Assembly (NCBI GenBank): GCA_019873685.1
Contig: JAIOAT010000009.1
Coordinates: forward strand, 1 to 64,000
Origin: Chloroflexota bacterium
Lineage (GTDB): Bacteria > Chloroflexota > Anaerolineae > Aggregatilineales > Ch27
Reading direction: 5' to 3'
Length of the DNA: 64,000 bases
Shown here: positions 1 through 64,000 of the stretch, one piece after another
Numbering within the stretch: the first letter of the stretch is position 1
Layout of the letters: each line of letters begins with the position of its first letter
Notes under the pieces: generated by a model
What the model was told of the DNA's origin: nothing
Databases searched by the model: none
What the model saw: only the letters and a program-made list of their open reading frames with translations
Position numbers and translations under genes: made by a program

Positions 1-920
1 AGGAAGACGCGGATGGCGATCTGCGCCCCTTCGTCCCCGGCGATGACCACGTCTGAGGAGGCCCACAGGGCTTCCCAGGCGGCGACGTGTGCGGCGCGGA
101 TGGCCGCGTAGCCTGCCGCCCGCGCCGTCTCCAGTTCCCGGCGGCACAGATCGATCGGATCGCCCTCAGAAAAGCGGCTGTCATAGACGGCGGCCAGCTT
201 GGTCAGCGTCGCTGGTTCGCCCGCGGCCAGGTGGAACGTACAGACCTGCTCCACCCGCTGGTCGGTAGCCACACGCTCCCGGCGAATGTCTCCGTTCCCC
301 TCCAGCACCAGGGCGGTCAGGACAGCCGCCCGGTAACGCTCCTGGATGGTGGTGATGGCAATGCCTTCCGGCAGCACGTCTACCGCTGCGAAATGCGTTT
401 CGGCAAAGCGGTTGTTCACCACAGCATCGACAGCGGAACGCACCGTCACCGTGCAGGGGGCGTCAGCCTGCAGCCGCCAGTGAATGGCGCCCAGATGCAG
501 CCGGGCCATGCTGACCAACCGCTCACTCTCCAGCGTCACGGTTACGCCTTCCGGCGTCCGCCAGCGGGCCTGCTGCACCATTAGCCCGCCGCGCATGTCC
601 AGCGTGCGGATGTACTCTTCCAGCAGCGGGCTGTCCACGCCCAGCGGATGCCCATTGACTTCCAGCGCCAGCGGCGTCCAGGCCGGCAGGTTGATCATCT
701 CCCGGTCAAGGATGCCGCCGGTGGGCGAATCGTACAGGCCGTTGATCGTGTGGCCCATCACGCCCGGCAGGGTTGGCGGCAAACCTTCCGGGGCGCCACG
801 CGCGCCCATATAGCCATTGGCCAGGGCGAAGACCGTCGCCTTGCTGACTTCGTCATCGGCGCTGAAGCCAGCCCGGTCGCGGATCCGCCAGCCGTCCTCA
901 AAGTCATACGTGTAAGCCAT
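1..920 (-). CDS. GH65-family glycoside phosphorylase/hydrolase, N-terminal part (runs off the window)
   Basis: Translating leftward from the ATG at 918-920 gives an open frame to base 1 (about 306 residues), beginning MAYTYDFEDGWRIRD and containing ALANGYMGARG and HTINGLYDSP. These resemble the N-terminal beta-sandwich of GH65 enzymes (maltose, kojibiose and trehalose phosphorylases, usually 750-790 residues). The catalytic alpha/alpha barrel with its general-acid Glu lies outside the window, so phosphorylase versus hydrolase and the disaccharide cannot be decided. It is the last visible gene of a leftward operon, starting 13 bases after the URO-D gene stop. It probably acts in the cytoplasm on disaccharides released or imported by this locus. 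The family call is fairly firm; the substrate is unknown. Confidence 0.8.
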   Translation of the reverse strand, partial: MAYTYDFEDGWRIRDRAGFSADDEVSKATVFALANGYMGARGAPEGLPPTLPGVMGHTINGLYDSPTGGILDREMINLPAWTPLALEVNGHPLGVDSPLLEEYIRTLDMRGGLMVQQARWRTPEGVTVTLESERLVSMARLHLGAIHWRLQADAPCTVTVRSAVDAVVNNRFAETHFAAVDVLPEGIAITTIQERYRAAVLTALVLEGNGDIRRERVATDQRVEQVCTFHLAAGEPATLTKLAAVYDSRFSEGDPIDLCRRELETARAAGYAAIRAAHVAAWEALWASSDVVIAGDEGAQIAIRVF

Positions 921-933
921 CGCTCAGACTTCC

Positions 934-2097
934 TCAGCCATACACGCAGCGGTGCGCCTCATCGACAAAGGCGTGCAGCAGGGCCGGGTCAGCGTCGAAG
1001 AAGTGGTCAGAAGGCGAAAGGATGTAACCGCCGCCACCACCCGCCGCCTCAAAGCAGCGCCGGACTTCCGCCCGTGTCTGCTCCGGTGTGCAGCCAACGA
1101 AGAAGTGGAACTGGTCAAAGCCGCCGATCATGCACACCCGGTCGCCGATGCGCCGCTTAGCCTCGGCCAGGTCGACATCCGCGCCCATATCGCGCGGGGT
1201 GAAGGTTTCCATGGCGTCGGGGTTCATAGCCGCGATCTGCTCCAGGATGGGCATCATCCCGCCGCAGGTGTGGTAGACGATGCGCTGGCCGACCCGGTGC
1301 GCTTCCTCGATCAGCGGCGCGTCATAGGGTGCAACGAATTCATCGAACATGCGCGGGGAGATCACGGTCGTGGAGGCCGCGCCACCGCCCAGCTCCAGCA
1401 GGTCATAGCGCGCCCCGGCCAGCGAGCGGATAAAGATCCGCTTGCGTTCCTGCAGGACTTTGAGCACGGTATGCACCCAGGCCGGGTCATCGTAGGCGTA
1501 CAGGATGGCCTCCTGTGTCCCGACCATGCAGGTGAAGTCCTGCCAGCAACCGGGCTGGCCGTACACATCAAAACAGGGAATGTGGGCGCGCACCAGCCCT
1601 CGCTCGCCGAACTCATCGGCGACGCGGTTGACCTCGTCGACATCACAGAGCGGCGCGGGCGCGTACTCAGCGATCAGGTCGATGTCGGACTTCTGCTTGA
1701 TGACGTACTCGGTCAGCCAGGAAGTCTGCTCGTTGCTCTGCAGGGTGCAGGTCAGCTTGCCCTTGGGCGTCGTGATCGTATAACGTTTGGTCGGGTACTG
1801 CTGGCCGGGGATGTCTTCCTCCGTGATGCGCCAGTGGTCAGATTGGACGGACGCATCCTCCCAGGTTTCGCCGCTGCGCCGCACCAGATAATCGCCCTTG
1901 CTGGTATCCGCCTTGAAGGGCAGCACCCAGGTGATGGCGTCAAAGCCAAAGTAGTCAAAAAACGCCTGCGTAGACATGCCACCCATGTACTTCTTGAGGA
2001 AGTACTCCATCACGTGGTGGGTGGTCACCGGCAGACGATCCGGCACGCCCCTCTGCAGGGCGGTCAGCATCCGTTGTTTGGAGGTCATGGCGCTCAT
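934..2097 (-). CDS. URO-D superfamily protein (MtaA/CmuA-like, HxC zinc motif)
   Basis: 387 residues. The fold family is uroporphyrinogen decarboxylase / cobalamin methyltransferase, recognised from the N-terminal RMLTALQRGVPDRLPV segment and a C-terminal YHTCGG motif (His276, Cys278). The motif matches the HxC zinc site of MtaA/CmuA-type methyltransferases rather than true HemE. A later Cys near residue 326 could be the third ligand. Its start overlaps the stop of the upstream GH35 gene by 4 bases (ATGA), so it is translationally coupled to a glycosidase, and a GH65 gene follows. No haem or corrinoid genes are nearby. Methyl transfer on O-methylated sugars is a speculative role; the reaction is unknown. 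It is one of three URO-D-like proteins in the first 13 kb. Confidence 0.8.
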   Translation of the reverse strand: MSAMTSKQRMLTALQRGVPDRLPVTTHHVMEYFLKKYMGGMSTQAFFDYFGFDAITWVLPFKADTSKGDYLVRRSGETWEDASVQSDHWRITEEDIPGQQYPTKRYTITTPKGKLTCTLQSNEQTSWLTEYVIKQKSDIDLIAEYAPAPLCDVDEVNRVADEFGERGLVRAHIPCFDVYGQPGCWQDFTCMVGTQEAILYAYDDPAWVHTVLKVLQERKRIFIRSLAGARYDLLELGGGAASTTVISPRMFDEFVAPYDAPLIEEAHRVGQRIVYHTCGGMMPILEQIAAMNPDAMETFTPRDMGADVDLAEAKRRIGDRVCMIGGFDQFHFFVGCTPEQTRAEVRRCFEAAGGGGGYILSPSDHFFDADPALLHAFVDEAHRCVYG

Positions 2098-4190
2098 GCG
2101 GGTATCTCCTTCTCCAGCCTGACGACGGCGCCACCGCGGGCAGGCAGGTGCACTAGTAGCGTTTGCGGATTGCGGGGATCCATCAGCAGGGCTTCCCCGC
2201 CGAGCAGGTCTCTGGCGCGCCAGGGGCCGCCGGTGAACGGCGCAGGATGCAGGTGCACGAGGGCGTCGCGTTCCGCATCGCTGACATTAAGGGCGATCAG
2301 GATCCGCGCCTCACCCGCCCGGAACAGCGCGGTGACGACATTCGGCGTGTGCGCCCGGCTGTACAGCGGCACATCCAGCCAGCGGTGCAACGCCGCCAGT
2401 AGTTCCGGCCCCGGCGCCAGGCCCAGGCAGATGATGCTGCCCGCCCCGCGCCGCTGGCGGTAACCGACGATGTAGGACGTCCCCACCAGCAGGTTGATGT
2501 GCAGGGCCAGTTCATCCCCCGCAGGCGGCGGTTCCGGGATGCGCTCAGCGACGATCGGCTCGCCGGGCACATCCTCGAAGGCGAAGAAAGCCGGGCTGCT
2601 GAGCGTCACCGCCTCGCCATCCCCCAGGCGGACGGCCAGCCGTTGCGGATACCCGGCCCCCAGGATGCGCTCCGGCAGGCGCAGACCCAGCCGGTTCAGC
2701 GGGGAAAGCGTCTCATCCCGCACAGGCAAATCCTGGAAGAACACCAGCGTCCCGCCGCTCTCGACATAGGCCAGCAGGCGCTCCTGTGCGGCGGCGCTCA
2801 GCCAGTCGCCCCCGCCGTAAAGCAACAACGGCCGGGCAACCTGGCCGGTCGCCACGTCATAGCAGTCGTAGTCGATGTCTGCGTCCAGCAGCGCATCCAG
2901 CAGGCGGTCGCTCCCATCGATCAGGCGACCATCTCCGGCCTGGCGGCGGGCAGTCTGATGCAGCGGGTCGACGGTGACCGCCGTGGCGCATAGCTTCTCC
3001 AGCGCGGGCGGATCGATTTCCCGGAAGAGGGCGACCACGCGCCGGAAGACCTCAAAGAGTTCCGGGCGTGGGTGGCCCAGCTCGTTGATCGGGCTGAGCA
3101 GCCAGTTGTCGCGGTTAGCCAGCATATACCAGTTCCAGCCAGCCGCCCCGCCCAGCACGGCGGCGCAGGCCGTCAACAGGTAATGGCCGGGTGTGATCGG
3201 CCCGGTATAGTCCAGCCCACCGTGCCAGATGCCAGCCTCGAATTCCGGGATGTATGGCAGCGCGGAATAGCTCCGCGTATAACGCAGGTAATGCAGGAAC
3301 TGGCGCAATTCCTCCGGACGCAGGCGGAAGCCATCCGCCGGGTAGAGGTCCGGCCCGGCCAGGTCGGCCAGATCCTCCAGTTCCCGCCAGTTCTGGATGC
3401 CGAAATTGGTGTACGTATTGACCAGGATCGGCACGTCGACGCCCAGGGCGCGGTACCCCTCGACCGTCCAGCGAACGGCCTCAGCGGTGCACCACATGCG
3501 AAAGCGGCAGAAGTCCAGGTAGCGGTTGAGGTAGCCCCGACCGGGGACGACTGGTTGCAGGACGGCCCGCGCCTCCTCAAAGCGCTGCAGGTCGGCCTCC
3601 CAGGCGGCGTTGAGCGCCGCCAGATCGCCTCCATAGCGCTCCCGCAGGTAGTCCTGGAACAGGCCCGGAGTCTGCCCCAGCCCAAGCTGGCCCTCGTAGA
3701 TGTGCGGCCAGGGGTCCGGTTCGTTTTCCGCCTGGAACAGGATGACCGGCCCGCCGCGCGTCGCCAGGTAAGGCAGGATGACCCCGGTCACCGCCGCCAT
3801 GTATTCGCTGGCCGCCGCCCGGTACTCCGGATGCAGGCGGTGGTAGCGGGCGGCGCGGTCAGGCAGGCCGCCGTTGCGCCACTCGCTGTAGATGTACGGG
3901 CCGGGGCGGATCAGCAACCACAGCCCTTCCGCCGCCACCAGCTCCAGAAAGGCGACCAGATTGCGCTCCGGCGCTGTTTCCCCGCGGAAGTCAAAGCGCC
4001 CCGGCGCAACCTCGTGATGCTCCCAGCAGACGTAAGTAGCCACGCCTTCCAGGCCCATCTCCCGCACACGGCGCAGGACTTCCGGCCAGAGGCGCGGATT
4101 CATCCGCCAGTAATGCACCTCACCACTGAGCAGAGCGTGGGGCTGCCCGCCCACCCATACACGCCTTGCGTCAATGCGTACCTGTGGCAT
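2094..4190 (-). CDS. GH35-like beta-galactosidase
   Basis: 698 residues. The N-terminal TIM barrel has the GH35 hallmarks SGEVHYWRMNP, GVATYVCWEHHE and LIRPGPYIYSEW. The general acid/base is predicted as Glu157 in FQAENEPD and the nucleophile as Glu316 in YIPEFEAG. The C-terminal half (about 400-698) is predicted beta-rich and includes a ThuA/amidotransferase-like stretch (LLLYGGGDWLSAAAQERLL). No signal peptide is visible, so it probably works on imported oligosaccharides. It lies 11 bases after the GH2 gene and overlaps the URO-D gene by 4 bases. Family members remove terminal beta-galactose or related sugars; the exact specificity is not predictable here. Confidence 0.85.
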   Translation of the reverse strand: MPQVRIDARRVWVGGQPHALLSGEVHYWRMNPRLWPEVLRRVREMGLEGVATYVCWEHHEVAPGRFDFRGETAPERNLVAFLELVAAEGLWLLIRPGPYIYSEWRNGGLPDRAARYHRLHPEYRAAASEYMAAVTGVILPYLATRGGPVILFQAENEPDPWPHIYEGQLGLGQTPGLFQDYLRERYGGDLAALNAAWEADLQRFEEARAVLQPVVPGRGYLNRYLDFCRFRMWCTAEAVRWTVEGYRALGVDVPILVNTYTNFGIQNWRELEDLADLAGPDLYPADGFRLRPEELRQFLHYLRYTRSYSALPYIPEFEAGIWHGGLDYTGPITPGHYLLTACAAVLGGAAGWNWYMLANRDNWLLSPINELGHPRPELFEVFRRVVALFREIDPPALEKLCATAVTVDPLHQTARRQAGDGRLIDGSDRLLDALLDADIDYDCYDVATGQVARPLLLYGGGDWLSAAAQERLLAYVESGGTLVFFQDLPVRDETLSPLNRLGLRLPERILGAGYPQRLAVRLGDGEAVTLSSPAFFAFEDVPGEPIVAERIPEPPPAGDELALHINLLVGTSYIVGYRQRRGAGSIICLGLAPGPELLAALHRWLDVPLYSRAHTPNVVTALFRAGEARILIALNVSDAERDALVHLHPAPFTGGPWRARDLLGGEALLMDPRNPQTLLVHLPARGGAVVRLEKEIPA

Positions 4191-4201
4191 TGCTCCCCCG
4201 A

Positions 4202-6889
4202 TCAGGCTTCGCCATGCGCCAGATACTGCAGCAGGTTAAGCAGCAGCCAGCGCCCGGCCAGATGCGCCCGCAGACCGACCGGCTGATCACCCAGCCCGCC
4301 CTGAAAGCGCAGAGTCGTCGCCGCCAGGCGTCCCGCACCCAGCCGCATTTCCAGCAGGTAATCCGTCACGTCAAACTGGCGGGCGTCCAGCCGACGCAGC
4401 GGCGTGCGGACTTCTGCTGCGTCCGGCAGGACCTCGGCCAGCCGCGCCGTATCCAGCGCCCGGTCAGTCGCCAGCCCGTAGAACTGCAGATCCAGCACGC
4501 CATCATGGGGCATAGCTGCCAGCACTGGATGATCCCCGATCAGCCCGATCCCCTCGCGCCAGAAGGGAACGGCCCGCGCTGGCAGTGGACGGTCGCCGTG
4601 CTGAATCAGCAGGACGCGCCCGCCACCCCGCGCAAAGCTCAGGACATCGTCCGTCAGCACGTTAGTGATCAGGACGCGCAGACCGGCGTCCGGCGTCTCC
4701 ACGCGCCGGGCGGCCTCCAGCAGGTCATCCAGCCCGCTTAGAGCGCCATTCGGATCGAGCACGCCCAGTCCTGCCGGCCACGCGCTGACCACCGGGAAGA
4801 TCCACAGTGACCAGCTATTGCTGATCGCCGGTCGACCTTGCGGCGTGAATGACGCCTGCAGGCGCAGCGTTACCGCGCGATCCGACGGGGGCGCGGCAAA
4901 AACCGCCCGCCCGATGCTCCGGGGACGCCCGCCGGTCAGCGGGCCGCTGACCGCCGCCTCCCCGCCGCCGATGCGCCTCCCTGCCGCATCGACGACCTCC
5001 CAGACCAGCCGACCGCCCGGCAACGACGGCCCGGCGTGGGCGAGGACGATCTCCAGCCCGGCGGCTTGCCCGGCGGGGAAGCTGTACGGCTCAAACGGCG
5101 CGGGACGGTCGCCGCCGTGCGTCCAGCGCCGCGCCCGCCCCCGCCCCAGCAGCAGCACACTATCCGCGTTGAACTGGCGGAAGGCCTCCGGGTCATACTT
5201 GCTGCGACCCAGGTCGTCGAACATCGAGGAGGAGGCCAGCGGCGTATCGCGGATGCTGGTCACCACGTAACCGCCCATGCCCGCCCGCGCCCGAACTTTC
5301 TCCAGAATCGTCTTGCGGACGACAAACGACTGCCGCCGCGACAGGCGCATCAGCGCCGCGTCACCCAGCCCCAGGTCAAGCTTCTGCATCCGCTCGCGCT
5401 GGGCCGGGTAGCCGACGAAAGTCCGGGGATGCAGGGGATTCCACTCGGTGAACCACCAGGGCAATTCCCCGCCGAACGCCTGGGCGATCTCGTTCAGGTC
5501 GCGGTAGTCGTCGGCGTCGCAGAATTCGCCGAAGATCCAGGGGCGCGGCGGCCGCCAGTCCCGGCTGAAATGGTCAACCAGCGGCTCAAAGAAGTGCAGA
5601 TCGCAGTAGAAGTGATAGTCGTTGAAATCGGCGAAGTCAAAAGCCAGCCCGCCGTAAGCCTCGCCGGAGCCGCTGTTGTCGCAAACAAGCACGCCCCCGG
5701 TTGCGCCGCGCACAATCCCATCCAGCCGCCCCAGCAGTTCGGCGTCAACGCTATGCCCCAGTTCGCAGCCCAGGCTGTACAGGATCACCGACGGATGGTG
5801 GTGAACCGCGTCGAGAATCTCGGCGTATTCGCGGGGGGCCTGCTCCCGCAGGCGGGGCGTCACCTCCGGCAGCCACATCGGCAGTTCCAGCCACAGGAAC
5901 ATGCCCAGTTCATCCGCCAGGTCAAAATACAGGCGCGACGGGACGAACAGACACAGCTTGATCAGGTTGTAACCCAGGGCGCGGACGCGGGCGAACTCGG
6001 CGCGGATCGTCGCCTCGTCCGGCGCGGGGCACAGCACTTCCGGGTACCAGCCCCAGTTGAGCACCCCGCGCAGGCAGATCGGCTGCCCGTTGAAGAGCAG
6101 CTGCTCACCCTGGCGCGTCAGGGCGCGGAAGCCAACGCGCCGTTCGGCAGCGGCGAGAGTCGTCCCCCGCCCGTCTTCCAGTCGGACGGCCACCGTGTAC
6201 CGCGCCGGGTTGGCCGGCTCCCAGCGCATCGGATCCGGCACGACCACGCTGGCGCTCAGCTGCCCTTCCACGGGTGAACCGGCCCACACCGCGACCACCC
6301 GCCCATCAGGATGAGTCACCTGGACGCTGGCCCGCAGACCGGCCTCCACGTCCGCGCCTGCAACCGCGCCGGTGACCCGGATGCGCCCGCTTTCCATCTC
6401 GGTCAGCACGCGCAGATCGCTCAGCGCCGGGCCGGGGAAGGCCACCAGCCGCGCCGATCCCCACACCCCGCCGAACATCATGACGACATCCGGCAGGAAG
6501 CCGGCCAGTGATTCCCGCAGCGGAAAGCGCTCGCCCTGCTTGTACACGGTCAGCCGGATCGTGTTCGTTGCGCCGAAGCGCAGCGCAGCGGTCACGTCCA
6601 GGGCAAACGGTGCCCACGAACCGCTATGCCTCCCGACCGGGACGCCGTTGATCGTCGCCTCGACATCGTAACTGACTGCCTCAAACTGAAGCTGCACCCG
6701 CCGCCCGGCCCACGCCGCCGGAACGACGATCTCCCGCTCGTACACCGCCGGGCCGTCAACCCGCCGGGGATAGCCCTGCGCCTCCCAACAGCCAGGCACC
6801 CGGATCGCGCCCTGTTGCCCGGCCAGGCTGAAGCGCCATTCGCCATCCAGCGGCAAGGTCTCGGCCAGCGTATTGTGCCACACGCTCAT
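4202..6889 (-). CDS. GH2 family beta-glycosidase
   Basis: 895 residues, typical of GH2. The order is an N-terminal jelly-roll sugar-binding domain (about 1-155; GEWRFSL, VPGCWEAQGYP, YEREIVVP), an immunoglobulin-like domain (155-255), a TIM barrel (about 260-560) and a long C-terminal extension. The barrel has ICLRGVLNWGWYPEVL and a HHPSVILYSLGCELG strand with predicted acid/base Glu376. The predicted nucleophile is Glu455 in IFGEFCD. The residue before the acid/base is Cys375, where clan GH-A enzymes almost always carry Asn. No signal peptide is seen. It is the second gene of the leftward operon, 47 bases after the TIM-barrel glycosidase gene. Beta-galactosidase, glucuronidase and mannosidase activities are all possible. 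Confidence 0.87.
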   Translation of the reverse strand: MSVWHNTLAETLPLDGEWRFSLAGQQGAIRVPGCWEAQGYPRRVDGPAVYEREIVVPAAWAGRRVQLQFEAVSYDVEATINGVPVGRHSGSWAPFALDVTAALRFGATNTIRLTVYKQGERFPLRESLAGFLPDVVMMFGGVWGSARLVAFPGPALSDLRVLTEMESGRIRVTGAVAGADVEAGLRASVQVTHPDGRVVAVWAGSPVEGQLSASVVVPDPMRWEPANPARYTVAVRLEDGRGTTLAAAERRVGFRALTRQGEQLLFNGQPICLRGVLNWGWYPEVLCPAPDEATIRAEFARVRALGYNLIKLCLFVPSRLYFDLADELGMFLWLELPMWLPEVTPRLREQAPREYAEILDAVHHHPSVILYSLGCELGHSVDAELLGRLDGIVRGATGGVLVCDNSGSGEAYGGLAFDFADFNDYHFYCDLHFFEPLVDHFSRDWRPPRPWIFGEFCDADDYRDLNEIAQAFGGELPWWFTEWNPLHPRTFVGYPAQRERMQKLDLGLGDAALMRLSRRQSFVVRKTILEKVRARAGMGGYVVTSIRDTPLASSSMFDDLGRSKYDPEAFRQFNADSVLLLGRGRARRWTHGGDRPAPFEPYSFPAGQAAGLEIVLAHAGPSLPGGRLVWEVVDAAGRRIGGGEAAVSGPLTGGRPRSIGRAVFAAPPSDRAVTLRLQASFTPQGRPAISNSWSLWIFPVVSAWPAGLGVLDPNGALSGLDDLLEAARRVETPDAGLRVLITNVLTDDVLSFARGGGRVLLIQHGDRPLPARAVPFWREGIGLIGDHPVLAAMPHDGVLDLQFYGLATDRALDTARLAEVLPDAAEVRTPLRRLDARQFDVTDYLLEMRLGAGRLAATTLRFQGGLGDQPVGLRAHLAGRWLLLNLLQYLAHGEA

Positions 6890-6936
6890 CGCGCCACATC
6901 TCCCTTTGCAGTCTCCGGCGTGCTCAAGGCGCCGGT

Positions 6937-8532
6937 CTAGCTCCTTGCCGCGGCTTGGGCGATCACCGCCTCGATTTCCGGTTGCGCTGCTTCCAGCGTG
7001 CCGTCAACAAATGTCAGCGTCGGGATGTACGTCTCCGTCTGCGGCAGGCGGACGTACGGGCTGCAGCCGGCCTCATGCACGCCGGTGCTGTTGCGGGAGG
7101 GATCGCCGTCGCAGATGTGGCCGATCAACCTGGCGTAACGCCCGACCCATTCCGGCACCTGCCGCCAGGTAGCCGTCTGCTGGAACACCGGCAGGATGTC
7201 CAGCAGGCCATCGTACCAGTCTTCCCCGGCCACCAGCAGCTCGGGATGCCCGGCCCGCAGCCGGGCGACAAGCTGGCGCAGTCCCTCGCGCATGTTGAAG
7301 TCCGGGTCGTTGACCCAGACCTCGGTGCAATCCAAGAAGACGCCATCAAAGCCAAAGCGCTCGACCAGCGTCCGAATCTGGCGGGTCAGTTCAGTCTGCC
7401 AGGCGGGTGCGCCGGGATGCAGCCAGGCCTGCCAGCCGGTGTCATGCGTGCGCTTGAGGTCCCAGTCTGGCTGGTTACCCCAGAAGGTGTTGCGGGTGGC
7501 CGATTTCATGTAGGAGGACGGGCCGAAGGTATGGAAGTTCGGCGCCCAGGCATTGGCGCAGTTGACGCCAAACATCGGCATGACATGCACACCCAGCGCC
7601 CGCGCCCCTTCGCACAGGCGGGCAAAGCCATCCCCGCCGCCCAGCCGTGGCTCCGGGCGGTAATCGCCATATTGCCAGTAGTAGCGGCCCTCCCAGCCCG
7701 GCAGGTAGGCCAGCACATGGCGGCCATCGATTCGTTCGGCCACAAAGCGGATGATGTTCAGGGCCTGCGCATAGGTGTTGAAGATATAACCCGACCAGTG
7801 CATCTGGTGGATGGTCAGGCACAGGCGGATATCCCGCGCCCAGCGAGGGACATCCCTGCGCTGTTCCCAGGGCGCCAGTCCCAGTTCGGCTTCGTTAAAG
7901 GCCAGCTGCTCCCCACGGAAGGCGGCTACATCGACGCCCCGATCCAGCACCCACAGCGGCACTTCGATCTGAGTATCGAACCAGCGGGCGTCTTCTTCAT
8001 GCAGGCACTCAACCGTATAGGTGCCCGCCAGCGGCCCGAAGGTCTCCCGGCACACGGCGAATCGCTTGGCGCGGGCCTGGGGATCTTCGCTGCGTGCACC
8101 GATGATCGTCCCGTCCGGCAGCAGGCCGCAGAACAGGGGCAGCCGCAGCGGGTTCGGATACGCGTCGATCAGCCCGCCCTCAGGCAGATCGCGCGGGTGA
8201 TCCAGCATGTCCAGCGGGCGCAGGGCAGGCAGGTTGCGGACCAGCACCTTGACCGCCCGGATCTTGTGCAGGGCGGTCGCCCGGATATTCAGCAACAGCC
8301 GGTCGCCCTCCCCGCGCCGGGCGACCAGTTCCAGCGACCCCGGCGCGTGTTGCTGCTGCCCGGCCCAGCTCAGGCGGGAACAAGCCAGCCGCCAGCCGTC
8401 GTCAGTCGGCTCAAGCGTGGTATGGGCCGGGTCCAGGCCGTAGAGGTTTTCCAGGGTAATCACCTGAAAGGAAAGCTGCCAGCCTCCGAGTTCAAAGACC
8501 GGATCGCGAAGATCGAAACTATAGAGATGCAT
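6937..8532 (-). CDS. Predicted TIM-barrel glycosidase (DUF6259/GH36-like)
   Basis: 531 residues from the ATG at 8532, chosen because AAAGG lies upstream and the 26 residues before it look like non-coding translation. The N-terminal third is beta-rich. The C-terminal part is a barrel with YLPGWEGRYYWQYGDY, a conserved-looking HVMPMFGVNCANAW strand, FGFDGVFLDCTEVW (a likely catalytic Asp/Glu strand) and ELLVAGEDWYD. This architecture resembles uncharacterised bacterial glycosidases annotated DUF6259, distantly related to GH36-type enzymes. The substrate is unknown. It is the first gene of the leftward glycosidase operon and follows a predicted promoter with operator sites. No signal peptide is visible. 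Confidence 0.65.
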   Translation of the reverse strand: MHLYSFDLRDPVFELGGWQLSFQVITLENLYGLDPAHTTLEPTDDGWRLACSRLSWAGQQQHAPGSLELVARRGEGDRLLLNIRATALHKIRAVKVLVRNLPALRPLDMLDHPRDLPEGGLIDAYPNPLRLPLFCGLLPDGTIIGARSEDPQARAKRFAVCRETFGPLAGTYTVECLHEEDARWFDTQIEVPLWVLDRGVDVAAFRGEQLAFNEAELGLAPWEQRRDVPRWARDIRLCLTIHQMHWSGYIFNTYAQALNIIRFVAERIDGRHVLAYLPGWEGRYYWQYGDYRPEPRLGGGDGFARLCEGARALGVHVMPMFGVNCANAWAPNFHTFGPSSYMKSATRNTFWGNQPDWDLKRTHDTGWQAWLHPGAPAWQTELTRQIRTLVERFGFDGVFLDCTEVWVNDPDFNMREGLRQLVARLRAGHPELLVAGEDWYDGLLDILPVFQQTATWRQVPEWVGRYARLIGHICDGDPSRNSTGVHEAGCSPYVRLPQTETYIPTLTFVDGTLEAAQPEIEAVIAQAAARS

Positions 8533-8611
8533 GGTTTTCACGCCTTTGACAGGCCGACCTGGCCAGCCCGGTCGGCAGGGCCGGGTAACGCCTGGCGATC
8601 CACCCGGCATG

Positions 8612-8637
8612 AATAGACAAACCCGGACAATTTGTCC
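8612..8637. promoter_or_regulatory. Predicted operator pair upstream of the glycosidase operon
   Basis: AATAGACAAA (8612-8621) is followed by GGACAATTTGTCC (8625-8637), which has perfect 6-base arms. The TAGACAAA half-site recurs at the other promoters of this locus. The pair lies just downstream of the predicted start point of the leftward promoter, a position suited to repression. The AraR-like regulator encoded at 21884-22984 is the best candidate ligand. The site is visible in the sequence; binding is inferred. Confidence 0.55.
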
Positions 8638-8654
8638 AGCCTGCTGGCCAATCC

Positions 8655-8682
8655 ACTATAACGCGAAGCGGGCGCGGGTCAA
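8655..8682 (-). promoter_or_regulatory. Predicted sigma-70 promoter of the leftward glycosidase operon
   Basis: On the minus strand, TTGACC (8682-8677) and TATAGT (8660-8655) are separated by 16 bases. It faces the 8532-to-1 operon, and the operator pair at 8612-8637 lies immediately downstream. Confidence 0.5.
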
Positions 8683-8731
8683 AGCAGCGCCTATCTGAAC
8701 CGCCCCGCCACAGGATGAGCCAGCAGGCCGA

Positions 8732-8740
8732 TCTAGACAA
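8732..8740. promoter_or_regulatory. Additional TCTAGACAA operator-like site
   Basis: TCTAGACAA followed by ATT lies 50 bases upstream of the predicted -35 element and just after the stop of the lyxose isomerase gene. It carries the same TAGACAAA core as the other sites and could be an auxiliary operator. Confidence 0.4.
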
Positions 8741-8758
8741 ATTGGCCCAACCGTTACC

Positions 8759-9445
8759 CTAGCCGCGATAGTAAGCTTCGTAGTCGTTGACCAGCAGGTA
8801 CAGCGGCGGCTCGTCCTCTTCAATCGCCGGGAAGCGACCGATCGGCTCGTAGAAGCGGTTGTCGGTGGCGTCATCGTTGACGGAAGACACCTCGCCCACC
8901 AGCACCCGGTTACCTTCCGCCCAGAACTGGTGGTAGCAGTACGGCTCCAGGGTGATGCTTTCCCCCGGCTCCAGGGCCACCGTACCGCCCGCCTTGACCG
9001 TCCGGGGCACAGCGTCGATCATCACCGTGACGTCATCGTCCCGCAGTTCCCCCTCCGGCGTGCTGTTATAGAGCTGGATCAACAGCCTGCCGCCGCCGCG
9101 GTTGATAATGTCTTCCGTCTTGAGCCAGTGGAAGTGCAACGGCGTGAGCTGCCCCTCGCCGACGATCAGCAGCTTTTCCGCGTAGACCTTGCCCCTGCCG
9201 GTCTTGAGGTTCTCCGGCGCGCCGTTGCGGATGGTAAACAGGAACAGACCCTTATGGGCGTAGTCGCCCAGACCGAAATCCGTAATATCCCAGCCCAGCC
9301 GCCGGGCCACAATCTCGCGGGCTTCCGGCCCCTTGCGCCGCCAGTCCTCCGGCGACCAGTAGGCAAACGGCGGCAGGTAAAAGCCGTGCGCCTTGATGAA
9401 GGCGTCAGCTTCACGTATGATGGTGTTGATTTCAGACCGCTTCAT
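8759..9445 (-). CDS. D-lyxose/D-mannose ketol-isomerase family (cupin)
   Basis: 228 residues from the ATG at 9445, which has AGGAGGAG upstream; a longer frame to 9658 lacks support. The protein begins MKRSEINTIIREADAFIKAHGF and contains PPFAYWSPEDW, both typical of cupin-fold D-lyxose isomerases. The cupin metal ligands are visible as TPLHFHWLKTEDIINRGGG (two His plus a Glu) and a later His in EPYCYHQFW. The family interconverts D-lyxose/D-xylulose and D-mannose/D-fructose, which would fit an alpha-mannosidase locus by feeding mannose into fructose. It is divergent from the neighbouring URO-D-like gene with only 59 bases between starts, and may be co-transcribed with the glycosidase operon. 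Confidence 0.85.
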   Translation of the reverse strand: MKRSEINTIIREADAFIKAHGFYLPPFAYWSPEDWRRKGPEAREIVARRLGWDITDFGLGDYAHKGLFLFTIRNGAPENLKTGRGKVYAEKLLIVGEGQLTPLHFHWLKTEDIINRGGGRLLIQLYNSTPEGELRDDDVTVMIDAVPRTVKAGGTVALEPGESITLEPYCYHQFWAEGNRVLVGEVSSVNDDATDNRFYEPIGRFPAIEEDEPPLYLLVNDYEAYYRG

Positions 9446-9504
9446 GCGCGCTTCTCCTCCTGTTGAGCGGGTACCGCCCGCTACACTGATGATTGGAAAG
9501 CCCG

Positions 9505-10644
9505 ATGGCCAACAGCACAAACACCTTCTGGAAGGCGGACTGGGACCGCGTCCGCGAGCACTACATCGCCTGGTGGCGGCGCGAGGGCCTGGTGCTGCAT
9601 GTTCTGGCCCCCCGCGATTCCAGCCCGGAGCGCGATACGCGCAATCCCCAGGCCCCATTTTACTACCTGATGGGCGGCCTGGACCCCACCGCTGTCTACC
9701 CAGATGATGCCGCCCTGCGCGACGCCTGGCTCAACGCTGAGCGCCGGGCGCGCCTGGCCGAACGCTACCTGCGCGGCATCTACTTCGGTGGCGATGCCTT
9801 CCCCTTCTTTGATACCAATATCGGCCCCGGCAACCTGGCGACCTTCCTCGGCGCGGAGCCGTCCTTCGCCCCGGACACGGTCTGGTATGCGCCGTGCATT
9901 ACTGATCCCGACCGCCATCCACCGCTGCGCTTCGACCCGCAGAACCCCTGGTTTCTGCACCAGAAGGCTGTGGCGGAGGCCGGGGTCGCCGTCAGCGCCG
10001 GGCGGTTTCTGGTCAGCATGCCCGACCTGATCGAGAATCTGGACACGCTGGCTTCCCTGCGGGAAACGCAGCAGCTGATGCTGGATCTGGTCGAGCGCCC
10101 GGCGTTTGTCAAAGAGCGTCTGGCGGAGATCAACCAGGCTTACTTCCAGGCATTCCAGGCGCTGTACGAAATCGTTCAGACGCCCTGGGGCGGCAACGTG
10201 TATTCCGCCTTCAGCATCTGGGGGCCGGGACGCACGGCCAAAGTCCAGTGCGACGCCTGTGTCATGATCTCCCCGGAGATGTTCGCCGAGTTCGTCGTCC
10301 CCTGCCTGGCCGAGCAATGCGCCTGGCTGGACTACAGCATGTACCACCTGGATGGCACGCAGGCTTTCCGCCATCTGGACGCGCTGCTGAGCATCGAGCC
10401 GCTGGACGCCATCGAATGGACGCCGCAGGTCAGCGCACCTCAGGGCGGTTCGCCGGAATGGTACGGCCTGTATCGGCGCATCCTGGAGGCCGGCAAGAGC
10501 ATCCAGGCGATCAACGTTCAGCCGGATGAAGTCCTGCCCCTGCTGGACGCCATCGGCACGCGCGGCGTTTTCCTGATGGTCAACGCCACCAGCGAGGCCG
10601 AGGCGCGCGCCCTGGTGGAAGCGGTGGAAGCCCGCCGATCCTGA
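9505..10644 (+). CDS. URO-D/methyltransferase-like barrel protein lacking the zinc Cys
   Basis: 379 residues from the ATG at 9505 (GGAAAG upstream; a TTG at 9493 is possible). The fold resembles the URO-D superfamily: VWYAPCITDP, an MPDLIENLDTLASLRE segment, a SIWGPGRTAKVQCDACVMISPEMF segment and a C-terminal YHLDGTQAFRHLDALL. At the position where the two sister proteins have HxC, this one has His-Leu-Asp, so a classical zinc thiolate site is absent. It may bind a sugar or carboxylate instead. It stands between the lyxose isomerase gene (divergent) and the ferritin-like gene (convergent). The enzymatic role is unknown. Confidence 0.65.
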   Translation: MANSTNTFWKADWDRVREHYIAWWRREGLVLHVLAPRDSSPERDTRNPQAPFYYLMGGLDPTAVYPDDAALRDAWLNAERRARLAERYLRGIYFGGDAFPFFDTNIGPGNLATFLGAEPSFAPDTVWYAPCITDPDRHPPLRFDPQNPWFLHQKAVAEAGVAVSAGRFLVSMPDLIENLDTLASLRETQQLMLDLVERPAFVKERLAEINQAYFQAFQALYEIVQTPWGGNVYSAFSIWGPGRTAKVQCDACVMISPEMFAEFVVPCLAEQCAWLDYSMYHLDGTQAFRHLDALLSIEPLDAIEWTPQVSAPQGGSPEWYGLYRRILEAGKSIQAINVQPDEVLPLLDAIGTRGVFLMVNATSEAEARALVEAVEARRS

Positions 10645-10667
10645 CGGGACCGACGGGCAGTTACGAA

Positions 10668-11882
10668 CTAGTACTCGCCCGTAGCCATCCGCTTCTGCAT
10701 CTTGACCGGCGTGTTTTCCAGCAGCCACGCTTCTGTGCGCGCCTTGATCGCCTCCGGGGTCTCGTTGTAGCCGTAAGTCTGCAACAGGACAGGCGTCCAC
10801 TTTTGCCCCCAGCGGATGTGGAAGTTTTCGTCGCTCCAGTCGTAGCTGACTGCAGCGGCGGAGACTTCGTCGGCGATCTTCTCCCAGTGTTCGCGGTTAG
10901 CCACCTTCTCCGGCATGCCGTTCGGCTCGATCACGGTGGTCAGCAGGGCATACTGGTCAACCGCCGGCAGGGTCATCATGACGTTGTAGATCTGGACGAC
11001 CTGCGGCACTTCCGAAACCTGCAGGCCGAGCTGCTGAACGCGCAGCTGACCGAGCTGGCTGTGCCGCACCTCGTCCCACTGGTGACGGGCCACATTGTAG
11101 TGGAATTCCCAGGGCATCTCCGGCGTCATCCACAGGATGGAAGCCAGCGTCTCAGCGGCGGTCATCTCGTTGAGGTAGTGCTTGAAGCGCCACAGGCGAT
11201 GCGCTTCCGGCTCGGCCTGGCGATCTGGCTCAACATCCGTATCAGGGTCAAAGATCGGCCAGCCGGGCATCCGCTGGCATGTCTTCCAGGGCAGCAGCAG
11301 GGCATGCCCCGCCGGACGGGCGGGCGGCTCCTGGCGCGGTTCCGCCCCGGTTACACCACCGTCAACAGCCAGCAAACCGGCGATGTACGCCTGCCATGCC
11401 TCCCAGCCGGGGTAACGGGCCGCCACCTCCGGGAAGAACGCCTCCGCCCAGGCGACCTGCTTTTCCGTCGTATCGATCAGTTTCTCGCGGATGATCTTGA
11501 CCGTCGGGTTATCGAACTCCTCCCAGGTCAGGCCGGTATGGGCGCGGTAGGCGGCCAGCAGCGCCTTCTTGACCACCAGGTAGGCGGTGGCGATCAGGTC
11601 GGCGGTATGCGCGGCGCAGTCCAGTTCGCGGGCCAGGGTATGCAACCCATCGCTGATGCCGCGCTCAAAGTTGTGGGCGCGCAGCTCACGCAGGCGACCA
11701 TGCAACGCTTCAGCGGCGTCGGCGCTCTCCCAGATGTGCAGGCCAATCAGGTTCTTGGCTTCCCATTCCGGCACGCCGGCCAGCCAGCCGGCCAGCGTCC
11801 GCGTCAGGCTGCGTTCCAGAAAGGCGTACCGCTTCAATACCAGTACATTCTGCTCAATAGTCAGGCGGGATTGGGCTTCCAT
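10668..11882 (-). CDS. Ferritin-like diiron protein of unknown function
   Basis: 404 residues from the ATG at 11882, chosen because GGAGGAA lies upstream and the preceding 16 codons have no ribosome site. Two ExxH motifs sit on predicted helices: Glu58-His61 in AAEALH and Glu271-His274 in DEVRH. Additional Glu residues at 23 and 239/244 lie about 30-35 residues before each. This E...ExxH...E...ExxH spacing is the ligand pattern of four-helix diiron proteins, so an oxygenase, oxidase or oxygen-scavenging role is plausible. I do not recognise the specific family. It is transcribed divergently from the URO-D/GH38/ABC operon across a promoter region with two predicted operators, suggesting shared sugar-responsive control. 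Confidence 0.6.
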   Translation of the reverse strand: MEAQSRLTIEQNVLVLKRYAFLERSLTRTLAGWLAGVPEWEAKNLIGLHIWESADAAEALHGRLRELRAHNFERGISDGLHTLARELDCAAHTADLIATAYLVVKKALLAAYRAHTGLTWEEFDNPTVKIIREKLIDTTEKQVAWAEAFFPEVAARYPGWEAWQAYIAGLLAVDGGVTGAEPRQEPPARPAGHALLLPWKTCQRMPGWPIFDPDTDVEPDRQAEPEAHRLWRFKHYLNEMTAAETLASILWMTPEMPWEFHYNVARHQWDEVRHSQLGQLRVQQLGLQVSEVPQVVQIYNVMMTLPAVDQYALLTTVIEPNGMPEKVANREHWEKIADEVSAAAVSYDWSDENFHIRWGQKWTPVLLQTYGYNETPEAIKARTEAWLLENTPVKMQKRMATGEY

Positions 11883-11920
11883 GAACAATTTCCTCCAACA
11901 ACCCTCAATCTTCCGTATGT

Positions 11921-11952
11921 GTATAGACAAACCAGCAGGATGTGATTATACT
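11921..11952 (+). promoter_or_regulatory. Predicted promoter with operator over the -35
   Basis: TAGACA (11924-11929) and TATACT (11947-11952) are 17 bases apart and face the URO-D/GH38/ABC operon that begins at 12123. The -35 hexamer is embedded in GTATAGACAAA, the same motif found at the other promoters of the locus, so a bound repressor would block polymerase. Confidence 0.6.
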
Positions 11953-12070
11953 GTGATTGTAGCTTATGCGGCTTGCCGGATCAATCACGCCCTTCATCCA
12001 CCCTTCCGGCCTTCAAATGCTGCCCGGGAATCCGTTTCAACGCGCCAGACACACCTGCCCACCGTCGCCA

Positions 12071-12081
12071 TGTCTAGACAA
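12071..12081. promoter_or_regulatory. Palindromic operator TGTCTAGACA
   Basis: A perfect 10-base palindrome (12071-12080) followed by AT lies 42 bases before the URO-D start codon. It is the clearest full version of the locus motif and resembles the TTGT-N4-ACAA pattern of AraR-type GntR regulators. Confidence 0.6.
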
Positions 12082-12122
12082 TCCGGCAGCCGCCTGTTGA
12101 CCGCACCACCCTGGAGTGACTG

Positions 12123-13277
12123 ATGGCCGAAGTGATTGAGATTGGCGTGTCGGTGGAAGAACTGGCCGCCCGCAAAGAGCGGGTCACCAAAGCCAAGCGC
12201 TTTGAGGAACCGGACCGTGTGCCGGTCATCCCCGCAATCGCCCACCGCTTCATGGTCCCCAAAGTGGGCGTTCGCTTCCGCGACTATTACCGCGACCCCG
12301 AAACCATGCTGCGCACTCAGATTCTGGGCCAGAAATGGCTGATGGAAAATGTGCGCACCGACGCCTACAGCATCACCGGGGCGTGGGTCGGCGCCTGGAC
12401 GGACTTCCAGAACACCTTCGAGGCTGGCAGCCTGGGCTGTGAGGTCATCTTCCCCGACGACGACATCCCCTGGGTGGGGCCGGGCTGGGTCAAGACGGAA
12501 GAAGACCTGGCCCGCCTGGAAGCGATGGACTTTGTCCACAGTGGCATCAACGCCCGCCAGATCGCCTACCGCCGGGCGATGATGGCCGTCGCCGAGCGCT
12601 ACCCCGTCCGCTTCCTGGGCGGGGAGGTGTTTTACCCCGGCGCTAACCCGGCCCTGACTCACACGTCCGACGGGCCATTCGGGATAGCCGGCGATCTGAT
12701 GGGCCAGACCGAGTTGTTCACCGCCTGCTACGAACGCCCTGACTTCGTGCGCGAACTGCTGCGCATCATCACCGATAAGCTGATCGAGTACCTGGACTTC
12801 TGCTGGGAAGAAGAACAGCTCCCGGCCCGTGACTTCGCCTGGACGGACGACCTGGCGGTCAATCTCTCCGCGCAGATGTACCGCGACCTCGTCCTGCCGG
12901 AGGAAAAGCGGCTGCGTTTCCATTTTGACGGCTGGCTTTCCCTGCACATGTGTGGCAAGACCGACCATCTGCTGGAAATCTTCCGCGATGACCTGGCGAT
13001 CCATGAGCTACAGGGCTTCGGCTACCAGGTCAACCTGGATCGCATCGCCGAGGTGATGGGCGGGCGTGTTGTCCTGATCGGCAACATCGACCCGATGCTG
13101 ATCCACAGTGGCACGCCGGAGCAGGTTCGGGAAGCGACCCGTATCGCTATTGAAAAGCTGGCCCCCTACCGGGGCTATATCGTCCAGGATGGCAACAACA
13201 TCCCGCCCGGTTCGCCGCTGGAGAACATCAACGCCATGACCGAAGCCGCCGAACTGTACGGGCGTTACCACGCTTAG
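12123..13277 (+). CDS. URO-D superfamily protein (MtaA/CmuA-like, HxC zinc motif)
   Basis: 384 residues. The N-terminal KAKRFEEPDRVPVIPAIAHRF matches the start of URO-D-type methyltransferases, and the C-terminal half has LHMCGKTDHLLEIF (His275, Cys277) followed by VVLIGNIDP and GYIVQDGNNIPPGSP. The HxC pair and the later GN(I/V)DP strand are the features of MtaA/CmuA/MtbA-like proteins that bind zinc and transfer methyl groups; true HemE lacks them. It opens the rightward operon, 49 bases before the alpha-mannosidase gene. No corrinoid protein or MT-I partner is nearby, so methyl transfer is a hypothesis only. A decarboxylase or a sugar-acting enzyme remains possible. Confidence 0.8.
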   Translation: MAEVIEIGVSVEELAARKERVTKAKRFEEPDRVPVIPAIAHRFMVPKVGVRFRDYYRDPETMLRTQILGQKWLMENVRTDAYSITGAWVGAWTDFQNTFEAGSLGCEVIFPDDDIPWVGPGWVKTEEDLARLEAMDFVHSGINARQIAYRRAMMAVAERYPVRFLGGEVFYPGANPALTHTSDGPFGIAGDLMGQTELFTACYERPDFVRELLRIITDKLIEYLDFCWEEEQLPARDFAWTDDLAVNLSAQMYRDLVLPEEKRLRFHFDGWLSLHMCGKTDHLLEIFRDDLAIHELQGFGYQVNLDRIAEVMGGRVVLIGNIDPMLIHSGTPEQVREATRIAIEKLAPYRGYIVQDGNNIPPGSPLENINAMTEAAELYGRYHA

Positions 13278-13326
13278 AGCTTATTGCGCGTCTACTGGCC
13301 GGAGAGCCGCCGCCCCCAGGAGCAGT

Positions 13327-16113
13327 ATGCCCACCATGAGCAGTAAGCGTCGCACGGCAACCATTGTGCCTCACACACACTGGGATCGCGCCTGGTACGT
13401 CACCTTCCAGGAATTCCGCGCCCGCCTGGTCCGCCTGATTGACCGGTTGATTGACCTGCTGGAGCAGAACCCGGACTATCGTTTCTTCATGCTGGACGGC
13501 CAGACTTCCATCCTGGAGGACTACCTGGAAGTGCGCCCGCAGCGCGCCGATGTTCTGCAGCGCCTGGCGCGGGAGGGACGGATCAGCGTAGGGCCGTGGT
13601 ATGTCCTCCCGGACGAATACCTGGTCAGCCCGGAAGCGCTCATCCGCAACCTGATGATCGGGCACCGGATGGGCGCCACCTACGGCGGGGTGATGAAGGT
13701 CGGCTATGTCCCGGATGGCTTCGGGCATATCGCCCAGCTCCCCCAGATCTTCCGCGGCTTCGGCATCGATTCGGCGATCTTCTGGCGCGGCGTCGGCGCG
13801 GAAGCCGACCACATCGGCGCCGAATTTGAGTGGGTCGCCAGGGATGGCTCCCGTGTGCTGGGCATCTGGATGCCCTGGGGCTACCACAACCTGTCTAACG
13901 TCGGCTACCCGATCCGCTGGGGCGACACCTCGCAGATGGCCTTTGACTGGGAGATGGCCCTCCAGCAGGTCGGGCAGGCGCTGGAGAAGCTGGAAAGATT
14001 TTGCCATACTCCCGCCCGTCTGTTGATGAACGGCATCGATCACGCCGAAGCTGAGCCGCGCATCCCGGAACTGGTCGCCCGCGCCCGCGCCGCCTTCCCG
14101 GATGTTGACTTCCGCATGGGCACGCTCAGCGACTTTCTGCGCGATGTACGCGACTCCGGCATCCCGCTGCCCGAATTCAGCGGCGAATTCCGCTGGGGGC
14201 GCTACGCCGAAATCCTGCAGGGCGTCTATTCCACCCGCATCATCCTCAAGCAACGCAACCACCGCGTCGAAACGCTGCTGGAGCGTTATGCCGAGCCGCT
14301 GACCGCCTTCGCCCGGCTGGCCGGGGCCAATCCGCCCGCCGGGACACAGGACCTGCTGTGGACTGCCTGGCGCTGGCTGCTCAAGAATCACCCCCATGAT
14401 GACATCTACGGCAGCGGGATTGACCAGGTGCACGACGAAATGCTCTACCGCTTTGACCAGGCCGAGCAAATCGGGAACATCCTGGTGCGGGATAGCCTGC
14501 GTCTGCTGGCCCGCCACGCCGATTTTTCCGCCCAGACGGGCACGCCGGTGCTGGTCTACAACCCCCTCAACTGGACACGGGCGGAAGTCGCCGAGGGGAC
14601 GATTGACTTCGACTTTGACGACCCGACAGCGGAGCGCTTCACCCTGTACAATGCTCAGGGCCAGCCGATCCCCTGCCAGGTGCTCAGCCGCGAAGATGCC
14701 GTCTGGCTGGAAACGCTCAAGCCCAACCGCAAGCGGCGCGTGCATGTCGCCTTCCGGGTGGAAGCGCCGCCCTGTGGCTATACCACCGTCTACGCCCGTC
14801 CCGGCGGCCAGACGACTCCCCTGCCCGGCACCCTCTGGCGCGTTGATCCTGACGGCGCGGAGAACGCTTTCCTGGCCTTCCGCATCGCCGCCGACGGCAG
14901 CCTGACCATCCGCGACCGGGCTACCGGGATGGTTTACGCCGGTCTGCATCGCTTCTATGATGTGGACGACGCCGGAGACGAGTACAGCTATTGCCCGTGC
15001 CCCAATAGCCAGGTCTACAGCACCGCCGGGCAACCCGCCCGGGTCGAGCTGGTGCTGGATAGCCCGCTGCTGGCCCGCTTCCGTGTCACCCAGACGTTGC
15101 GCCTGCCCGCCACCCTGAGCGCCGATCGGCAGCACCGCTCAGAGACACTGGTAGACCTGCCGATCGTCTCCCTGCTGACCTTCTACCGCGACCAGCCGGG
15201 CCTGTACATTGAGACGCGCGTCACCAACACCGCCCGCGACCACAAACTGACGGTCACCTTCCCCACGCCGCTGAACCCGGAACGCGCTTATGTTGACGCC
15301 GCCTTCCAGGTCAGCGCCCGCGAGATCGCCCTGCCGCCCTCGGAGGGCTGGCTGGAAGACCCCACTCCGCTCATGCACCAGCGGGCCTTCACCGACCTGA
15401 GCGATGGCGGGCGCGGGCTGGCCGTGCTCAACCGCGGCCTGCCCTCGGTGGAAGTCGAGCGCACCGCCGAAGGGACGCAGATCGCGCTGACGCTGCTGCG
15501 GGCCGTCGGCTGGCTCTCCCGCGATGACCTCAGCACGCGGCGCGTCGCCGCCGGGCCGCTGCTGCCGACGCCCGGCGCACAGTGCCCCGGCAACCACGTC
15601 TTTGAGTACGCCATTGTGCCCCATAGCGGCGACTGGACGGCCGTGGCACGTCTTGCCGCCGCCTATACCGCCCCGCTATACATTGCTCGCGCTGACACGC
15701 ACGAGGGCATGGAACTCAAGGAAATGCCTTTCATCGGCGTTGACCTGGACTGGTACAACCGGGTGGTCAAGCCAATCCCCTGGCCGCGCGACGGCCAGAA
15801 CCCGGATACGCTCAGCTTCCTGGCCCTGGAACCCGCGCCGCTGATCATCAGCGCGATCCGGGCCAGCGCCGATGGCGAAGGGCTGGTGGTGCGCTTCTAT
15901 CACCCCGGCGACGCCCCCCTGACCGCCCGGCTGACCAGCCAGCGTGAGCTGGCGACCGTTTACCGCCTGAACCTCAACGAGGAGCGCCAGGCCGAAGTTA
16001 TTCCGGCGGAGGGGCCGGATGCCTGGCAGCTCACCGATAACGGCCATACCGTGCTGATCCCTGTGGTGGGCGGCCAGATCGTCACCTGTGAGTTGCGCCC
16101 CGCCCGGGGTTAG
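13327..16113 (+). CDS. GH38 alpha-mannosidase
   Basis: 928 residues, with AGGAG before the ATG at 13327. The N-terminal barrel shows VPHTHWDRAWY (His and Asp20 zinc ligands) and GYVPDGFGHIAQLPQ (predicted nucleophile Asp130), both diagnostic for GH38. A helical middle domain contains LLKNHPHDDIYGSGIDQVHDEM (zinc His), and the rest is a large beta-rich C-terminal region. The family removes alpha-mannose from N-glycan-type or mannan oligosaccharides; no signal peptide is visible, so the work is cytoplasmic. It is followed 89 bases later by an ABC sugar-binding protein gene, so import and demannosylation are probably co-expressed. The family call is firm; the linkage is not known. Confidence 0.93.
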   Translation: MPTMSSKRRTATIVPHTHWDRAWYVTFQEFRARLVRLIDRLIDLLEQNPDYRFFMLDGQTSILEDYLEVRPQRADVLQRLAREGRISVGPWYVLPDEYLVSPEALIRNLMIGHRMGATYGGVMKVGYVPDGFGHIAQLPQIFRGFGIDSAIFWRGVGAEADHIGAEFEWVARDGSRVLGIWMPWGYHNLSNVGYPIRWGDTSQMAFDWEMALQQVGQALEKLERFCHTPARLLMNGIDHAEAEPRIPELVARARAAFPDVDFRMGTLSDFLRDVRDSGIPLPEFSGEFRWGRYAEILQGVYSTRIILKQRNHRVETLLERYAEPLTAFARLAGANPPAGTQDLLWTAWRWLLKNHPHDDIYGSGIDQVHDEMLYRFDQAEQIGNILVRDSLRLLARHADFSAQTGTPVLVYNPLNWTRAEVAEGTIDFDFDDPTAERFTLYNAQGQPIPCQVLSREDAVWLETLKPNRKRRVHVAFRVEAPPCGYTTVYARPGGQTTPLPGTLWRVDPDGAENAFLAFRIAADGSLTIRDRATGMVYAGLHRFYDVDDAGDEYSYCPCPNSQVYSTAGQPARVELVLDSPLLARFRVTQTLRLPATLSADRQHRSETLVDLPIVSLLTFYRDQPGLYIETRVTNTARDHKLTVTFPTPLNPERAYVDAAFQVSAREIALPPSEGWLEDPTPLMHQRAFTDLSDGGRGLAVLNRGLPSVEVERTAEGTQIALTLLRAVGWLSRDDLSTRRVAAGPLLPTPGAQCPGNHVFEYAIVPHSGDWTAVARLAAAYTAPLYIARADTHEGMELKEMPFIGVDLDWYNRVVKPIPWPRDGQNPDTLSFLALEPAPLIISAIRASADGEGLVVRFYHPGDAPLTARLTSQRELATVYRLNLNEERQAEVIPAEGPDAWQLTDNGHTVLIPVVGGQIVTCELRPARG

Positions 16114-16202
16114 CCTGTGAGTAAGGAGGTGCACGTCCGTCAATTGACCTGAGCTTCGCCCGGAATGAACGCTTTTTGCCTGTATAAAGGAGGAGCTTCA
16201 AG

Positions 16203-17465
16203 ATGTCTGTCAAAGTTTCTCGCCGTGAATTTCTTAAGACCAGTGGTCTGGCCGCTGCCGCCGTCGCCACCTCCAAGTTCCCCATGCCGGGGATCATCCA
16301 TCGTCGCCAGCTGAACACCGTGGTGCTGAAGATCCAGTCCTTTGCCCATGACGCAATCAAGGCCGTGTTGCCCGATTTTGAGGCGGCCACCGGCCTGACC
16401 GTGCAGCTGGAGCCAGGACTTTCCTCCGGCCCTGAGCACATGCAGGAAGTCAGCACCGCCTACGCCGCCGGCGATAGCCCCTGGGATGTCGTCAGCGATC
16501 CGGATGAGGGCACCGTTGCCTTTGCCCGCGCGGGCTGGCTGATGCCCCTCGATGACGTGATCCCGCAGGAAACCCTGGATGACTTCCCGCAGGGCATGCG
16601 CGACGCCTTCCCCATCTGGCATGGCTTCGAGGGTGCGCTGTATCGCGTCCCGCATGAGTTCGCCGTGGGATACTTCTTCTATCGCAAGGACCTGCTCGGC
16701 GAGCCGCCCAAGACCTGGGAGGAAGTGGCTGAGATCGGTATGCAGGTGACCGACGCCGCCAACGGGGTCTGGGCCACCACCGATGCGATCATCCGCGGCG
16801 GCCTGACCTGGGTCTATGTGGCCTACCTGGCCAGCCAGACGGGTGGTAACGTCTTTGAGATGGACGCTGGCACGGCGCATGCGGCGCACTTCCTGTATGA
16901 CATGCTCAATGTCTACAAGATCATGCCGCCCGACGCGCTCAACATGAACTATGACCAGCAGAACCAGCTCTACATGAGCGACAAGGTCATGTTCATGCGC
17001 CAGTGGCCGTTCTTCCAGAGCGTAGCCGAGGGCAACACCGAATGGTTCAGCCCGGAGAAGGTCGCCATCGCCCTGCCGCCCGCCGGCCCCGCCGGGACGG
17101 GTAGCTGGTGGGGTGGCTGGGGCTTCAGCGTCCCGGCCCTGGCCCCCAATCCTGACGGCGCCAAGGAACTGATCAAGTTCCTGACCTCCAACGAGGTTGC
17201 CCCCAAGCTGGCTCAGGGCCAGAGCTGGTTCATCATGCCGCGTACTTCCATCCTCAACGCGATGGCCGGCACCGGCAACCCGATCGTGGACGCCATGGGC
17301 CTCTACGCCGAGAACAATGTGATCAAGCCGCGGCCGTTCCATGCTCGCGCTGCCGAGGCGCAGTATGCCGTCGACGACGCCATGCTGCAGTACCTGACCA
17401 AGCAGGCCACCCTGCAGGAAGCGCTCGCCTTCGGCAAGCAACTGCTGGCCGACCTGAGCGCCTAG
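16203..17465 (+). CDS. ABC sugar-binding protein (CUT1 family, Tat signal)
   Basis: 420 residues. The N-terminus VSRREFLKTSGLAAAAVATS carries a twin-arginine (SRREFLK) export signal. The mature part is a family 1 solute-binding protein (SFAHDAIKAVLPDFEAATGLTV, GDSPWDVVSDPDEG, PHEFAVGYFFYRKDLL, GGWGFSVPA). AAGGAGGAG precedes the start. Tat export suggests the protein folds in the cytoplasm first; the other three binding proteins here have ordinary Sec-type signals. It should deliver mannose-containing or similar oligosaccharides to the permeases encoded downstream. A strong stem-loop separates it from them. Confidence 0.9.
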   Translation: MSVKVSRREFLKTSGLAAAAVATSKFPMPGIIHRRQLNTVVLKIQSFAHDAIKAVLPDFEAATGLTVQLEPGLSSGPEHMQEVSTAYAAGDSPWDVVSDPDEGTVAFARAGWLMPLDDVIPQETLDDFPQGMRDAFPIWHGFEGALYRVPHEFAVGYFFYRKDLLGEPPKTWEEVAEIGMQVTDAANGVWATTDAIIRGGLTWVYVAYLASQTGGNVFEMDAGTAHAAHFLYDMLNVYKIMPPDALNMNYDQQNQLYMSDKVMFMRQWPFFQSVAEGNTEWFSPEKVAIALPPAGPAGTGSWWGGWGFSVPALAPNPDGAKELIKFLTSNEVAPKLAQGQSWFIMPRTSILNAMAGTGNPIVDAMGLYAENNVIKPRPFHARAAEAQYAVDDAMLQYLTKQATLQEALAFGKQLLADLSA

Positions 17466-17493
17466 GGGTAAATTCCGCTAACTGTTGACCGTT

Positions 17494-17526
17494 CCCCCCT
17501 CCCGGTTCAATCCGCCGGGAGGGGGG
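17494..17526 (+). terminator. Intercistronic stem-loop between binding-protein and permease genes
   Basis: CCCCCCTCCCGG (17494-17505) pairs perfectly with 17515-17526, giving a 12-base GC-rich stem with a 9-base loop. There is no T run. This arrangement is known from malE-malF-like operons, where it protects the upstream message or attenuates, giving an excess of binding protein. Confidence 0.7.
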
Positions 17527-17565
17527 AGGTTCGCCCTCTTCTGTTCAGGCTGGAAGGAGGTTGGC

Positions 17566-18492
17566 GTGGTCGCCAACGCAGAAAACTCGCGGACTGTTAC
17601 GCGCGTCAAGACATCGCGGCTGAGCCTTAACCAGCGGCGCTACGTGGCAGCCGCGCTGTTGCTGGCGCCGGTGATCCTCCTGCGCCTGTTCACCACCCTC
17701 TACCCGTTCGTCCAGACCATCTTCCTCAGCTTCGAGAAGTACAATCCGGCCTTCCCGCCGCGCCAGTACGTTGGGCTGGGCAACTTCGAGAAGATTGCCT
17801 CGGATATCGTGGTGCGCAGCAGCGTCGAGTTCACGCTGATCTTCGTCTTCGGCTCAACCCTGTTCCAGCTGATCTTCGGGATCATGGTCGCCTCGCTGCT
17901 CAACAGCCGCTTCCGGCTGCGTAACCTGGCCCGCACGATCAACCTGATCCCCTGGGCCATCCCGATGGTGGTGGCGGCAGTAGGCTGGCGCTGGCTCTTT
18001 GACGGCACTTACGGCTGGATCACCGATCTGCTGCACCGGCTGGGGATCGACTACAGCTGGCTGATCGATCCGGTCGGCGCACGCATCGCCATCCTGATCG
18101 TCAGCGTGTGGAAGAGCACGCCTTTTGTGGCTATCTCCATCCTGGCCGGGCTGCAGGGCGTCTCGGAGGAACTCTATGAGGCCGCCCGTGTGGACGGAGC
18201 CAACGCCTGGCAATCGTTCTGGAGCATCACCCTGCCCCTGATCATGCCGCTGACGGTCACCATCGGCATGTTCATGCTGGTCTGGCAGCTGGCCGTTTTT
18301 GACCTGCCTTACGCCATGACTTCCGGCGGGCCGGGCTTTGCCACCAGCGTGCTGGCCTACCAGATCCAGCAGCAGGTTGCCACGTTGAATTACGGCTATG
18401 CTTCGGCGCTCAGCGTGGTCATGTTCCTCATCGTAGGCCTTATCGGGATCATCGGCGTGGTCGCGTTCCGGCGCGTCCAGGTCGCGCTGTAA
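17566..18492 (+). CDS. ABC sugar permease, MalF/UgpA-type
   Basis: 308 residues from the GTG at 17566, which has AAGGAGG upstream; a longer frame from 17485 would run through the stem-loop and is unlikely. Six hydrophobic segments are visible, beginning with AAALLLAPVILLRLFTTLYP. The EAA loop that docks the ATPase is [20 protein letters not shown]. It pairs with the MalG-type permease encoded 12 bases downstream. No ATPase gene is present, as is usual for CUT1 importers that share a MsiK-like subunit. Confidence 0.92.
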   Translation: MVANAENSRTVTRVKTSRLSLNQRRYVAAALLLAPVILLRLFTTLYPFVQTIFLSFEKYNPAFPPRQYVGLGNFEKIASDIVVRSSVEFTLIFVFGSTLFQLIFGIMVASLLNSRFRLRNLARTINLIPWAIPMVVAAVGWRWLFDGTYGWITDLLHRLGIDYSWLIDPVGARIAILIVSVWKSTPFVAISILAGLQGVSEELYEAARVDGANAWQSFWSITLPLIMPLTVTIGMFMLVWQLAVFDLPYAMTSGGPGFATSVLAYQIQQQVATLNYGYASALSVVMFLIVGLIGIIGVVAFRRVQVAL

Positions 18493-18504
18493 AGGGGGAA
18501 TGGC

Positions 18505-19353
18505 ATGGTTGGCCAGTTCTTGCGGCGTCACGGCGGGCGTATTGTCACCTACATCGGCTTCCTGATCTTCGCCTTTGTCATGCTGTTCCCGTTCTACTTC
18601 ATCGTGGTATCGTCCTTCACGCCGCGCTACGAGATTTTCCAGACGCCGCCGCGCTACTTCCCGCAGAACCTGACGCTGGAAAATTACCCGAACATGATCG
18701 CAACGATCCCGTTCTGGCAGTACTACGCCAACTCCCTGATCTTTGCGATAGGCAGCTCGCTGCTTTCCACCGTAGTCAGCGCGATGGCGGGATACGGGCT
18801 GGCCCGGCTGAAGTTCCCCGGCAGCAATCTGGTTTTCCTGGGGCTGGTGCTCTCCATCGCCCTGCCACAGGTCGCCCTGCTGGTGCCCATCCGGGAAATG
18901 TACAACGTGCTGGGTCTGAACAACACCCATCTGGGGCTGATCATCCTGATGTCCAGCCTGGTCACGCCGTTCACCGTGTGGATCATGGTCTCCTTCGTCA
19001 ACCAGATTCCGGTCGAGATCGAGGAGGCGGCTCTGATCGATGGCGCAACGCTGTGGCAGACGATCCTCCGCATTGTCCTGCCGACCATGCGCCCGGCGCT
19101 GGCGACAATGCTGATCATCAACTTCATCAACGCCTGGAACGAACTGCTCTACCCGATGATCTTCGCCACGCGCAACGACACCAAGACGCTCAGCGTCGGC
19201 CTGATCTCACTGGGACGCGAGGCCATCGGCACCTCCCGCCCCTGGGACCGGATGAGCGCCATGAGCGTGCTGATGATCATCCCCGTGGTGATCCTGATCA
19301 TCTTCGGGCAGCGGGCCATCGTCTCCGGCCTGACGCGCGGCGCGGTCAAGTAG
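18505..19353 (+). CDS. ABC sugar permease, MalG-type
   Basis: 282 residues with six membrane segments (TYIGFLIFAFVMLFPFYFIV first). The EAA loop is EEAALIDGATLWQTILRIVLP, and the C-terminus ends TRGAVK as MalG-type permeases do (the same ending recurs in the other two sugar MalG-type proteins here). It completes the importer with the two preceding genes. It is the last gene of the 12123-19353 operon and is followed by a stem-loop. Confidence 0.92.
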   Translation: MVGQFLRRHGGRIVTYIGFLIFAFVMLFPFYFIVVSSFTPRYEIFQTPPRYFPQNLTLENYPNMIATIPFWQYYANSLIFAIGSSLLSTVVSAMAGYGLARLKFPGSNLVFLGLVLSIALPQVALLVPIREMYNVLGLNNTHLGLIILMSSLVTPFTVWIMVSFVNQIPVEIEEAALIDGATLWQTILRIVLPTMRPALATMLIINFINAWNELLYPMIFATRNDTKTLSVGLISLGREAIGTSRPWDRMSAMSVLMIIPVVILIIFGQRAIVSGLTRGAVK

Positions 19354-19373
19354 CGCCCCGCCCCCGATCAGCA

Positions 19374-19408
19374 AGCGACCGGCCACATCCCCCCGGTGGC
19401 CGGTCGCT
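19374..19408. terminator. Putative terminator hairpin between convergent genes
   Basis: A 13-base perfect stem (19374-19386 with 19396-19408, core GCGACCGGCCAC) and a 9-base loop lie 21 bases after the permease stop and before the end of the GH31 gene. No T run follows in either direction, so termination may be inefficient or factor-assisted. Confidence 0.55.
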
Positions 19409-19449
19409 GCGTTCCGGCAGAAATCAGGCCAGGGCGTGGACGCCCACCC

Positions 19450-21855
19450 TCACAGGCGATTCTGCAACAGGCACAGGGCCACGCCATCCGCGCCGCGCGC
19501 CCAGCATGGCGCAGCGCCCGGCGCAGCCGCCACACGCTCAGCCCGCGCCAGCGCCTGCCCGTTCACCGTCACCGCCTCAACCTGCGGCGCGCCCGCCAGC
19601 GGCAGGACACGCAGCAGGACGGCGGCTTTGGGCGAGTGGAGCGTCACGTTGAGCCGGTTGCCGTCGAAGGCTGCCGCCAGCCGGGTGAGGCCGTCGGTGT
19701 CACGCAGGTCAAAGGCCCCCGCTTCGAGCAGGTACGCATCAAACGTGACCACCGGGAACGGCTCATCGCTCAGGGAAAGCGCCGGCTCCACAGTGGGGAT
19801 CAGCGCGTTAGCGCGGACATACAGCGGCAGGATTTCCAGCGGCGCTTCCACTGTGCGCGTCGCCGGCCCGGCGATCACTTCATGTGTCCAGAAGTCCACC
19901 CAGCGCCCGGCAGGGAAGTACACCGGGCGCCGCCCTTCCCGGTTGGTGATCGGGGCGACCATCAGCTCTGCGCCAAAACAATACTGCAGGTCAAGCGCGT
20001 AGGTCAGCGGATCGTCCGGGAATTCCAGCACCAGCGGACGCACCAGCGGCAGGCTGGTTTCCGCGGCCTGGGCCGCGTAGCTGTAGATATAAGGCAGCAG
20101 GCGGTAGCGCAGGGCAACGTAACGGCGGAAGATCGCCTCCGCCTGTTCGCCATAGTCCCAGGGCAAACGCGTGGTCATACCATGGGCGCGGGCCAGCGGG
20201 GAAAACAGCCCGAACTGCGCCCAGCGGACATACAGATCGGGCGTCGGCTGCTTGTGAAAGCCGCCGATGTCGTGACTCCAGAAGGCGTGCCCGCACAGGC
20301 CCAGGCTCAACCCGCCGCGCAACGTGGAGGCCAGCGCGGGGTAGGTGCAATCCGGGTCGCCGCCCCACTGGGCCGCGTGACGCTGGCCGCCGGCGTACGT
20401 ACTGCGTCCCCAGACCAGCCCGGCGTGGCCGGTTTCTTCCGCCGTGACTTCGGCCACCGCGTCGTTATAGAGCAGCGGATAGAGGTTGTGCAGCGTTTCG
20501 CCGCTCATGCCGTTGTGGGCCACCACATCGGCGGGGACGCCCTCGCCAAAATCGGTCTTGAAGATATCCACCCCCATCCGCAGGTGGGGTCGGAGCAACT
20601 CCTTGAACCAGGCTACCGCCTCCGGGTTGGTCATGTCGATGATCCCCACCGGCGGGTGCGAGCCGCTCCATAAATCGCCCACCCAGGCGCGGCCATCGCG
20701 CCTCTTAAGCAGGTAGCCTTTCGCCTCGGCCTCGGCGAATCGCTCGCTCTGGATGCCCAGATAGGGATTCATCCACAGGCACACGCGGTAACCATCCTGA
20801 CGAAGCTGGCGGATCAGGCCTTCCGGGTCGGGGAACATAGCCGTGTCCCAGACCATATCCGACCAGCAGCCAAAGCGCTGCCAGTAGCAGTCCAGGTGCA
20901 GCACATCGCAGGGCACTTCCCGCGCTCGCAATTCACGGGCGCGGCGCAGCACATCATCAGCGCTATCCGCCTTGAAGCCCGATGACATCCACAGGCCAAA
21001 GGCCCACTTGGGCGGCAGGATTGGCAGGCTGACCAGCCCGGCATAACAGGTGATGATCGTCTTGAGATCGGGACCGCTGATGACGTAGTAATCCAGCGCC
21101 GCATCCGGCACGATCACGGAAAACACCGAGTGACTGCTGGCAGCCATGTCAAAGCGGATGGGCGTGACGCTATCGACAAACAGGCCGTAAAGCCGCGTGC
21201 TGAGGAAGAACGGCACGTTCTTGTAGGCCCGCTCGCTGTGGACACCAAAGGCATCATAATTCCACATGGCCAGGCGCTGGCCGCGCTTATCGAACTCGGT
21301 GAATTTCTCCCCGAAGCCGTAGAAGTGCTCGTCCGGTTCAGCCGTAAACGTATCGTGGAAGGCAACGCGCCGCCCATCCACCACGCTGAAGCCAAAAGGT
21401 AACCCGGTCAGGCGGTCGGTCACGTCGCGGTCGTTGTATTCCTGGGAAAGCAGCGTCCGGCCATCAGCGCCGTAAAACGCGATATGGAAGGGATCGAGCG
21501 CGATCTCCACGCGCAGATCCGCACCGGTCAGAGTCACGCCGCCGGGCTGCCGGGCCACCGTCACCGGCGGCGGCGTCTCCGGGAGATGGGCCAGCGTCAC
21601 CCGCCCCGGCGCGGGATCGCCCGTCTCCAGCAGGATACGGGCCACGCCCGGCGCAACCATACTCACCGCGATCCGCACGGCCTCGCCGGTCTGCGTCTGG
21701 CCGGTGAGGATAACGCCTGCTGCCCCTTCCCGGCTAATCGCGGCGCGGACCACATACGTCGGTTCGCCGGGATCATCCGGGCGGCGGATTGGCAGGGGCG
21801 GCATTTCCGCCGGGAATCTGACATACGGCACCAGCGGGTTGTCGAAAACCATCAT
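19450..21855 (-). CDS. GH31 alpha-glycosidase (alpha-xylosidase/alpha-glucosidase, YicI-like)
   Basis: 801 residues. An N-terminal beta-domain is followed by the GH31 barrel with LHLDCYWQRFGCW, CLWMNPY and DIFKTDFGEGVPAD. The nucleophile is predicted as Asp435 in KTDFGE, and the acid/base as Asp500 in QWGGD, spaced 65 residues apart much as in YicI. YicI-like members cleave alpha-xylose from xyloglucan oligosaccharides, but alpha-glucosidases share the motif. AGGAGG lies only one base before the ATG at 21855, so the adjacent ATG at 21852 may be the true start. It lies 28 bases after the regulator stop on the same strand, so it may be co-transcribed with it. Confidence 0.9.
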   Translation of the reverse strand: MMVFDNPLVPYVRFPAEMPPLPIRRPDDPGEPTYVVRAAISREGAAGVILTGQTQTGEAVRIAVSMVAPGVARILLETGDPAPGRVTLAHLPETPPPVTVARQPGGVTLTGADLRVEIALDPFHIAFYGADGRTLLSQEYNDRDVTDRLTGLPFGFSVVDGRRVAFHDTFTAEPDEHFYGFGEKFTEFDKRGQRLAMWNYDAFGVHSERAYKNVPFFLSTRLYGLFVDSVTPIRFDMAASSHSVFSVIVPDAALDYYVISGPDLKTIITCYAGLVSLPILPPKWAFGLWMSSGFKADSADDVLRRARELRAREVPCDVLHLDCYWQRFGCWSDMVWDTAMFPDPEGLIRQLRQDGYRVCLWMNPYLGIQSERFAEAEAKGYLLKRRDGRAWVGDLWSGSHPPVGIIDMTNPEAVAWFKELLRPHLRMGVDIFKTDFGEGVPADVVAHNGMSGETLHNLYPLLYNDAVAEVTAEETGHAGLVWGRSTYAGGQRHAAQWGGDPDCTYPALASTLRGGLSLGLCGHAFWSHDIGGFHKQPTPDLYVRWAQFGLFSPLARAHGMTTRLPWDYGEQAEAIFRRYVALRYRLLPYIYSYAAQAAETSLPLVRPLVLEFPDDPLTYALDLQYCFGAELMVAPITNREGRRPVYFPAGRWVDFWTHEVIAGPATRTVEAPLEILPLYVRANALIPTVEPALSLSDEPFPVVTFDAYLLEAGAFDLRDTDGLTRLAAAFDGNRLNVTLHSPKAAVLLRVLPLAGAPQVEAVTVNGQALARAERVAAAPGAAPCWARGADGVALCLLQNRL

Positions 21856-21883
21856 TCCTCCTCAGAAGAGAACCCACCACCAG

Positions 21884-22984
21884 TTAGCGGTGAAGATGAG
21901 CGCCACACGAACGCCGGACGATCAGACGCGTGGGTAGAATGATCTGCTGCGGCCCGATGGCCTCGCCCTGAATGCGGCTCATCAGAACCTCGACCGCCGT
22001 CCGGCCAATGTCGATCGCCGGCTGGGCGACCGTGGTCAGGGGCACTTCCAGATGAGAGGTGAAATCCAGGTTGTCAAAACCGACCAGGGCCAGGTCCTCC
22101 GGAACGCGCAGTCCAACACGCCGGGCGGCCTCGTAAACTGCCAGGGCAGTCTGATCATTGGCGGCCAGCACCGCCGAGATGCGCGGCTCCTGCTCCAGAA
22201 AGCGGCATAGCGGCTCGCGGTCGATGGCCGGGTAACTTTCCACTTCCAACACCAGCGCCGGATCAAGCGGGATGCCCGCCTCGATCAGCGCCCGCTGGTA
22301 ACCGGCCAGCCGATGCTCGATGCTGATCGCCGGGTCCCGCCAGGCGATGAACCCGATCCGGCGATGGCCAAGATGCAACAGGTGTTGCGCCGCCCGCAAC
22401 ATCCCGCCGAAATGATCAGACATGACATAGTCAGTGACCACCCCGCGCAGGTAACGATCGATCAGGACCACGGGGTAGCCGGAACGCGCCAGGCTGGCGA
22501 TCGGCTCCACATGCAGCGAATCCACCGGATAGATGACCACCCCGGCCAGGTTATGGGCGACCAGGTCGTTCAACACCTGCGCCTGGCGATCCGGGTCGTT
22601 TTCGACGTGCTTGAAAGTCACCGACAGCCCGCGGCGGGATGCAGCTTCCTCTACGCCCAGCAGGATTGTCGACACAAACGAATCACGCACGTAAGGCACG
22701 ACGAAACCGATCTGACGGGTGGAATCGACCTGGGTTCGGGGCTGCTTGCCATCCCAGACCACAAAGGTGCCCCGCCCGCGCTCGCGCCGGATGTATCCCT
22801 CCGCCTCCAGCTCAGCCAGCGCCTGACGGATGGTTCCCCGCGCAACGCCGAATTCTTTGCACAACTCTGGCTCTGGCGGCAGGCTATCCCCTGCCTTCAG
22901 TTCACCACTCAGGATGCGCTGCGTGAGCAGGGCGGCGATCTGCAGGTAGAGCGGCTCGCGCGCGCCACGCTTCAGTTGGGTCAT
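21884..22984 (-). CDS. GntR-LacI hybrid transcriptional regulator (AraR-like)
   Basis: 366 residues. Residues 8-75 form a GntR-type winged helix (EPLYLQIAALLTQRILSGEL, then GVARGTIRQALAELEAEGYI and RGRGTFVV). From about 85 to 360 it is a LacI/periplasmic-binding-like effector domain (GFVVPYVRDSFVSTILLGVEEAA, PVVLIDRYLRG, HLGHRRIGFIAWRD, DLALVGFDN). This domain order is that of Bacillus AraR, which binds TTGT-N4-ACAA operators and is released by a sugar. Its own upstream region holds TGTCTATACAAAT and TAGACGTCTA, and similar motifs occur upstream of the glycosidase and ABC operons. Local control of 1-25 kb is therefore likely. The effector is probably a free sugar, identity unknown. Confidence 0.88.
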   Translation of the reverse strand: MTQLKRGAREPLYLQIAALLTQRILSGELKAGDSLPPEPELCKEFGVARGTIRQALAELEAEGYIRRERGRGTFVVWDGKQPRTQVDSTRQIGFVVPYVRDSFVSTILLGVEEAASRRGLSVTFKHVENDPDRQAQVLNDLVAHNLAGVVIYPVDSLHVEPIASLARSGYPVVLIDRYLRGVVTDYVMSDHFGGMLRAAQHLLHLGHRRIGFIAWRDPAISIEHRLAGYQRALIEAGIPLDPALVLEVESYPAIDREPLCRFLEQEPRISAVLAANDQTALAVYEAARRVGLRVPEDLALVGFDNLDFTSHLEVPLTTVAQPAIDIGRTAVEVLMSRIQGEAIGPQQIILPTRLIVRRSCGAHLHR

Positions 22985-23033
22985 ATGCGGTTCGTCCTGT
23001 AACCGTCAAAGATGTTCGAAGGCAACTTCGACA

Positions 23034-23089
23034 TGTCTATACAAATTCCATTTTCCGCCGGTTTGCAGCCCCTGTCAAATAGACGTCTA
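23034..23089. promoter_or_regulatory. Divergent promoter region with two operators (regulator / KDG kinase)
   Basis: Two sites are visible: TGTCTATACAAAT (23034-23046) and the perfect palindrome TAGACGTCTA (23080-23089). On the minus strand TTGACA (23078-23073) and GAAAAT (23055-23050), 17 bases apart, could drive the regulator. On the plus strand a good -10 TATAAT lies at 23117-23122 with a poor -35. The operators flank both, consistent with autoregulation and control of the kinase gene. Confidence 0.55.
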
Positions 23090-23184
23090 CGACGGTCTGT
23101 ACCGCGCCTTCCGCGGTATAATCAACGCTGCGTGTCCTGCCAGTGGCGCGCCAGGCGATTCACTCACTGGTGGAGGGGAGAGTA

Positions 23185-24216
23185 ATGAAGAAAATCGTCT
23201 GCTTTGGCGAGATCATGCTCCGGCTCTCGCCGCCGGGCTTCCAGCGTTTTGTGCAAGCATCCAGCTTTGACGTGACCTTCGGAGGCGGCGAGGCCAACGT
23301 CGCCGCCTCGCTCAGCGGCTTCGGCCTGCCGACGGAATTCGTCACCCGCCTGCCCGCCCACGAGATCGGCGACGCCTGCCGGGACTTCCTGCGCCGGCAT
23401 GGCATCGGCACGAACCACATCGTGCGCGGCGGCGACCGGCTGGGCATCTACTTCCTGGAGATGGGTTCCGCCCAGCGCGGCAGCAAGGTCATCTACGACC
23501 GCGCTGGATCGTCCTTTGCGACCATCGAGCCGGGCATGGTCAACTGGGAGGCCGCTTTCGCTGACGCGGATTGGTTCCACTGGACAGGCATCACCCCGGC
23601 CGTCTCCCGCGGGGCGGCGGAGGCGCTGAGCGAGGCAATCAGCGCAGCCCGCGCCAGGGGACTCACCATCTCCTGTGACCTCAACTACCGCAAGAAGCTG
23701 TGGAACTGGGGTCGGACAGCCAGCGAAGTCATGCCGGAACTGGTCAGCCAGTGCGATGTGGCGATCGGCAATGAAGAGGACGCGGATAAAGTCTTCGGCA
23801 TCAAGGCCCCCGGCGCGGATGTCACGGCGGGCAAGGTGGAGGCGGCTGCTTACGTCAGTGTGTGCGAGCAACTCAAGGCTCGCTTCCCCAACCTGCAGAC
23901 CATCGCCATTACCCTGCGCGGCTCGATCTCGGCCAGCCATAACCGCTGGAGCGCCCTCCTGTGGCACGACGGCCAGGTCTATACCACGCCCGGCTATGAG
24001 ATCACCCCGATCGTCGACCGCGTCGGCGGCGGCGATAGCTTCATGGGCGGGCTGATCTACGGCCTCAAGACCTACGAGAGCAAGCAGAAGGCGCTGGAGT
24101 TTGCCGTGGCTGCTTCCTGCCTCAAGCACACTATCTTTGGCGACTTCAACCTGGTCAGCGTGGCCGAAGTCGAAACGCTGATGAAAGGCGACGCTTCCGG
24201 GCGGGTCAGCCGCTAA
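23185..24216 (+). CDS. kdgK: PfkB-family sugar-acid kinase (2-keto-3-deoxygluconate kinase type)
   Basis: 343 residues from the ATG at 23185 (GGAGGGG upstream; the frame from 23143 has no ribosome site). It begins [17 protein letters not shown], the usual start of KDG kinases, has the [14 protein letters not shown] sugar-binding motif and the C-terminal [16 protein letters not shown] anion-hole motif with the catalytic Asp. It phosphorylates 2-keto-3-deoxy sugar acids to KDPG, which the aldolase encoded at 28635 would split. It heads a short operon with a zinc dehydrogenase 35 bases downstream. Fructokinase or another PfkB specificity is the alternative. Confidence 0.82.
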
Positions 24217-24251
24217 GACGGCACACCGCCCCAGAACTGAGGAGAAAAGGC

Positions 24252-25268
24252 ATGAAAGCCGTGGTCTTCACCGGCCCGGAGCAGATCAGCATCACGCGCG
24301 TGCCCGACCCAACCCCTGCGCCGGACGAAGTTGTGATCCGTGTGGCTCAGGCAGGCATCTGCGGCACAGATGTGCACATCTACCGCAACGAATACCTGTC
24401 CGACTTCCCGCTGATCCCCGGCCATGAGTTCGGGGGAACGGTCGTCGCCGTTGGACGGGAAGCTGGCGGCGATCTGGCGGTCGGGGACCGCGTAGCGGCT
24501 GACCCCAACCTGTACTGCATGCACTGCGATTTCTGCCGCAACGAGCAGGCCAACCATTGCCGCAACTGGCAGGGCGTCGGCGTTACCCGGGACGGAGCCT
24601 TCGCCGAATATGTCGCCGTCCCGGCGCGAGCCTGCTACCGTCTGCCGGAATCCATCAGCGACACAGCGGCGGCTTTTGTAGAGCCGCTGGCCTGTGTTGT
24701 GCATGCGCTCAAGCGCCTGCCGGTCAGCCCGGCTGATCGGGTGCTGATCATTGGCGCGGGGCCGATGGGGCTGCTGCTGGTGCAGGCGCTGCGCCATAGC
24801 GGCGCTTCCGATATCACTGTGCTGGAAAAGCAATCCGCCCGGCTGCAACTGGCCGGTGAGATGGGCGCAGACGCCCTGATCCCCGCCGGAGAAGCGCAAA
24901 CGGAAGCCCTGCGGGCGCGCGCGCCCTATGGCTACGACGTGGTGATTGACGCCACCGGCGTACCGGCGGTCATCGAGAACGCCTTCGCCTATCTCAGACC
25001 GCGCGGGCGCTTCCTGCAGTTTGGCGTCACGCCACGCAACGCCCGCATCCAGATCAGTCCCTACGATCTGTTCCACAACGACTGGACGATCATCGGCTCG
25101 TTCGCCCTGTGCTACACCTTCCTGCCGGCCATCGACTGGCTGGCCCACGGCGTCATCCGGGTTGAGCGGCTGGTCAGCGATGTCGCGCCGCTGGAGGACT
25201 TCGCCGACGTGTTCCACCGCTTTGCAGCGGGAGAAACGCTCAAGGCGCACATTCGCCCGGCGGGCTGA
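24252..25268 (+). CDS. Zinc-dependent medium-chain alcohol/polyol dehydrogenase
   Basis: 338 residues with GAGGAG before the ATG. Catalytic zinc residues are CGTDVH and GHEFGG near residues 37-62, and the structural zinc cysteines are in [15 protein letters not shown] (about 93-107). The Rossmann motif is [16 protein letters not shown]. The family includes sorbitol, galactitol and threonine dehydrogenases and sugar-acid oxidoreductases. Lying downstream of the KDG kinase-type gene, it probably oxidises a sugar, polyol or sugar acid that feeds the same pathway. The substrate cannot be fixed from sequence. Confidence 0.88.
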
Positions 25269-25302
25269 TCGACAGACATCGGCCCGGTCACAAGCAGGAA
25301 TC

Positions 25303-25334
25303 ACGGAGCCTGCCCGAATGTGAGCAGGCTCCGT
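25303..25334. terminator. Terminator hairpin between convergent operons
   Basis: An 11-base perfect stem (25303-25313, ACGGAGCCTGC, with 25324-25334) and a 10-base loop sit between the dehydrogenase stop and the stop of the leftward isomerase gene. It is followed by CGTTGTTG, a weak T-rich tract. Confidence 0.6.
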
Positions 25335-25363
25335 CGTTGTTGCGTCAGTCTGGCGGAGGTGCG

Positions 25364-27013
25364 CTACAGATTAACCGTCCCGCACAGGTGCACCTGCACA
25401 CCCATCGCATCAAACATGGCCGCCTTGGCCGCCAGCGCCCGGTCGGCATCAGCGGCTGAGGGTGCGTAGGCAACCTGGATATGGTTGGCCTTGTGGCGGG
25501 CCATCAACTGGTCGCGGCTCACCCCATGCAGCACGGCATGCATGATTGGCCATTGCGGCGTGGTGGCCTGCCACCGGCGTTCTGTCTCCTCGCGCGGTAG
25601 CCTGACGGCCGTCCCGCGCCCCAGGTCAGCGTGCAACGCGCCGCCCATCACATACACCCGGCTCCACACGATCTCACCCGGCTTGCTGACGCCCTTGATC
25701 GTGCCGCCACCCAGGCGGAAGTACATCGGAGGCTGGCGCTCGCTGCTGGCCCCGGCATAGCCGCCTTCCAGATGCGAAGGCGGCACCGCTCCGGAGATCA
25801 TGAAGACCCACACAAAATCGTCCACGCCATCGCCGCGATAGTGCTCGCCCCAGCGAACGTCGTGCAGCGTGGTCGCCGGATCAAAGCCCATGGCCGTCCA
25901 CACGCGGTTAGTCACCAGCGCGTCAACCGCCGCGCCTTCATCCACCTCGTTAAAGTGCGGCAGGGGCCGCCCCGCGTACAGTTCCTTGCCAGTCCGGGGA
26001 TCATAGACCGGCGGGCGCTCAACATTGTTGAGCAGCCCTTCGGCCAGGTCAGAAGCCGGGGCCATGTCCTTGAGGCCCTGCTGATACTGGATGCCGATCG
26101 CATCGCAGCCGAAGTCATGGGCGATACGCATCGCCGCGATGTACATCTTGCACTGCTCCAGAATCTGGCCGTCAGTGAGATCAGTTTCCTCGTTTGGGCC
26201 GGTCACGAAGGTCATCCCCCGCGCGTCCAGCCAGTTGCGGACGGCCTGCGCTTCCGCGTCGGAAACCTGCCGCATGGCGGCCACCAGCGCCGACTGGCTC
26301 AGGCGCTCCTTATAGAGGCCAGCCGGGTTGAGCAATTCATCGTCGATGATGGCGTTGTACATGCCCATGCAGCCTTCGTCAAAGATGCCCAGGATGGCCT
26401 TGTCATGGGCGATCTGGCGGGCCAGAGCGCGGCCCAGCGCGGCCTCCGCCTCTGGCAGCCGGGCGGGATCGAGATCGCGGACATGGCTAAGATCGTGATC
26501 GATCTTGCCTTCGCGCAACCACTGGCGGATGCCCCGGAGGAAATACTCGTCCGTGAAGTCGACGCTCCAGATCGTGCTGTACTTGACGCCCATCTTGGTC
26601 AGCGAGCCGTTCAGGTTCAGCAACCCGACCAGCCCCGGCCACTGACCGCTCCAGTTAGCGACCGTCAGGATCGGCCCCCGGTGGTTGCGCAGCCCGGCCA
26701 GCACATGGTGGCTGTACTGCCACACTGATTCGGCTACGATCAGGCGTGCGTCCGGGTGAATGTGCTTGAAGACATCCATGCCCATCCGCTGGCTGGAGAT
26801 GAAGCCGTGCTTCTCAACGGGGTCATAGGGGTGGCCGCGACGCACGGTATAACCTTCCCGCGCAAACGCCGCGATCACCCGCCGTTCCATATCTTCCTGC
26901 GCCGGCCAGCACATCTGGTTGGCTGAGAGGCGCAGATCGCCGCTGGCGACCAGGATGATCTCTTTTTCGCCGACAGGCGCCGGCGTCTCTATCTGTGGCA
27001 CTGTATAGGCCAT
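25364..27013 (-). CDS. L-fucose/L-arabinose isomerase-family protein
   Basis: 549 residues. It resembles the FucI fold: an N-terminal Rossmann-like region (IILVASGDLRLSANQMCWPAQEDMERRV), GPILTVANWSGQWPGLVGLLNLNGSL, GIFDEGCMGMYNAIID (a likely metal Glu/Asp), QYQQGLKDM and a C-terminal domain with FRLGGGTIKGV. Family enzymes interconvert aldoses and ketoses such as L-fucose/L-fuculose or D-arabinose/D-ribulose using Mn. It is 78 bases downstream of an aldolase-like gene and shares the region with a FucU mutarotase. The substrate could be L-fucose, but this is a divergent member and the function is uncertain. Confidence 0.75.
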   Translation of the reverse strand: MAYTVPQIETPAPVGEKEIILVASGDLRLSANQMCWPAQEDMERRVIAAFAREGYTVRRGHPYDPVEKHGFISSQRMGMDVFKHIHPDARLIVAESVWQYSHHVLAGLRNHRGPILTVANWSGQWPGLVGLLNLNGSLTKMGVKYSTIWSVDFTDEYFLRGIRQWLREGKIDHDLSHVRDLDPARLPEAEAALGRALARQIAHDKAILGIFDEGCMGMYNAIIDDELLNPAGLYKERLSQSALVAAMRQVSDAEAQAVRNWLDARGMTFVTGPNEETDLTDGQILEQCKMYIAAMRIAHDFGCDAIGIQYQQGLKDMAPASDLAEGLLNNVERPPVYDPRTGKELYAGRPLPHFNEVDEGAAVDALVTNRVWTAMGFDPATTLHDVRWGEHYRGDGVDDFVWVFMISGAVPPSHLEGGYAGASSERQPPMYFRLGGGTIKGVSKPGEIVWSRVYVMGGALHADLGRGTAVRLPREETERRWQATTPQWPIMHAVLHGVSRDQLMARHKANHIQVAYAPSAADADRALAAKAAMFDAMGVQVHLCGTVNL

Positions 27014-27091
27014 CGTTTCTCCTCCTTCATCACTCCCCGCGGCAGCAGTCCCGCGCCGGGACAGGCAACGCCACCCGGCCTGAGGGCTACC

Positions 27092-27760
27092 CTACCGCCG
27101 GACCCGCCCTTCAAACGGGATACGATCCCACTTGCGCTCAAAGTCTTCGATCCAGGCGTCGGTCAGGTCGCTCTTGAACATCTGCTGCAGGACATCGTAA
27201 AACACCACAATAGCATGCGCCCCGGCCAGCAGGCAGGCTTCCGCCTGGGCCGGATTGCGGACGCTGGCAGCGACGATCTGCGTGGGAATGTCATGCAGGG
27301 CGTAGAGCGTGGCGATGTCCTCGATCAGGCCAGCCGCATCCTGGCCGGCGCTCTCAATGCGGCCATAATATGGGGCCACATACGCCGCCCCCGCCGCCGC
27401 CGCCAGAAACGCCTGGTTCAGGCTGCTTACCGCCGTGACCAGCGGCCTGACGCCCTCCTGCGCCAGACGGCTGGCCGCCGCGATGCCGTCGGGCGTGGCC
27501 ACCAGCTTGGGCAGGATGCGGGGCGAAATCCGCCGCAGCACATCCATCTCGCGCAGGTAGGCGTCCACATCCGGGCCGTGCAGCTGCACAAAGACGGGCA
27601 CGCTGACCCGCCGGCAGGTCTCCGCCACCACATCTTCCAGCGTCCGCCCGCCTGCCGTCCAGTCCGCAATAATGATCGGATTGGTGGCCACCGCTGCGGC
27701 GACGCCGCTTTCCACCGCGGCCACCACTTCGTCAATCGTGCCGGAAATCCACAGTTCCAA
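27092..27760 (-). CDS. Transaldolase / fructose-6-phosphate aldolase-like protein
   Basis: 222 residues, the length of short Fsa/TalC-type transaldolases. It starts MELWISGTIDEVVAAVESG and has ATNPIII, then ILPKLVAT with the expected Schiff-base lysine, then VSSLNQAFLAAAAGAAYVAPYYGRI, the signature strand of the family. Fsa-type enzymes join or split dihydroxyacetone or glycolaldehyde with aldehydes. It is encoded directly upstream of the isomerase gene and divergent from fucU, so it may cleave or rearrange the isomerised sugar. Classical transaldolase activity is an alternative. Confidence 0.8.
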   Translation of the reverse strand: MELWISGTIDEVVAAVESGVAAAVATNPIIIADWTAGGRTLEDVVAETCRRVSVPVFVQLHGPDVDAYLREMDVLRRISPRILPKLVATPDGIAAASRLAQEGVRPLVTAVSSLNQAFLAAAAGAAYVAPYYGRIESAGQDAAGLIEDIATLYALHDIPTQIVAASVRNPAQAEACLLAGAHAIVVFYDVLQQMFKSDLTDAWIEDFERKWDRIPFEGRVRR

Positions 27761-27904
27761 CGCGCTTAACCTCCTGCCGCCGTTGCGACTATCGCCGGAG
27801 GCGGCCTGTACTCAGCCCCTGCGCTGGGCCGGATTCGATTTACAATGGGGGCAGGTTTCACGAGGCCGGGGGCATCCCTCCGGCCCTGCGCAAAGGAGTG
27901 CCCG

Positions 27905-28324
27905 ATGCTCACTTCCCGCCTGATCCACCCGGAGATTCTGGCTGCGCTGGCCGCTTCGGGGCATGGTGGCAAAATCCTGATCGCCGATGGCAACTACCCC
28001 TTCAGCACGCGGGCCAACGCCGCTGCCCGTCGAGTATACCTCAACCTGTGCCCCGGCAAACTGAGCGTGACCGATGTGCTGGAAGTGCTGGTAGGAGCGA
28101 TCCCGATCGAGGCGGCAGATGTGATGGTCACCGACAGCGGCCAGGAGCCGGAGATCTACGGCGACTTCCGCCGCCTGTTGCCCGGTCTGGCGCTCACGGC
28201 CAACCCGCGGGCTGACTTCTACCGCAAGGCCCACGACCCGGACGTGTGCCTGGTCATCGCCACCGGCGAGCAACGGCTCTTTGCCAACATCCTGCTGACC
28301 ATCGGCGTCGTCCCGCCCGGCTGA
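27905..28324 (+). CDS. fucU: RbsD/FucU-family sugar mutarotase
   Basis: 139 residues from the ATG at 27905 with AAGGAG upstream; the longer frame from 27845 is not needed. It contains LIADGNYPFSTRANAAARRVYLNLCPG and the family's HPEILAALAASGHGG start, typical of FucU. These proteins interconvert sugar anomers (alpha and beta L-fucose) before isomerase or kinase action. It is alone on the plus strand among leftward catabolic genes. TACAAT at 27841-27846 could be its -10 element. Confidence 0.85.
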   Translation: MLTSRLIHPEILAALAASGHGGKILIADGNYPFSTRANAAARRVYLNLCPGKLSVTDVLEVLVGAIPIEAADVMVTDSGQEPEIYGDFRRLLPGLALTANPRADFYRKAHDPDVCLVIATGEQRLFANILLTIGVVPPG

Positions 28325-28371
28325 GCGATCACCGGCCAGGCCGGAGCACCCGGCCTGCGGGCAGCGCCGGG

Positions 28372-28591
28372 TCATGCCGCCGCTTCCCAGGCCGCCCGCA
28401 ACCAGTCACGAACTTCCTCGTCAATCCCGGCGAGATCGTACAGTCCCAGGTGATGGGTGAAGCGACCGGGCGGCGTCCACCACCGCCCGGATGGCCTGAA
28501 AAAGCTTTTCCGGCAGCGGTTTGCCGGAAAAGAATGCTTCTGGCGTCAGGGGCTGCTCCAAAGCGCTTTCGCCCCGGCCATGTTCAGGCAT
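28372..28591 (-). pseudogene. Remnant of a small DUF5655-like protein gene (internal deletion/frameshift)
   Basis: From the ATG at 28591 the minus strand reads MPEHGRGESALEQPLTPEAF then FSGKPLPEKLFQAIRAVVDA. After about base 28470 the family-like sequence continues in another frame as GRFTHHLGLYDLAGIDEEV then RDWLRAAWEAAA and a stop at 28374-28372. N- and C-terminal parts resemble the two ends of DUF5655-type proteins (FxGKP...LF and HH...DDEVRxWLREA), but about 50 central codons are missing and the frames differ. It therefore looks like a decayed gene. The family recognition is from memory and should be treated as tentative. It fills most of the 310-base space between fucU and the aldolase gene. 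Confidence 0.5.
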
Positions 28592-28592
28592 T

Positions 28593-28624
28593 CGGGGGCC
28601 TGCTCCGCCCGGAACAGGCCCCCG
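28593..28624 (-). terminator. Putative terminator of the kinase/aldolase operon
   Basis: Bases 28593-28606 (CGGGGGCCTGCTCC) pair with 28611-28624 with one mismatch over 14 bases and a 4-base loop. It lies 11 bases past the aldolase stop on the minus strand. There is no clear T run after it. Confidence 0.55.
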
Positions 28625-28634
28625 CCAGAACGCT

Positions 28635-29312
28635 CTACTTCTTGGCCCGGATAGTCCGGATCAGTTCCAGGGCCGCGCGGGTGGCTTCCGTGATCTTCTG
28701 GTAATCGCCAGCGGCGATCCAGTCACTACGCACCAGCTGGCTGCCCATCCCCACGCAGGCGACGCCAGCCTCAAACCAGCCGCGCAGGTTGGCCTCATCT
28801 GGGCTGACGCCGCCGGTCGGCATGATCCGCGTCCAGGGGCGCGGTGCACGCACCGCCTTGACGAACTCCGGGCCGCCGGCGGTATTGCCGGGGAACAGCT
28901 TGACGATCTCCACGCCCCACTCTTCAGCCTGGGCCACTTCGGTGAGCGAGCTGCAACCGGGGAAGTAAGCCACCTTGCGCCGGTTGCACAGCCGGGCCAC
29001 TTCTTCGTTGAAGACTGGCCCGACGACGAAGTTGGCGCCGTGCGCCAGGTAGAGCGCCGCTGTCGGCGCGTCTTCCACCGACCCCACGCCGATGATCATC
29101 TCCGGGTGCGCTTTGGCGCAGTGCTTGATCAACGCGCTGAAGACCTCGATGGCAAAGTCGCCGCGGTTGGTGAACTCCAGCATGTGGCAGCCCCCGGCGG
29201 CCAGCGCCGCCACCACCTGCTTGGCGACTTCGATATCCCCGTGATAGAAGAGGGGAACCATGCCATCGGCCAGGGCTGTGTTATACACCGTCAACCGATC
29301 AAAACGTGCCAC
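28635..29312 (-). CDS. eda: KDPG/KHG aldolase family
   Basis: 225 residues, family-typical length. Motifs are YNTALADGMVPLFYHGD, HMLEFTNRGD (catalytic Glu), MIIGVGSVED, and IVKLFPGNTAG with the Schiff-base lysine, then MPTGGVSPDEAN. Eda-type enzymes split 2-keto-3-deoxy-6-phosphogluconate into pyruvate and glyceraldehyde 3-phosphate. It follows the FGGY kinase gene by 14 bases in one leftward operon. With the KDG kinase-type enzyme encoded at 23185 it would complete a sugar-acid route, although they are separate operons. Confidence 0.87.
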   Translation of the reverse strand: MARFDRLTVYNTALADGMVPLFYHGDIEVAKQVVAALAAGGCHMLEFTNRGDFAIEVFSALIKHCAKAHPEMIIGVGSVEDAPTAALYLAHGANFVVGPVFNEEVARLCNRRKVAYFPGCSSLTEVAQAEEWGVEIVKLFPGNTAGGPEFVKAVRAPRPWTRIMPTGGVSPDEANLRGWFEAGVACVGMGSQLVRSDWIAAGDYQKITEATRAALELIRTIRAKK

Positions 29313-29326
29313 AGAACGTGTCCTTT

Positions 29327-30862
29327 CTAGTCCAGGTGCGCTTCAGCGATCCGGTCATAGACCGGCACCAGCGCCTGGTACGCCGCCTCAAAGATCGGGT
29401 AGATTTCCTCGTACACGGCCTGCGCCGCCGGATCCGGCGTGAACACCTCGACCACCCGGTTCATCGTCTCGATCATGCTGAAGTCCGGGTAGAGGCCGAC
29501 GCCAACGCCCCCGGCCAGCGCCGCGCCCATCGACGTAGCTTCCTCCAGGATCGCCAGCCGGTGCACGGGGATGCCGTAGATATCGGCCATCAGCTGGTTC
29601 CAGAAGCGCCCGCGCGCGCCGCCGCCGATCACGCGCATGGCCTCGATCGATGTACCCTGCGCCCGGAAGGCGTCCAGGATCACCCGCAGGTTCATGGTCA
29701 CCCCTTCCAGCACGGCGCGGATCATATCGGCGCGGGTATGGCGGACGGTCAGGCCGATGAACGCGCCACGGGCGCGGGGATTCCAGCGCGGACTGCGTTC
29801 ACCCAGCAGGTACGGCAGGTACAGCAGACCGTTGGCGCCCGGCGGCGACTTTTGCGCCTGCAGGTTCATCAGTTCATAGGGGCTGACTCCCAGCGCGGCG
29901 GCGGCTTCCACCTCCGGCTGGCACAGCCGGTCGCGCATCCACTGGTAAGAGGCGCCGGCAGCCTGCATCGTGCCGGTCGGCATGACCATCCCGGGCACCA
30001 CATGACCGAAGGTGAAGGTCTTGTAATCGGGATCGTAGATCGGCTTCGGCGTGGTCAGGGCAATCCACGAGGATGAGCCGACATAGTTATAGGCCGAACC
30101 ATCGCGGATCACGCCCGCCCCGGCGGCCGCACAGGCGCCATCGCCGCCGCCGATCACAACCGGGGTCCCGGCGGGCACACCCACCTCCTCCGCCACAGCG
30201 GGCAATACTTCGCCCACCACTTCGATCGAACGGCGGATGGTCGGGAGCTGCTCCTCGCTCAGCCCTACCGCGTCCAGGATACGCGCTGACCAGGCATCCC
30301 GCTCCAGATCGTACAGATTCATGCTGGAGGCGTCGGAAGGATCAGTCACGAAAACGCCGGTCAGACGGGCCACCATAGAGTCTTTGGCGTGGACAAACTT
30401 GTAGGTAGACCGGTAAATATCCGGCTGGTTGTCGCGCAGCCACAGAATTTTGGTCAGGGAGTAGGAGCTGCTCAGGCGGTGCCCGGTGATGCGGTAGACC
30501 TCCTCAAACGGGACGCGCTCCCCCACCCAGGCCGCCTGTTCCACCGAACGGACATCCGCCCAGATGATCGCACTGCGCAGCGGGCGCGCCTGCCGGTCCA
30601 GCGGTACACAGCCCATCATCTGCCCGCTGAAGGTGATGCAGGCGATCTCGTCGCCACGCACGCCGGTCTGCCCCAGCAGTGCCCGCGTGGATGCGCACAC
30701 CGCCTGCCACCAGTCCTCCGGGTTCTGCTCCGCCCAGCCAGTCTGGGCGTATTCGGTGGCATAGGCGTAAAACGCACTGCCCACCAGCCGGCCTTCGCGG
30801 TCGTAGAGTGTTGCCTTGTTGCCGGTGGTGCCCAGGTCATGCGCCAGCACGTAGTGCTTCAT
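29327..30862 (-). CDS. FGGY-family carbohydrate kinase
   Basis: 511 residues. The ATP-binding start is HDLGTTGNKATLYDREG, followed by GWAEQNPEDWW, CITFSGQMMG, IIWADVRS and VVIGGGDGACAAAGAG, and near the end VIGGGARGRFWNQLMADIYG. This is the FGGY pattern of xylulokinases, fuculokinases and gluconokinases; the overall look is xylulokinase-like. It is encoded 21 bases after the aldo/keto reductase gene and just before the aldolase gene. It likely phosphorylates the ketose or sugar acid of this operon. Substrate not determinable. Confidence 0.88.
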   Translation of the reverse strand: MKHYVLAHDLGTTGNKATLYDREGRLVGSAFYAYATEYAQTGWAEQNPEDWWQAVCASTRALLGQTGVRGDEIACITFSGQMMGCVPLDRQARPLRSAIIWADVRSVEQAAWVGERVPFEEVYRITGHRLSSSYSLTKILWLRDNQPDIYRSTYKFVHAKDSMVARLTGVFVTDPSDASSMNLYDLERDAWSARILDAVGLSEEQLPTIRRSIEVVGEVLPAVAEEVGVPAGTPVVIGGGDGACAAAGAGVIRDGSAYNYVGSSSWIALTTPKPIYDPDYKTFTFGHVVPGMVMPTGTMQAAGASYQWMRDRLCQPEVEAAAALGVSPYELMNLQAQKSPPGANGLLYLPYLLGERSPRWNPRARGAFIGLTVRHTRADMIRAVLEGVTMNLRVILDAFRAQGTSIEAMRVIGGGARGRFWNQLMADIYGIPVHRLAILEEATSMGAALAGGVGVGLYPDFSMIETMNRVVEVFTPDPAAQAVYEEIYPIFEAAYQALVPVYDRIAEAHLD

Positions 30863-30883
30863 AGGGTTCTCCCCTGCTGGCGG

Positions 30884-31888
30884 CTAGCTGCGCCGGCGCG
30901 TGTAACGGGCGATGAAGTTGTAGGGCGAAGGCAACGGGATGGCGCTGGCCTCGTCCAGGCGAGCCACTTCCTCCGGTGTCAGTTGCCAGCCAGTGCAACC
31001 CAGATTCTGCTCCAGCTGGTCGAGGGTGCGCGCGCCGAAGATAGGCGCGGTCACGCCGGGCTTGTGTAGCACCCAGTTGAGCGCGACCTGGGCGGGAGTC
31101 TTGCCCCGTTCCTGGGCGATCTCACGCAACACGTCAATTGTACGCCAGGTCAGTTCGTTTTCGCGTTGCTCAGGCAGGTCGTCCCAGCGGTCGCCCCGGC
31201 CCACCCGGCTATCCGGCGGCGGGGGCGCGTTGCGGTGATACTTGCCGGTCAGCCAGCCGCCCGCCAGCGGCGACCAGGCAATCACGCCGATGCCCTCCTC
31301 CTGGCACATCGGCAGCAATTCCCATTCCGTACTGCGCACCAGCAAGCTGTACTCCGGCTGGATGCAATCGAAGCGCGCCCAGCCATGCTGCTGGCTGAGC
31401 ATGATCGCCTTCATTAGCTGACCGGGGGTGTAATTGGAGGCCCCGATATAGCGCACCTTGCCCGCCCGCACCAGGTCGTTCAGCGCCTGCAGGGTTTCGT
31501 CCAGGGGGGTCGAGGAGTCAAAGCAGTGAGTCTGGTAAAGGTCGATGTAATCCGTGTTCAACCGGCGCAGGCTGATCTCCACCTGCTCAAAGATGTGCTT
31601 GCGGGAGAGACCGGTATCGTTCGGCCCCTTGCCGGTCGGGAAGAACACCTTGGTGGCGATCACCAGTTGCGAACGGTTACCCCGCCGCTTGAGCCAGCTG
31701 CCAAGGATTGTCTCCGACTGGCCTTCATTGTAGATGTTGGAGGTGTCAAAGAAGTTACCGCCAGCCTCTACAAAACGATCCGCCATGGCGTGGGAAGCAG
31801 CCTCATCCGCACCCCAGCCAAAGGTCTGTGTGCCCATGCACAGCTCTGAGACCTTCAGACCGGTGCGTCCCATGAACCGATACTCCAT
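30884..31888 (-). CDS. Aldo/keto reductase
   Basis: 334 residues from the ATG at 31888, which is six bases after AGGAGG; the ATG at 31894 directly abuts that site. The catalytic tetrad is visible (FFDTSNIYNEGQSE with Asp and Tyr, VIATKVFF with Lys, and YQTHCF with His). NADP-binding GARTLDQLEQNL closes the barrel. The family reduces aldehydes and ketoses or oxidises sugars. It is the first gene of the leftward operon with the kinase and aldolase, so it may convert the imported sugar to a form the kinase accepts. Confidence 0.88.
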   Translation of the reverse strand: MEYRFMGRTGLKVSELCMGTQTFGWGADEAASHAMADRFVEAGGNFFDTSNIYNEGQSETILGSWLKRRGNRSQLVIATKVFFPTGKGPNDTGLSRKHIFEQVEISLRRLNTDYIDLYQTHCFDSSTPLDETLQALNDLVRAGKVRYIGASNYTPGQLMKAIMLSQQHGWARFDCIQPEYSLLVRSTEWELLPMCQEEGIGVIAWSPLAGGWLTGKYHRNAPPPPDSRVGRGDRWDDLPEQRENELTWRTIDVLREIAQERGKTPAQVALNWVLHKPGVTAPIFGARTLDQLEQNLGCTGWQLTPEEVARLDEASAIPLPSPYNFIARYTRRRS

Positions 31889-32122
31889 TGGCATCCTCCT
31901 GCTGGATTCTGTCCGATCAAAGGGCGCAAGCGCTGATCAGGCCGGAGCGAAAGCAGCCCAGCCGCTTATCTGGCACAACCGGGAGTCTGGACGCCCGGTG
32001 CGCCACGCAAAGACACCTGCCGGAGCATGGGGCAACTGTGCTGCCAGAGCCATCGCAGATACCTGGTGGGCAGGTGATTCTGACCACATGCCCCGATCAA
32101 ACGTCTTCCTGTCACGGCTGGT

Positions 32123-32171
32123 TTGACACGGGCTTGCTTCTACAGTATAATCAGGAAAGCCTGTAATTACA
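32123..32171 (+). promoter_or_regulatory. Consensus sigma-70 promoter with palindromic operator at the start point
   Basis: TTGACA (32123-32128) and TATAAT (32146-32151) are 17 bases apart, a perfect consensus. The 10-base palindrome TGTAATTACA (32162-32171) sits just where transcription would start, and AAGATAACAGG follows. This is probably the autoregulated promoter of the GntR gene at 32190. Confidence 0.75.
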
Positions 32172-32189
32172 AGATAACAGGATGACAGA

Positions 32190-33017
32190 TTGAGCGGCAC
32201 AATCGACCGCAGCAGTCATATCCCCTATTACGTTCAGGTGATGGATGCCATCCGGGAGCGCATCCGCCAGGGGGACTGGCAGCCCGGCCATCAGCTACCC
32301 GGTGAGCCTGAACTTTGCCGCGTCTTTAATGTCAGCCGGACGGTGATCCGTCAGGCGTTGCAGGCGCTGATGTACGAGGGGCTGATCGTCCGCCACAAGG
32401 GCAAAGGCACCTTCGTCGCCGAGCCAAAGATCAGCGGCGGGCTGGTGCAACGTTTGACCGGTTTCTATGAGGATATGCTCAGCCACGGCTACCGGCCGGT
32501 TTCCAGGGTACTCAAGCAACAGATCATCCCCGCCAGCCCTCGCATCGCTGAGTACCTGGCGATCCCAGTCGGGACCGACGTGATCGAAATCGAGCGCCTG
32601 CGCCTGGTCAACGAGGAACCGATTGTGCTGGTCTGGACGTACGTGCCTTATACGCTGTGTCCCGGCCTGCTCCAGGCCGACCTGACCCATCAGTCGCTGT
32701 ACGGCTACCTGGAGCAGCAATGCCAGCTGGTAATCGCACGTGGACGGCGCATTATTGAGGCTGTCCCGGCCAATGAGTATGAATCCGAACTGCTCCAGGT
32801 CCCCAGGGCAGCCCCGCTGATCCTGCTGGACAGCGTCAGTTACCTGGCGGATGGCACGCCGATCGAGTATTACCACGCGCTGCACCGCGGCAACCGTACA
32901 CGCTTTGAGGTCGAGCTGGTGCGCGTGCGTGAGCATGGCGAGGAACGGGTGGTTCTGGGCGGGCATCCGCCTGACCTCCCCATCCCCAGCCGGATTGTCT
33001 TCCCACCGGAATCATAG
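32190..33017 (+). CDS. GntR/HutC-family transcriptional regulator (UTRA domain)
   Basis: 275 residues. Translation starts at TTG 32190 with AGGA seven bases upstream; the nearby ATG at 32182 hits a stop. Residues 10-78 are the GntR winged helix (IPYYVQVMDAIRERIRQGDW, NVSRTVIRQALQALMYEG, KGKGTFVA). Residues 95-255 form the UTRA ligand domain (LTGFYEDMLSHGYRP, IEIERLRLVNEEPIVL, SLYGYLEQ, PIEYYHALHRGNRTRFEVEL). UTRA regulators respond to sugar phosphates or similar molecules. It is transcribed from a consensus promoter with a palindrome and is followed by an ABC importer gene set, which it probably controls. Confidence 0.88.
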   Translation: MSGTIDRSSHIPYYVQVMDAIRERIRQGDWQPGHQLPGEPELCRVFNVSRTVIRQALQALMYEGLIVRHKGKGTFVAEPKISGGLVQRLTGFYEDMLSHGYRPVSRVLKQQIIPASPRIAEYLAIPVGTDVIEIERLRLVNEEPIVLVWTYVPYTLCPGLLQADLTHQSLYGYLEQQCQLVIARGRRIIEAVPANEYESELLQVPRAAPLILLDSVSYLADGTPIEYYHALHRGNRTRFEVELVRVREHGEERVVLGGHPPDLPIPSRIVFPPES

Positions 33018-33140
33018 ACAGTGCTGTGCTGGCCCGCCGGTTGTGGTCAGCCTGTAGAGAAAGGAGGCAAACAGGCCAACTGAAATGCACTATCGCGGAA
33101 AATGACCCGTTAACCTGCTTTAACCGTTGGAGGAGAAGGT

Positions 33141-34610
33141 ATGAAAAAGCTTCTGGTCCTGATGCTGATTGTGACCCTGGCGGTTGGCTTCGCGCCCGCC
33201 GCAGCCCAGGGCGGCCAGTTCGCCGGCCAGACGGTCGTGGTCGTCACCCAGACCGGCCGTTCCATCGGCGGCCCGGTTGAGGACTATGCTCCGGAATGGG
33301 AAGCGGCCACCGGCGGCAATGTCGAGCTGCAGCAGTTCGCGTTTGGCGAGCTGTACGAGAAGATGATCGCTTCCTTCGAAACCGGGGCGATCGACTATGA
33401 CGTGCTGATCTTCCCGGCGGACTGGGCTGGCGACTTCATGGCCCCCGGCTACCTGGAGCCAATCCCCCAGGAGATCCTCGACAAGCTGGAGCCAGAGGAC
33501 ATCATCCCGCTCTATGCTGACCGCATCACCGCCTGGGGTGAGACCCGCTACGCCCTGCCGTATGACGGCGACGCCCATATGCTGTATTACCGCAAAGACT
33601 TGATCTTCAACGAAGAGTACTCGGCGGAATTTGAGGCCCAGTACGGCTACCCGCTGAAGGAACCGGCGAGCTGGGACGAGTACTATGACATGGCCGAGTT
33701 CTTCAACGGCAAGGAAGTGGAGACCGCGGGCACGGTCGCGCCCATCTATGGCCTGGCCGAGGCCATGCGCCGCGACGCCCAGAGCTACTGGGTCTTCCTC
33801 TCCCATGCCGCCGGCTATGGCAAGATCCCCGGCAATCCGTGCTTCTTCTTCAGCTGCGACGACATGACCCCGCAGGTCAATAACCCTGGCTGGGTCCGCG
33901 CCCTGGAAGAGTACGTGGCCAGCCGCTCCTACGGCCCGCCGGAGATGATCAACTGGGACGTGGCGGATACCCGCGTACAGTTCCCGGCTGGCGTCTCCGT
34001 CTTCAACATCGACTGGGGTGATGTTGGCCCGATCTCGATCAACCCGGATGCTTCCGTGATTGGCGGCATCACCGGCTTCGCCCCGCTGCCTGGCGGTGTC
34101 CAGTACTGGGACTACGTCAAGGGCGAGTGGGTGAACGAATACAACCAGGCGCCGTTCATCGCCTTCGGTGGCTGGATCATCGGCGTCGCCGCTGGCAGTG
34201 ACGTCAAGGAAGCAGCCCTGGACTTCGCTGCCTTCATGGCCCGTCCGGAGCTGGTCCGTGTCCTGGCCGTGACGCCCGACACCGGCATCAACCCCTCGCG
34301 CTACAGCCAGCTGGAGAATATCGACCTGTGGGTCAACGCTGGCTTTGACGAGGAAAGCGCCGCTGACTACGTCGACGCCATCCTGAACACGATCAACCAT
34401 CCGAACGCGGTGCTTGACCTGCGCATCCGCGGCTCTGCGGAATACCTGCAGACGCTGGACGTGGAGATCGCCCGCGCCGTGGAAGGTGAGATCACGCCTC
34501 AGGAGGCGCTGGACAACGTTGCCGCGCACTGGAACGAGATCACCGACCGCTATGGGCGTGACAGCCAGCTGGCCCAGTATCGTGCTTCCGTCGGCTGGAC
34601 CGGCGAGTAA
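33141..34610 (+). CDS. ABC sugar-binding protein (CUT1 family)
   Basis: 489 residues with GGAGGAG upstream. A Sec signal peptide (MKKLLVLMLIVTLAVGFAPAA, cleavage after AAAQ) lacks a lipobox Cys, so membrane anchoring by lipid is not predicted. The mature part has the extracellular-solute-binding fold: WEAATGGNVELQQFAFGELYEKM, ALPYDGDAHMLYYRKDLI, SWDEYYDMAEFFNG and a C-terminal FGGWIIGVAAGSD. It is large for the family. It is followed by a terminator-like hairpin and then two permease genes. The ligand is unknown. Confidence 0.9.
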   Translation: MKKLLVLMLIVTLAVGFAPAAAQGGQFAGQTVVVVTQTGRSIGGPVEDYAPEWEAATGGNVELQQFAFGELYEKMIASFETGAIDYDVLIFPADWAGDFMAPGYLEPIPQEILDKLEPEDIIPLYADRITAWGETRYALPYDGDAHMLYYRKDLIFNEEYSAEFEAQYGYPLKEPASWDEYYDMAEFFNGKEVETAGTVAPIYGLAEAMRRDAQSYWVFLSHAAGYGKIPGNPCFFFSCDDMTPQVNNPGWVRALEEYVASRSYGPPEMINWDVADTRVQFPAGVSVFNIDWGDVGPISINPDASVIGGITGFAPLPGGVQYWDYVKGEWVNEYNQAPFIAFGGWIIGVAAGSDVKEAALDFAAFMARPELVRVLAVTPDTGINPSRYSQLENIDLWVNAGFDEESAADYVDAILNTINHPNAVLDLRIRGSAEYLQTLDVEIARAVEGEITPQEALDNVAAHWNEITDRYGRDSQLAQYRASVGWTGE

Positions 34611-34630
34611 GCCTTTCCGTTAGTTCTGGC

Positions 34631-34675
34631 AAGGCGCTATACTGTCTATACCATCAGGCGGTATAGCGCCTTTTT
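34631..34675 (+). terminator. Rho-independent terminator/attenuator between binding-protein and permease genes
   Basis: AAGGCGCTATAC (34631-34642) pairs with GTATAGCGCCTT (34661-34672) in a 12-base stem with an 18-base loop, followed by TTTTTATT. This is a full intrinsic terminator inside the operon, likely letting only part of transcription reach the permeases. Confidence 0.8.
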
Positions 34676-34742
34676 ATTACCCTGTCCTGCCGCGCCAGGC
34701 TTCTTTGCTGATTGACAACTGTTCCTTTTTAAGGAGGGCGCG

Positions 34743-35747
34743 TTGGAAGCGACTACTTCCCGTCCAGCTCATGTTGAGCAAAGTGAGGGGAGCACGCGGG
34801 AAGACCGCATCATGCGGCGCGTGTTCCTTTCGCCGGCCATCATCGTGCTGCTTTTACTCTCGATCTTCCCTTTGCTCTGGTCGCTGGGGATCAGCTTCAC
34901 CAACATCCAGCGCGGCGCAACCCCTGATCAGTCTGCGGTCGCAGCCACTACTGAGGGCAGCGGGGCTGCGCTCCCCGGCCTGGGCTTTGAAGTAACCCTG
35001 CGCAACTTCGCCCGTATGCCACAGGATCAGCGCCTGCTCACCGCCGCTGCCAATACCCTGTTTTACGTCTTCGCGGGCGTGATCATCCAGTACGTGCTGG
35101 GGTTTGGGCTGGCCCTGGTCCTTAACCAGGAGTTCTTCGCCCGCAATGTGGTGCGCGTGATCTTCCTGATGCCCATGATGATGACGCCGGTGGCCGCCGC
35201 CTACAGCGGGCGAATGCTCTTCGACTCGACGCTGTCGCCGCTGGCCCAGTTGTTCCGTACCATCTCCACCGTCCTGGGGCTGGAAAGACCGATCGTCGTG
35301 CCCTGGCTCACCAGCGGCACGGTAGCTCCCTGGACAATCGTACTGATCGATAGCTGGCAGTGGACTCCGTTCGTGACTCTGATCCTGCTCTCCGGCCTGC
35401 AGGCCATCCCGGACGAAATCTACGAAGCGGCGCGCGTGGACGGGGCCAATGCCCTGCAGATCCTGCGCAAGATCACCTTCCCCCTGCTCCTGCCGCTTTC
35501 GGCTACGGTGATCCTCATCCGCGGGCTGGAGATCTTTAAGATCATCGATGTGGTCGTGGTCGCCACCGGCGGCGGGCCAGGTTCGGCCACCGAATCGCTG
35601 ACCATGTACATTTTCAAGACCGCCCTGACCTTTGGCAACTACAGTTATGCCGCGGCGATCTCCTTCGTGCTGCTGGTGCTGGTCATCATCTTTGCAACCG
35701 TGTTCCTGGTCATTGTCCGCCGCCTGTCGCCGCAGGCTGGCAGCTAG
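34743..35747 (+). CDS. ABC sugar permease, MalF/UgpA-type
   Basis: 334 residues from a TTG start at 34743, five bases after AAGGAGG. Hydrophobic segments begin with [21 protein letters not shown]. The first periplasmic loop (about 60-95) is longer than usual. The EAA loop is [20 protein letters not shown]. It forms the importer with the preceding binding protein and the following permease. No ATPase gene is adjacent. Confidence 0.9.
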
Positions 35748-35762
35748 AAGAGGGAGGCAGCC

Positions 35763-36623
35763 ATGACGCGCAGAAAATGGTGGCAGTCAGCCCTGCTCTA
35801 TGCGGTGGTGATCTTCTGGTGCTTCATCACCCTCTTCCCCTTCTACTGGCTCTTCACCACATCGCTGAAGCAGCCGCTGCACATCAGCCGGGGACCCAAG
35901 TACGTCCCCTTCGTTGACTACCAGCCGACCCTTGAGCACTGGCAATACCTGTTCCGCGAACAGGGCGAAACCACCATCCGCCACTTCCGCAACAGCTTCA
36001 TCGCCGCCTCCGGCAGCACCATCCTGGCCGTCCTGATCGGCTCGATGGCGGGCTACGGCCTGTCGCGCTTCCGGTATAGCTGGCGCATCCCACGCTGGAA
36101 GAACAACGACATCGCTTTCTGGATCATCTCCCAGCGTTTCTTACCACCGGCGCTGTTCGTCGTGCCCTTCCTCATGCTCTACAGCGCGCTCGGCCTGGTG
36201 GATACCCACATTGGCCTGATCATCGTGTACACGATGTTCAACATCCCCTTCGCCGTATGGATCATGCGGGACTTCTTCAACACCCTGCCGACCGACCTGG
36301 AGGAAAGCGCCCTGGTCGATGGCGCTACCCGCTGGCAGGCCTTTGTGCGCATCGTGCTCCCGCTGAGCGCGCCCGGCCTGGTTTCGGTGGCGATCTTCTC
36401 CTTCGTGTTTTCCTGGAACGAATTCCTTTACGCCCTGATGCTGACTAACTTCCAGGCAATCACCATGCCCGTCCTCATCGCCGCCCAGAACAACACGCGC
36501 GGCATCCAGTGGTGGTTCATCTCCGCCCTGACCCTGACGGCGGTAGCGCCGGTCGTGATCGTTGGCCTGCTGCTGGAACGCTTCATCACGCGCGGGCTGG
36601 TGGCCGGGGCGATCAAGGGCTAG
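35763..36623 (+). CDS. ABC sugar permease, MalG-type
   Basis: 286 residues; the first membrane segment is [20 protein letters not shown]. The EAA loop is [21 protein letters not shown], and it ends with the MalG-like [11 protein letters not shown]. It starts 15 bases after the MalF-type permease gene stop. Confidence 0.92.
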
Positions 36624-36680
36624 GCGATACCGGTGCGGGGCGGCCTGCCCCCGCTGGCAATAAGGAGTAAACAACAAACC

Positions 36681-37262
36681 ATGTCCCAGGCGCTGATGGA
36701 ACCCTTCAGCTCCCAACTTAACCTGGAAACGGGCGTCATTGCCCAGGCTCAGATCATCCGCCGTACCCTGAGCGACATGCGCACGATGTTCGCTGATCGC
36801 GCGGCGGCGGAGCGCATCCTGGCGGAGGAAGGCGACCGCCTGATCTACGAGGTCTATGCCGTCCCCCTGCCGGAGGAAGAAGGCCAGATCCTGCACAGCA
36901 CCACGATCATCTATCCCGGTCGGGTCGGCGATGAGTTCCATATGACCAAGGGCCACTTTCACGAGAAACGCGCCCGCGCTGAAATCTATGTCGGCCTGGC
37001 CGGGGAAGGCTACCTGGTGCTCCAGAGTGAGGAAGGTGAGGTGCGCGGCGTGCCCATGCAACGCGGGACGATCGCTTACGTGCCGCCGCTGTGGGCGCAC
37101 CGCACGGTCAACACCGGCGCGACGCCTTTCGCCTTCCTGGCCGCCTGGCCCGGCGATTCCGGCCATGACTACGGCACCATCGAACAGACCGGCTTCGCCC
37201 GCCTGCTGGTCAACCGGGACGGGCAGCCGACTTTTGTGGATAACCCGCACTGGCGTCGCTGA
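36681..37262 (+). CDS. Cupin-type glucose-6-phosphate isomerase-like protein
   Basis: 193 residues from the ATG at 36681, with AAGGAG 13 bases upstream. The cupin ligands are visible as GDEFHMTKGHFHEKRARAEIYVG (His, His, Glu) and a later His in LWAHRTVNTG, as in archaeal-type PGI. Such enzymes interconvert glucose 6-phosphate and fructose 6-phosphate. It is in line with an importer operon and may isomerise the phosphosugar made from imported sugar. Phosphomannose or other sugar-phosphate specificity is possible. Confidence 0.75.
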   Translation: MSQALMEPFSSQLNLETGVIAQAQIIRRTLSDMRTMFADRAAAERILAEEGDRLIYEVYAVPLPEEEGQILHSTTIIYPGRVGDEFHMTKGHFHEKRARAEIYVGLAGEGYLVLQSEEGEVRGVPMQRGTIAYVPPLWAHRTVNTGATPFAFLAAWPGDSGHDYGTIEQTGFARLLVNRDGQPTFVDNPHWRR

Positions 37263-37307
37263 AGAGCCAGTGCTTACCCTGCCCCGAGAGGAGAACGACC
37301 CGGTACT

Positions 37308-38285
37308 GTGAACGGCAAAATCCTGATCACCGCGCGCTCCTTCCGCAAGACCCCCGGCCGCCATCTGGACATCCTGCGCGAGGCCGGGTATGAACTGATC
37401 GAAAGCCCGCACGACCGCCCGTTGACCGCCGCCGAGATCGCCCCGCTGCTGGCGGATGTTGACGCGGCGATCCTCGGCCTGGACGAGGTCACCGCCGAGT
37501 CGGTCGCCGGCGCCAGCCGCCTGCGGGTCATCTCCCGCTATGGCGTCGGGGTGGATAGCATCGATATCGCCGCCATGACTGCCCGTGGCATTGTGGTGAC
37601 GGTCACCCCCGGGGCCAATAGCGTGGCCGTGGCCGAACTGACGATGGGCCTGATCCTGGCCCTGGCCCGTCACATCCCCTACGCCGATCGCGAGGTCCGC
37701 CAGGGAAACTGGGGCCGCAAGACCGGCGTGGAATTGAGCGGGGCGACGCTGGGCCTGATCGGCCTGGGACGTATCGGGCGCGATGTCGCCCGGCGGGCCT
37801 ATGCCTTCGGGATGGCAATCTGCTACTATGACCCCTTCCCCCCGCCGCCGGAGGCTATGGCAGGCTTCACGGCCCGCGCCTGTAGCCTGGAAGACCTGCT
37901 GGCTGGCAGCGATTTTGTCAGCCTGCACCTGCCGCTTTCGGAGGAAACGCGCAACCTGATCGACGCGGCGGCCCTGGCCCGCATGAAGCCATCCGCGTAC
38001 CTGATCAACACGGCGCGCGGCGGGCTGGTCGATGAGCAAGCCCTCTACGAGGCGCTGTCCAGCGGCCGGCTGGCCGGGGCTGCCTTCGACGCCTTTGCCC
38101 AGGAGCCGCCCGGCGATAGCCCTCTGCTGAAGCTGGACAATTTCATTGCCTCCCCTCACGCAGGATCGGCGACCGCCCAGACGACCCTGCGCATGGGGCT
38201 GATGGCTTCGGAGAACGCGCTGGCCGTGCTGCGTGGCGAACGCCCGGATGGTGTGGTCAACCCGGCTGTCTTTAGCCGCGACTGA
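37308..38285 (+). CDS. D-2-hydroxyacid dehydrogenase (PGDH-like)
   Basis: 325 residues with a GTG start at 37308 and GAGAGGAG upstream at a long spacing. The NAD-binding motif is GLIGLGRIGRDVA. Catalytic Arg (INTARGGLVDE), Glu (AFAQEPPGD) and His (IASPHAGSAT) are all in place. Members reduce or oxidise 2-hydroxy acids such as glycerate, phosphoglycerate and sugar-derived acids. It is the last gene of the importer/PGI group, 45 bases after the cupin gene. It has no ACT regulatory domain, so it is not a full SerA. Confidence 0.87.
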   Translation: MNGKILITARSFRKTPGRHLDILREAGYELIESPHDRPLTAAEIAPLLADVDAAILGLDEVTAESVAGASRLRVISRYGVGVDSIDIAAMTARGIVVTVTPGANSVAVAELTMGLILALARHIPYADREVRQGNWGRKTGVELSGATLGLIGLGRIGRDVARRAYAFGMAICYYDPFPPPPEAMAGFTARACSLEDLLAGSDFVSLHLPLSEETRNLIDAAALARMKPSAYLINTARGGLVDEQALYEALSSGRLAGAAFDAFAQEPPGDSPLLKLDNFIASPHAGSATAQTTLRMGLMASENALAVLRGERPDGVVNPAVFSRD

Positions 38286-38395
38286 GCGTGGCCGGACCCG
38301 CCCGGAAACAAGCACAGCGCCGGGCAAATCTGCTAAGATGAAAGCAGGAGTGACTCCACAAAGCCGCATCCGGCTAACCCAAATGGAGGCCGGTT

Positions 38396-39070
38396 ATGGT
38401 TCATGTTGCACGCCTGCTTAGCCCGCTCGCGCGGCGAGCCATCCTGCTCATTGACGCTGTGCTGCGCCGCTGCCTGGGCATCACCGAATTCAGCCACGCG
38501 CCTGATTGCATCCTCCGGGTAGTCCGGCGAGCCAGCCACCGCACCCACCGGCTGTCCGATGGCGTCGTCGTCCAGGCTGGCGATCCCGTCCTGGAAATCC
38601 ACCTCTGGAACGAGCACATTCCACGCATGAACAGCGCCGGGCCTGATCTCCGCTGGGCGCGGGCTGTCTACCGCCGCATCCGGTTTTCGCTGGAGGAGCT
38701 GGCCCGCTATGTGCAGACCGATCGCGCCCCTGCCGGGCTGACCGCCCTGTTTGGGCAGGCGTCGATCCTGCTCTCGCTGGAGCGCCAGTCCATGACCGAC
38801 CTGCTGGAGGCGCTGGGCTTTGACATCATCGTGCTGCCCCGGCCAACCGGCCCCGGCGGGCGGCTCAAGCGGTTTCTTGACCACGCCTACAACCGGGCTG
38901 TGATCTGGGCGTTTCAGCCGCCCAGCGCCCGCGACAAGAGCGTGCTGGGCGCCACACGCATCGAGTTCTGGATGTCCCGTCAAGCGCTGCTGGCGCGCTA
39001 TGGCTCGCCGTCAACTGCGCCAGAAGCGTCCCTTGCCAGTGAAACGACGCTTACGGTCGGAATGCCATGA
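38396..39070 (+). CDS. YkoP-like domain protein
   Basis: 224 residues with GGAGG six bases before the ATG. The sequence has VLEIHLWNEHIPRM, LRWARAVYRRIRFSLEELARYVQT and VLGATRIEFWMSRQALLARYG. These match the YkoP-like domain seen in hopanoid-associated and polysaccharide-deacetylase contexts, but I know no biochemical function. It overlaps the start of the glycosyltransferase gene by 4 bases, and an HpnK-like deacetylase gene lies downstream. A role in glycolipid assembly is therefore inferred. TAAGAT at 38334-38339 could be its -10. Confidence 0.6.
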   Translation: MVHVARLLSPLARRAILLIDAVLRRCLGITEFSHAPDCILRVVRRASHRTHRLSDGVVVQAGDPVLEIHLWNEHIPRMNSAGPDLRWARAVYRRIRFSLEELARYVQTDRAPAGLTALFGQASILLSLERQSMTDLLEALGFDIIVLPRPTGPGGRLKRFLDHAYNRAVIWAFQPPSARDKSVLGATRIEFWMSRQALLARYGSPSTAPEASLASETTLTVGMP

Positions 39071-40257
39071 TCGATCTCACCACGACTTCGGTGCTGGATC
39101 TCCTCTCCCTGATCATCGTGATCTCGTTCACGTACCATCTGGTGCTGCTGTACGAGGTCGCCGTCTTCACCCGCCGGGAGGACGACCCGGCGACGCCATA
39201 TGAGCCGCCGGTTACGCTGCTCAAGCCGTTGACGGAGTGGACGGAACAGGTGCGGCTGAACTTGCTCTCCTTCTGCCAGCAGCGCTACCCCGACTATGAG
39301 ATGATCATCGGCCTCCCCCAGCCCGAAGGGATGGACAGGGCCCGGACGGCGCTGGTGGCGGAGTCATGCAACTCCCGGACGCGCTGGGAAGTCTGCCATC
39401 CCGGCCTGACCGCCAACCCCAAGATCAGCGAACTGCTGGCGCTCTACCCCGACGCCAGGCACGACATCCTGATTCTGAGCGACGCCGACATCCGCGTTGG
39501 GCCGGATTACATCGCTCAGGTCGTCTCCCCCCTGCGCGATCCGCAGGTCGGCGCGGTAACCTGTCTCTATACCACGCCGGAAGCCTCAACGCTGGCCGGG
39601 ACGGTAGAGGCCCTGATCATCAACGTAGACTTCATCCCGTCGGTGCTGGTGGCCCACCACCTGTTCGGCTCCCGGTTCGCGCTCGGTGCGACCATCGCGC
39701 TCCGCCGCGCCACGCTGGAGGCTGTCGGTGGGCTGAAGGCGCTGGCGGGCTACCTGGCCGATGATTACCAGCTTGGCCTGCGGGTATGCCGGGCTGGCTA
39801 CCGGATCGCCATCTCCCGCCACATCGTGCAGAATCATCTGCCCCGGATGAGCCTGAGCGACCTGTACCGGCATCAGTTACGCTGGGCGCGGACGATCCGG
39901 GTGAACCAGCCGGTTGGCTGGCTGTTCAGCTGCATCAGTTTCCTGACCGGCTGGGCAGCGCTGTGGCTGGCGGCCAGCGATTTCTCGGAGATCGGCTGGC
40001 GGCTGCTGGCCATGACGGTCGTCTTCCGCCTGCTGGAGGGGGCTTATCTCAACGACAACCTGAACGGCCTGCAGGGATACTGGCGGATAGCCTGGTTGAT
40101 GCCAATCAAGGATGCCTTCTACATGCTGGTGTGGTTCCTCAGCTTCACCGGCAATCGCGTCCACTGGGCCGGGCGGGAGTATGTGGTCAGCCGCGACGGG
40201 CATATGGTTCAGGTGAGTCTTTCTGACGGCAGTCAGCCGCTTCACCGCTCGCCGTAG
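39067..40257 (+). CDS. HpnI/ceramide glucosyltransferase-like membrane glycosyltransferase
   Basis: 396 residues. An N-terminal membrane helix (LLSLIIVISFTYHLVLLYEVAVF) is followed by a GT2/GT21 catalytic domain with TLLKPL, ILSDADIRVGPDYI (the DxD-type metal motif) and a HQLRW acceptor-site motif. Further hydrophobic helices follow. The HpnI family attaches N-acetylglucosamine to bacteriohopanetetrol and related enzymes glucosylate ceramide. With YkoP before it and an HpnK-like deacetylase after it, glycosylated hopanoid or other glycolipid synthesis is likely. No squalene-hopene cyclase gene is in the window. Confidence 0.82.
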   Translation: MIDLTTTSVLDLLSLIIVISFTYHLVLLYEVAVFTRREDDPATPYEPPVTLLKPLTEWTEQVRLNLLSFCQQRYPDYEMIIGLPQPEGMDRARTALVAESCNSRTRWEVCHPGLTANPKISELLALYPDARHDILILSDADIRVGPDYIAQVVSPLRDPQVGAVTCLYTTPEASTLAGTVEALIINVDFIPSVLVAHHLFGSRFALGATIALRRATLEAVGGLKALAGYLADDYQLGLRVCRAGYRIAISRHIVQNHLPRMSLSDLYRHQLRWARTIRVNQPVGWLFSCISFLTGWAALWLAASDFSEIGWRLLAMTVVFRLLEGAYLNDNLNGLQGYWRIAWLMPIKDAFYMLVWFLSFTGNRVHWAGREYVVSRDGHMVQVSLSDGSQPLHRSP

Positions 40258-41060
40258 GTGGTCAGTACGATCCGCCGCTCCGCGATCACCTGCCGGACGC
40301 GCAGGCTGCACAGCGCGGTCAGTTCGCGGCGGCCCTGCGCGGTATCCAGGCGCGGATGCAGATAAAGCTCAAAGCAGCCCTCCGGCAGGCGCTGCAGCAA
40401 CCGGACGAGGTAGGTCTCATCGATCGTCCCGGTGCGCAACAGCCCGAACACCCCATCAACGCCGGGCGAAACTACCCCCCTGCGGCGGCGATAGGCCGCT
40501 GCCAGCAGACCAAACACCAGCGCATAGCCGATCTGCTGCCGGGCATAGCGCCGATCCACCATCAGCGCCAGCCGCCACGGCTCCGCCGGGAAGCGGATCG
40601 GCGGCCCACCCAGTTGCCGGGACGCTTCCTCCAGCAAATCGAAGACCAGCGGATGCACATGAAAATGGCGGTGGCTGTTCAGGTGATCCGCTGGCAGGCC
40701 GGTCGCCTGAAAGCGGGCCACCTGCGCCGCCACCTCCCGCCGCAGTTCGCGCCGTGCCGCCGCGCTGAACGCCCAGCGCACCCCTGCCGCCAGCGGATTC
40801 TCCGGGAAGCGTCCCTGCGCGTCCACCAGATGCGGCGCCTCCTCCGGCGGCAGGCATGACCGCCCGCTGAGCAGCACCACATGCAGCCCCACCCGCAGGC
40901 CGGGCAGTTCCCGCGCCAGGGCGACCGCTTCATCAACCGCTTCACCGGTGACCATCAGGCTGGCGCTGGTCAGGATGCCCGCGCGGAACGCTTCAGCAAT
41001 GGCGGCGTTGACGGCTGGCGCTGCGCCAAAATCGTCCCCGTTGACGATCAAACGCGGCAT
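40242..41060 (-). CDS. HpnK/ChbG/YdjC-family carbohydrate deacetylase
   Basis: 272 residues from the ATG at 41060, preceded by GGAGGGGAT; an extension to 41240 has no ribosome site. PRLIVNGDDFGAAPAVNAAI (metal Asp pair) and HLNSHRHFHVHPLVFDLL (metal His residues) are the family signature. HpnK-type enzymes remove the acetyl group from the sugar added by HpnI; ChbG acts on chitobiose. It runs convergently to the glycosyltransferase gene with a 16-base coding overlap (40242-40257), so it is not in the same transcript. Confidence 0.85.
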   Translation of the reverse strand: MPRLIVNGDDFGAAPAVNAAIAEAFRAGILTSASLMVTGEAVDEAVALARELPGLRVGLHVVLLSGRSCLPPEEAPHLVDAQGRFPENPLAAGVRWAFSAAARRELRREVAAQVARFQATGLPADHLNSHRHFHVHPLVFDLLEEASRQLGGPPIRFPAEPWRLALMVDRRYARQQIGYALVFGLLAAAYRRRRGVVSPGVDGVFGLLRTGTIDETYLVRLLQRLPEGCFELYLHPRLDTAQGRRELTALCSLRVRQVIAERRIVLTTYGER

Positions 41061-41205
41061 AATCCCCTCCCCCTGGGGCTGGCGCCTGCAGCCCCCCGGC
41101 GCCGGTGATCCAACTGTACCATGCCGGGCGCGACTTCCTCCAGCGGCGCAAAGCATGTTATCCTTGACGCGATCCCCGCGCCACTGATCACCGGAAAGAA
41201 GCGCC

Positions 41206-42189
41206 ATGACTCGACCGCGTGTCTTCATCACCCGCGTCATCCCGGAAGAAGGGCTGGCCCTGCTGCGCGACGCCTGCGCGATCGATCTCTGGGAGGACGA
41301 ACTGCCGCCGCCCTACGACATCCTCCAGCGCCGGGCGGCTGAGGCTGACGGCTTGCTTTGCCTGCTCTCCGACCGGATCGACGCCGCGCTGCTGGAGGCC
41401 GCCCCGCGCCTGCGCGTGATCAGCCAGATGGCCGTTGGCTACGATAACATTGATGTCTCCGCCTGCACCGCCCGCGGCCTGCCAGTCGGGCACACGCCGG
41501 GCGTCCTGACGGAGACCACCGCCGACTTCGCCTTTGCCCTGCTCATGGCAGCAGCGCGGCGCATCCCGGAGGCGGAACGCTACGCCCGCGCCGGGCGCTG
41601 GAAGACCTGGGGACCGACCCTGTTGCTGGGCCGTGACATTTACGGGGCAACGCTGGGCATCATCGGCATGGGGCGGATTGGCCAGGCCGTCGCCCGCCGA
41701 GCGCGCGGCTTTGCCATGCGCATCCTCTACACCGACCGGGCTGAAGTTCCAGAAGCCGCCATCCTGGGCGCGGAATACCGCCCGCTGGAGTCCTTGCTGG
41801 CCGAAAGTGACTTCGTCAGCCTGCACGTCCCGCTCACGCCGGAGACGTTCCACCTGATCGACGCGCGGGCGCTGAGCCTGATGCGGCCAACTGCCATCCT
41901 GATCAACACCGCCCGCGGGCCAGTCGTCGACCACACGGCGCTCTACGAGGCGTTGACCGGCGGCCAGATCGCCGCTGCCGCCCTGGATGTGACCGATCCG
42001 GAGCCGCTGCCGCCCGATTCGCCGCTGCTGGCGCTGGATAACTGCCTGGTCGTACCGCACATCGCCAGCGCCAGCGTCGCCACGCGCGGGCGGATGGCAG
42101 TCATGGCGGCGGAGAACCTGCTGGCCGGGCTACGGGGGGAACGCCTGCCGCACCCGGTGAATCCGGAAGTCTTCGACCGGCGGCGCTGA
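41206..42189 (+). CDS. D-2-hydroxyacid dehydrogenase, glyoxylate reductase-like
   Basis: 327 residues. The NAD(P) site is [13 protein letters not shown]. Catalytic Arg ([11 protein letters not shown]), Glu ([11 protein letters not shown]) and His (VVPHIASAS) are present, and the DPEPLP motif suggests glyoxylate/hydroxypyruvate reductases. It is the second hydroxyacid dehydrogenase in 5 kb, about 40% alike by eye to that at 37308 but with a different substrate loop. It is encoded 36 bases before a DegT aminotransferase, so it may produce a keto acid or aldehyde for that enzyme. Confidence 0.87.
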
Positions 42190-42225
42190 TCCAGCGCACC
42201 GGCTACTCAAGAGGAGGAAAACAGC

Positions 42226-43452
42226 ATGAGCGAACTGGCCCTGCTGGGAGGAACACCCGTCCGCGCCACGCCCTTCACTGCCTGGCCGCAATACGACGAG
42301 CGCGAGCGCCAGGCCCTGCTGGAAGTGCTGGAGAGCCGCGTGTGGTGGCGCACACCCGGTACGCGCGCCCTGCGCTTTGAGCAGGAATTCGCCGCCTATC
42401 ATCAGGCCAAACACGGCATCGCCGTCACCAATGGCACCGCCGCCCTGGAAGTCGCCATGGCTGCCCTGGGGATCGGCCCCGGCGACGAAGTCATCGTCCC
42501 GGACTACACTTTTGTAGCTACCGCCAGCGCCGTGCTGTTCGCCGGGGCGCGCCCGGTCTTCGTGGATGTCGACCCGCGCACCTACTGCCTGGACCCTGAC
42601 CTGGCGGAAGCGGCCATCACCGAGCACACCAGAGCGATCATCGCCGTGCATCTGGGCGGGCATCCCGCCGATCTGGATCGCCTGACCGCCCTCGCCCGCC
42701 GCCACAACCTGCCCCTGGTCGAGGATAGCTCCCATGCGCACGGCTCCGAGTGGCGCGGGCGCAAGATCGGGGCAATCGGCGACATCGGGACGTTCAGCTT
42801 CCAGCAGAGCAAGCTGATGACCGCCGGCGAAGGCGGGATCGTCATCACCAACGACGATGCCATCGAGCGCCTGGCCCGCGCTACCCACGACTGCGGGCGG
42901 ATGCCCGGCGAGTGGTTCTACGCCCACTTCATCTATGGCTCCAATTACCGCCTGAGCGAGTGGCAGGCGGCCATCCTCAGCCAGCAACTCGCCCGCCTGG
43001 ACGAGCAGGCCGCTGTGCGCTCGCGGGCCGCCGCGTACCTGAACGCGCACCTGGCCCAGATCGAAGGCATCACCCCCCAGGCGCTCGACCCGCGCTGCAC
43101 CCGCAACGGCCACTACGCCTACATCTTCCACTACGACCGCGCTGCCTTCGCCAACGTGCCCACGGAGCGATTCATCCAGGCCCTGAACGCAGAAGGCATC
43201 CCGACGCAGGCCAGCTACCCACCCCTGCATGAACTGGCCCTCTTCCAGAGCGGCGAATACCGCAGGCGTTTGCCGCCCGAACAGCGGGATGGCGAGCCGC
43301 CTTTCCTCCGCCAGAACTTCCCCAACACGGCCCGCGCCGCCCGGGAAACAGTCTGGCTGCCCCACTACATCCTGCTGGGCGGCGAGGAAGACGCAGCCAG
43401 CATCGTGGAGGCCGTGCGCAAGATTCAGCGCCTGGCCCGCAACCTGCTGTAG
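42226..43452 (+). CDS. DegT/DnrJ/EryC1/StrS-family aminotransferase
   Basis: 408 residues with GAGGAGG upstream. PLP-binding features are VTNGTAALEVAMAALGIG, VIVPDYTFVATASAV, VEDSSHAHGS and the Schiff-base lysine in FSFQQSKLMTAGEGG. Family members aminate keto sugars (for example in amino sugar or cell-surface sugar synthesis) or act as scyllo-inosose aminotransferases. It pairs with the upstream hydroxyacid dehydrogenase. An intrinsic terminator follows 23 bases after the stop. Confidence 0.9.
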   Translation: MSELALLGGTPVRATPFTAWPQYDERERQALLEVLESRVWWRTPGTRALRFEQEFAAYHQAKHGIAVTNGTAALEVAMAALGIGPGDEVIVPDYTFVATASAVLFAGARPVFVDVDPRTYCLDPDLAEAAITEHTRAIIAVHLGGHPADLDRLTALARRHNLPLVEDSSHAHGSEWRGRKIGAIGDIGTFSFQQSKLMTAGEGGIVITNDDAIERLARATHDCGRMPGEWFYAHFIYGSNYRLSEWQAAILSQQLARLDEQAAVRSRAAAYLNAHLAQIEGITPQALDPRCTRNGHYAYIFHYDRAAFANVPTERFIQALNAEGIPTQASYPPLHELALFQSGEYRRRLPPEQRDGEPPFLRQNFPNTARAARETVWLPHYILLGGEEDAASIVEAVRKIQRLARNLL

Positions 43453-43475
43453 ATCGCCGGGTGCGGGAATCAAAG

Positions 43476-43502
43476 AGGCCGGGGCGCGACCCCGGCCTTT
43501 TT
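43476..43502. terminator. Strong Rho-independent terminator
   Basis: AGGCCGGGG (43476-43484) pairs with CCCCGGCCT (43490-43498), with a 5-base loop and TTTTT after it. On the other strand TCTTT follows, so it may end both the aminotransferase and the leftward Dpp-type operon. Confidence 0.88.
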
Positions 43503-43523
43503 CATGTACGTGAATGCCCCGCC

Positions 43524-44363
43524 TTATCCCCGCGCTTTGCGCACGCGCGGATCGGCCAGATCGCGCAGGCCATCCCCTACAAAATTGAAGGCCATCACCA
43601 CGGTGAAGATCGCCAGACCGGGGAACGTACTCAGCCACCACTGATCGAAGTTACTGACGCCGTCGGCCACCATACGCCCCCACTCCGGCGTTGAAGGATC
43701 CGCGCCCAGACCCAGGAAGCTCAACCCGGCGAAGAGCAGGATAGCGTTGCCGATGTCCAGCGTGGCCATGACGATGGCCGGGGCCAGGCAGTTCGGCAGG
43801 ATCGTCCGGAAGAGGATGTGGCGGTCAGAAGCTCCCAGGGCGCGCGCCGCCTCCACGTAGTCGTTGGATTTGACGCTGACGACCAGGCTACGCACGATAC
43901 GGGCATAGTTGGGCCACCAGACCAGCACCATGGCGATCACAGCGTTGATCACGCTCGGCCCCAGCGCGGCGGCGATGGCCATAGCCAGGATGATCGTCGG
44001 GAAGGCCATGAAGACCTCTGTGCCACGCATCAGCAGCTCATCCCACATCCCCCCGGCGTACCCGGCCACCGCGCCGACCAGCGTCCCGATCACCGTCGAG
44101 ATGATGATGACCAGCAGCCCCGCTGGCAGAGAAATCCGCCCGCCGTAGAGCACGCGGGTTAGCACATCGCGGCCCAGCTGGTCGGTGCCCATCAGGTTCG
44201 TCTGACTGGGGGGCTGCAGGCGGTTGACCATGTTCTGCTCCAGCGGCCCGTAAGGAGCGATCAGGTGCGCCACCAGCGAGATCGAGAACCAGATCAGACA
44301 GATCACCACCCCCACCGCCATCAGCGGGTTGCGGGCGATCTGAATGCGCAGCGTACGCATCAT
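43524..44363 (-). CDS. dppC: Peptide/nickel-type ABC permease (DppC family)
   Basis: 279 residues. The N-terminus QIARNPLMAVGVVICLIWFSISLVAHLIAPYGP and TNLMGTDQLGRDVLTRVLYGGRISLPAG are DppC/OppC signatures. The EAA loop is EAARALGASDRHILFRTILPN. It completes the importer with the DppB-type and binding proteins encoded upstream (12 bases after dppB). No DppD or DppF ATPase gene is present in the window. The substrate may not be a peptide. Confidence 0.9.
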   Translation of the reverse strand: MMRTLRIQIARNPLMAVGVVICLIWFSISLVAHLIAPYGPLEQNMVNRLQPPSQTNLMGTDQLGRDVLTRVLYGGRISLPAGLLVIIISTVIGTLVGAVAGYAGGMWDELLMRGTEVFMAFPTIILAMAIAAALGPSVINAVIAMVLVWWPNYARIVRSLVVSVKSNDYVEAARALGASDRHILFRTILPNCLAPAIVMATLDIGNAILLFAGLSFLGLGADPSTPEWGRMVADGVSNFDQWWLSTFPGLAIFTVVMAFNFVGDGLRDLADPRVRKARG

Positions 44364-44375
44364 GCCAGGCCGCTC

Positions 44376-45392
44376 CTATAAGCGAATCCGGGGATCGAGG
44401 ATGTAATAAAGCATGTCCACAATCAGATTGGTGAGTACAAAGACCAGCGCGATCAGCATGCTCACGCCCATGATCGAGGGAAAGTCCAGGCTGCGGGCCG
44501 AATCGTAGGCGAAACGCCCGATGCCGCCCCAGGAGAAGATCGTCTCCGTCAGCACCGCGCCGGTCAACAGGTTGCCGTACGATAGCCCGATCACGGTCAC
44601 CACGGGCAGCAGCGCGTTGCGCAGGCCGTGCCGCAGGATCACCGTCCGCTCCCGCAAGCCCTTGCTGCGCGCCGTCGTGATGTATTCCATCGACAGCACA
44701 TCCAGCATGGCCGAACGGGTGATGCGCGTGATCAACCCGGCGGAATACGCTCCCAGCACCACCGCTGGCAGGATCAGGTGCGCCAGCGCGTTGCCCAGCG
44801 TGCGCCACTGCCCGGCGATCAGCGCATCGATCGTGTACAGGCCGGTCACCGTCGGCGGCGGCGGGATCACGGCGTCCAGCCGCCCCGGGCCCGGCAGAAT
44901 GCGCAGCCGCAGGTACAGCAACAGCAGCGCCACCAGCGCCAACCAGAAGACCGGCGCGCTAACCCCGATCAGGGAGATGATTCGGGCGACGAAGTCGATC
45001 GGGCGGTTGCGCCACACCGCTGAGATCACGCCCAGCGGGACGCCAACAATCAGAGCCACAATAATGCCCGCTGTCGCCAGTTCCACCGTCGCGGGCATAT
45101 AGCGCAGCAGTTCGTCGGCCACCGGTCGCCGCGTGCGGATGGATGTCCCCATATCGCCGCTGAGCAGGTTACGCAGGTAGGTGAAGTACTGGACGAAAAA
45201 CGGCTCGTCCAGCCCCCACTTGGCCCGGAAGGCGGCTACGATTTCCGGGTCGGCGGCAGCGCGCTCGCCCAGGTTAGCGGCCATCGGATCGCTGGGAACC
45301 AGGTTGGCAATGATGAAGGACACCAGCGAGATGCCAATCACCAGCGGCACGGCCAGCAGCAAACGTCGCAGAAAATAGGCGGATAACGACAT
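44376..45392 (-). CDS. dppB: Peptide/nickel-type ABC permease (DppB family)
   Basis: 338 residues. It starts LSAYFLRRLLLAVPLVIGISLVSF, the usual DppB start, has MGTSIRTRRPVADELLRYMPATVEL and the loop TTARSKGLRERTVILRHGLRN, which contacts the ATPase. It is 12 bases before the dppC-type gene and separated from the binding-protein gene by 168 bases containing a terminator-like stem-loop. Confidence 0.9.
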   Translation of the reverse strand: MSLSAYFLRRLLLAVPLVIGISLVSFIIANLVPSDPMAANLGERAAADPEIVAAFRAKWGLDEPFFVQYFTYLRNLLSGDMGTSIRTRRPVADELLRYMPATVELATAGIIVALIVGVPLGVISAVWRNRPIDFVARIISLIGVSAPVFWLALVALLLLYLRLRILPGPGRLDAVIPPPPTVTGLYTIDALIAGQWRTLGNALAHLILPAVVLGAYSAGLITRITRSAMLDVLSMEYITTARSKGLRERTVILRHGLRNALLPVVTVIGLSYGNLLTGAVLTETIFSWGGIGRFAYDSARSLDFPSIMGVSMLIALVFVLTNLIVDMLYYILDPRIRL

Positions 45393-45498
45393 AGGCGTTC
45401 TACCGATGTGAGCAGGTAGCCAGGAGCCAGGGAAAACGAAGCGCGGGGAAGAGGCTAGCTCCTGACCAACTCAGGCGTCAGCGCCAGGGCGCTATATA

Positions 45499-45539
45499 AA
45501 GACGGGGGAGCCGCGCCGGGGCACGGCCCCCACCGTCTT
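45499..45539 (-). terminator. Intercistronic terminator-like stem-loop in the Dpp-type operon
   Basis: On the minus strand AAGACGGTGGGGGCCG and CGGCTCCCCCGTCTT form an imperfect stem of about 15 pairs, followed by TATATAG. It lies between the binding-protein stop and the permease start, the same place as in the other three ABC operons of this window. Confidence 0.6.
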
Positions 45540-45560
45540 ACGGCTGCTAACGCAGCAGGG

Positions 45561-47135
45561 CTAGAAGCTCAGCAGGGACAGGTCTACGCGCCACTGGCCG
45601 TTGTAATTGAAGCCCTTGAGCGCGGCGCTGTAGGCAAAGTGCACGCCCGGCTGGAACAGCGGCGCGAACGGCCCGGACTGCTGTTCATAGAGCTGGATTT
45701 CCCGGAACAGCTGGTTGCGGACTTCAGGATCGGTTTCCACCTTCACCTTGTCGCGCAGTTCCAGGATGGTCGCGTCGGCGTTCTCGTCCGTCCAGTTAGC
45801 GCGCTTGCCCACCACGCCGCCCGGCAGGAACTCCACATAGTCCAGCGTGTCGTAGTAGTCCGGGTTCCACAGCCACAGGCCAAAGCCGTGCTGCCCGCCG
45901 CGGTACGCTTCCAGCGAAACCTGCAGCTCTTCCGGCACCAGGTTCACGGTGATGCCCACCTCGGCCAGGTCCGCCTGCACCTTCTGGGCGACCAGCGAGA
46001 ACTGCGTGCCGATGTAGGTGAAGTCCGGATAACGCAAATCAACCGTGAAGCCGTCCGGGTAACCCGCCTCGGCCAGCAGGCTGCGGGCCTTGTCCAGGTC
46101 GCGCGGCAGCGCCTCCGAAGCATCGAGCGCGCCGGCAAAGCCCAGCGGGACCATCGCCGCCGGCGTATTGGTGCCCGCGCCGCCCAGCAGCTTCAGACCT
46201 TCATAGTCCAGGGCATAGCGCACGGCCAGCTGCACCTTGGGATCGCTCACCGGGCCGCCGATCTCCGGATTCTGGTTCATCAGTAGGAAGATCAGCGTGT
46301 CGCTCTGGGTGGAGAACACGGAGATGTTGGGGTTGCCCTCCAGCGAGGGGAGCTGGTCGGCGGTGATGTCCATGGCGATGTGGATGTCGCCAGCTTCCAG
46401 GGCCAGCTTCTGGGTCGCGGCCTCCGGCATGTTGCGGATGATGATGCGGTCAAAGTATGGCGCTTCACCCCAGTAGTTGGGGTTACGGACAAGCACGGTC
46501 TGCACGGTCGGCTCGTAGAAGTCGACCATGTAGGGGCCGGTCCCGGCGGAGTTGTCGTTGAACCACAGTTCAGCGGTATCAACCTCAGAGGCGTTTTCAG
46601 CGTCCGTCCCACCCTGAGCGCGAACCACCTCCGCATTGACCACCGAGAAGGCGTCAAAAACCAGTTTGGCCAGGATGGCGGGGTCCGGCGCGGCAAGGGT
46701 CAGGACGACTGTGCGCTCATCCGGGGCTTCCACACTGGCAATGCCGTCCGCCAGGAATGCCGGGTTATCCTTGAGGTTCTTCATGCGGTTGAAGCTGAAG
46801 ACCACATCCTCGGCGGTCAGCGGGTCGCCGTTGGAAAAGACCACATCGTCCCGCAGGGTGAAGGTGTAGACCAGGCCGTCATCGCTGATCGTCCAGCTTT
46901 CGGCCAGGTTGGGCAGAATTTCGCTCACTGAATCAGTCGGGAACGTAACCAGCGTATCGTACACGGCCTTGTGAATCAGGGAGCCGCCCGGCTCATAGGC
47001 GCGGTGCACATCCAGGCCGTTGTAGTCCTCAGAGAGGCCAACGACCAGCACCTTTTCCTCCTGGGCTGCTGCGCCGCCAAAGGCCAGCAGGCTCAGGAGC
47101 GACACCACTACAAGAAGTCCATAAAGGCGTCGCAT
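45561..47135 (-). CDS. Family 5 oligopeptide/nitrogen-compound binding protein (DppA-like)
   Basis: 524 residues with a Sec signal (LLVVVSLLSLLAFGGAAAQ) and no lipobox Cys. The mature part has DYNGLDVHRAYEPGGSLIHKAVYDTLVTF, LAESWTISDDGLVYTFTLRDDVVFSNG and YPDGFTVDLRY, typical of the SBP family 5 (DppA/OppA). Members bind peptides, nickel or other amines, and in many bacteria sugars too. It is preceded by a predicted operator-containing promoter and by an operon of flavin oxidoreductases and RidA. Confidence 0.9.
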   Translation of the reverse strand: MRRLYGLLVVVSLLSLLAFGGAAAQEEKVLVVGLSEDYNGLDVHRAYEPGGSLIHKAVYDTLVTFPTDSVSEILPNLAESWTISDDGLVYTFTLRDDVVFSNGDPLTAEDVVFSFNRMKNLKDNPAFLADGIASVEAPDERTVVLTLAAPDPAILAKLVFDAFSVVNAEVVRAQGGTDAENASEVDTAELWFNDNSAGTGPYMVDFYEPTVQTVLVRNPNYWGEAPYFDRIIIRNMPEAATQKLALEAGDIHIAMDITADQLPSLEGNPNISVFSTQSDTLIFLLMNQNPEIGGPVSDPKVQLAVRYALDYEGLKLLGGAGTNTPAAMVPLGFAGALDASEALPRDLDKARSLLAEAGYPDGFTVDLRYPDFTYIGTQFSLVAQKVQADLAEVGITVNLVPEELQVSLEAYRGGQHGFGLWLWNPDYYDTLDYVEFLPGGVVGKRANWTDENADATILELRDKVKVETDPEVRNQLFREIQLYEQQSGPFAPLFQPGVHFAYSAALKGFNYNGQWRVDLSLLSF

Positions 47136-47187
47136 GGGTCACTACTCCTTACTTTGTGGGTGCATGAACAACTATTGAGAGGCACTG

Positions 47188-47223
47188 CTGGCAGAATTAT
47201 ACTGCGAATCCTGATTCTGCCAG
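47188..47223 (-). promoter_or_regulatory. Promoter embedded in a perfect inverted repeat (operator) upstream of the binding-protein gene
   Basis: CTGGCAGAAT (47188-47197) and ATTCTGCCAG (47214-47223) are perfect 10-base arms, 16 bases apart. On the minus strand the repeat contains TATAAT (47201-47196) and, 16 bases upstream, CTGGCA (47223-47218), so both promoter hexamers lie within or touch the arms. A repressor could block this promoter; alternatively the RNA hairpin ends the upstream operon. Confidence 0.55.
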
Positions 47224-47286
47224 CACGTTTGTCCCGGTCAAAAGCAACAGAAATGCTGGGGCACTCTGGCTAATCCCGCCCCCGCT

Positions 47287-48294
47287 TCATGACTGCCCCT
47301 TGAGCGCCGGGATGACCTGTTCCCCCAGCAGGCGGATGCCAGTCGCCGGGTCGAGGCCGTGCGGAGTCCCGAACTCGATCCGGGCGGCCCCCGCGTCAAA
47401 GAGCGCCTCAGCCTGGCGGATCAGGTCGGCGGGTGCCCCGGCGAAGGCGAAGCGATCCAGCAGATCGTCAGAGATCAGCGCAGCAGCGGCATCATGCTCC
47501 CCGGCATTAACCAGCGCCCGCAGCCGCCCGATCAGTTCCGGGTCAGCTGGGATCGTGGGGTCAAGCGGCAGCACCACCGGCAGGTACAGCGCCGCCGCCC
47601 GGCGCGCTGCTTGCCGCGCCCGTTCCCGATCCTCGTCGACGACCGTCACCGCCCCCATCACCACACCGACTGATCCTTCCGGACGCCCGGCCTGCCGCTC
47701 GCCAGCGGCAATCCAGCCGCGCATGACCGGCACCATCGCCGGGTTGGCGGAACCGCCCACCTTGACCTCGTCTGCGATCTCGCCGGCCAGCGCCGCCAGA
47801 CGACGGCCCCATGTCCCGATCAGGATCGGGATTGGCCCCTGCGGCAGCGGGTATGGCGCACGTACATGCGCCGCCAGCGGGAAGATAGCGCCCTCAAGCC
47901 CGCCCTCGGCCCCGGAAAGCAGGTAGCGCACCACTGCCACCGCCTCGCGGATGGCTGTTAGCGGCGGCTCCAGCTCACGGATGCCATGCTCGGCCAGCCA
48001 GGCCCCGCGGGCGATGCCAATGTACACGCCGCCCCGCGCCACTCCTGCCAGCAGCGCCGTCTCCGCGGCGATATCGATCGGGTGAATACGCGAAGGCGAG
48101 ACCGCTGCCGGGCCAAGCCGCGCCCGTTGCAGGTGGGGAGCCATCAGCAACAGCGGGCCATAGCTTGGCTGGAACGGTGCATCACAGTACACACTGACCG
48201 CGTCAAAAGCATAGCGGTCGACCAGCCGGGCCAGCGCGATGTACTGCGCCGGCGATTTGTCCGTCTGAAAGGCGATGCTGATCTCGCGGGCCAT
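47287..48294 (-). CDS. LLM-class flavin-dependent oxidoreductase
   Basis: 335 residues of the bacterial luciferase / methylenetetrahydromethanopterin reductase-like barrel (AREISIAFQTDKSPAQYIALARLVDR, GGVYIGIARGAWLAEHGI, YPLPQGPIPILIGTWG). These enzymes bind FMN or F420 and act as monooxygenases or reductases. It is the last gene of a five-gene operon; its ATG overlaps the upstream stop in a TGATG. Together with RidA it may open or clean up an imported nitrogen compound. The cofactor is not decided. Confidence 0.8.
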   Translation of the reverse strand: MAREISIAFQTDKSPAQYIALARLVDRYAFDAVSVYCDAPFQPSYGPLLLMAPHLQRARLGPAAVSPSRIHPIDIAAETALLAGVARGGVYIGIARGAWLAEHGIRELEPPLTAIREAVAVVRYLLSGAEGGLEGAIFPLAAHVRAPYPLPQGPIPILIGTWGRRLAALAGEIADEVKVGGSANPAMVPVMRGWIAAGERQAGRPEGSVGVVMGAVTVVDEDRERARQAARRAAALYLPVVLPLDPTIPADPELIGRLRALVNAGEHDAAAALISDDLLDRFAFAGAPADLIRQAEALFDAGAARIEFGTPHGLDPATGIRLLGEQVIPALKGQS

Positions 48295-48611
48295 CAGGTC
48301 AACTCGTCGCTGTCCAGCGTCCGACGGGCGATCCGCTCGATGCGCATAATCAGGCGTTCTTCCGGGTCAGGGCAGGTCACCAGCGTATCGCGCTCCAGCC
48401 AGTCATCTTCATCCAGCTGGCGTTGTTTGGCGGCCAGCAGGGGCAATACCGCGCCAAGCGCATAGATGCAAAAGTGCTTGCCCGGCGGCAGGCTCAGCTT
48501 GCTGCTTTCAGTCAATTCGAAGTAGTCGCCGACCTGCATCCCGCACACCGAACGCCCCTCGATGGCGACCACCGTCACCCGCAGATCGTACAGACCAAAG
48601 AGTCTGCTCAT
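48294..48611 (-). CDS. TIGR04076-like small protein
   Basis: 105 residues. It starts with a strand-rich region (DLRVTVVAIEGRSVCGMQVGD), then ALGAVLPLLAAKQ and DDWLERDTLVTCPDPEERLIMRIERI, resembling TIGR04076 proteins, whose function I do not know. Conserved Cys (GRSVCG, TCPDP) may bind metal. It is coupled to both neighbours (ATGA with the upstream LLM gene, TGATG with the downstream one), so it is probably a functional partner of the oxidoreductases. Confidence 0.6.
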   Translation of the reverse strand: MSRLFGLYDLRVTVVAIEGRSVCGMQVGDYFELTESSKLSLPPGKHFCIYALGAVLPLLAAKQRQLDEDDWLERDTLVTCPDPEERLIMRIERIARRTLDSDELT

Positions 48612-49612
48612 GGGGCAATCCTCCGCAGATAGGGCAACACCTCCCGGCCAATCGCTTCGATTGCTGCCAGCGGATCCGGCCCCAGCGGCGGCCCGAAGCT
48701 GATGTGCCGCGCGCCCAGCGCGATCAACCCTTCCAGCCGGGAGATCAGCGCGGCAGCCGTGCCCGCCACACCAATGCGCAGCATGGCTGGCGTGACCAGC
48801 GCCTTACCCCGTGCCAGGTCGCGTTCCACCATGACCGCCTGAGCGATCGGGGCAAAGTCCTCCCGGGTCAGCCCCAGCCGTTCCCAGATCAACGGGCTAA
48901 GCGACTGGCCGTAGTAGGCAATCTTCTCCCGCAGGGCGTCTTCCGCTGCCGCCCGGTCATCCGCCACTGAACACCAGATACAGGCCGCCACATCCAGCGC
49001 GGCCAGGTCGCGCCCGGCCCGCGCCGCGCCCTCCTGAACATAGGGCAGCACTGTCGCATAGTGCTCCGGCGGAAACAGCAACGGCAACCCGCCATCGGCG
49101 ATCTCTCCGATGGCCCGCAACATGTTAGGGCTGAGCGCGCCCAGGTAGATCGGGACGCGCCGCCGGGGGGTGAAGCGCAGGTAAGCTTCGTCCGTCCAGC
49201 GCAGGAACTGCCCATCCAGCGGAACGCGCTCGCCGGAGAGCAGGCGGTTGATCGCGGTGACCGTCTCCACGACCGCGGTGCGCGGCTTTTCCGGCGCGAT
49301 CCCGATCCAGGCCAGGAAGTCCGCTGCCCCGGCGGAGAGGCCCAGGTTGAAGCGTCCGCCGGATAGCTCGTCCAGCGTCGCCGCGATCATGGCGATCTCG
49401 GCGGGATGGATCGTGTACGGGTTGAGGATGCACGTCCCGATCGCAATCCGCTCCGTCGCCGCCGCCACAGCCGCCAGGATCACCACCCCGCTGCGCAGGA
49501 ACAGATCATCGCTGACCCAGAACTGGTCAAAACCGGCGGCCTCCGCTGCCCGCGCCAGCCGGACATACGACTCGACCGGCAGGTCGTTGTTGAAGCGCAG
49601 ACTGAACTTCAT
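48608..49612 (-). CDS. LLM-class flavin-dependent oxidoreductase
   Basis: 334 residues, second LLM protein of the operon: MKFSLRFNNDLPVESYVRLARAAEAAGFDQFWVSDDL at the start, then RIAIGTCILNPYTIHPAEIAMIAATLDELSGGRF and PIYLGALSPNMLRAIGEIADG. These are methylenetetrahydromethanopterin-reductase-like. The start overlaps the RidA gene stop by 4 bases. By eye it is clearly diverged from the other LLM protein, so the two may act on different intermediates or form a heteromer. Confidence 0.85.
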   Translation of the reverse strand: MKFSLRFNNDLPVESYVRLARAAEAAGFDQFWVSDDLFLRSGVVILAAVAAATERIAIGTCILNPYTIHPAEIAMIAATLDELSGGRFNLGLSAGAADFLAWIGIAPEKPRTAVVETVTAINRLLSGERVPLDGQFLRWTDEAYLRFTPRRRVPIYLGALSPNMLRAIGEIADGGLPLLFPPEHYATVLPYVQEGAARAGRDLAALDVAACIWCSVADDRAAAEDALREKIAYYGQSLSPLIWERLGLTREDFAPIAQAVMVERDLARGKALVTPAMLRIGVAGTAAALISRLEGLIALGARHISFGPPLGPDPLAAIEAIGREVLPYLRRIAP

Positions 49613-50019
49613 ACACCGCTCCCCTGCCCGCTGGCGCCGATCACGGCGTCAGCTTCGACCTCCACCAGGTAGCCATCGCCGACCAGCCGGCTGACCTCGA
49701 TCAGCGTATTGGCCGGGCGAATGGCGCTGAAGACTTCGGCATGGGCGCGGGCAGCTTCCTCCCAGCGGGTCGCATCGGTGAGGTAGATGCGCGTCCGTAC
49801 CACGTCGGCCAGCGTCGCGCCCGCGGCCTCAAGTGCAGCGCCGATTTTACGCAGGATGTAGGCCGTCTGGACGTAGACATCGCCCGGCCCGACCAGACGC
49901 CCCTGTTCATCGGTCGCCGTCGTGCCGGAGACGAACACCAGCCCACCAACGCGCACCGCCCGCGAATAACCAGCGATTCCCTCCCAGACCGTCCCGGAAG
50001 CGATGTTCTGGCGCTGCAT
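49609..50019 (-). CDS. RidA/YjgF-family enamine deaminase
   Basis: 136 residues, family-typical length. Motifs are YSRAVRVGGLVFVSGTTATDE, YVQTAYILRKIGAALEAAGATLADVVRTRIYL (with the substrate Arg) and NTLIEVSRLVGDGYLVEVEADAV. RidA proteins hydrolyse reactive enamine/imine products, and RutC does so in pyrimidine breakdown beside the LLM enzyme RutA. Here it is also next to LLM genes, a similar logic. It is 11 bases after the M24 peptidase gene and overlaps the LLM gene by 4. Confidence 0.9.
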   Translation of the reverse strand: MQRQNIASGTVWEGIAGYSRAVRVGGLVFVSGTTATDEQGRLVGPGDVYVQTAYILRKIGAALEAAGATLADVVRTRIYLTDATRWEEAARAHAEVFSAIRPANTLIEVSRLVGDGYLVEVEADAVIGASGQGSGV

Positions 50020-50030
50020 AGGCCCCTCCC

Positions 50031-51176
50031 TCAGTCAATCACGATCAGCGACGGGTAGCCGGTGGTCAGCGGCTCGCCGCCCCCAGACCGAACCACGACA
50101 ACATCTTCCACCCGTGCCGCCGGTCCCCAGGGGACGAGAATACTCGGCTCCACCGTGAAGAGCATCCCTTCAGCCAGTACGGTTTCATCCCCCGCCGTCA
50201 GGAAAGGCGGCTCGTGCACGTCCAGGCCGATGCCATGCCCCAGCCGGTGGCGGAAGTTTGGGCCGTAGCCACCCTCTACAATCACCTGCCGCGCGGCGGC
50301 ATCCGCCCGGGCCGCCGTCGCCTGACCGGCCCGCAGCGCGGCGATCCCCTCCGCCTGCGAGGCCATCACCAGCTCATGCACGCGCCGCATTTCCTCATCT
50401 GGCTGGCCAAAGTACACCGTGCGGCCGTAGTCGTAGCAGTAACCCTCGTGGATCGCGCCGAAGTCGAACAGGATGGCCACCGGCGGCTTCAGCGGACGGT
50501 GCCAGGTTTGCTCATGCTTGCCAAAGATCAGCTCGTGATTGGGGCCGGTATTGTAGAGCGCCGTGGTAAAGGACGGCCCCAGCGCTCCGTGACGGCGCAA
50601 CTGGTAATCCACCTCGGCCATGATCTCCAGTTCGGTGATGCCATGCCGGAGTTTGGGTAGCACATCGGCGAAAGCAGCCTCTGTGATCGCCCCGGCCCGG
50701 CGCATGATGGCGATCTCCGCCTCGCTCTTGATCGCCCGCAGCGGGCGCAACAGATCGGTGGCGGAGATGAAGGCCGCGCCGGGGAAGATCGCGTGCAGGC
50801 GGGAAGCGGTCTCCGCCCGTGCGCGGTCGCCAAGGGCGATGCGCGGCCTGGGCGGCACACCAAAGCGCGCTGCAATCTCCCGCACCAACGTTGCCGGATC
50901 ATCGTGATCGCCCAGGATGCGCAACTCGACGCCGGTGGAATCGGCCAGGCCGCCAAATTCGGCTGTCATGCGCGGCAGGGCCAGCAGGGGCGCCCCCTGG
51001 GGAGCCATCCATAACCCCTCCAGCCACGCGCCGGGATGGATCGTCGCCCCGAAGTTAGGGAAGTCGCGGGGCACGCCGGTCAGATACTGCAAATCGGCGG
51101 AAACCGGCAGGAAGGCCAGATCAGCGCTGCGCCCCAGCGCTTCCTGAAACCGTTGCTGGCGTTCGCTGTAGTTCAT
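50031..51176 (-). CDS. M24-family metallopeptidase (Xaa-Pro peptidase/creatinase type)
   Basis: 381 residues. An N-terminal creatinase-like domain (about 1-150) is followed by the pita-bread catalytic domain. Metal ligands are seen in LFDFGAIHEGYCYDYGRTV (two Asp), RLGHGIGLDVHEPP (His), FTVEPSI (Glu) and ARVEDVVVV (Glu). Family members cut Xaa-Pro dipeptides, and creatinases hydrolyse amidines. As first gene of an operon with RidA, LLM enzymes and a Dpp-type importer, it may release an amine or amino acid from the imported compound. GGAGAGAGG lies upstream. Confidence 0.88.
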   Translation of the reverse strand: MNYSERQQRFQEALGRSADLAFLPVSADLQYLTGVPRDFPNFGATIHPGAWLEGLWMAPQGAPLLALPRMTAEFGGLADSTGVELRILGDHDDPATLVREIAARFGVPPRPRIALGDRARAETASRLHAIFPGAAFISATDLLRPLRAIKSEAEIAIMRRAGAITEAAFADVLPKLRHGITELEIMAEVDYQLRRHGALGPSFTTALYNTGPNHELIFGKHEQTWHRPLKPPVAILFDFGAIHEGYCYDYGRTVYFGQPDEEMRRVHELVMASQAEGIAALRAGQATAARADAAARQVIVEGGYGPNFRHRLGHGIGLDVHEPPFLTAGDETVLAEGMLFTVEPSILVPWGPAARVEDVVVVRSGGGEPLTTGYPSLIVID

Positions 51177-51468
51177 GCAAACCTCTCTCCGGAGCAGGTA
51201 ATGAGCCGGTCAGGGGCGCACCCGGCGGCATGATCCGGCAACCGCCAGGCGCGCGGTCGCGCTCTATTGTCACTGATTCGCGCCGGGATGCAACCGCTGC
51301 ACCACAGCCACTACACGCAGGCACTCCGATCACCGGGCGGAAAGAGAGCGGCCCCTGCCGCACAGAACCCTACTCCTGCCGCCAGTGACTGCCTTTCACC
51401 TATCTCCCGGTCTCTGGCCCCCCGGCCTCCTGGCCTCCTGACTTTCTGACCTGATCAGCCCAACAGGA

Positions 51469-51517
51469 TTGACTCCAGACAGATTTCGCCCTATGCTGAT
51501 AGATAGCGGTATATACC
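51469..51517 (+). promoter_or_regulatory. Promoter and palindromic operator upstream of the GntR gene
   Basis: TTGACT (51469-51474) and TATGCT (51492-51497) are 17 bases apart. The palindrome GGTATATACC (51508-51517), matching the GTxTAxAC core of HutC-type GntR regulators, sits at the expected start point. I see nothing else certain in the 396 bases between 51177 and 51572. Confidence 0.65.
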
Positions 51518-51572
51518 ACCCTAGACCAAAGAAGTCCGGATGCCCGGACAGCGCGTCAGGGGGAGACACGCC

Positions 51573-52364
51573 GTGAACGTGCAGCCGCATTCATCCGAAC
51601 CGATCTACATCCAGATCAAGAACTATCTGCAGATGCAGATTCAGACGGGGGCGTACCCCGTCGGCGCACGGCTGCCTTCCGAGCGCGAGCTAGCCGAGCA
51701 GTTCAATGTCAGCCGGATGACTGCCCGCCAGGCCCTGCTCCTGCTGGCTCGCGAGGGCCTGACGTACACCCGCGTCGGCAAGGGCACCTACGTTTCCCCG
51801 CCCAAGTTTGACCAGGACCTGGACGCCCTGCGCAGCTTCACCGAAGAGATGCGCCAGCGCGGAGTCGAACCTTCCAGCCGCGTACTGGAGGCCGCGCTGC
51901 GGCCCGCCGATGACGAAGTTGCCGCGCGGTTGCAGATCGCACCGGGGGCGGAAGTGGTCGTCCTCAGTCGCGTCCGCCTGGCCGATGGCAAGCCGCTGGC
52001 TATCGAAACCACCCACCTCGATCATCAGATGTGTCCCGGCATTCTGGACGGGCATGACTTCAGCCGCGAATCGCTTTACGGCGTGTTGCGCCGCGAATAC
52101 GGCTGGGTGCTGGTCTGGGCGGATCAGATCATCGAGGCCCGCCTGCCCCAGCCCCACGAGCGCCGCCTGTTGAACATCGACCGCCAGACGCCGGTGCTGG
52201 GCATCCGCCGCACAACCTATTCCCGGCACGACCGGCCGGTTGAATTCGTCTATTCCGTTTACCGTGGCGACCAGTACCAGCTCCGGGCCATCCTCCGCCA
52301 CCCCGATTCGACAGCGATCAGCGGCGTGGTGCAGGCCCCGGCGGGCGATTCCGGCACAGGATAG
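51573..52364 (+). CDS. GntR/HutC-family transcriptional regulator (UTRA domain)
   Basis: 263 residues from the GTG at 51573, seven bases after GGGGGAG; a longer frame from 51540 lies close to the promoter. Residues 8-75 are the winged helix (EPIYIQIKNYLQMQIQTGAY, NVSRMTARQALLLLAREGL, VGKGTYVS). The UTRA domain follows (LRSFTEEMRQRGVEPSSRV, VVVLSRVRLADGKPLAIE, SLYGVLRREYG, FVYSVYRGDQYQLRAIL). Such regulators often sense sugar phosphates. It probably controls the ROK kinase and ABC importer genes that follow, and its own promoter through the GGTATATACC site. Confidence 0.88.
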   Translation: MNVQPHSSEPIYIQIKNYLQMQIQTGAYPVGARLPSERELAEQFNVSRMTARQALLLLAREGLTYTRVGKGTYVSPPKFDQDLDALRSFTEEMRQRGVEPSSRVLEAALRPADDEVAARLQIAPGAEVVVLSRVRLADGKPLAIETTHLDHQMCPGILDGHDFSRESLYGVLRREYGWVLVWADQIIEARLPQPHERRLLNIDRQTPVLGIRRTTYSRHDRPVEFVYSVYRGDQYQLRAILRHPDSTAISGVVQAPAGDSGTG

Positions 52365-52429
52365 CGGACAGGACGCGCCCCGGCAGCGCCGGGCAGCGTC
52401 CCACTATACGGGATGAGGAGTGCTGAAAC

Positions 52430-53392
52430 ATGGCTGAGCTTGCGTTGGGCATTGACCTGGGCGGGACCAAGATCGCCGGGGCGCTGGTCACCCGCGAGGG
52501 GACAGTCGTCGCTGAAGTCCGGGCGCCAACCCGACCGGAAGAAGGCGTCGAGCCGGTGATCGGGCGGATGGCGGACTGCATCCGCGCCCTGCAGGCCCAG
52601 GCCGGGGCGGGCCACCGCATCGTCGGGATCGGCATCGGGGCCGCCGGCTCCACCGATCACGTGCGCGGCGTGGTCATTATGGGGTCCAACCTGCGCTGGG
52701 TCAACGTGCCCTTGCGCGACCGGCTGCTGGCCCACCTGGGTGATGCCTGGACTGGCCCGATCAGCGTGGCCAAGGATACCAACGCCGCCGTGCTGGGCGA
52801 ACTGCTCTACGGTGCAGGCCGCGGCGCGCACACCATCCTCTACGTCACCGTCGGGACAGGCATCGGCGGCGGCCTGGTGCTGGAAGGCAGGCTGTATCAC
52901 GGCGTCAGCGGCGGCGCTGCCGACCTCGGCCACCTGATCGTGGAGACGGACGGCCCGCTGTGCGGCTGTGGCAAGCGCGGCTGTGTGGAGGCGCTGGCTT
53001 CTGGCCCGGCCATCGCCCGCCAGGCGCGGGAGCAGCTGGCTGCCGGACGGCCTTCGATCCTGGCCGATCGCCCTGCCGATACCCTGACCGCTGTCGACGT
53101 AGTTGAAGCGGCCCAGCGGGGCGACGCCCTGGCCCGCGAGATCATCACCCTGGCCGGGCAGCGGCTGGGCATGGTGCTGGCCTGGTGCGTGGATGTCGTC
53201 AACCCGGAGCGGATCATCATCGGCGGCGGCGTGGCGGCGGCGGGTGACCTGCTGTTTGAGCCGGTACGCCAGACGGTCGCCGTGCGCGCCCTGCCTTCTA
53301 ACGTGGAAGCTGTGCGCATCGTGCCCGCCGGGCTGGGCGCCAACTCCGGTGAGATCGGCGCCGCCGCCCTGGTCTGGGCGGGCGCGGCATGA
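52430..53392 (+). CDS. ROK-family sugar kinase (glucokinase-like)
   Basis: 320 residues. The ATP site is LALGIDLGGTKIAGALV, the catalytic Asp is in VAKDTNAAVLGE, and the ROK zinc motif is CGCGKRGC, preceded by the sugar-binding DLGHL. Such kinases phosphorylate glucose, N-acetylglucosamine or mannose-type sugars; no DNA-binding domain is present, so it is a kinase and not a repressor. It follows the GntR regulator gene by 65 bases and precedes an importer, and probably phosphorylates the imported sugar or a product. Confidence 0.88.
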   Translation: MAELALGIDLGGTKIAGALVTREGTVVAEVRAPTRPEEGVEPVIGRMADCIRALQAQAGAGHRIVGIGIGAAGSTDHVRGVVIMGSNLRWVNVPLRDRLLAHLGDAWTGPISVAKDTNAAVLGELLYGAGRGAHTILYVTVGTGIGGGLVLEGRLYHGVSGGAADLGHLIVETDGPLCGCGKRGCVEALASGPAIARQAREQLAAGRPSILADRPADTLTAVDVVEAAQRGDALAREIITLAGQRLGMVLAWCVDVVNPERIIIGGGVAAAGDLLFEPVRQTVAVRALPSNVEAVRIVPAGLGANSGEIGAAALVWAGAA

Positions 53393-53438
53393 ACGGGAAG
53401 TGCAGCAGGTAGCGGTCATCGACCGCAGGAGAGGGGTT

Positions 53439-54200
53439 ATGAGCAAAGTTCTGTATGCTGGCGACTCGGCGATCATGGCTGTCCTGGGGCTGGAAGGCAT
53501 CGAGGTCTTCCCCCTGCTGGATCAGATCTGGGACGCCGGGACATACCTGCGCGGCGCGCTGGAAAGCAGCGGGCATACCGTCACCCGGATGCTCTCCCAT
53601 GAAGCGTACTACCATCTGCCGGAGACGGCTGAGGCGCTGGCGGCCTACGATGTGCTGATTCTCAGCGACATCGGCCATGACACGGTGGTGCTCTACCCCG
53701 GCGCGCGCCGCAACGCCGTGCCAATGGGGCCGAATCGCCTGAAGGAGATCGTCCGCTTTGTGGAAAACGGCGGCGGGCTGGCTTATGTCGGCGGCTACTT
53801 CACCTACCAGGGGCATCACGGCCAGGGCCGCTGGTACGGGACGCCGGTCGCCCGCATCCTGCCGGTAGAGATTCTGCCCATGCACGACGACCGGATCGAG
53901 ACGCCGGAAGGCGCGCGCCCGCGCATCCTGCGCCCCGATCACCCGATCCTGGCCGGCATCCCCACCGACCCCATGCCGATGTTCATGGGCTACAACAAAA
54001 CTGCCCCGCGCCAGGGGGCGGAACTGCTGGCCCGCATTGGCGATGACGACGACCCCTTCCTGGCCTGCTGGACGGTGGGTAAGGGCCGCGTGCTGGCCAT
54101 CACGTCGGATGTCGCGCCGCACTGGGGTAGCGATTTCATCCGCTGGCCGCACTATCAGCAATTCTGGGATCAGGCCATCCGCTGGCTCAGCGGAGCGTAA
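53439..54200 (+). CDS. Glutamine amidotransferase-like protein (PF07090-type)
   Basis: 253 residues from the ATG at 53439, with GGAGAGGGG upstream; an extension to 53103 would overlap the ROK gene. It has SKVLYAGDSAIMAVLGLEGIEVFPL, AAYDVLILSDIGHDTV and RLKEIVRFVENGGGLAYVGGYFTYQG, a class I amidotransferase-like fold, but the usual nucleophile Cys is replaced by Gly-Gly-Tyr at the elbow, so no glutaminase activity is obvious. The late GKGRVLAITSDVAPHWGSDFI resembles ThuA-like sugar proteins. It is encoded between a sugar kinase and an importer. The role is unknown. Confidence 0.7.
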   Translation: MSKVLYAGDSAIMAVLGLEGIEVFPLLDQIWDAGTYLRGALESSGHTVTRMLSHEAYYHLPETAEALAAYDVLILSDIGHDTVVLYPGARRNAVPMGPNRLKEIVRFVENGGGLAYVGGYFTYQGHHGQGRWYGTPVARILPVEILPMHDDRIETPEGARPRILRPDHPILAGIPTDPMPMFMGYNKTAPRQGAELLARIGDDDDPFLACWTVGKGRVLAITSDVAPHWGSDFIRWPHYQQFWDQAIRWLSGA

Positions 54201-54319
54201 AGCCTGCTCAATGGGAAAAGGAGGGAAAAGCGCCAAGACCTGTGCTCTGTTGCGCGGATAACCGATAACTACGCGCCCCATTCGTTCTTGAAAGTTTTGC
54301 TAAAGAGGAGAAGTTGCAG

Positions 54320-55609
54320 ATGTCAAAGATCGCACGTTTGCTGCTAATCGCCGTCTTTCTGATCGTCGCCATCGGCCCGGTAGCTGCGCAGGGGCCGGTC
54401 GAGATCGTTTTCTGGCACATGGAGCAGCCGCCGCATCGCGTTGCCCGCGTGCAGGAACTGCTCGACGAATTCAACGCCGCCCACCCGGATATCGTCGTCC
54501 GCCAGGAGCCGCAGAACTGGGGCGAGATCTACACCAAGGCGCCCGCCGCAGTAGCGGCTGGCAACGCTCCGGATATGCTCTTTGCCATCCCGGACTTCAC
54601 GCCGATCATCCGCGCGGTGGGGGCGGTGCAGCCGGTCGATGACTTCGTGGCCGAGATGAACGAAGCCCATGGCTTCTTCCCGGCGGCCATTGAGCCGTAC
54701 AGCTACGAAGATCATGTCTGGGCGGTGCCGCTGTGGAACATGGCGCACTCGCTGTGGTACCGCAAGAGCGTCTTCGCTGAGGCCGGCGTTGAGCCGCCGA
54801 CCACCTGGGACGAATGGCTGGCCGCCGTCCAGACCCTGACCACCGATACCCAGTATGGCATCGGCCTGCCCGCCAACCGCCACCTGTACACCGATCAGAC
54901 CACCTATGACTTCATGATCAACGCCGGCGCCTCGGAAATCTACAACCCCGATGGCACGCTGCGCTTCAACAACGAGGCGACCGTCGCCGCCTTCGACTTC
55001 TACAAGCAGCTCTATCAGTACTCGCCGCCCGACAGCCCGAACTGGACCTGGGGCGAGGCCGAAGCCTGCTTCGCCAGCCGCACCTGCGCTTCCATCCTCC
55101 AGTTCACGGTGATCACCACCTATGACACCCAGGCTGAGGGCGATCCGGAAGACCTGGGCGTGATGGCCATCCCGCATTCAGCGGATGTCGAGCAGTCGGG
55201 CACGATCGCCTATGTGAACGGCGTCATGGTGCTGACCGATGACCCCGCCAAGCAGGAGGCAATCTACACCTTCCTGCGCTTCCTCCTGGAGCCGGAGAAC
55301 TATGGCCGCTTCCTGAACATGGAACCTGGCCTGTTCCTGCCGGTCACCGAGAGCGGTAGCCAGGCTGCCAGCTACTGGGAAGACCCGATGGTCGTCAAGT
55401 ACAAGAGCCAGATCGAGGTCATGCTGGAGAACTCCCGCAACGGCATGCTGTTCGGGTTCACCGGCGGCAACATCTTCCCCAGCATCGCCCAGATTTCGGC
55501 CCAGAACCTGCTGGCCCAGACCCTGCAGAAGGTCCTGATCGACAATATGGACCCGGCGGAAGCGGTGGCTGAAGGTCAGGCCCTGATGGAAGAAGCGATC
55601 GAAGACTGA
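54320..55609 (+). CDS. ABC sugar-binding protein (CUT1 family)
   Basis: 429 residues from the ATG at 54320, nine bases after GAGGAG; TTG at 54314 is possible. A Sec signal (LLLIAVFLIVAIGPVAAQG) has no lipobox Cys. The mature part shows FWHMEQPPHRVARVQELLDEFNAAHPDIVV, GNAPDMLFAIPDFTPII and YRKSVFAEAGVEPPTTWDEWLAAVQTL, typical of the extracellular solute-binding family 1. It leads the third CUT1 importer; a hairpin and two permease genes follow. Confidence 0.9.
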   Translation: MSKIARLLLIAVFLIVAIGPVAAQGPVEIVFWHMEQPPHRVARVQELLDEFNAAHPDIVVRQEPQNWGEIYTKAPAAVAAGNAPDMLFAIPDFTPIIRAVGAVQPVDDFVAEMNEAHGFFPAAIEPYSYEDHVWAVPLWNMAHSLWYRKSVFAEAGVEPPTTWDEWLAAVQTLTTDTQYGIGLPANRHLYTDQTTYDFMINAGASEIYNPDGTLRFNNEATVAAFDFYKQLYQYSPPDSPNWTWGEAEACFASRTCASILQFTVITTYDTQAEGDPEDLGVMAIPHSADVEQSGTIAYVNGVMVLTDDPAKQEAIYTFLRFLLEPENYGRFLNMEPGLFLPVTESGSQAASYWEDPMVVKYKSQIEVMLENSRNGMLFGFTGGNIFPSIAQISAQNLLAQTLQKVLIDNMDPAEAVAEGQALMEEAIED

Positions 55610-55640
55610 TCGTCCGCTGTCCCTGTGGGGACTTCCTGAC

Positions 55641-55671
55641 CCGGTGGGAAGGGGGCTTCCCTTCCCACCGG
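55641..55671 (+). terminator. Intercistronic stem-loop between binding-protein and permease genes
   Basis: CCGGTGGGAAG (55641-55651) pairs with CTTCCCACCGG (55661-55671) in a perfect 11-base stem with a 9-base loop, then CTTTACC. As at the other importers, it separates the abundant binding protein from the permeases. Confidence 0.7.
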
Positions 55672-55694
55672 CTTTACCTGCATGAGGGATGCCC

Positions 55695-56645
55695 ATGACC
55701 AACGCCACCCCCACCACGACCGGGCGGGCCAGAACCGGCCTGCTCGCCGGGCGCTTTCGTCGGCCAGCAGGGGATACCCTGCTCGGCTACCTGCTGGTGG
55801 CCCCGCTGATTCTATGGCTGGCCGGGACCATTCTCTACCCGCTGCTTTCGGCGATACGCCTGAGCTTCCTGGATGTCGGGATCATCGGCACCGGCGGCCA
55901 GTTTGTTGGCCTGGAAAACTACAGCAAAGTCCTCGGCTCCGATAACTTCTGGGAAGCCTTCGGGCGCAGCCTGGTGTGGGTGGTCGCCAATGCCGTGCTG
56001 CAAACCCTGGCCGCTTTCATCACCGCCCTGATCCTCAAGCAGCGCTTCCGCGGGCAGGGGCTGGCCCGCGTGTGGGTGATCCTGTCCTGGATCGTCCCGA
56101 CGGTGGTGGTGGTCATCATCTGGCGCTGGCTGCTGGGCACCTCCGGCGGGATCGTCAACTATCTGCTGGTCACGCTGGGCATCACCCCGCAGCCAGTCGG
56201 CTTCTTCGGCACGGGGCCAACCGCGCGCACTTCGGTCATCTTCATCAACTCCTGGCGCTGGTTCCCGCTGATGGCCGTGATCCTGCTGGCGGGGATGCAG
56301 AGCATCCCGGAGGAACTGTACGAGGCAGCCTCGGTCGATGGCGCCTCAGCCTGGCAGCGGTTCTGGCACATCACCATGCCAGGCCTGCAGGCTGTGCTGT
56401 TCGTGATGGGCCTGGTCGGGATGCTCTGGTCGATCAACGTCTTCGACATCATCTGGCTGCTAACCCGCGGCGGGCCATCCGCGGCCACGACCACACTGCC
56501 TGTCTTTATCTACGATACCGCTTTCTTCAAGTACCGGCTCAGCCGCTCGGCGGCGGCTTCGGTGGTGCTGGGGCTGGTGCTGCTGGCCTTCGCCGTGCTG
56601 TACACCCGCGTGATGGCCCCGCGTGCTGAGGAGGAGCAGGGATGA
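55695..56645 (+). CDS. ABC sugar permease, MalF/UgpA-type
   Basis: 316 residues from the ATG at 55695, six bases after GAGGG; the ATG at 55689 abuts that site. Membrane segments begin with LLGYLLVAPLILWLAGTILYP. The EAA loop is EAASVDGASAWQRFWHITMP. Its TGA overlaps the ATG of the next permease gene by 4 bases. Confidence 0.9.
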   Translation: MTNATPTTTGRARTGLLAGRFRRPAGDTLLGYLLVAPLILWLAGTILYPLLSAIRLSFLDVGIIGTGGQFVGLENYSKVLGSDNFWEAFGRSLVWVVANAVLQTLAAFITALILKQRFRGQGLARVWVILSWIVPTVVVVIIWRWLLGTSGGIVNYLLVTLGITPQPVGFFGTGPTARTSVIFINSWRWFPLMAVILLAGMQSIPEELYEAASVDGASAWQRFWHITMPGLQAVLFVMGLVGMLWSINVFDIIWLLTRGGPSAATTTLPVFIYDTAFFKYRLSRSAAASVVLGLVLLAFAVLYTRVMAPRAEEEQG

Positions 56646-57478
56646 CGACTGATCTGGCGGGCTTGCGCCGCTCACTGGGGGTGTACCTGTCGGTGGCTGT
56701 GCTGCTGATCGTGGTCATCGCCCCCTTCTACTGGATTTTCACCGGCTCGATCAAAGCGCCGCAGGAGATCATCGCCCAGGTGCCGACGCTGATCCCGCAG
56801 TCATTGACACTGGAGCACTATGACCATCTGCTGGCGTCGTCGGCCTTCCCGCGCTACCTGCTTAACAGCACCATCATCGCCGCCCTGACGATGGTGATCA
56901 CGGTCGTGCTGGCCTCGCTGGCAGCCTATGGCATCTACCGGCTGCGCTTCCCCGGCAGCCAGTTCCTGTTCAAGATCATCCTGGTCACCTACGCCTTCCC
57001 CAGCATCCTGCTGCTGGTGCCCCTGTACGGCATGTTGAGCCAGGTCGGGTTGATCGATAGCCTGTGGGCGCTGGTGATCGTCAATGTCACCTTTGCCGCG
57101 CCGTTTGCCGTGTGGATGCTGCAGGCTTTCTTCCGCGCTGTGCCTTACGAACTGGAGGAAGCCGCCGCCCTGGACGGCGCCGGCCGCCTGCGGGTCATGC
57201 TGCGCATCACCCTGCCGCTGACCGCGCCGGGCATCGCCAGCATCGCCATCTACGCTTTCATCACCTCCTGGACAGAGTACATGCTGGCTTCGGTGCTGAT
57301 CATCAGCGACGCTAACCGGACGCTGCCGGTTGGTCTGGCGGGGATTATCGGACAGTATCAGGTCGACTGGGGGCTGCTGCTGGCCGGAGCCACGCTGACC
57401 ACGCTGCCGGTGCTGATCCTGTTCGGGCTGGTGGGCCGCAACTTCGTGGATGGGCTGACCGCCGGGGCCATCAAGTAA
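56642..57478 (+). CDS. ABC sugar permease, MalG-type
   Basis: 278 residues. The first membrane segment is SVAVLLIVVIAPFYWIFTG. The EAA loop is EEAAALDGAGRLRVMLRITLP, and the C-terminus DGLTAGAIK is MalG-like. It starts in a 4-base ATGA overlap with the MalF-type gene. This ends the operon; a hairpin follows. Confidence 0.92.
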   Translation: MTTDLAGLRRSLGVYLSVAVLLIVVIAPFYWIFTGSIKAPQEIIAQVPTLIPQSLTLEHYDHLLASSAFPRYLLNSTIIAALTMVITVVLASLAAYGIYRLRFPGSQFLFKIILVTYAFPSILLLVPLYGMLSQVGLIDSLWALVIVNVTFAAPFAVWMLQAFFRAVPYELEEAAALDGAGRLRVMLRITLPLTAPGIASIAIYAFITSWTEYMLASVLIISDANRTLPVGLAGIIGQYQVDWGLLLAGATLTTLPVLILFGLVGRNFVDGLTAGAIK

Positions 57479-57506
57479 CGCTGGAAAGCCGTCGCTTGCT
57501 CCGGTA

Positions 57507-57532
57507 ACCTGACGACATGATCTTCGTCAGGT
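57507..57532. terminator. Putative terminator hairpin after the third importer
   Basis: ACCTGACGA (57507-57515) pairs with TCGTCAGGT (57524-57532) as perfect 9-base arms with an 8-base loop, 28 bases after the permease stop. There is no T run. Confidence 0.5.
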
Positions 57533-57559
57533 CTGGCGGCGTCTCCCCTGATCCTGGCC

Positions 57560-57565
57560 TATAAT
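57560..57565 (+). promoter_or_regulatory. Predicted -10 element of the formate dehydrogenase gene
   Basis: A perfect TATAAT lies 105 bases before the ATG at 57671. No convincing -35 hexamer is visible at the right distance, so activation by a regulator is possible. Confidence 0.4.
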
Positions 57566-57670
57566 GAAGGCATGGGGTCGTCCGGCCCGAGACAGGCACG
57601 CCGGGCCGGGAGGCGCCCCCTTCTGCTGCACCACCACCGGGGATGGGCTGTATCAGCCGGGAGGAACCTG

Positions 57671-59782
57671 ATGACTCACGCCAGCGCCGACCAAGTTGCT
57701 CTCCACCAGGCAGACGCCATTCAGCCCGATCGCATTGTCCGCACCACGTGCGAGTACTGCGGCGTTGGCTGCCAGATTCTCTTGCACGTCAAAAACGGGG
57801 TGATCTACCGGGTCAGCGCCCCTTTTGACGCCGCCCCCAACTATGGCAACCTGTGCGTCAAAGGCCGCTTTGGCCATGATTACGTGTGGCACCGCGACCG
57901 CCTGACCACGCCGCTCATCCGGCGCGACGGCGTGCTGCAACCCGCCAGCTGGGATGAAGCTCTGAGCCTGGTCGCCAACCGGCTGGCAGCGGTCAAAGCG
58001 GCTCATGGCCCGGATGCGATCGCCTTCCTGTGTAGCGCCAAATGCACCAACGAAGAAAACTACCTGATGCAGAAGCTGGCCCGTCAGGTCATCGGCACGC
58101 ACAACATCGACCACTGTGCCCGGCTCTGACACAGCAGTACCGTGACAGGCCTCGTGCAGGCCTTCGGCAGCGGCGCGATGACCAACAGCATCGCTGACAT
58201 TACCCAGGCGCGAACCATCCTGCTCATCGGCACCAATACCACCGCCAACCACCCGGTGATCAGCCTGCAGATCAAGAAGGCCGTGCGCCAGCATGGCGCG
58301 GCGCTGATCGTCGCCGATCCCCGCCGGATCGAGCTGGCTGAATTCGCCACCCTGTTCCTGCAACACGAAGCAGGGACGGACATCGCCCTGCTCAACGGTC
58401 TGGCCCACATCATCCTGCGCGAGGGCCTGCAGGATGAGGCGTTCATCGCTGCCCGTACGGAGAACTACGAGACCTGGCGGGCAGTCGTTGAGGAGTACAC
58501 CCCGGAGCGCGTCAGCCAGATCACAGGCGTGCCCGTGGCCGACCTGGAGCGCGCCGCGCAGCTATACGGAAGCCGCAAGCCAGCGGCTATCTTCTATGCG
58601 ATGGGCATCACCCAGCACACCGTCGGCCACCAGAATGTGCTGGCGGTCGCCAACCTGGCCATGCTCACGGGCAATATCGGCATCCCCGGCGGTGGCGTGA
58701 ACCCCCTGCGCGGGCAGAACAACGTCCAGGGCGCCTGCGACGTGGGCGGGCTGCCCAATGTCTACCCCGGCTACCAGTCCGTGGCGGACGAGAATGTCCG
58801 CGCGGCTATGGCCGCCTTCTATGGCGTCCCCCAGCCACCCCCTGTCCCCGGCCTGACCCTGACCGAGATGATCGACGCCGCCGGGGATGGCCGGGTCAAG
58901 GCGCTTTACTTTATGGGGGAAAACCCCGCCATGAGCGACCCGGACTCGAACCACGTCCGCGAATGCCTGGCCAGAGCAGAATTCCTGGTTGTGCAGGACA
59001 TCTTCCTGCACGAAACCACCGAGTTCGCCGATGTCGTCCTGCCAGCGGCCAGTTTTGCGGAAAAAGACGGTACCTTCACCAACACTGAGCGCCGCATCCA
59101 GCGCGTACGCCGGGCCTGCGACCCGCCCGGCCAGGCCCGCCCGGACTGGCAGATCGTGGCGGAAGTCGCCCGGCGGCTGGGTGCACCCGGCTGGGACTAC
59201 GCCGATCCGGCGGCGATCATGGCCGAGATCGCGGAAGTCACGCCGATCTATCGCGGCGTGCGCTACGAACGGCTGGAGGATGGCGGTCTGCAATGGCCCT
59301 GCCCGGCCCCCGACCATCCCGGCACGCCGATCCTGCACACGGTGCGCTTCTCGCGCGGGCTGGGGCGCTTCAGCCCGGTGCATCACCAGCCCGCTGCTGA
59401 ACTGCCCGACGAGGAATATCCCTTCATGCTGACCACCGGGCGCATCCTGCAGCACTGGCACACCGGGACGATGACCCGCCGCGTCACCGGCCTTGACCTG
59501 CTGGCTCCGGAAGAGCGTGTGGAGATTCACCCGCAGGATGCCGCCGCCCTGGGTATTGCCGACGGTGACTGGATCCGCGTCTCGTCGCGGCGCGGGACGG
59601 TCACCGCCCGCGCCGGCGTGATGCGCCGCCCCCGGCCAGGGCTGGTCTTCATGACCTTCCACTATGCCGAGGCGCTGGGGAATGTCCTGACCAATAAGGC
59701 GCTGGACCCGATCGCCAAAATTCCGGAGTATAAGGTCTGCGCGGTAAAGGTGGAGAAGGTCGCGCCGCCCGCTGACCTCTGA
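57671..59782 (+). CDS. fdhF: Selenocysteine-containing formate dehydrogenase, molybdopterin catalytic subunit (FdhF/FdhA type)
   Basis: 703 residues if the in-frame TGA at 58127-58129 is read as selenocysteine (Sec153). Both sides stay in one frame and the sequence across it, HNIDHCARL-U-HSSTVTGLVQ, matches formate dehydrogenases, which have Sec or Cys there followed by the conserved His. The [4Fe-4S] motif is CEYCGVGC plus Cys at the NLCVKG site, which also holds the electron-transfer Lys. Further on are GVNPLRGQNNVQGACDVG, YFMGENPAMSD and a C-terminal domain near TTGRILQHWHTGTMTRR. The ATG at 57671 has GGAGG upstream. The protein oxidises formate or reduces CO2. No beta or gamma subunit gene follows, so the electron partner is encoded elsewhere. 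Confidence 0.92.
58127..58160 (+). other. Sec codon and putative bacterial SECIS hairpin
   Basis: After the TGA codon, 58140-58160 can be drawn as a small bulged stem whose loop AGGCCTC begins at nucleotide 21 counted from the U of UGA. As I recall it, E. coli fdhF has an AGGTC loop at this same spacing. The hairpin is weaker than the E. coli one on paper, and no folding was run. Confidence 0.5.
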
Positions 59783-60104
59783 CGCTGTCCCCGGCGGGGT
59801 AAGTCCGCTGACAGAAGCGGCGTCAGCAGAAGCTACAGCAGGCCAGGGTGCCTGGAGTACAATCTAAAAAATTCGTGAAAAATAGACCGGTGCGTTAACT
59901 CAACACGGGCGTAACGTTTGGCATCTGCCGGGAAAGAGGTAACATTGAGGTCAGGTGCATTATGCGACAGGATCACCAGCCGACATTCACGCTGGCCTGA
60001 CAGGGCCAGGGCCGCCAGACGTTACCCTCTTCATCGCCCGGCCCGGCATTACATCCCCATTTCGAAACCTGTGCAGGACTGCGCTTTTGTGCAGGAGACA
60101 GCCA
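59783..60104. other. Intergenic region between formate dehydrogenase and FHA protein
   Basis: 322 bases without a convincing gene. It is locally AT-richer around 59855-59890 (TACAAT at 59858-59863 could be a -10). Short open frames here show no ribosome site or family resemblance. Confidence 0.4.
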
Positions 60105-60644
60105 GTGAGCACCATCACCTGTCCAAGCTGCAACCAGCCTAACCCGGACACCAACCTGTTCTGCTCCCATTGCGGCGAGATGCTGGATCGCTTCCAGAAG
60201 ACGCCCAAGATCGATGTCGGCAACCTGCGCGTCAACTATCCCCAGTGGGGCAACGCCCGCATCTCCAGCCGCCACCGCCTGGTCTTGCGTCTGGTCAACT
60301 CCATGAAACAGATCCGGATCGATCTGGTGGAAAATCAGCCGGTGACGCTGGGGCGCGCCGACCCGCTGGCGGATATCCTGCCTGACTACGACCTGAGCCG
60401 CTACAACGGCCTGGCGATGGGCGTTTCACGCCGCCATGCCTCGCTGGTCATGCAGGATAACACCCTGCAGATCACTGACCTGGACAGCACCAACGGCACC
60501 TACCTCAACGGCAAGCGCCTGATCCCCTACCGTCCCAACATCCTGCGCGACGGCGACGAGATCCGCCTGGGCGACCTGCGCATGCTGGCGATGTTTGTGG
60601 AAGTCACCGACCCCTTCGATCGCGCTCAGGAAGCCCACCGCTGA
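60105..60644 (+). CDS. Zinc-ribbon plus FHA-domain protein
   Basis: 179 residues from the GTG at 60105 with AGGAG seven bases upstream; the frame from 59955 lacks one. Residues 5-24 are a double CxxC zinc ribbon (CPSC...FCSHCG). From about 75 to 165 is a forkhead-associated domain: VTLGRADP, MGVSRRHASLVMQ, LDSTNGTYLNGKRL and DGDEIRLGDLRM, with the Arg, Ser, Asn and Gly residues that bind phosphothreonine. It probably reads a Ser/Thr kinase signal, but no such kinase is encoded in the window. Confidence 0.88.
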   Translation: MSTITCPSCNQPNPDTNLFCSHCGEMLDRFQKTPKIDVGNLRVNYPQWGNARISSRHRLVLRLVNSMKQIRIDLVENQPVTLGRADPLADILPDYDLSRYNGLAMGVSRRHASLVMQDNTLQITDLDSTNGTYLNGKRLIPYRPNILRDGDEIRLGDLRMLAMFVEVTDPFDRAQEAHR

Positions 60645-60823
60645 CCTGCGGTCTCCCCCACCCGCTGGTGAAAAACGCCAGGCGGCGTCACCCGCGCCGT
60701 GAAACCTGCTCTGGTAGCGTCTCCCCGCAGGCGAGAAAGCCAGACACTCCCTTAGCCCCCCTGACGGGGACAAGGGATCGAGGGTTAGGAGCTAAGAATG
60801 CAGAACAGGCTTCAGCGCGCAGG

Positions 60824-63238
60824 TCAAATACCCGGCGGTGTGTGGGGCAAAGTCACCGTAAAGACCGTTCCTTTTCCCTCCTGGCTCTCACAGGTAATCG
60901 TACCGCCATGCAGGTCCACCGACTGCTTGACGATCGCCAGGCCCAGCCCTGTGCCGGAGGCGCTGCCAACATTCTGGCCACGGTAGAACGGTTCGAAGAG
61001 ATGTTCCTGATCGGCCTGCGGAATGCCGATACCCTGATCCTGAATCCGAAAGACCACCTGAGACGGCTCACAGTCTACAGTAAACCTGACCGGGCGACCC
61101 TCAGGGGAGTACTTGATAGCGTTAGAAAGCAGGTTGCTCAGGATGTTGCGCACCAGGCTGGCATCCAGGTTGACCGCATTGCAGTCCCCCCGGCTGGAGA
61201 ATTCGATCCTCTGCGTTGACGCCGTGACCTGCCGGACCCTGTCGATCACCTCCCGGCAGAAGGGAACAACATCCAGCGGCTCAGGGCTGAAAGTTGTGCG
61301 GCCCGATTCGGCGCGTCCCAGCACCAGAATGTCATCCAGCAACTCCACCATAACATCGATCTGCTTGTAAATCTCGCTAACCTTGGCCCGCTTCTGTTCG
61401 GCAGTCAGCCGGTCTCCATAACGATCGATCAGGCTCAAGCCCACCTTGATCACCGCCAGCGGATTACGCAGGTCGTGTGCGGCCATCGACACATAACGCG
61501 ACTTGAGCTCGCTGACCTCCATCTCATGCCGGAGCATCTGGCGCAGCTGGGCCTCAACCCGCCGGCGTTCGGTGATGTCGCGCAGGCTACAAACAACGCC
61601 TTCAACAACCCCTTCCCCGATGATGGGCGAGAGCACCACATCGGCATCGAACGACACACGGCCCTCGCAGTGAACACCGGCTTCCAGCCGCCGGGACTGG
61701 CGTGTTGTAATGACTTCGGCGAACGTCTGCTGCACCGTCTTCACATACTGGGGCTGGATCACTTTAACAAGAGGGCGCCCCAGGGCCTCGCTCGCCCTGC
61801 AGTGGAGTGCTTCCTCAAAAGCCGGGTTGACCTGTTCGATTGCGCCATCCGGCCGGCACAGGATAATCACATCCTTGCTGCTGTTGAGAATCGCTTCCGT
61901 GCGCTCCTTGGCCAGGGCAAGCTCAGCCGTGCGCTCGATCACCCGCTGTTCGAGCTCGTCAATCAGCCTTGCACCGAACATGGCCGCCGCAACCTGCGGC
62001 GCCAGGGCGTTCAGGAAGTGCAGCGAATCTTCCGAATAACTATCCGGCTGGTAGCTCAGAACCTCGATGACGCCAATCGCCTCGCCCTTATACATCAGCG
62101 GTACGATCAGCACTGAGCGTGGCTGCGCGGCCTCCCCGCGACACTCAAGGGCATCCAGATGACCGAGTTCCTGGTGGGCCGGGATGGTTTCCCGGTAGGC
62201 CTGGTAGTCCGCCAGGCGGAGCGGCTCCTTTGAGCGGATGACCTGGCTCTGTATCCCCAGACCTTCCGCATGCAGAGGGATGGGAGGAAACCGGCCCACA
62301 TCAATGGGTGTACCGTTGCATTGCGCATACACACAGTGGATCAGGTTATCGGCAGGTGTGTAGGAGGAAATGACCAGCCCGTCACACGGCATCACCTGTG
62401 CAATAGCGGCGTAGGTCGTTTCGTAGATTTCCTGCAGTTCGAGGGTTTCACCGAGTTTTTTACCCACCTCGTACAACTGAGCGATCTGCTCACTATAGCG
62501 GCGCAGGTTTTCCTCGGCCTGCTTGCGCGCGGTGATATCGGTCACAATGTGAACAAGGCCGCCCAGCTGCCCCGACTCGTTGACAATGGGGTTAGTGGTG
62601 ATATTCAGCCAGCGCCCCTCACGCAGCAACTCCAGATGCGTTTCGGGATCATCGATGGAGGCGGATACAGGCACCCCCATCAGTTCCCGGCAGTTGCGCC
62701 CGATAACTTCCTCTGGCGATCGCCCCAGAATGGCCGCGAGCGACCGGTTGCAGCGCTGCACCACCCCATCCGGATCGGTCATGCAAATGCCGTTGGAAAG
62801 CGCGTCAAAAGTCGTCTGCCACTGCTGCGCAGCAAAGCGGGCACGTTCTTCCGCCTCTCGTGTGCGCAGCAGCGCGTTCACATAGGCCAGCAAAACGGGC
62901 GGCTCAACCGGATGAGTCAGGTAACCATCTGCGCCGCTGGATAGGCCAGTGACCTTAGAATCGCTGTCAAGGTAGGTAGCCGAAATCATCAGGATTGGGG
63001 TATGCCTCACCTCTGGATCGCTGCGGATCTGCTGGCAAACAGTGAAGCCATTCATGTCCGGCAGGTTGATATCCAGCACGATAAGGTCTGGCCTGGTCCG
63101 TGCCACCTTCAGGGCTTCCGTCCCTGAGGGAGCTTCAACGATGTCAAATCCAGCATGACGCAGGACTCGCCCCACCGCATACCGGCTAGGGGAGTTGTCA
63201 TCGACGATGAGGATTCGCCTGGCTTTTTGCGCGGCCAT
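60824..63238 (-). CDS. Hybrid sensor histidine kinase (REC-PAS-GAF-PAS-HisKA-HATPase)
   Basis: 804 residues; AAGGAG lies upstream of the ATG. In order: a receiver domain (about 6-125; ILIVDDNSPSRYAVG, LIVLDINLPDMNGF with phospho-acceptor Asp), PAS (about 140-260), GAF (about 285-450), PAS (about 465-590), a HisKA dimerisation domain with phospho-His in MAAHDLRNPLAVI, and a HATPase domain with NLLSNAIKYS, DQGIGIP and GTGLGLAI. No membrane segment is visible, so it is a cytoplasmic sensor. It starts one base after the stop of the next gene, suggesting they share a pathway. The signal is unknown. Confidence 0.93.
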   Translation of the reverse strand: MAAQKARRILIVDDNSPSRYAVGRVLRHAGFDIVEAPSGTEALKVARTRPDLIVLDINLPDMNGFTVCQQIRSDPEVRHTPILMISATYLDSDSKVTGLSSGADGYLTHPVEPPVLLAYVNALLRTREAEERARFAAQQWQTTFDALSNGICMTDPDGVVQRCNRSLAAILGRSPEEVIGRNCRELMGVPVSASIDDPETHLELLREGRWLNITTNPIVNESGQLGGLVHIVTDITARKQAEENLRRYSEQIAQLYEVGKKLGETLELQEIYETTYAAIAQVMPCDGLVISSYTPADNLIHCVYAQCNGTPIDVGRFPPIPLHAEGLGIQSQVIRSKEPLRLADYQAYRETIPAHQELGHLDALECRGEAAQPRSVLIVPLMYKGEAIGVIEVLSYQPDSYSEDSLHFLNALAPQVAAAMFGARLIDELEQRVIERTAELALAKERTEAILNSSKDVIILCRPDGAIEQVNPAFEEALHCRASEALGRPLVKVIQPQYVKTVQQTFAEVITTRQSRRLEAGVHCEGRVSFDADVVLSPIIGEGVVEGVVCSLRDITERRRVEAQLRQMLRHEMEVSELKSRYVSMAAHDLRNPLAVIKVGLSLIDRYGDRLTAEQKRAKVSEIYKQIDVMVELLDDILVLGRAESGRTTFSPEPLDVVPFCREVIDRVRQVTASTQRIEFSSRGDCNAVNLDASLVRNILSNLLSNAIKYSPEGRPVRFTVDCEPSQVVFRIQDQGIGIPQADQEHLFEPFYRGQNVGSASGTGLGLAIVKQSVDLHGGTITCESQEGKGTVFTVTLPHTPPGI

Positions 63239-63239
63239 A

Positions 63240-64000
63240 TCACATTTGCTCCTTAACGAGCATGCTGCGGATCAAAGCAAGCAGCGCCTCGCTGGTGACG
63301 ACCGTCTTGGAAAGAACAGCTTCCGCGGAGGCCATCAACTGGTGATGCTCCTCTGGGGTTAGTTCCTTTGAGGAGAAGATAATCACCGGGATGTCCCGCG
63401 TCTTCTGATCAGCCTTCAGGGCATCCAGGACTTCAAAGCCGCTCATCCCCGGCATCAGCAGGTCAAGGAAGATAACCTCCGGGGCCAGTTCACGCGCCCG
63501 TTGCAGGCCCTCAGCCCCGTCGGCGGCTTCTATGACGGTGTAGTACTTGCCTACCGCCTTCTTGAAGGTGTACCGCCCTACATCGTCATCGTCGATCAGC
63601 AGGATCGTTTGCGCTACACCAAGCTGGCGGAGCTTGGCCAGCAGCCAGCCTTTGGGCACAGGCTTAATGACATATTCCAGCGCCCCCAGCAACGCCGCGA
63701 TCTTCCTGCCGCGTTCAAACACCGTTGCCACGACAACGGGAATATCCCGCAGGCTTTCGTCGCTCTTGAGCTGAACCAGGAATTCCAGGCCGCTCTCTTC
63801 CGGCATCAGGATGTCCAGGATGATGGCGACCGGTCGAATCCTGGCCAGTATCTGCCATGCCTGCTTGAGCGAACGCACGGCAATTACCCTGAACTCGGTG
63901 TCTTCGAAGATGTGCTCATAGTGCCCGATGTCTTCAGGTTCGTCTTCGACCACCAGCACCGGAAGGCGCACACCCTCCACCCGCGACGAGGCATCGTCCT
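63240..64000 (-). CDS. Tandem receiver-domain protein, probably the C-terminal part of a larger kinase (runs off the window)
   Basis: The frame remains open to base 64000 (reading DDASSR before VEGVRLPVLVVEDEP), and GTG 63980 has no ribosome site, so the true start is probably outside. About 253 residues are visible, with two receiver domains: LPVLVVEDEPEDIGHYEHIF then IILDILMPEESG, and TILLIDDDDVGRYTF then VIFLDLLMPGMSG. Both have the phospho-acceptor Asp. Such tails are typical of hybrid histidine kinases. Its TGA is one base before the ATG of the kinase gene, so both are translated from one message. Confidence 0.8.
   Translation of the reverse strand, partial: DDASSRVEGVRLPVLVVEDEPEDIGHYEHIFEDTEFRVIAVRSLKQAWQILARIRPVAIILDILMPEESGLEFLVQLKSDESLRDIPVVVATVFERGRKIAALLGALEYVIKPVPKGWLLAKLRQLGVAQTILLIDDDDVGRYTFKKAVGKYYTVIEAADGAEGLQRARELAPEVIFLDLLMPGMSGFEVLDALKADQKTRDIPVIIFSSKELTPEEHHQLMASAEAVLSKTVVTSEALLALIRSMLVKEQM

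Follow-up and report, generated by a model that had tools for sequence, protein, structure and literature searches.

A gene cassette of URO-D-fold proteins and glycoside hydrolases as a candidate corrinoid-dependent demethylation module for O-methylated sugars

Two URO-D superfamily proteins encoded in a glycoside-degradation locus of a Chloroflexota bacterium, URO1 and URO3, together with a further one found at related loci elsewhere (URO4), are on balance probably corrinoid-dependent enzymes that demethylate a methylated sugar or glycoside. Methyl transfer by this module is well supported by its gene context as read from sequence; from the same context we infer the direction of demethylation, an O-methyl sugar as the substrate, a division of labour among the URO-D proteins, corrinoid genes acting in trans in the organism studied and a role for the ferritin-like DUF455 proteins. 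We see about an even chance that the module represents an undescribed, corrinoid-dependent pathway, spread horizontally and present in at least five phyla, by which several URO-D-fold methyltransferases would jointly demethylate O-methylated sugars.

The 64,000 nucleotides analysed (the window) are the start of a 97.5-kb contig from a 4.1-Mb genome that is 97% complete. Gene calling relied on a codon-usage script of our own, gene labels came from BLAST comparison with a small set of references, and gene contexts were pieced together region by region. The three URO-D-type genes described in the initial annotation, URO1 (934-2097, minus strand), URO2 (9505-10644, plus strand) and URO3 (12123-13277, plus strand), are all intact open reading frames. 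URO1 belongs to a tight minus-strand run made up of a GH65 gene cut off by the contig start, URO1 itself, a GH35/GH42-like glycosidase (2094-4190; Pfam PF01301, E=3e-40) whose gene overlaps URO1 by 4 bp, a GH2 glycosidase (4202-6889; Pfam GH2 domains) and a DUF6259/GHL10-like glycosidase (6937-8610), the last a sub-threshold Pfam match that is kept beside URO1, URO3 and GH38 in other genomes. An equally tight plus-strand run leads from URO3 to a GH38 alpha-mannosidase-type hydrolase (13327-16113; PF01074, E=1e-40) that is kept beside URO3 or URO1 elsewhere, an ABC sugar-binding protein with a Tat signal (16203-17465; Pfam SBP_bac_1) and two ABC permeases (17566-18492, conserved together with the cassette, and 18505-19353, Pfam BPD_transp_1). 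Downstream on the minus strand lies a GntR/LacI-type regulator (21884-22984; Pfam GntR and Peripla_BP_3) that is a cassette member in other genomes. URO2 is alone on the plus strand between two minus-strand genes, a D-lyxose/D-mannose isomerase (8759-9445; PF07385, E=1e-103), a 180-aa relative of which directly adjoins URO3 in other phyla, and the ferritin-like DUF455a (10668-11882; PF04305) with a complete diiron signature (E/ExxH + E/ExxH). The proposal that the three genes are operonic with glycosidases and a sugar importer therefore holds for the URO1 and URO3 runs and fails for URO2, both of whose flanks are on the opposite strand. Elsewhere in the window a formate dehydrogenase alpha gene (TIGR01591; 57671-59782, plus strand) appears as two open reading frames of the same frame, interrupted by a TGA at 58127 that stands directly before a His (CARL-TGA-HSS), the place at which FdhF is known to carry selenocysteine; its product is likely a selenoprotein, and the downstream RNA folded no better than shuffles.

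URO1 and URO3 match the Pfam URO-D family (PF01208; E=1.2e-25 and E=3e-36 respectively), as does URO4, and URO3 is assigned to the superfamily by fold as well. Both proteins of the window carry the HxC zinc motif previously noted in two of the three, as H276-T-C278 in URO1 and H275-M-C277 in URO3, and it is invariant among their orthologues, which for URO1 are 19 further proteins of the window's order at 64% identity or more. By profile URO3 is nearest to MtaA, which is also its best PDB fold match (E=1.9e-12, from a structural model of moderate confidence, pLDDT 74). With MtaA and MtbA (MT2, methylcobamide:CoM methyltransferases) these two proteins share the HxC of the zinc site, but they score 60-83 bits, far below the curated MtaA, MtbA and CmuA cut-offs of 235-244, and the third Cys of the His-x-Cys...Cys site is missing, its position in MtaA being taken by Asp364 in URO1 and by Ser or Asn in URO3 (sequence alignment). 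HemE has the same barrel and belongs to the same Pfam family, yet the HemE model (TIGR01464, cut-off 303 bits) gave 35 bits for URO3, 20 for URO1 and at best 48 in the whole genome; no protein of this genome passed the curated cut-off, whereas six well-known control genomes were each positive. The concern that these proteins might prove to be ordinary HemE is thereby dismissed. URO2 has no Pfam or NCBIfam family match and no relative by sequence in the PDB, and fold comparison was used instead: the 18 best PDB fold matches of its AlphaFold model (pLDDT 87) are all UROD or MtaA. In a profile comparison with URO1 it reaches 92.8% probability, and it carries HLDG (HxD) in place of HxC. By its model URO2 is a distant URO-D-fold protein, so that all three proteins are indeed URO-D-type barrels, URO2 by profile and fold only. 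In the genome as a whole there are eleven URO-D matches, spread over about ten places, about eight of them beyond the genes of the window, and several of these other URO-D genes adjoin ABC sugar permeases or glycosidases. One locus (L117; G000:C15, 6654-14073) holds a second URO-D system with a sugar importer, an HTC-bearing URO-D, RACo and a BHMT-like gene; at another (L124; G000:C3, 5142-14049) a URO-D gene is flanked by GH35 and GH38-like genes and stands downstream of genes for ABC permeases.

Of 121 genomes belonging to the window's order, 16 encode URO3 and 19 encode URO1, in each case at high identity, and 14 genomes have both. The cassette that recurs in the order comprises URO1, URO3, DUF455a, GH38, the importer genes, the GntR/LacI regulator and DUF6259. 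URO1 and URO3 are adjacent in five genomes (G086, G091, G111, G114 and G115) and their genes overlap in some. Elsewhere the cassette includes further members, namely URO4, GH31, a second ferritin-like protein (DUF455b), a Fer2 ferredoxin, a xylose-isomerase-like barrel and a right-handed beta-helix protein. When the genomes of GTDB were scanned, 37 close relatives of URO3 (70-88% identity) and one distant match came up in further genomes, so that the phyla known to have URO3 number at least five: Chloroflexota, Aminicenantes, Planctomycetota, Bacteroidota/Ignavibacteriota and Calditrichota. The gene order URO1-URO3-URO4-GH31 recurs between phyla; at 40 URO3 loci, URO4 lies on the same strand within 2.5 kb in 20, URO1 in 15 and GH31, which scores above the alpha-xylosidase cut-off, in 13. 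Two Planctomycetes are nested among Aminicenantes groups in the URO3 tree, which points to horizontal transfer of the gene. Pairwise identities of URO1 and URO3 are correlated (rho 0.61 over 18 loci, the pairs not being independent). The expected association of URO-D, glycosidase and ferritin-like genes is hence conserved for URO1 and URO3 with glycoside hydrolases, while DUF455a is a cassette member in Chloroflexota only. Orthologues of URO2 lie in unrelated neighbourhoods, and URO2 was rejected as a member; the idea of a single module of three proteins had to be given up, URO2 being a separate family outside the cassette.

The URO-D genes had been described as far from corrinoid genes. This is true of the window, where neither a corrinoid protein gene nor a cobalamin riboswitch or other RNA (Rfam) was found, but not of orthologous loci elsewhere. 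A search for a corrinoid partner yielded stand-alone MtgC/MtaC-like proteins with B12-binding domains, whose genes are linked in cis to the module in several phyla and, within the window's order, in four genomes. In Ignavibacteriota, Bacteroidota and Calditrichota the corrinoid protein is encoded in the URO3 gene run, often with a reactivase; it precedes URO3 in the same run at L148, L155, L156, L157 and L165, and four of these five loci have a Met_synt_B12-like reactivase. The plus-strand run of Melioribacteraceae locus L155 reads corrinoid protein, Met_synt_B12-like protein, homocysteine S-methyltransferase, PfkB fragment, RbsD, lyxose-isomerase-like cupin, URO1, URO3, URO4 and GH31, and the opposite strand encodes another URO-D, a GH2 and a GH38. 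Within the window's order a corrinoid gene adjoins the cassette regulator in G086, G091, G111 and G114, the last with the order GH38-regulator-corrinoid-RACo-homocysteine methyltransferase-like-DUF1638, and the corrinoid gene of G011 is directly next to a URO1 paralogue. Candidate activators are RACo, whose gene adjoins the cassette of G111 and that of G114, and the Met_synt_B12-like protein of Ignavibacteriota. A second methyltransferase is represented by the PF02574 protein of L155, which has a homologue in G114, and by a PF00809 protein next to corrinoid and RACo genes in G035. No corrinoid gene was seen within the examined flanks of URO3 in Aminicenantes. In G108 a relative of URO2 (33% identity) is encoded between a corrinoid protein and RACo, at a locus (L230; C53, 6413-13865) that encodes a URO-D, the corrinoid protein, the URO2-like protein, RACo, a homocysteine methyltransferase, a DUF1638-like protein and another URO-D; judged by its genes this is a corrinoid system of compact form, in which the URO-D-type proteins are of three different kinds.

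Co-occurrence agrees with linkage. The corrinoid protein is present in 16/16 URO3 genomes and 18/19 URO1 genomes of the order against 43/121 overall (Fisher 7e-9, a value that ignores relatedness), and in all of the 11 genera that URO3 spans; a free corrinoid protein was not found in G065, which has URO1. Outside the order it occurs free in 19 of 20 URO3 genomes and as a fragment in the 20th. An unrelated FGGY sugar kinase of the window taken as a control showed no such relation to the corrinoid protein (19/55 vs 24/66, p=0.85), and chance co-occurrence arising from large sugar-rich genomes is thus unsupported. The window's own genome has an MtaC-like protein, two RACo proteins and a BHMT-like protein in trans, the gene of the last adjoining RACo and another URO-D with sugar-importer genes.

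A complete corrinoid system consists of methyltransferase I, a corrinoid protein, an activator and methyltransferase II. Since the last three are separate genes here, the URO-D proteins most likely fill the role of methyltransferase I. The initial annotation held that known roles of the family cannot explain the locus, a view that is overturned by the UroD-type corrinoid O-demethylases MtvB, OdmB, VdmB and MtoB and the dehalogenase CdmB, already described, which establish methyltransferase I of the UroD superfamily for aryl methyl ethers and haloalkanes (PMC13222342). Because CdmB functions without zinc (PMC13222342), methyl transfer is compatible with a replaced third zinc ligand. The module resembles these systems in its URO-D-fold methyltransferase I candidates, stand-alone MtgC/MtaC-like corrinoid protein, RACo and second methyltransferase. 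It differs from them in its setting among glycoside-degradation genes, its two or three tandem URO-D proteins and its acceptor gene, which is homocysteine-methyltransferase-like (PF02574) or pterin-binding; the sequence similarity between CdmB and the URO-D proteins of the module is very low. The best reading by analogy is that the module is a carbohydrate variant of the known UroD-type O-demethylase systems. The URO proteins could also stand on the methyl-accepting side, as their third zinc ligand is replaced and HxC is best known from the thiol-methylating MtaA and MtbA. The mlp (MtaA-like) clusters of anaerobic bacteria, by their description, likewise have MtaA-type homologues in conserved clusters, but unlike the module they come with no mention of sugar in the text of PMC10418091. 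We found nothing relevant in the open-access literature on URO-D proteins with sugars or glycoside hydrolases or on corrinoid sugar demethylation.

In the pathway that we propose the ABC transporter would import a methylated oligosaccharide, which the GH38, GH31, GH35 and GH2 enzymes would cut. The URO-D proteins, acting as methyltransferase I, would then transfer the methyl group from the sugar so released onto Co(I) of the MtgC/MtaC-like corrinoid protein, kept reduced by RACo or the MetH-activation-like protein, and the homocysteine-methyltransferase-like or pterin-binding methyltransferase would move the methyl into C1 metabolism. The demethylated sugar may be handed to RbsD, the lyxose-type isomerase and the PfkB kinase. 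Demethylation of O-methylated sugars had been guessed from the window, and the conserved association and the corrinoid partner now give it strong support from context; the substrate itself is inferred from the neighbours, that is the ABC sugar importer, GH31 (alpha-xylosidase), GH38, RbsD, lyxose isomerase and PfkB.

These same neighbours bear on the alternative that the methyl group sits on an aglycone, such as that of a methoxylated phenol glycoside, which the glycosidases would free and the URO-D proteins would O-demethylate in the manner of MtvB, OdmB and VdmB. UroD-superfamily O-demethylases are known to act on aryl methyl ethers (PMC13222342) and the corrinoid context would fit equally well, but RbsD, lyxose isomerase, PfkB, the GH31 alpha-xylosidase and GH38 are sugar enzymes and no aromatic-degradation gene was seen among the annotated genes of the loci, whose annotation is partial, so that we hold this to be unlikely. 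Slightly less likely still is another reaction on a sugar acid, such as decarboxylation, retro-aldol cleavage or isomerisation, with an incidental corrinoid link. The URO-D barrel does support decarboxylation in HemE, at least three URO-D genes accompany sugar genes and the zinc site has lost its third ligand; against this stand the co-occurrence in every URO3 genome of the order (16/16), the loci of several phyla at which corrinoid, RACo and methyltransferase genes are directly linked to the URO-D genes, and the nearness of URO3 to MtaA by profile and fold.

At six Chloroflexota loci (L087, L088, L089, L096, L115 and L151) two DUF455 paralogues and a 90-aa [2Fe-2S] ferredoxin lie beside URO3. 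The diiron motif of DUF455a is invariant in 17 proteins, DUF455a and DUF455b both keep the full E/ExxH x2 site, and the sequences suggest that the pair is a diiron oxidase or oxygenase of an undescribed kind for which the ferredoxin is the electron donor. Demethylation could then be oxidative, with these proteins hydroxylating the O-methyl group and the URO-D proteins handling the C1 unit or another step. DUF455 proteins and ferredoxin near URO3 were however seen only in the Chloroflexota form; in Aminicenantes, Ignavibacteriota and Calditrichota URO1, URO3 and URO4 persist with no DUF455 near URO3, and the window itself is without DUF455b and ferredoxin, which makes this a decidedly improbable explanation. 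Least probable of all, to the point of being hard to credit, is that the URO proteins are inactive relatives or regulators. They do have no characterised orthologue and a divergent zinc site, but URO3 has more than 100 invariant positions at its 70-88% identity across phyla, and gene order with enzymes is tight and conserved. With the motifs invariant as well, the suspicion of dead pseudoenzymes voiced earlier appears unlikely.

For many genes annotated as “uroporphyrinogen decarboxylase family” no role is known, and the genome studied here has about ten of them and no true HemE. The module gives one well-defined set of URO-D proteins a testable role, that of taking methyl caps off sugars by a B12-type route. 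The enzymatic route described for methylated sugars is an oxidative one, with a P450 acting on 6-O-methylgalactose. If our reading is true, an oxygen-independent corrinoid route would tie the breakdown of polysaccharides to C1 metabolism under anoxic conditions, and methylated polysaccharides would be opened as a source of both carbon and C1 units.
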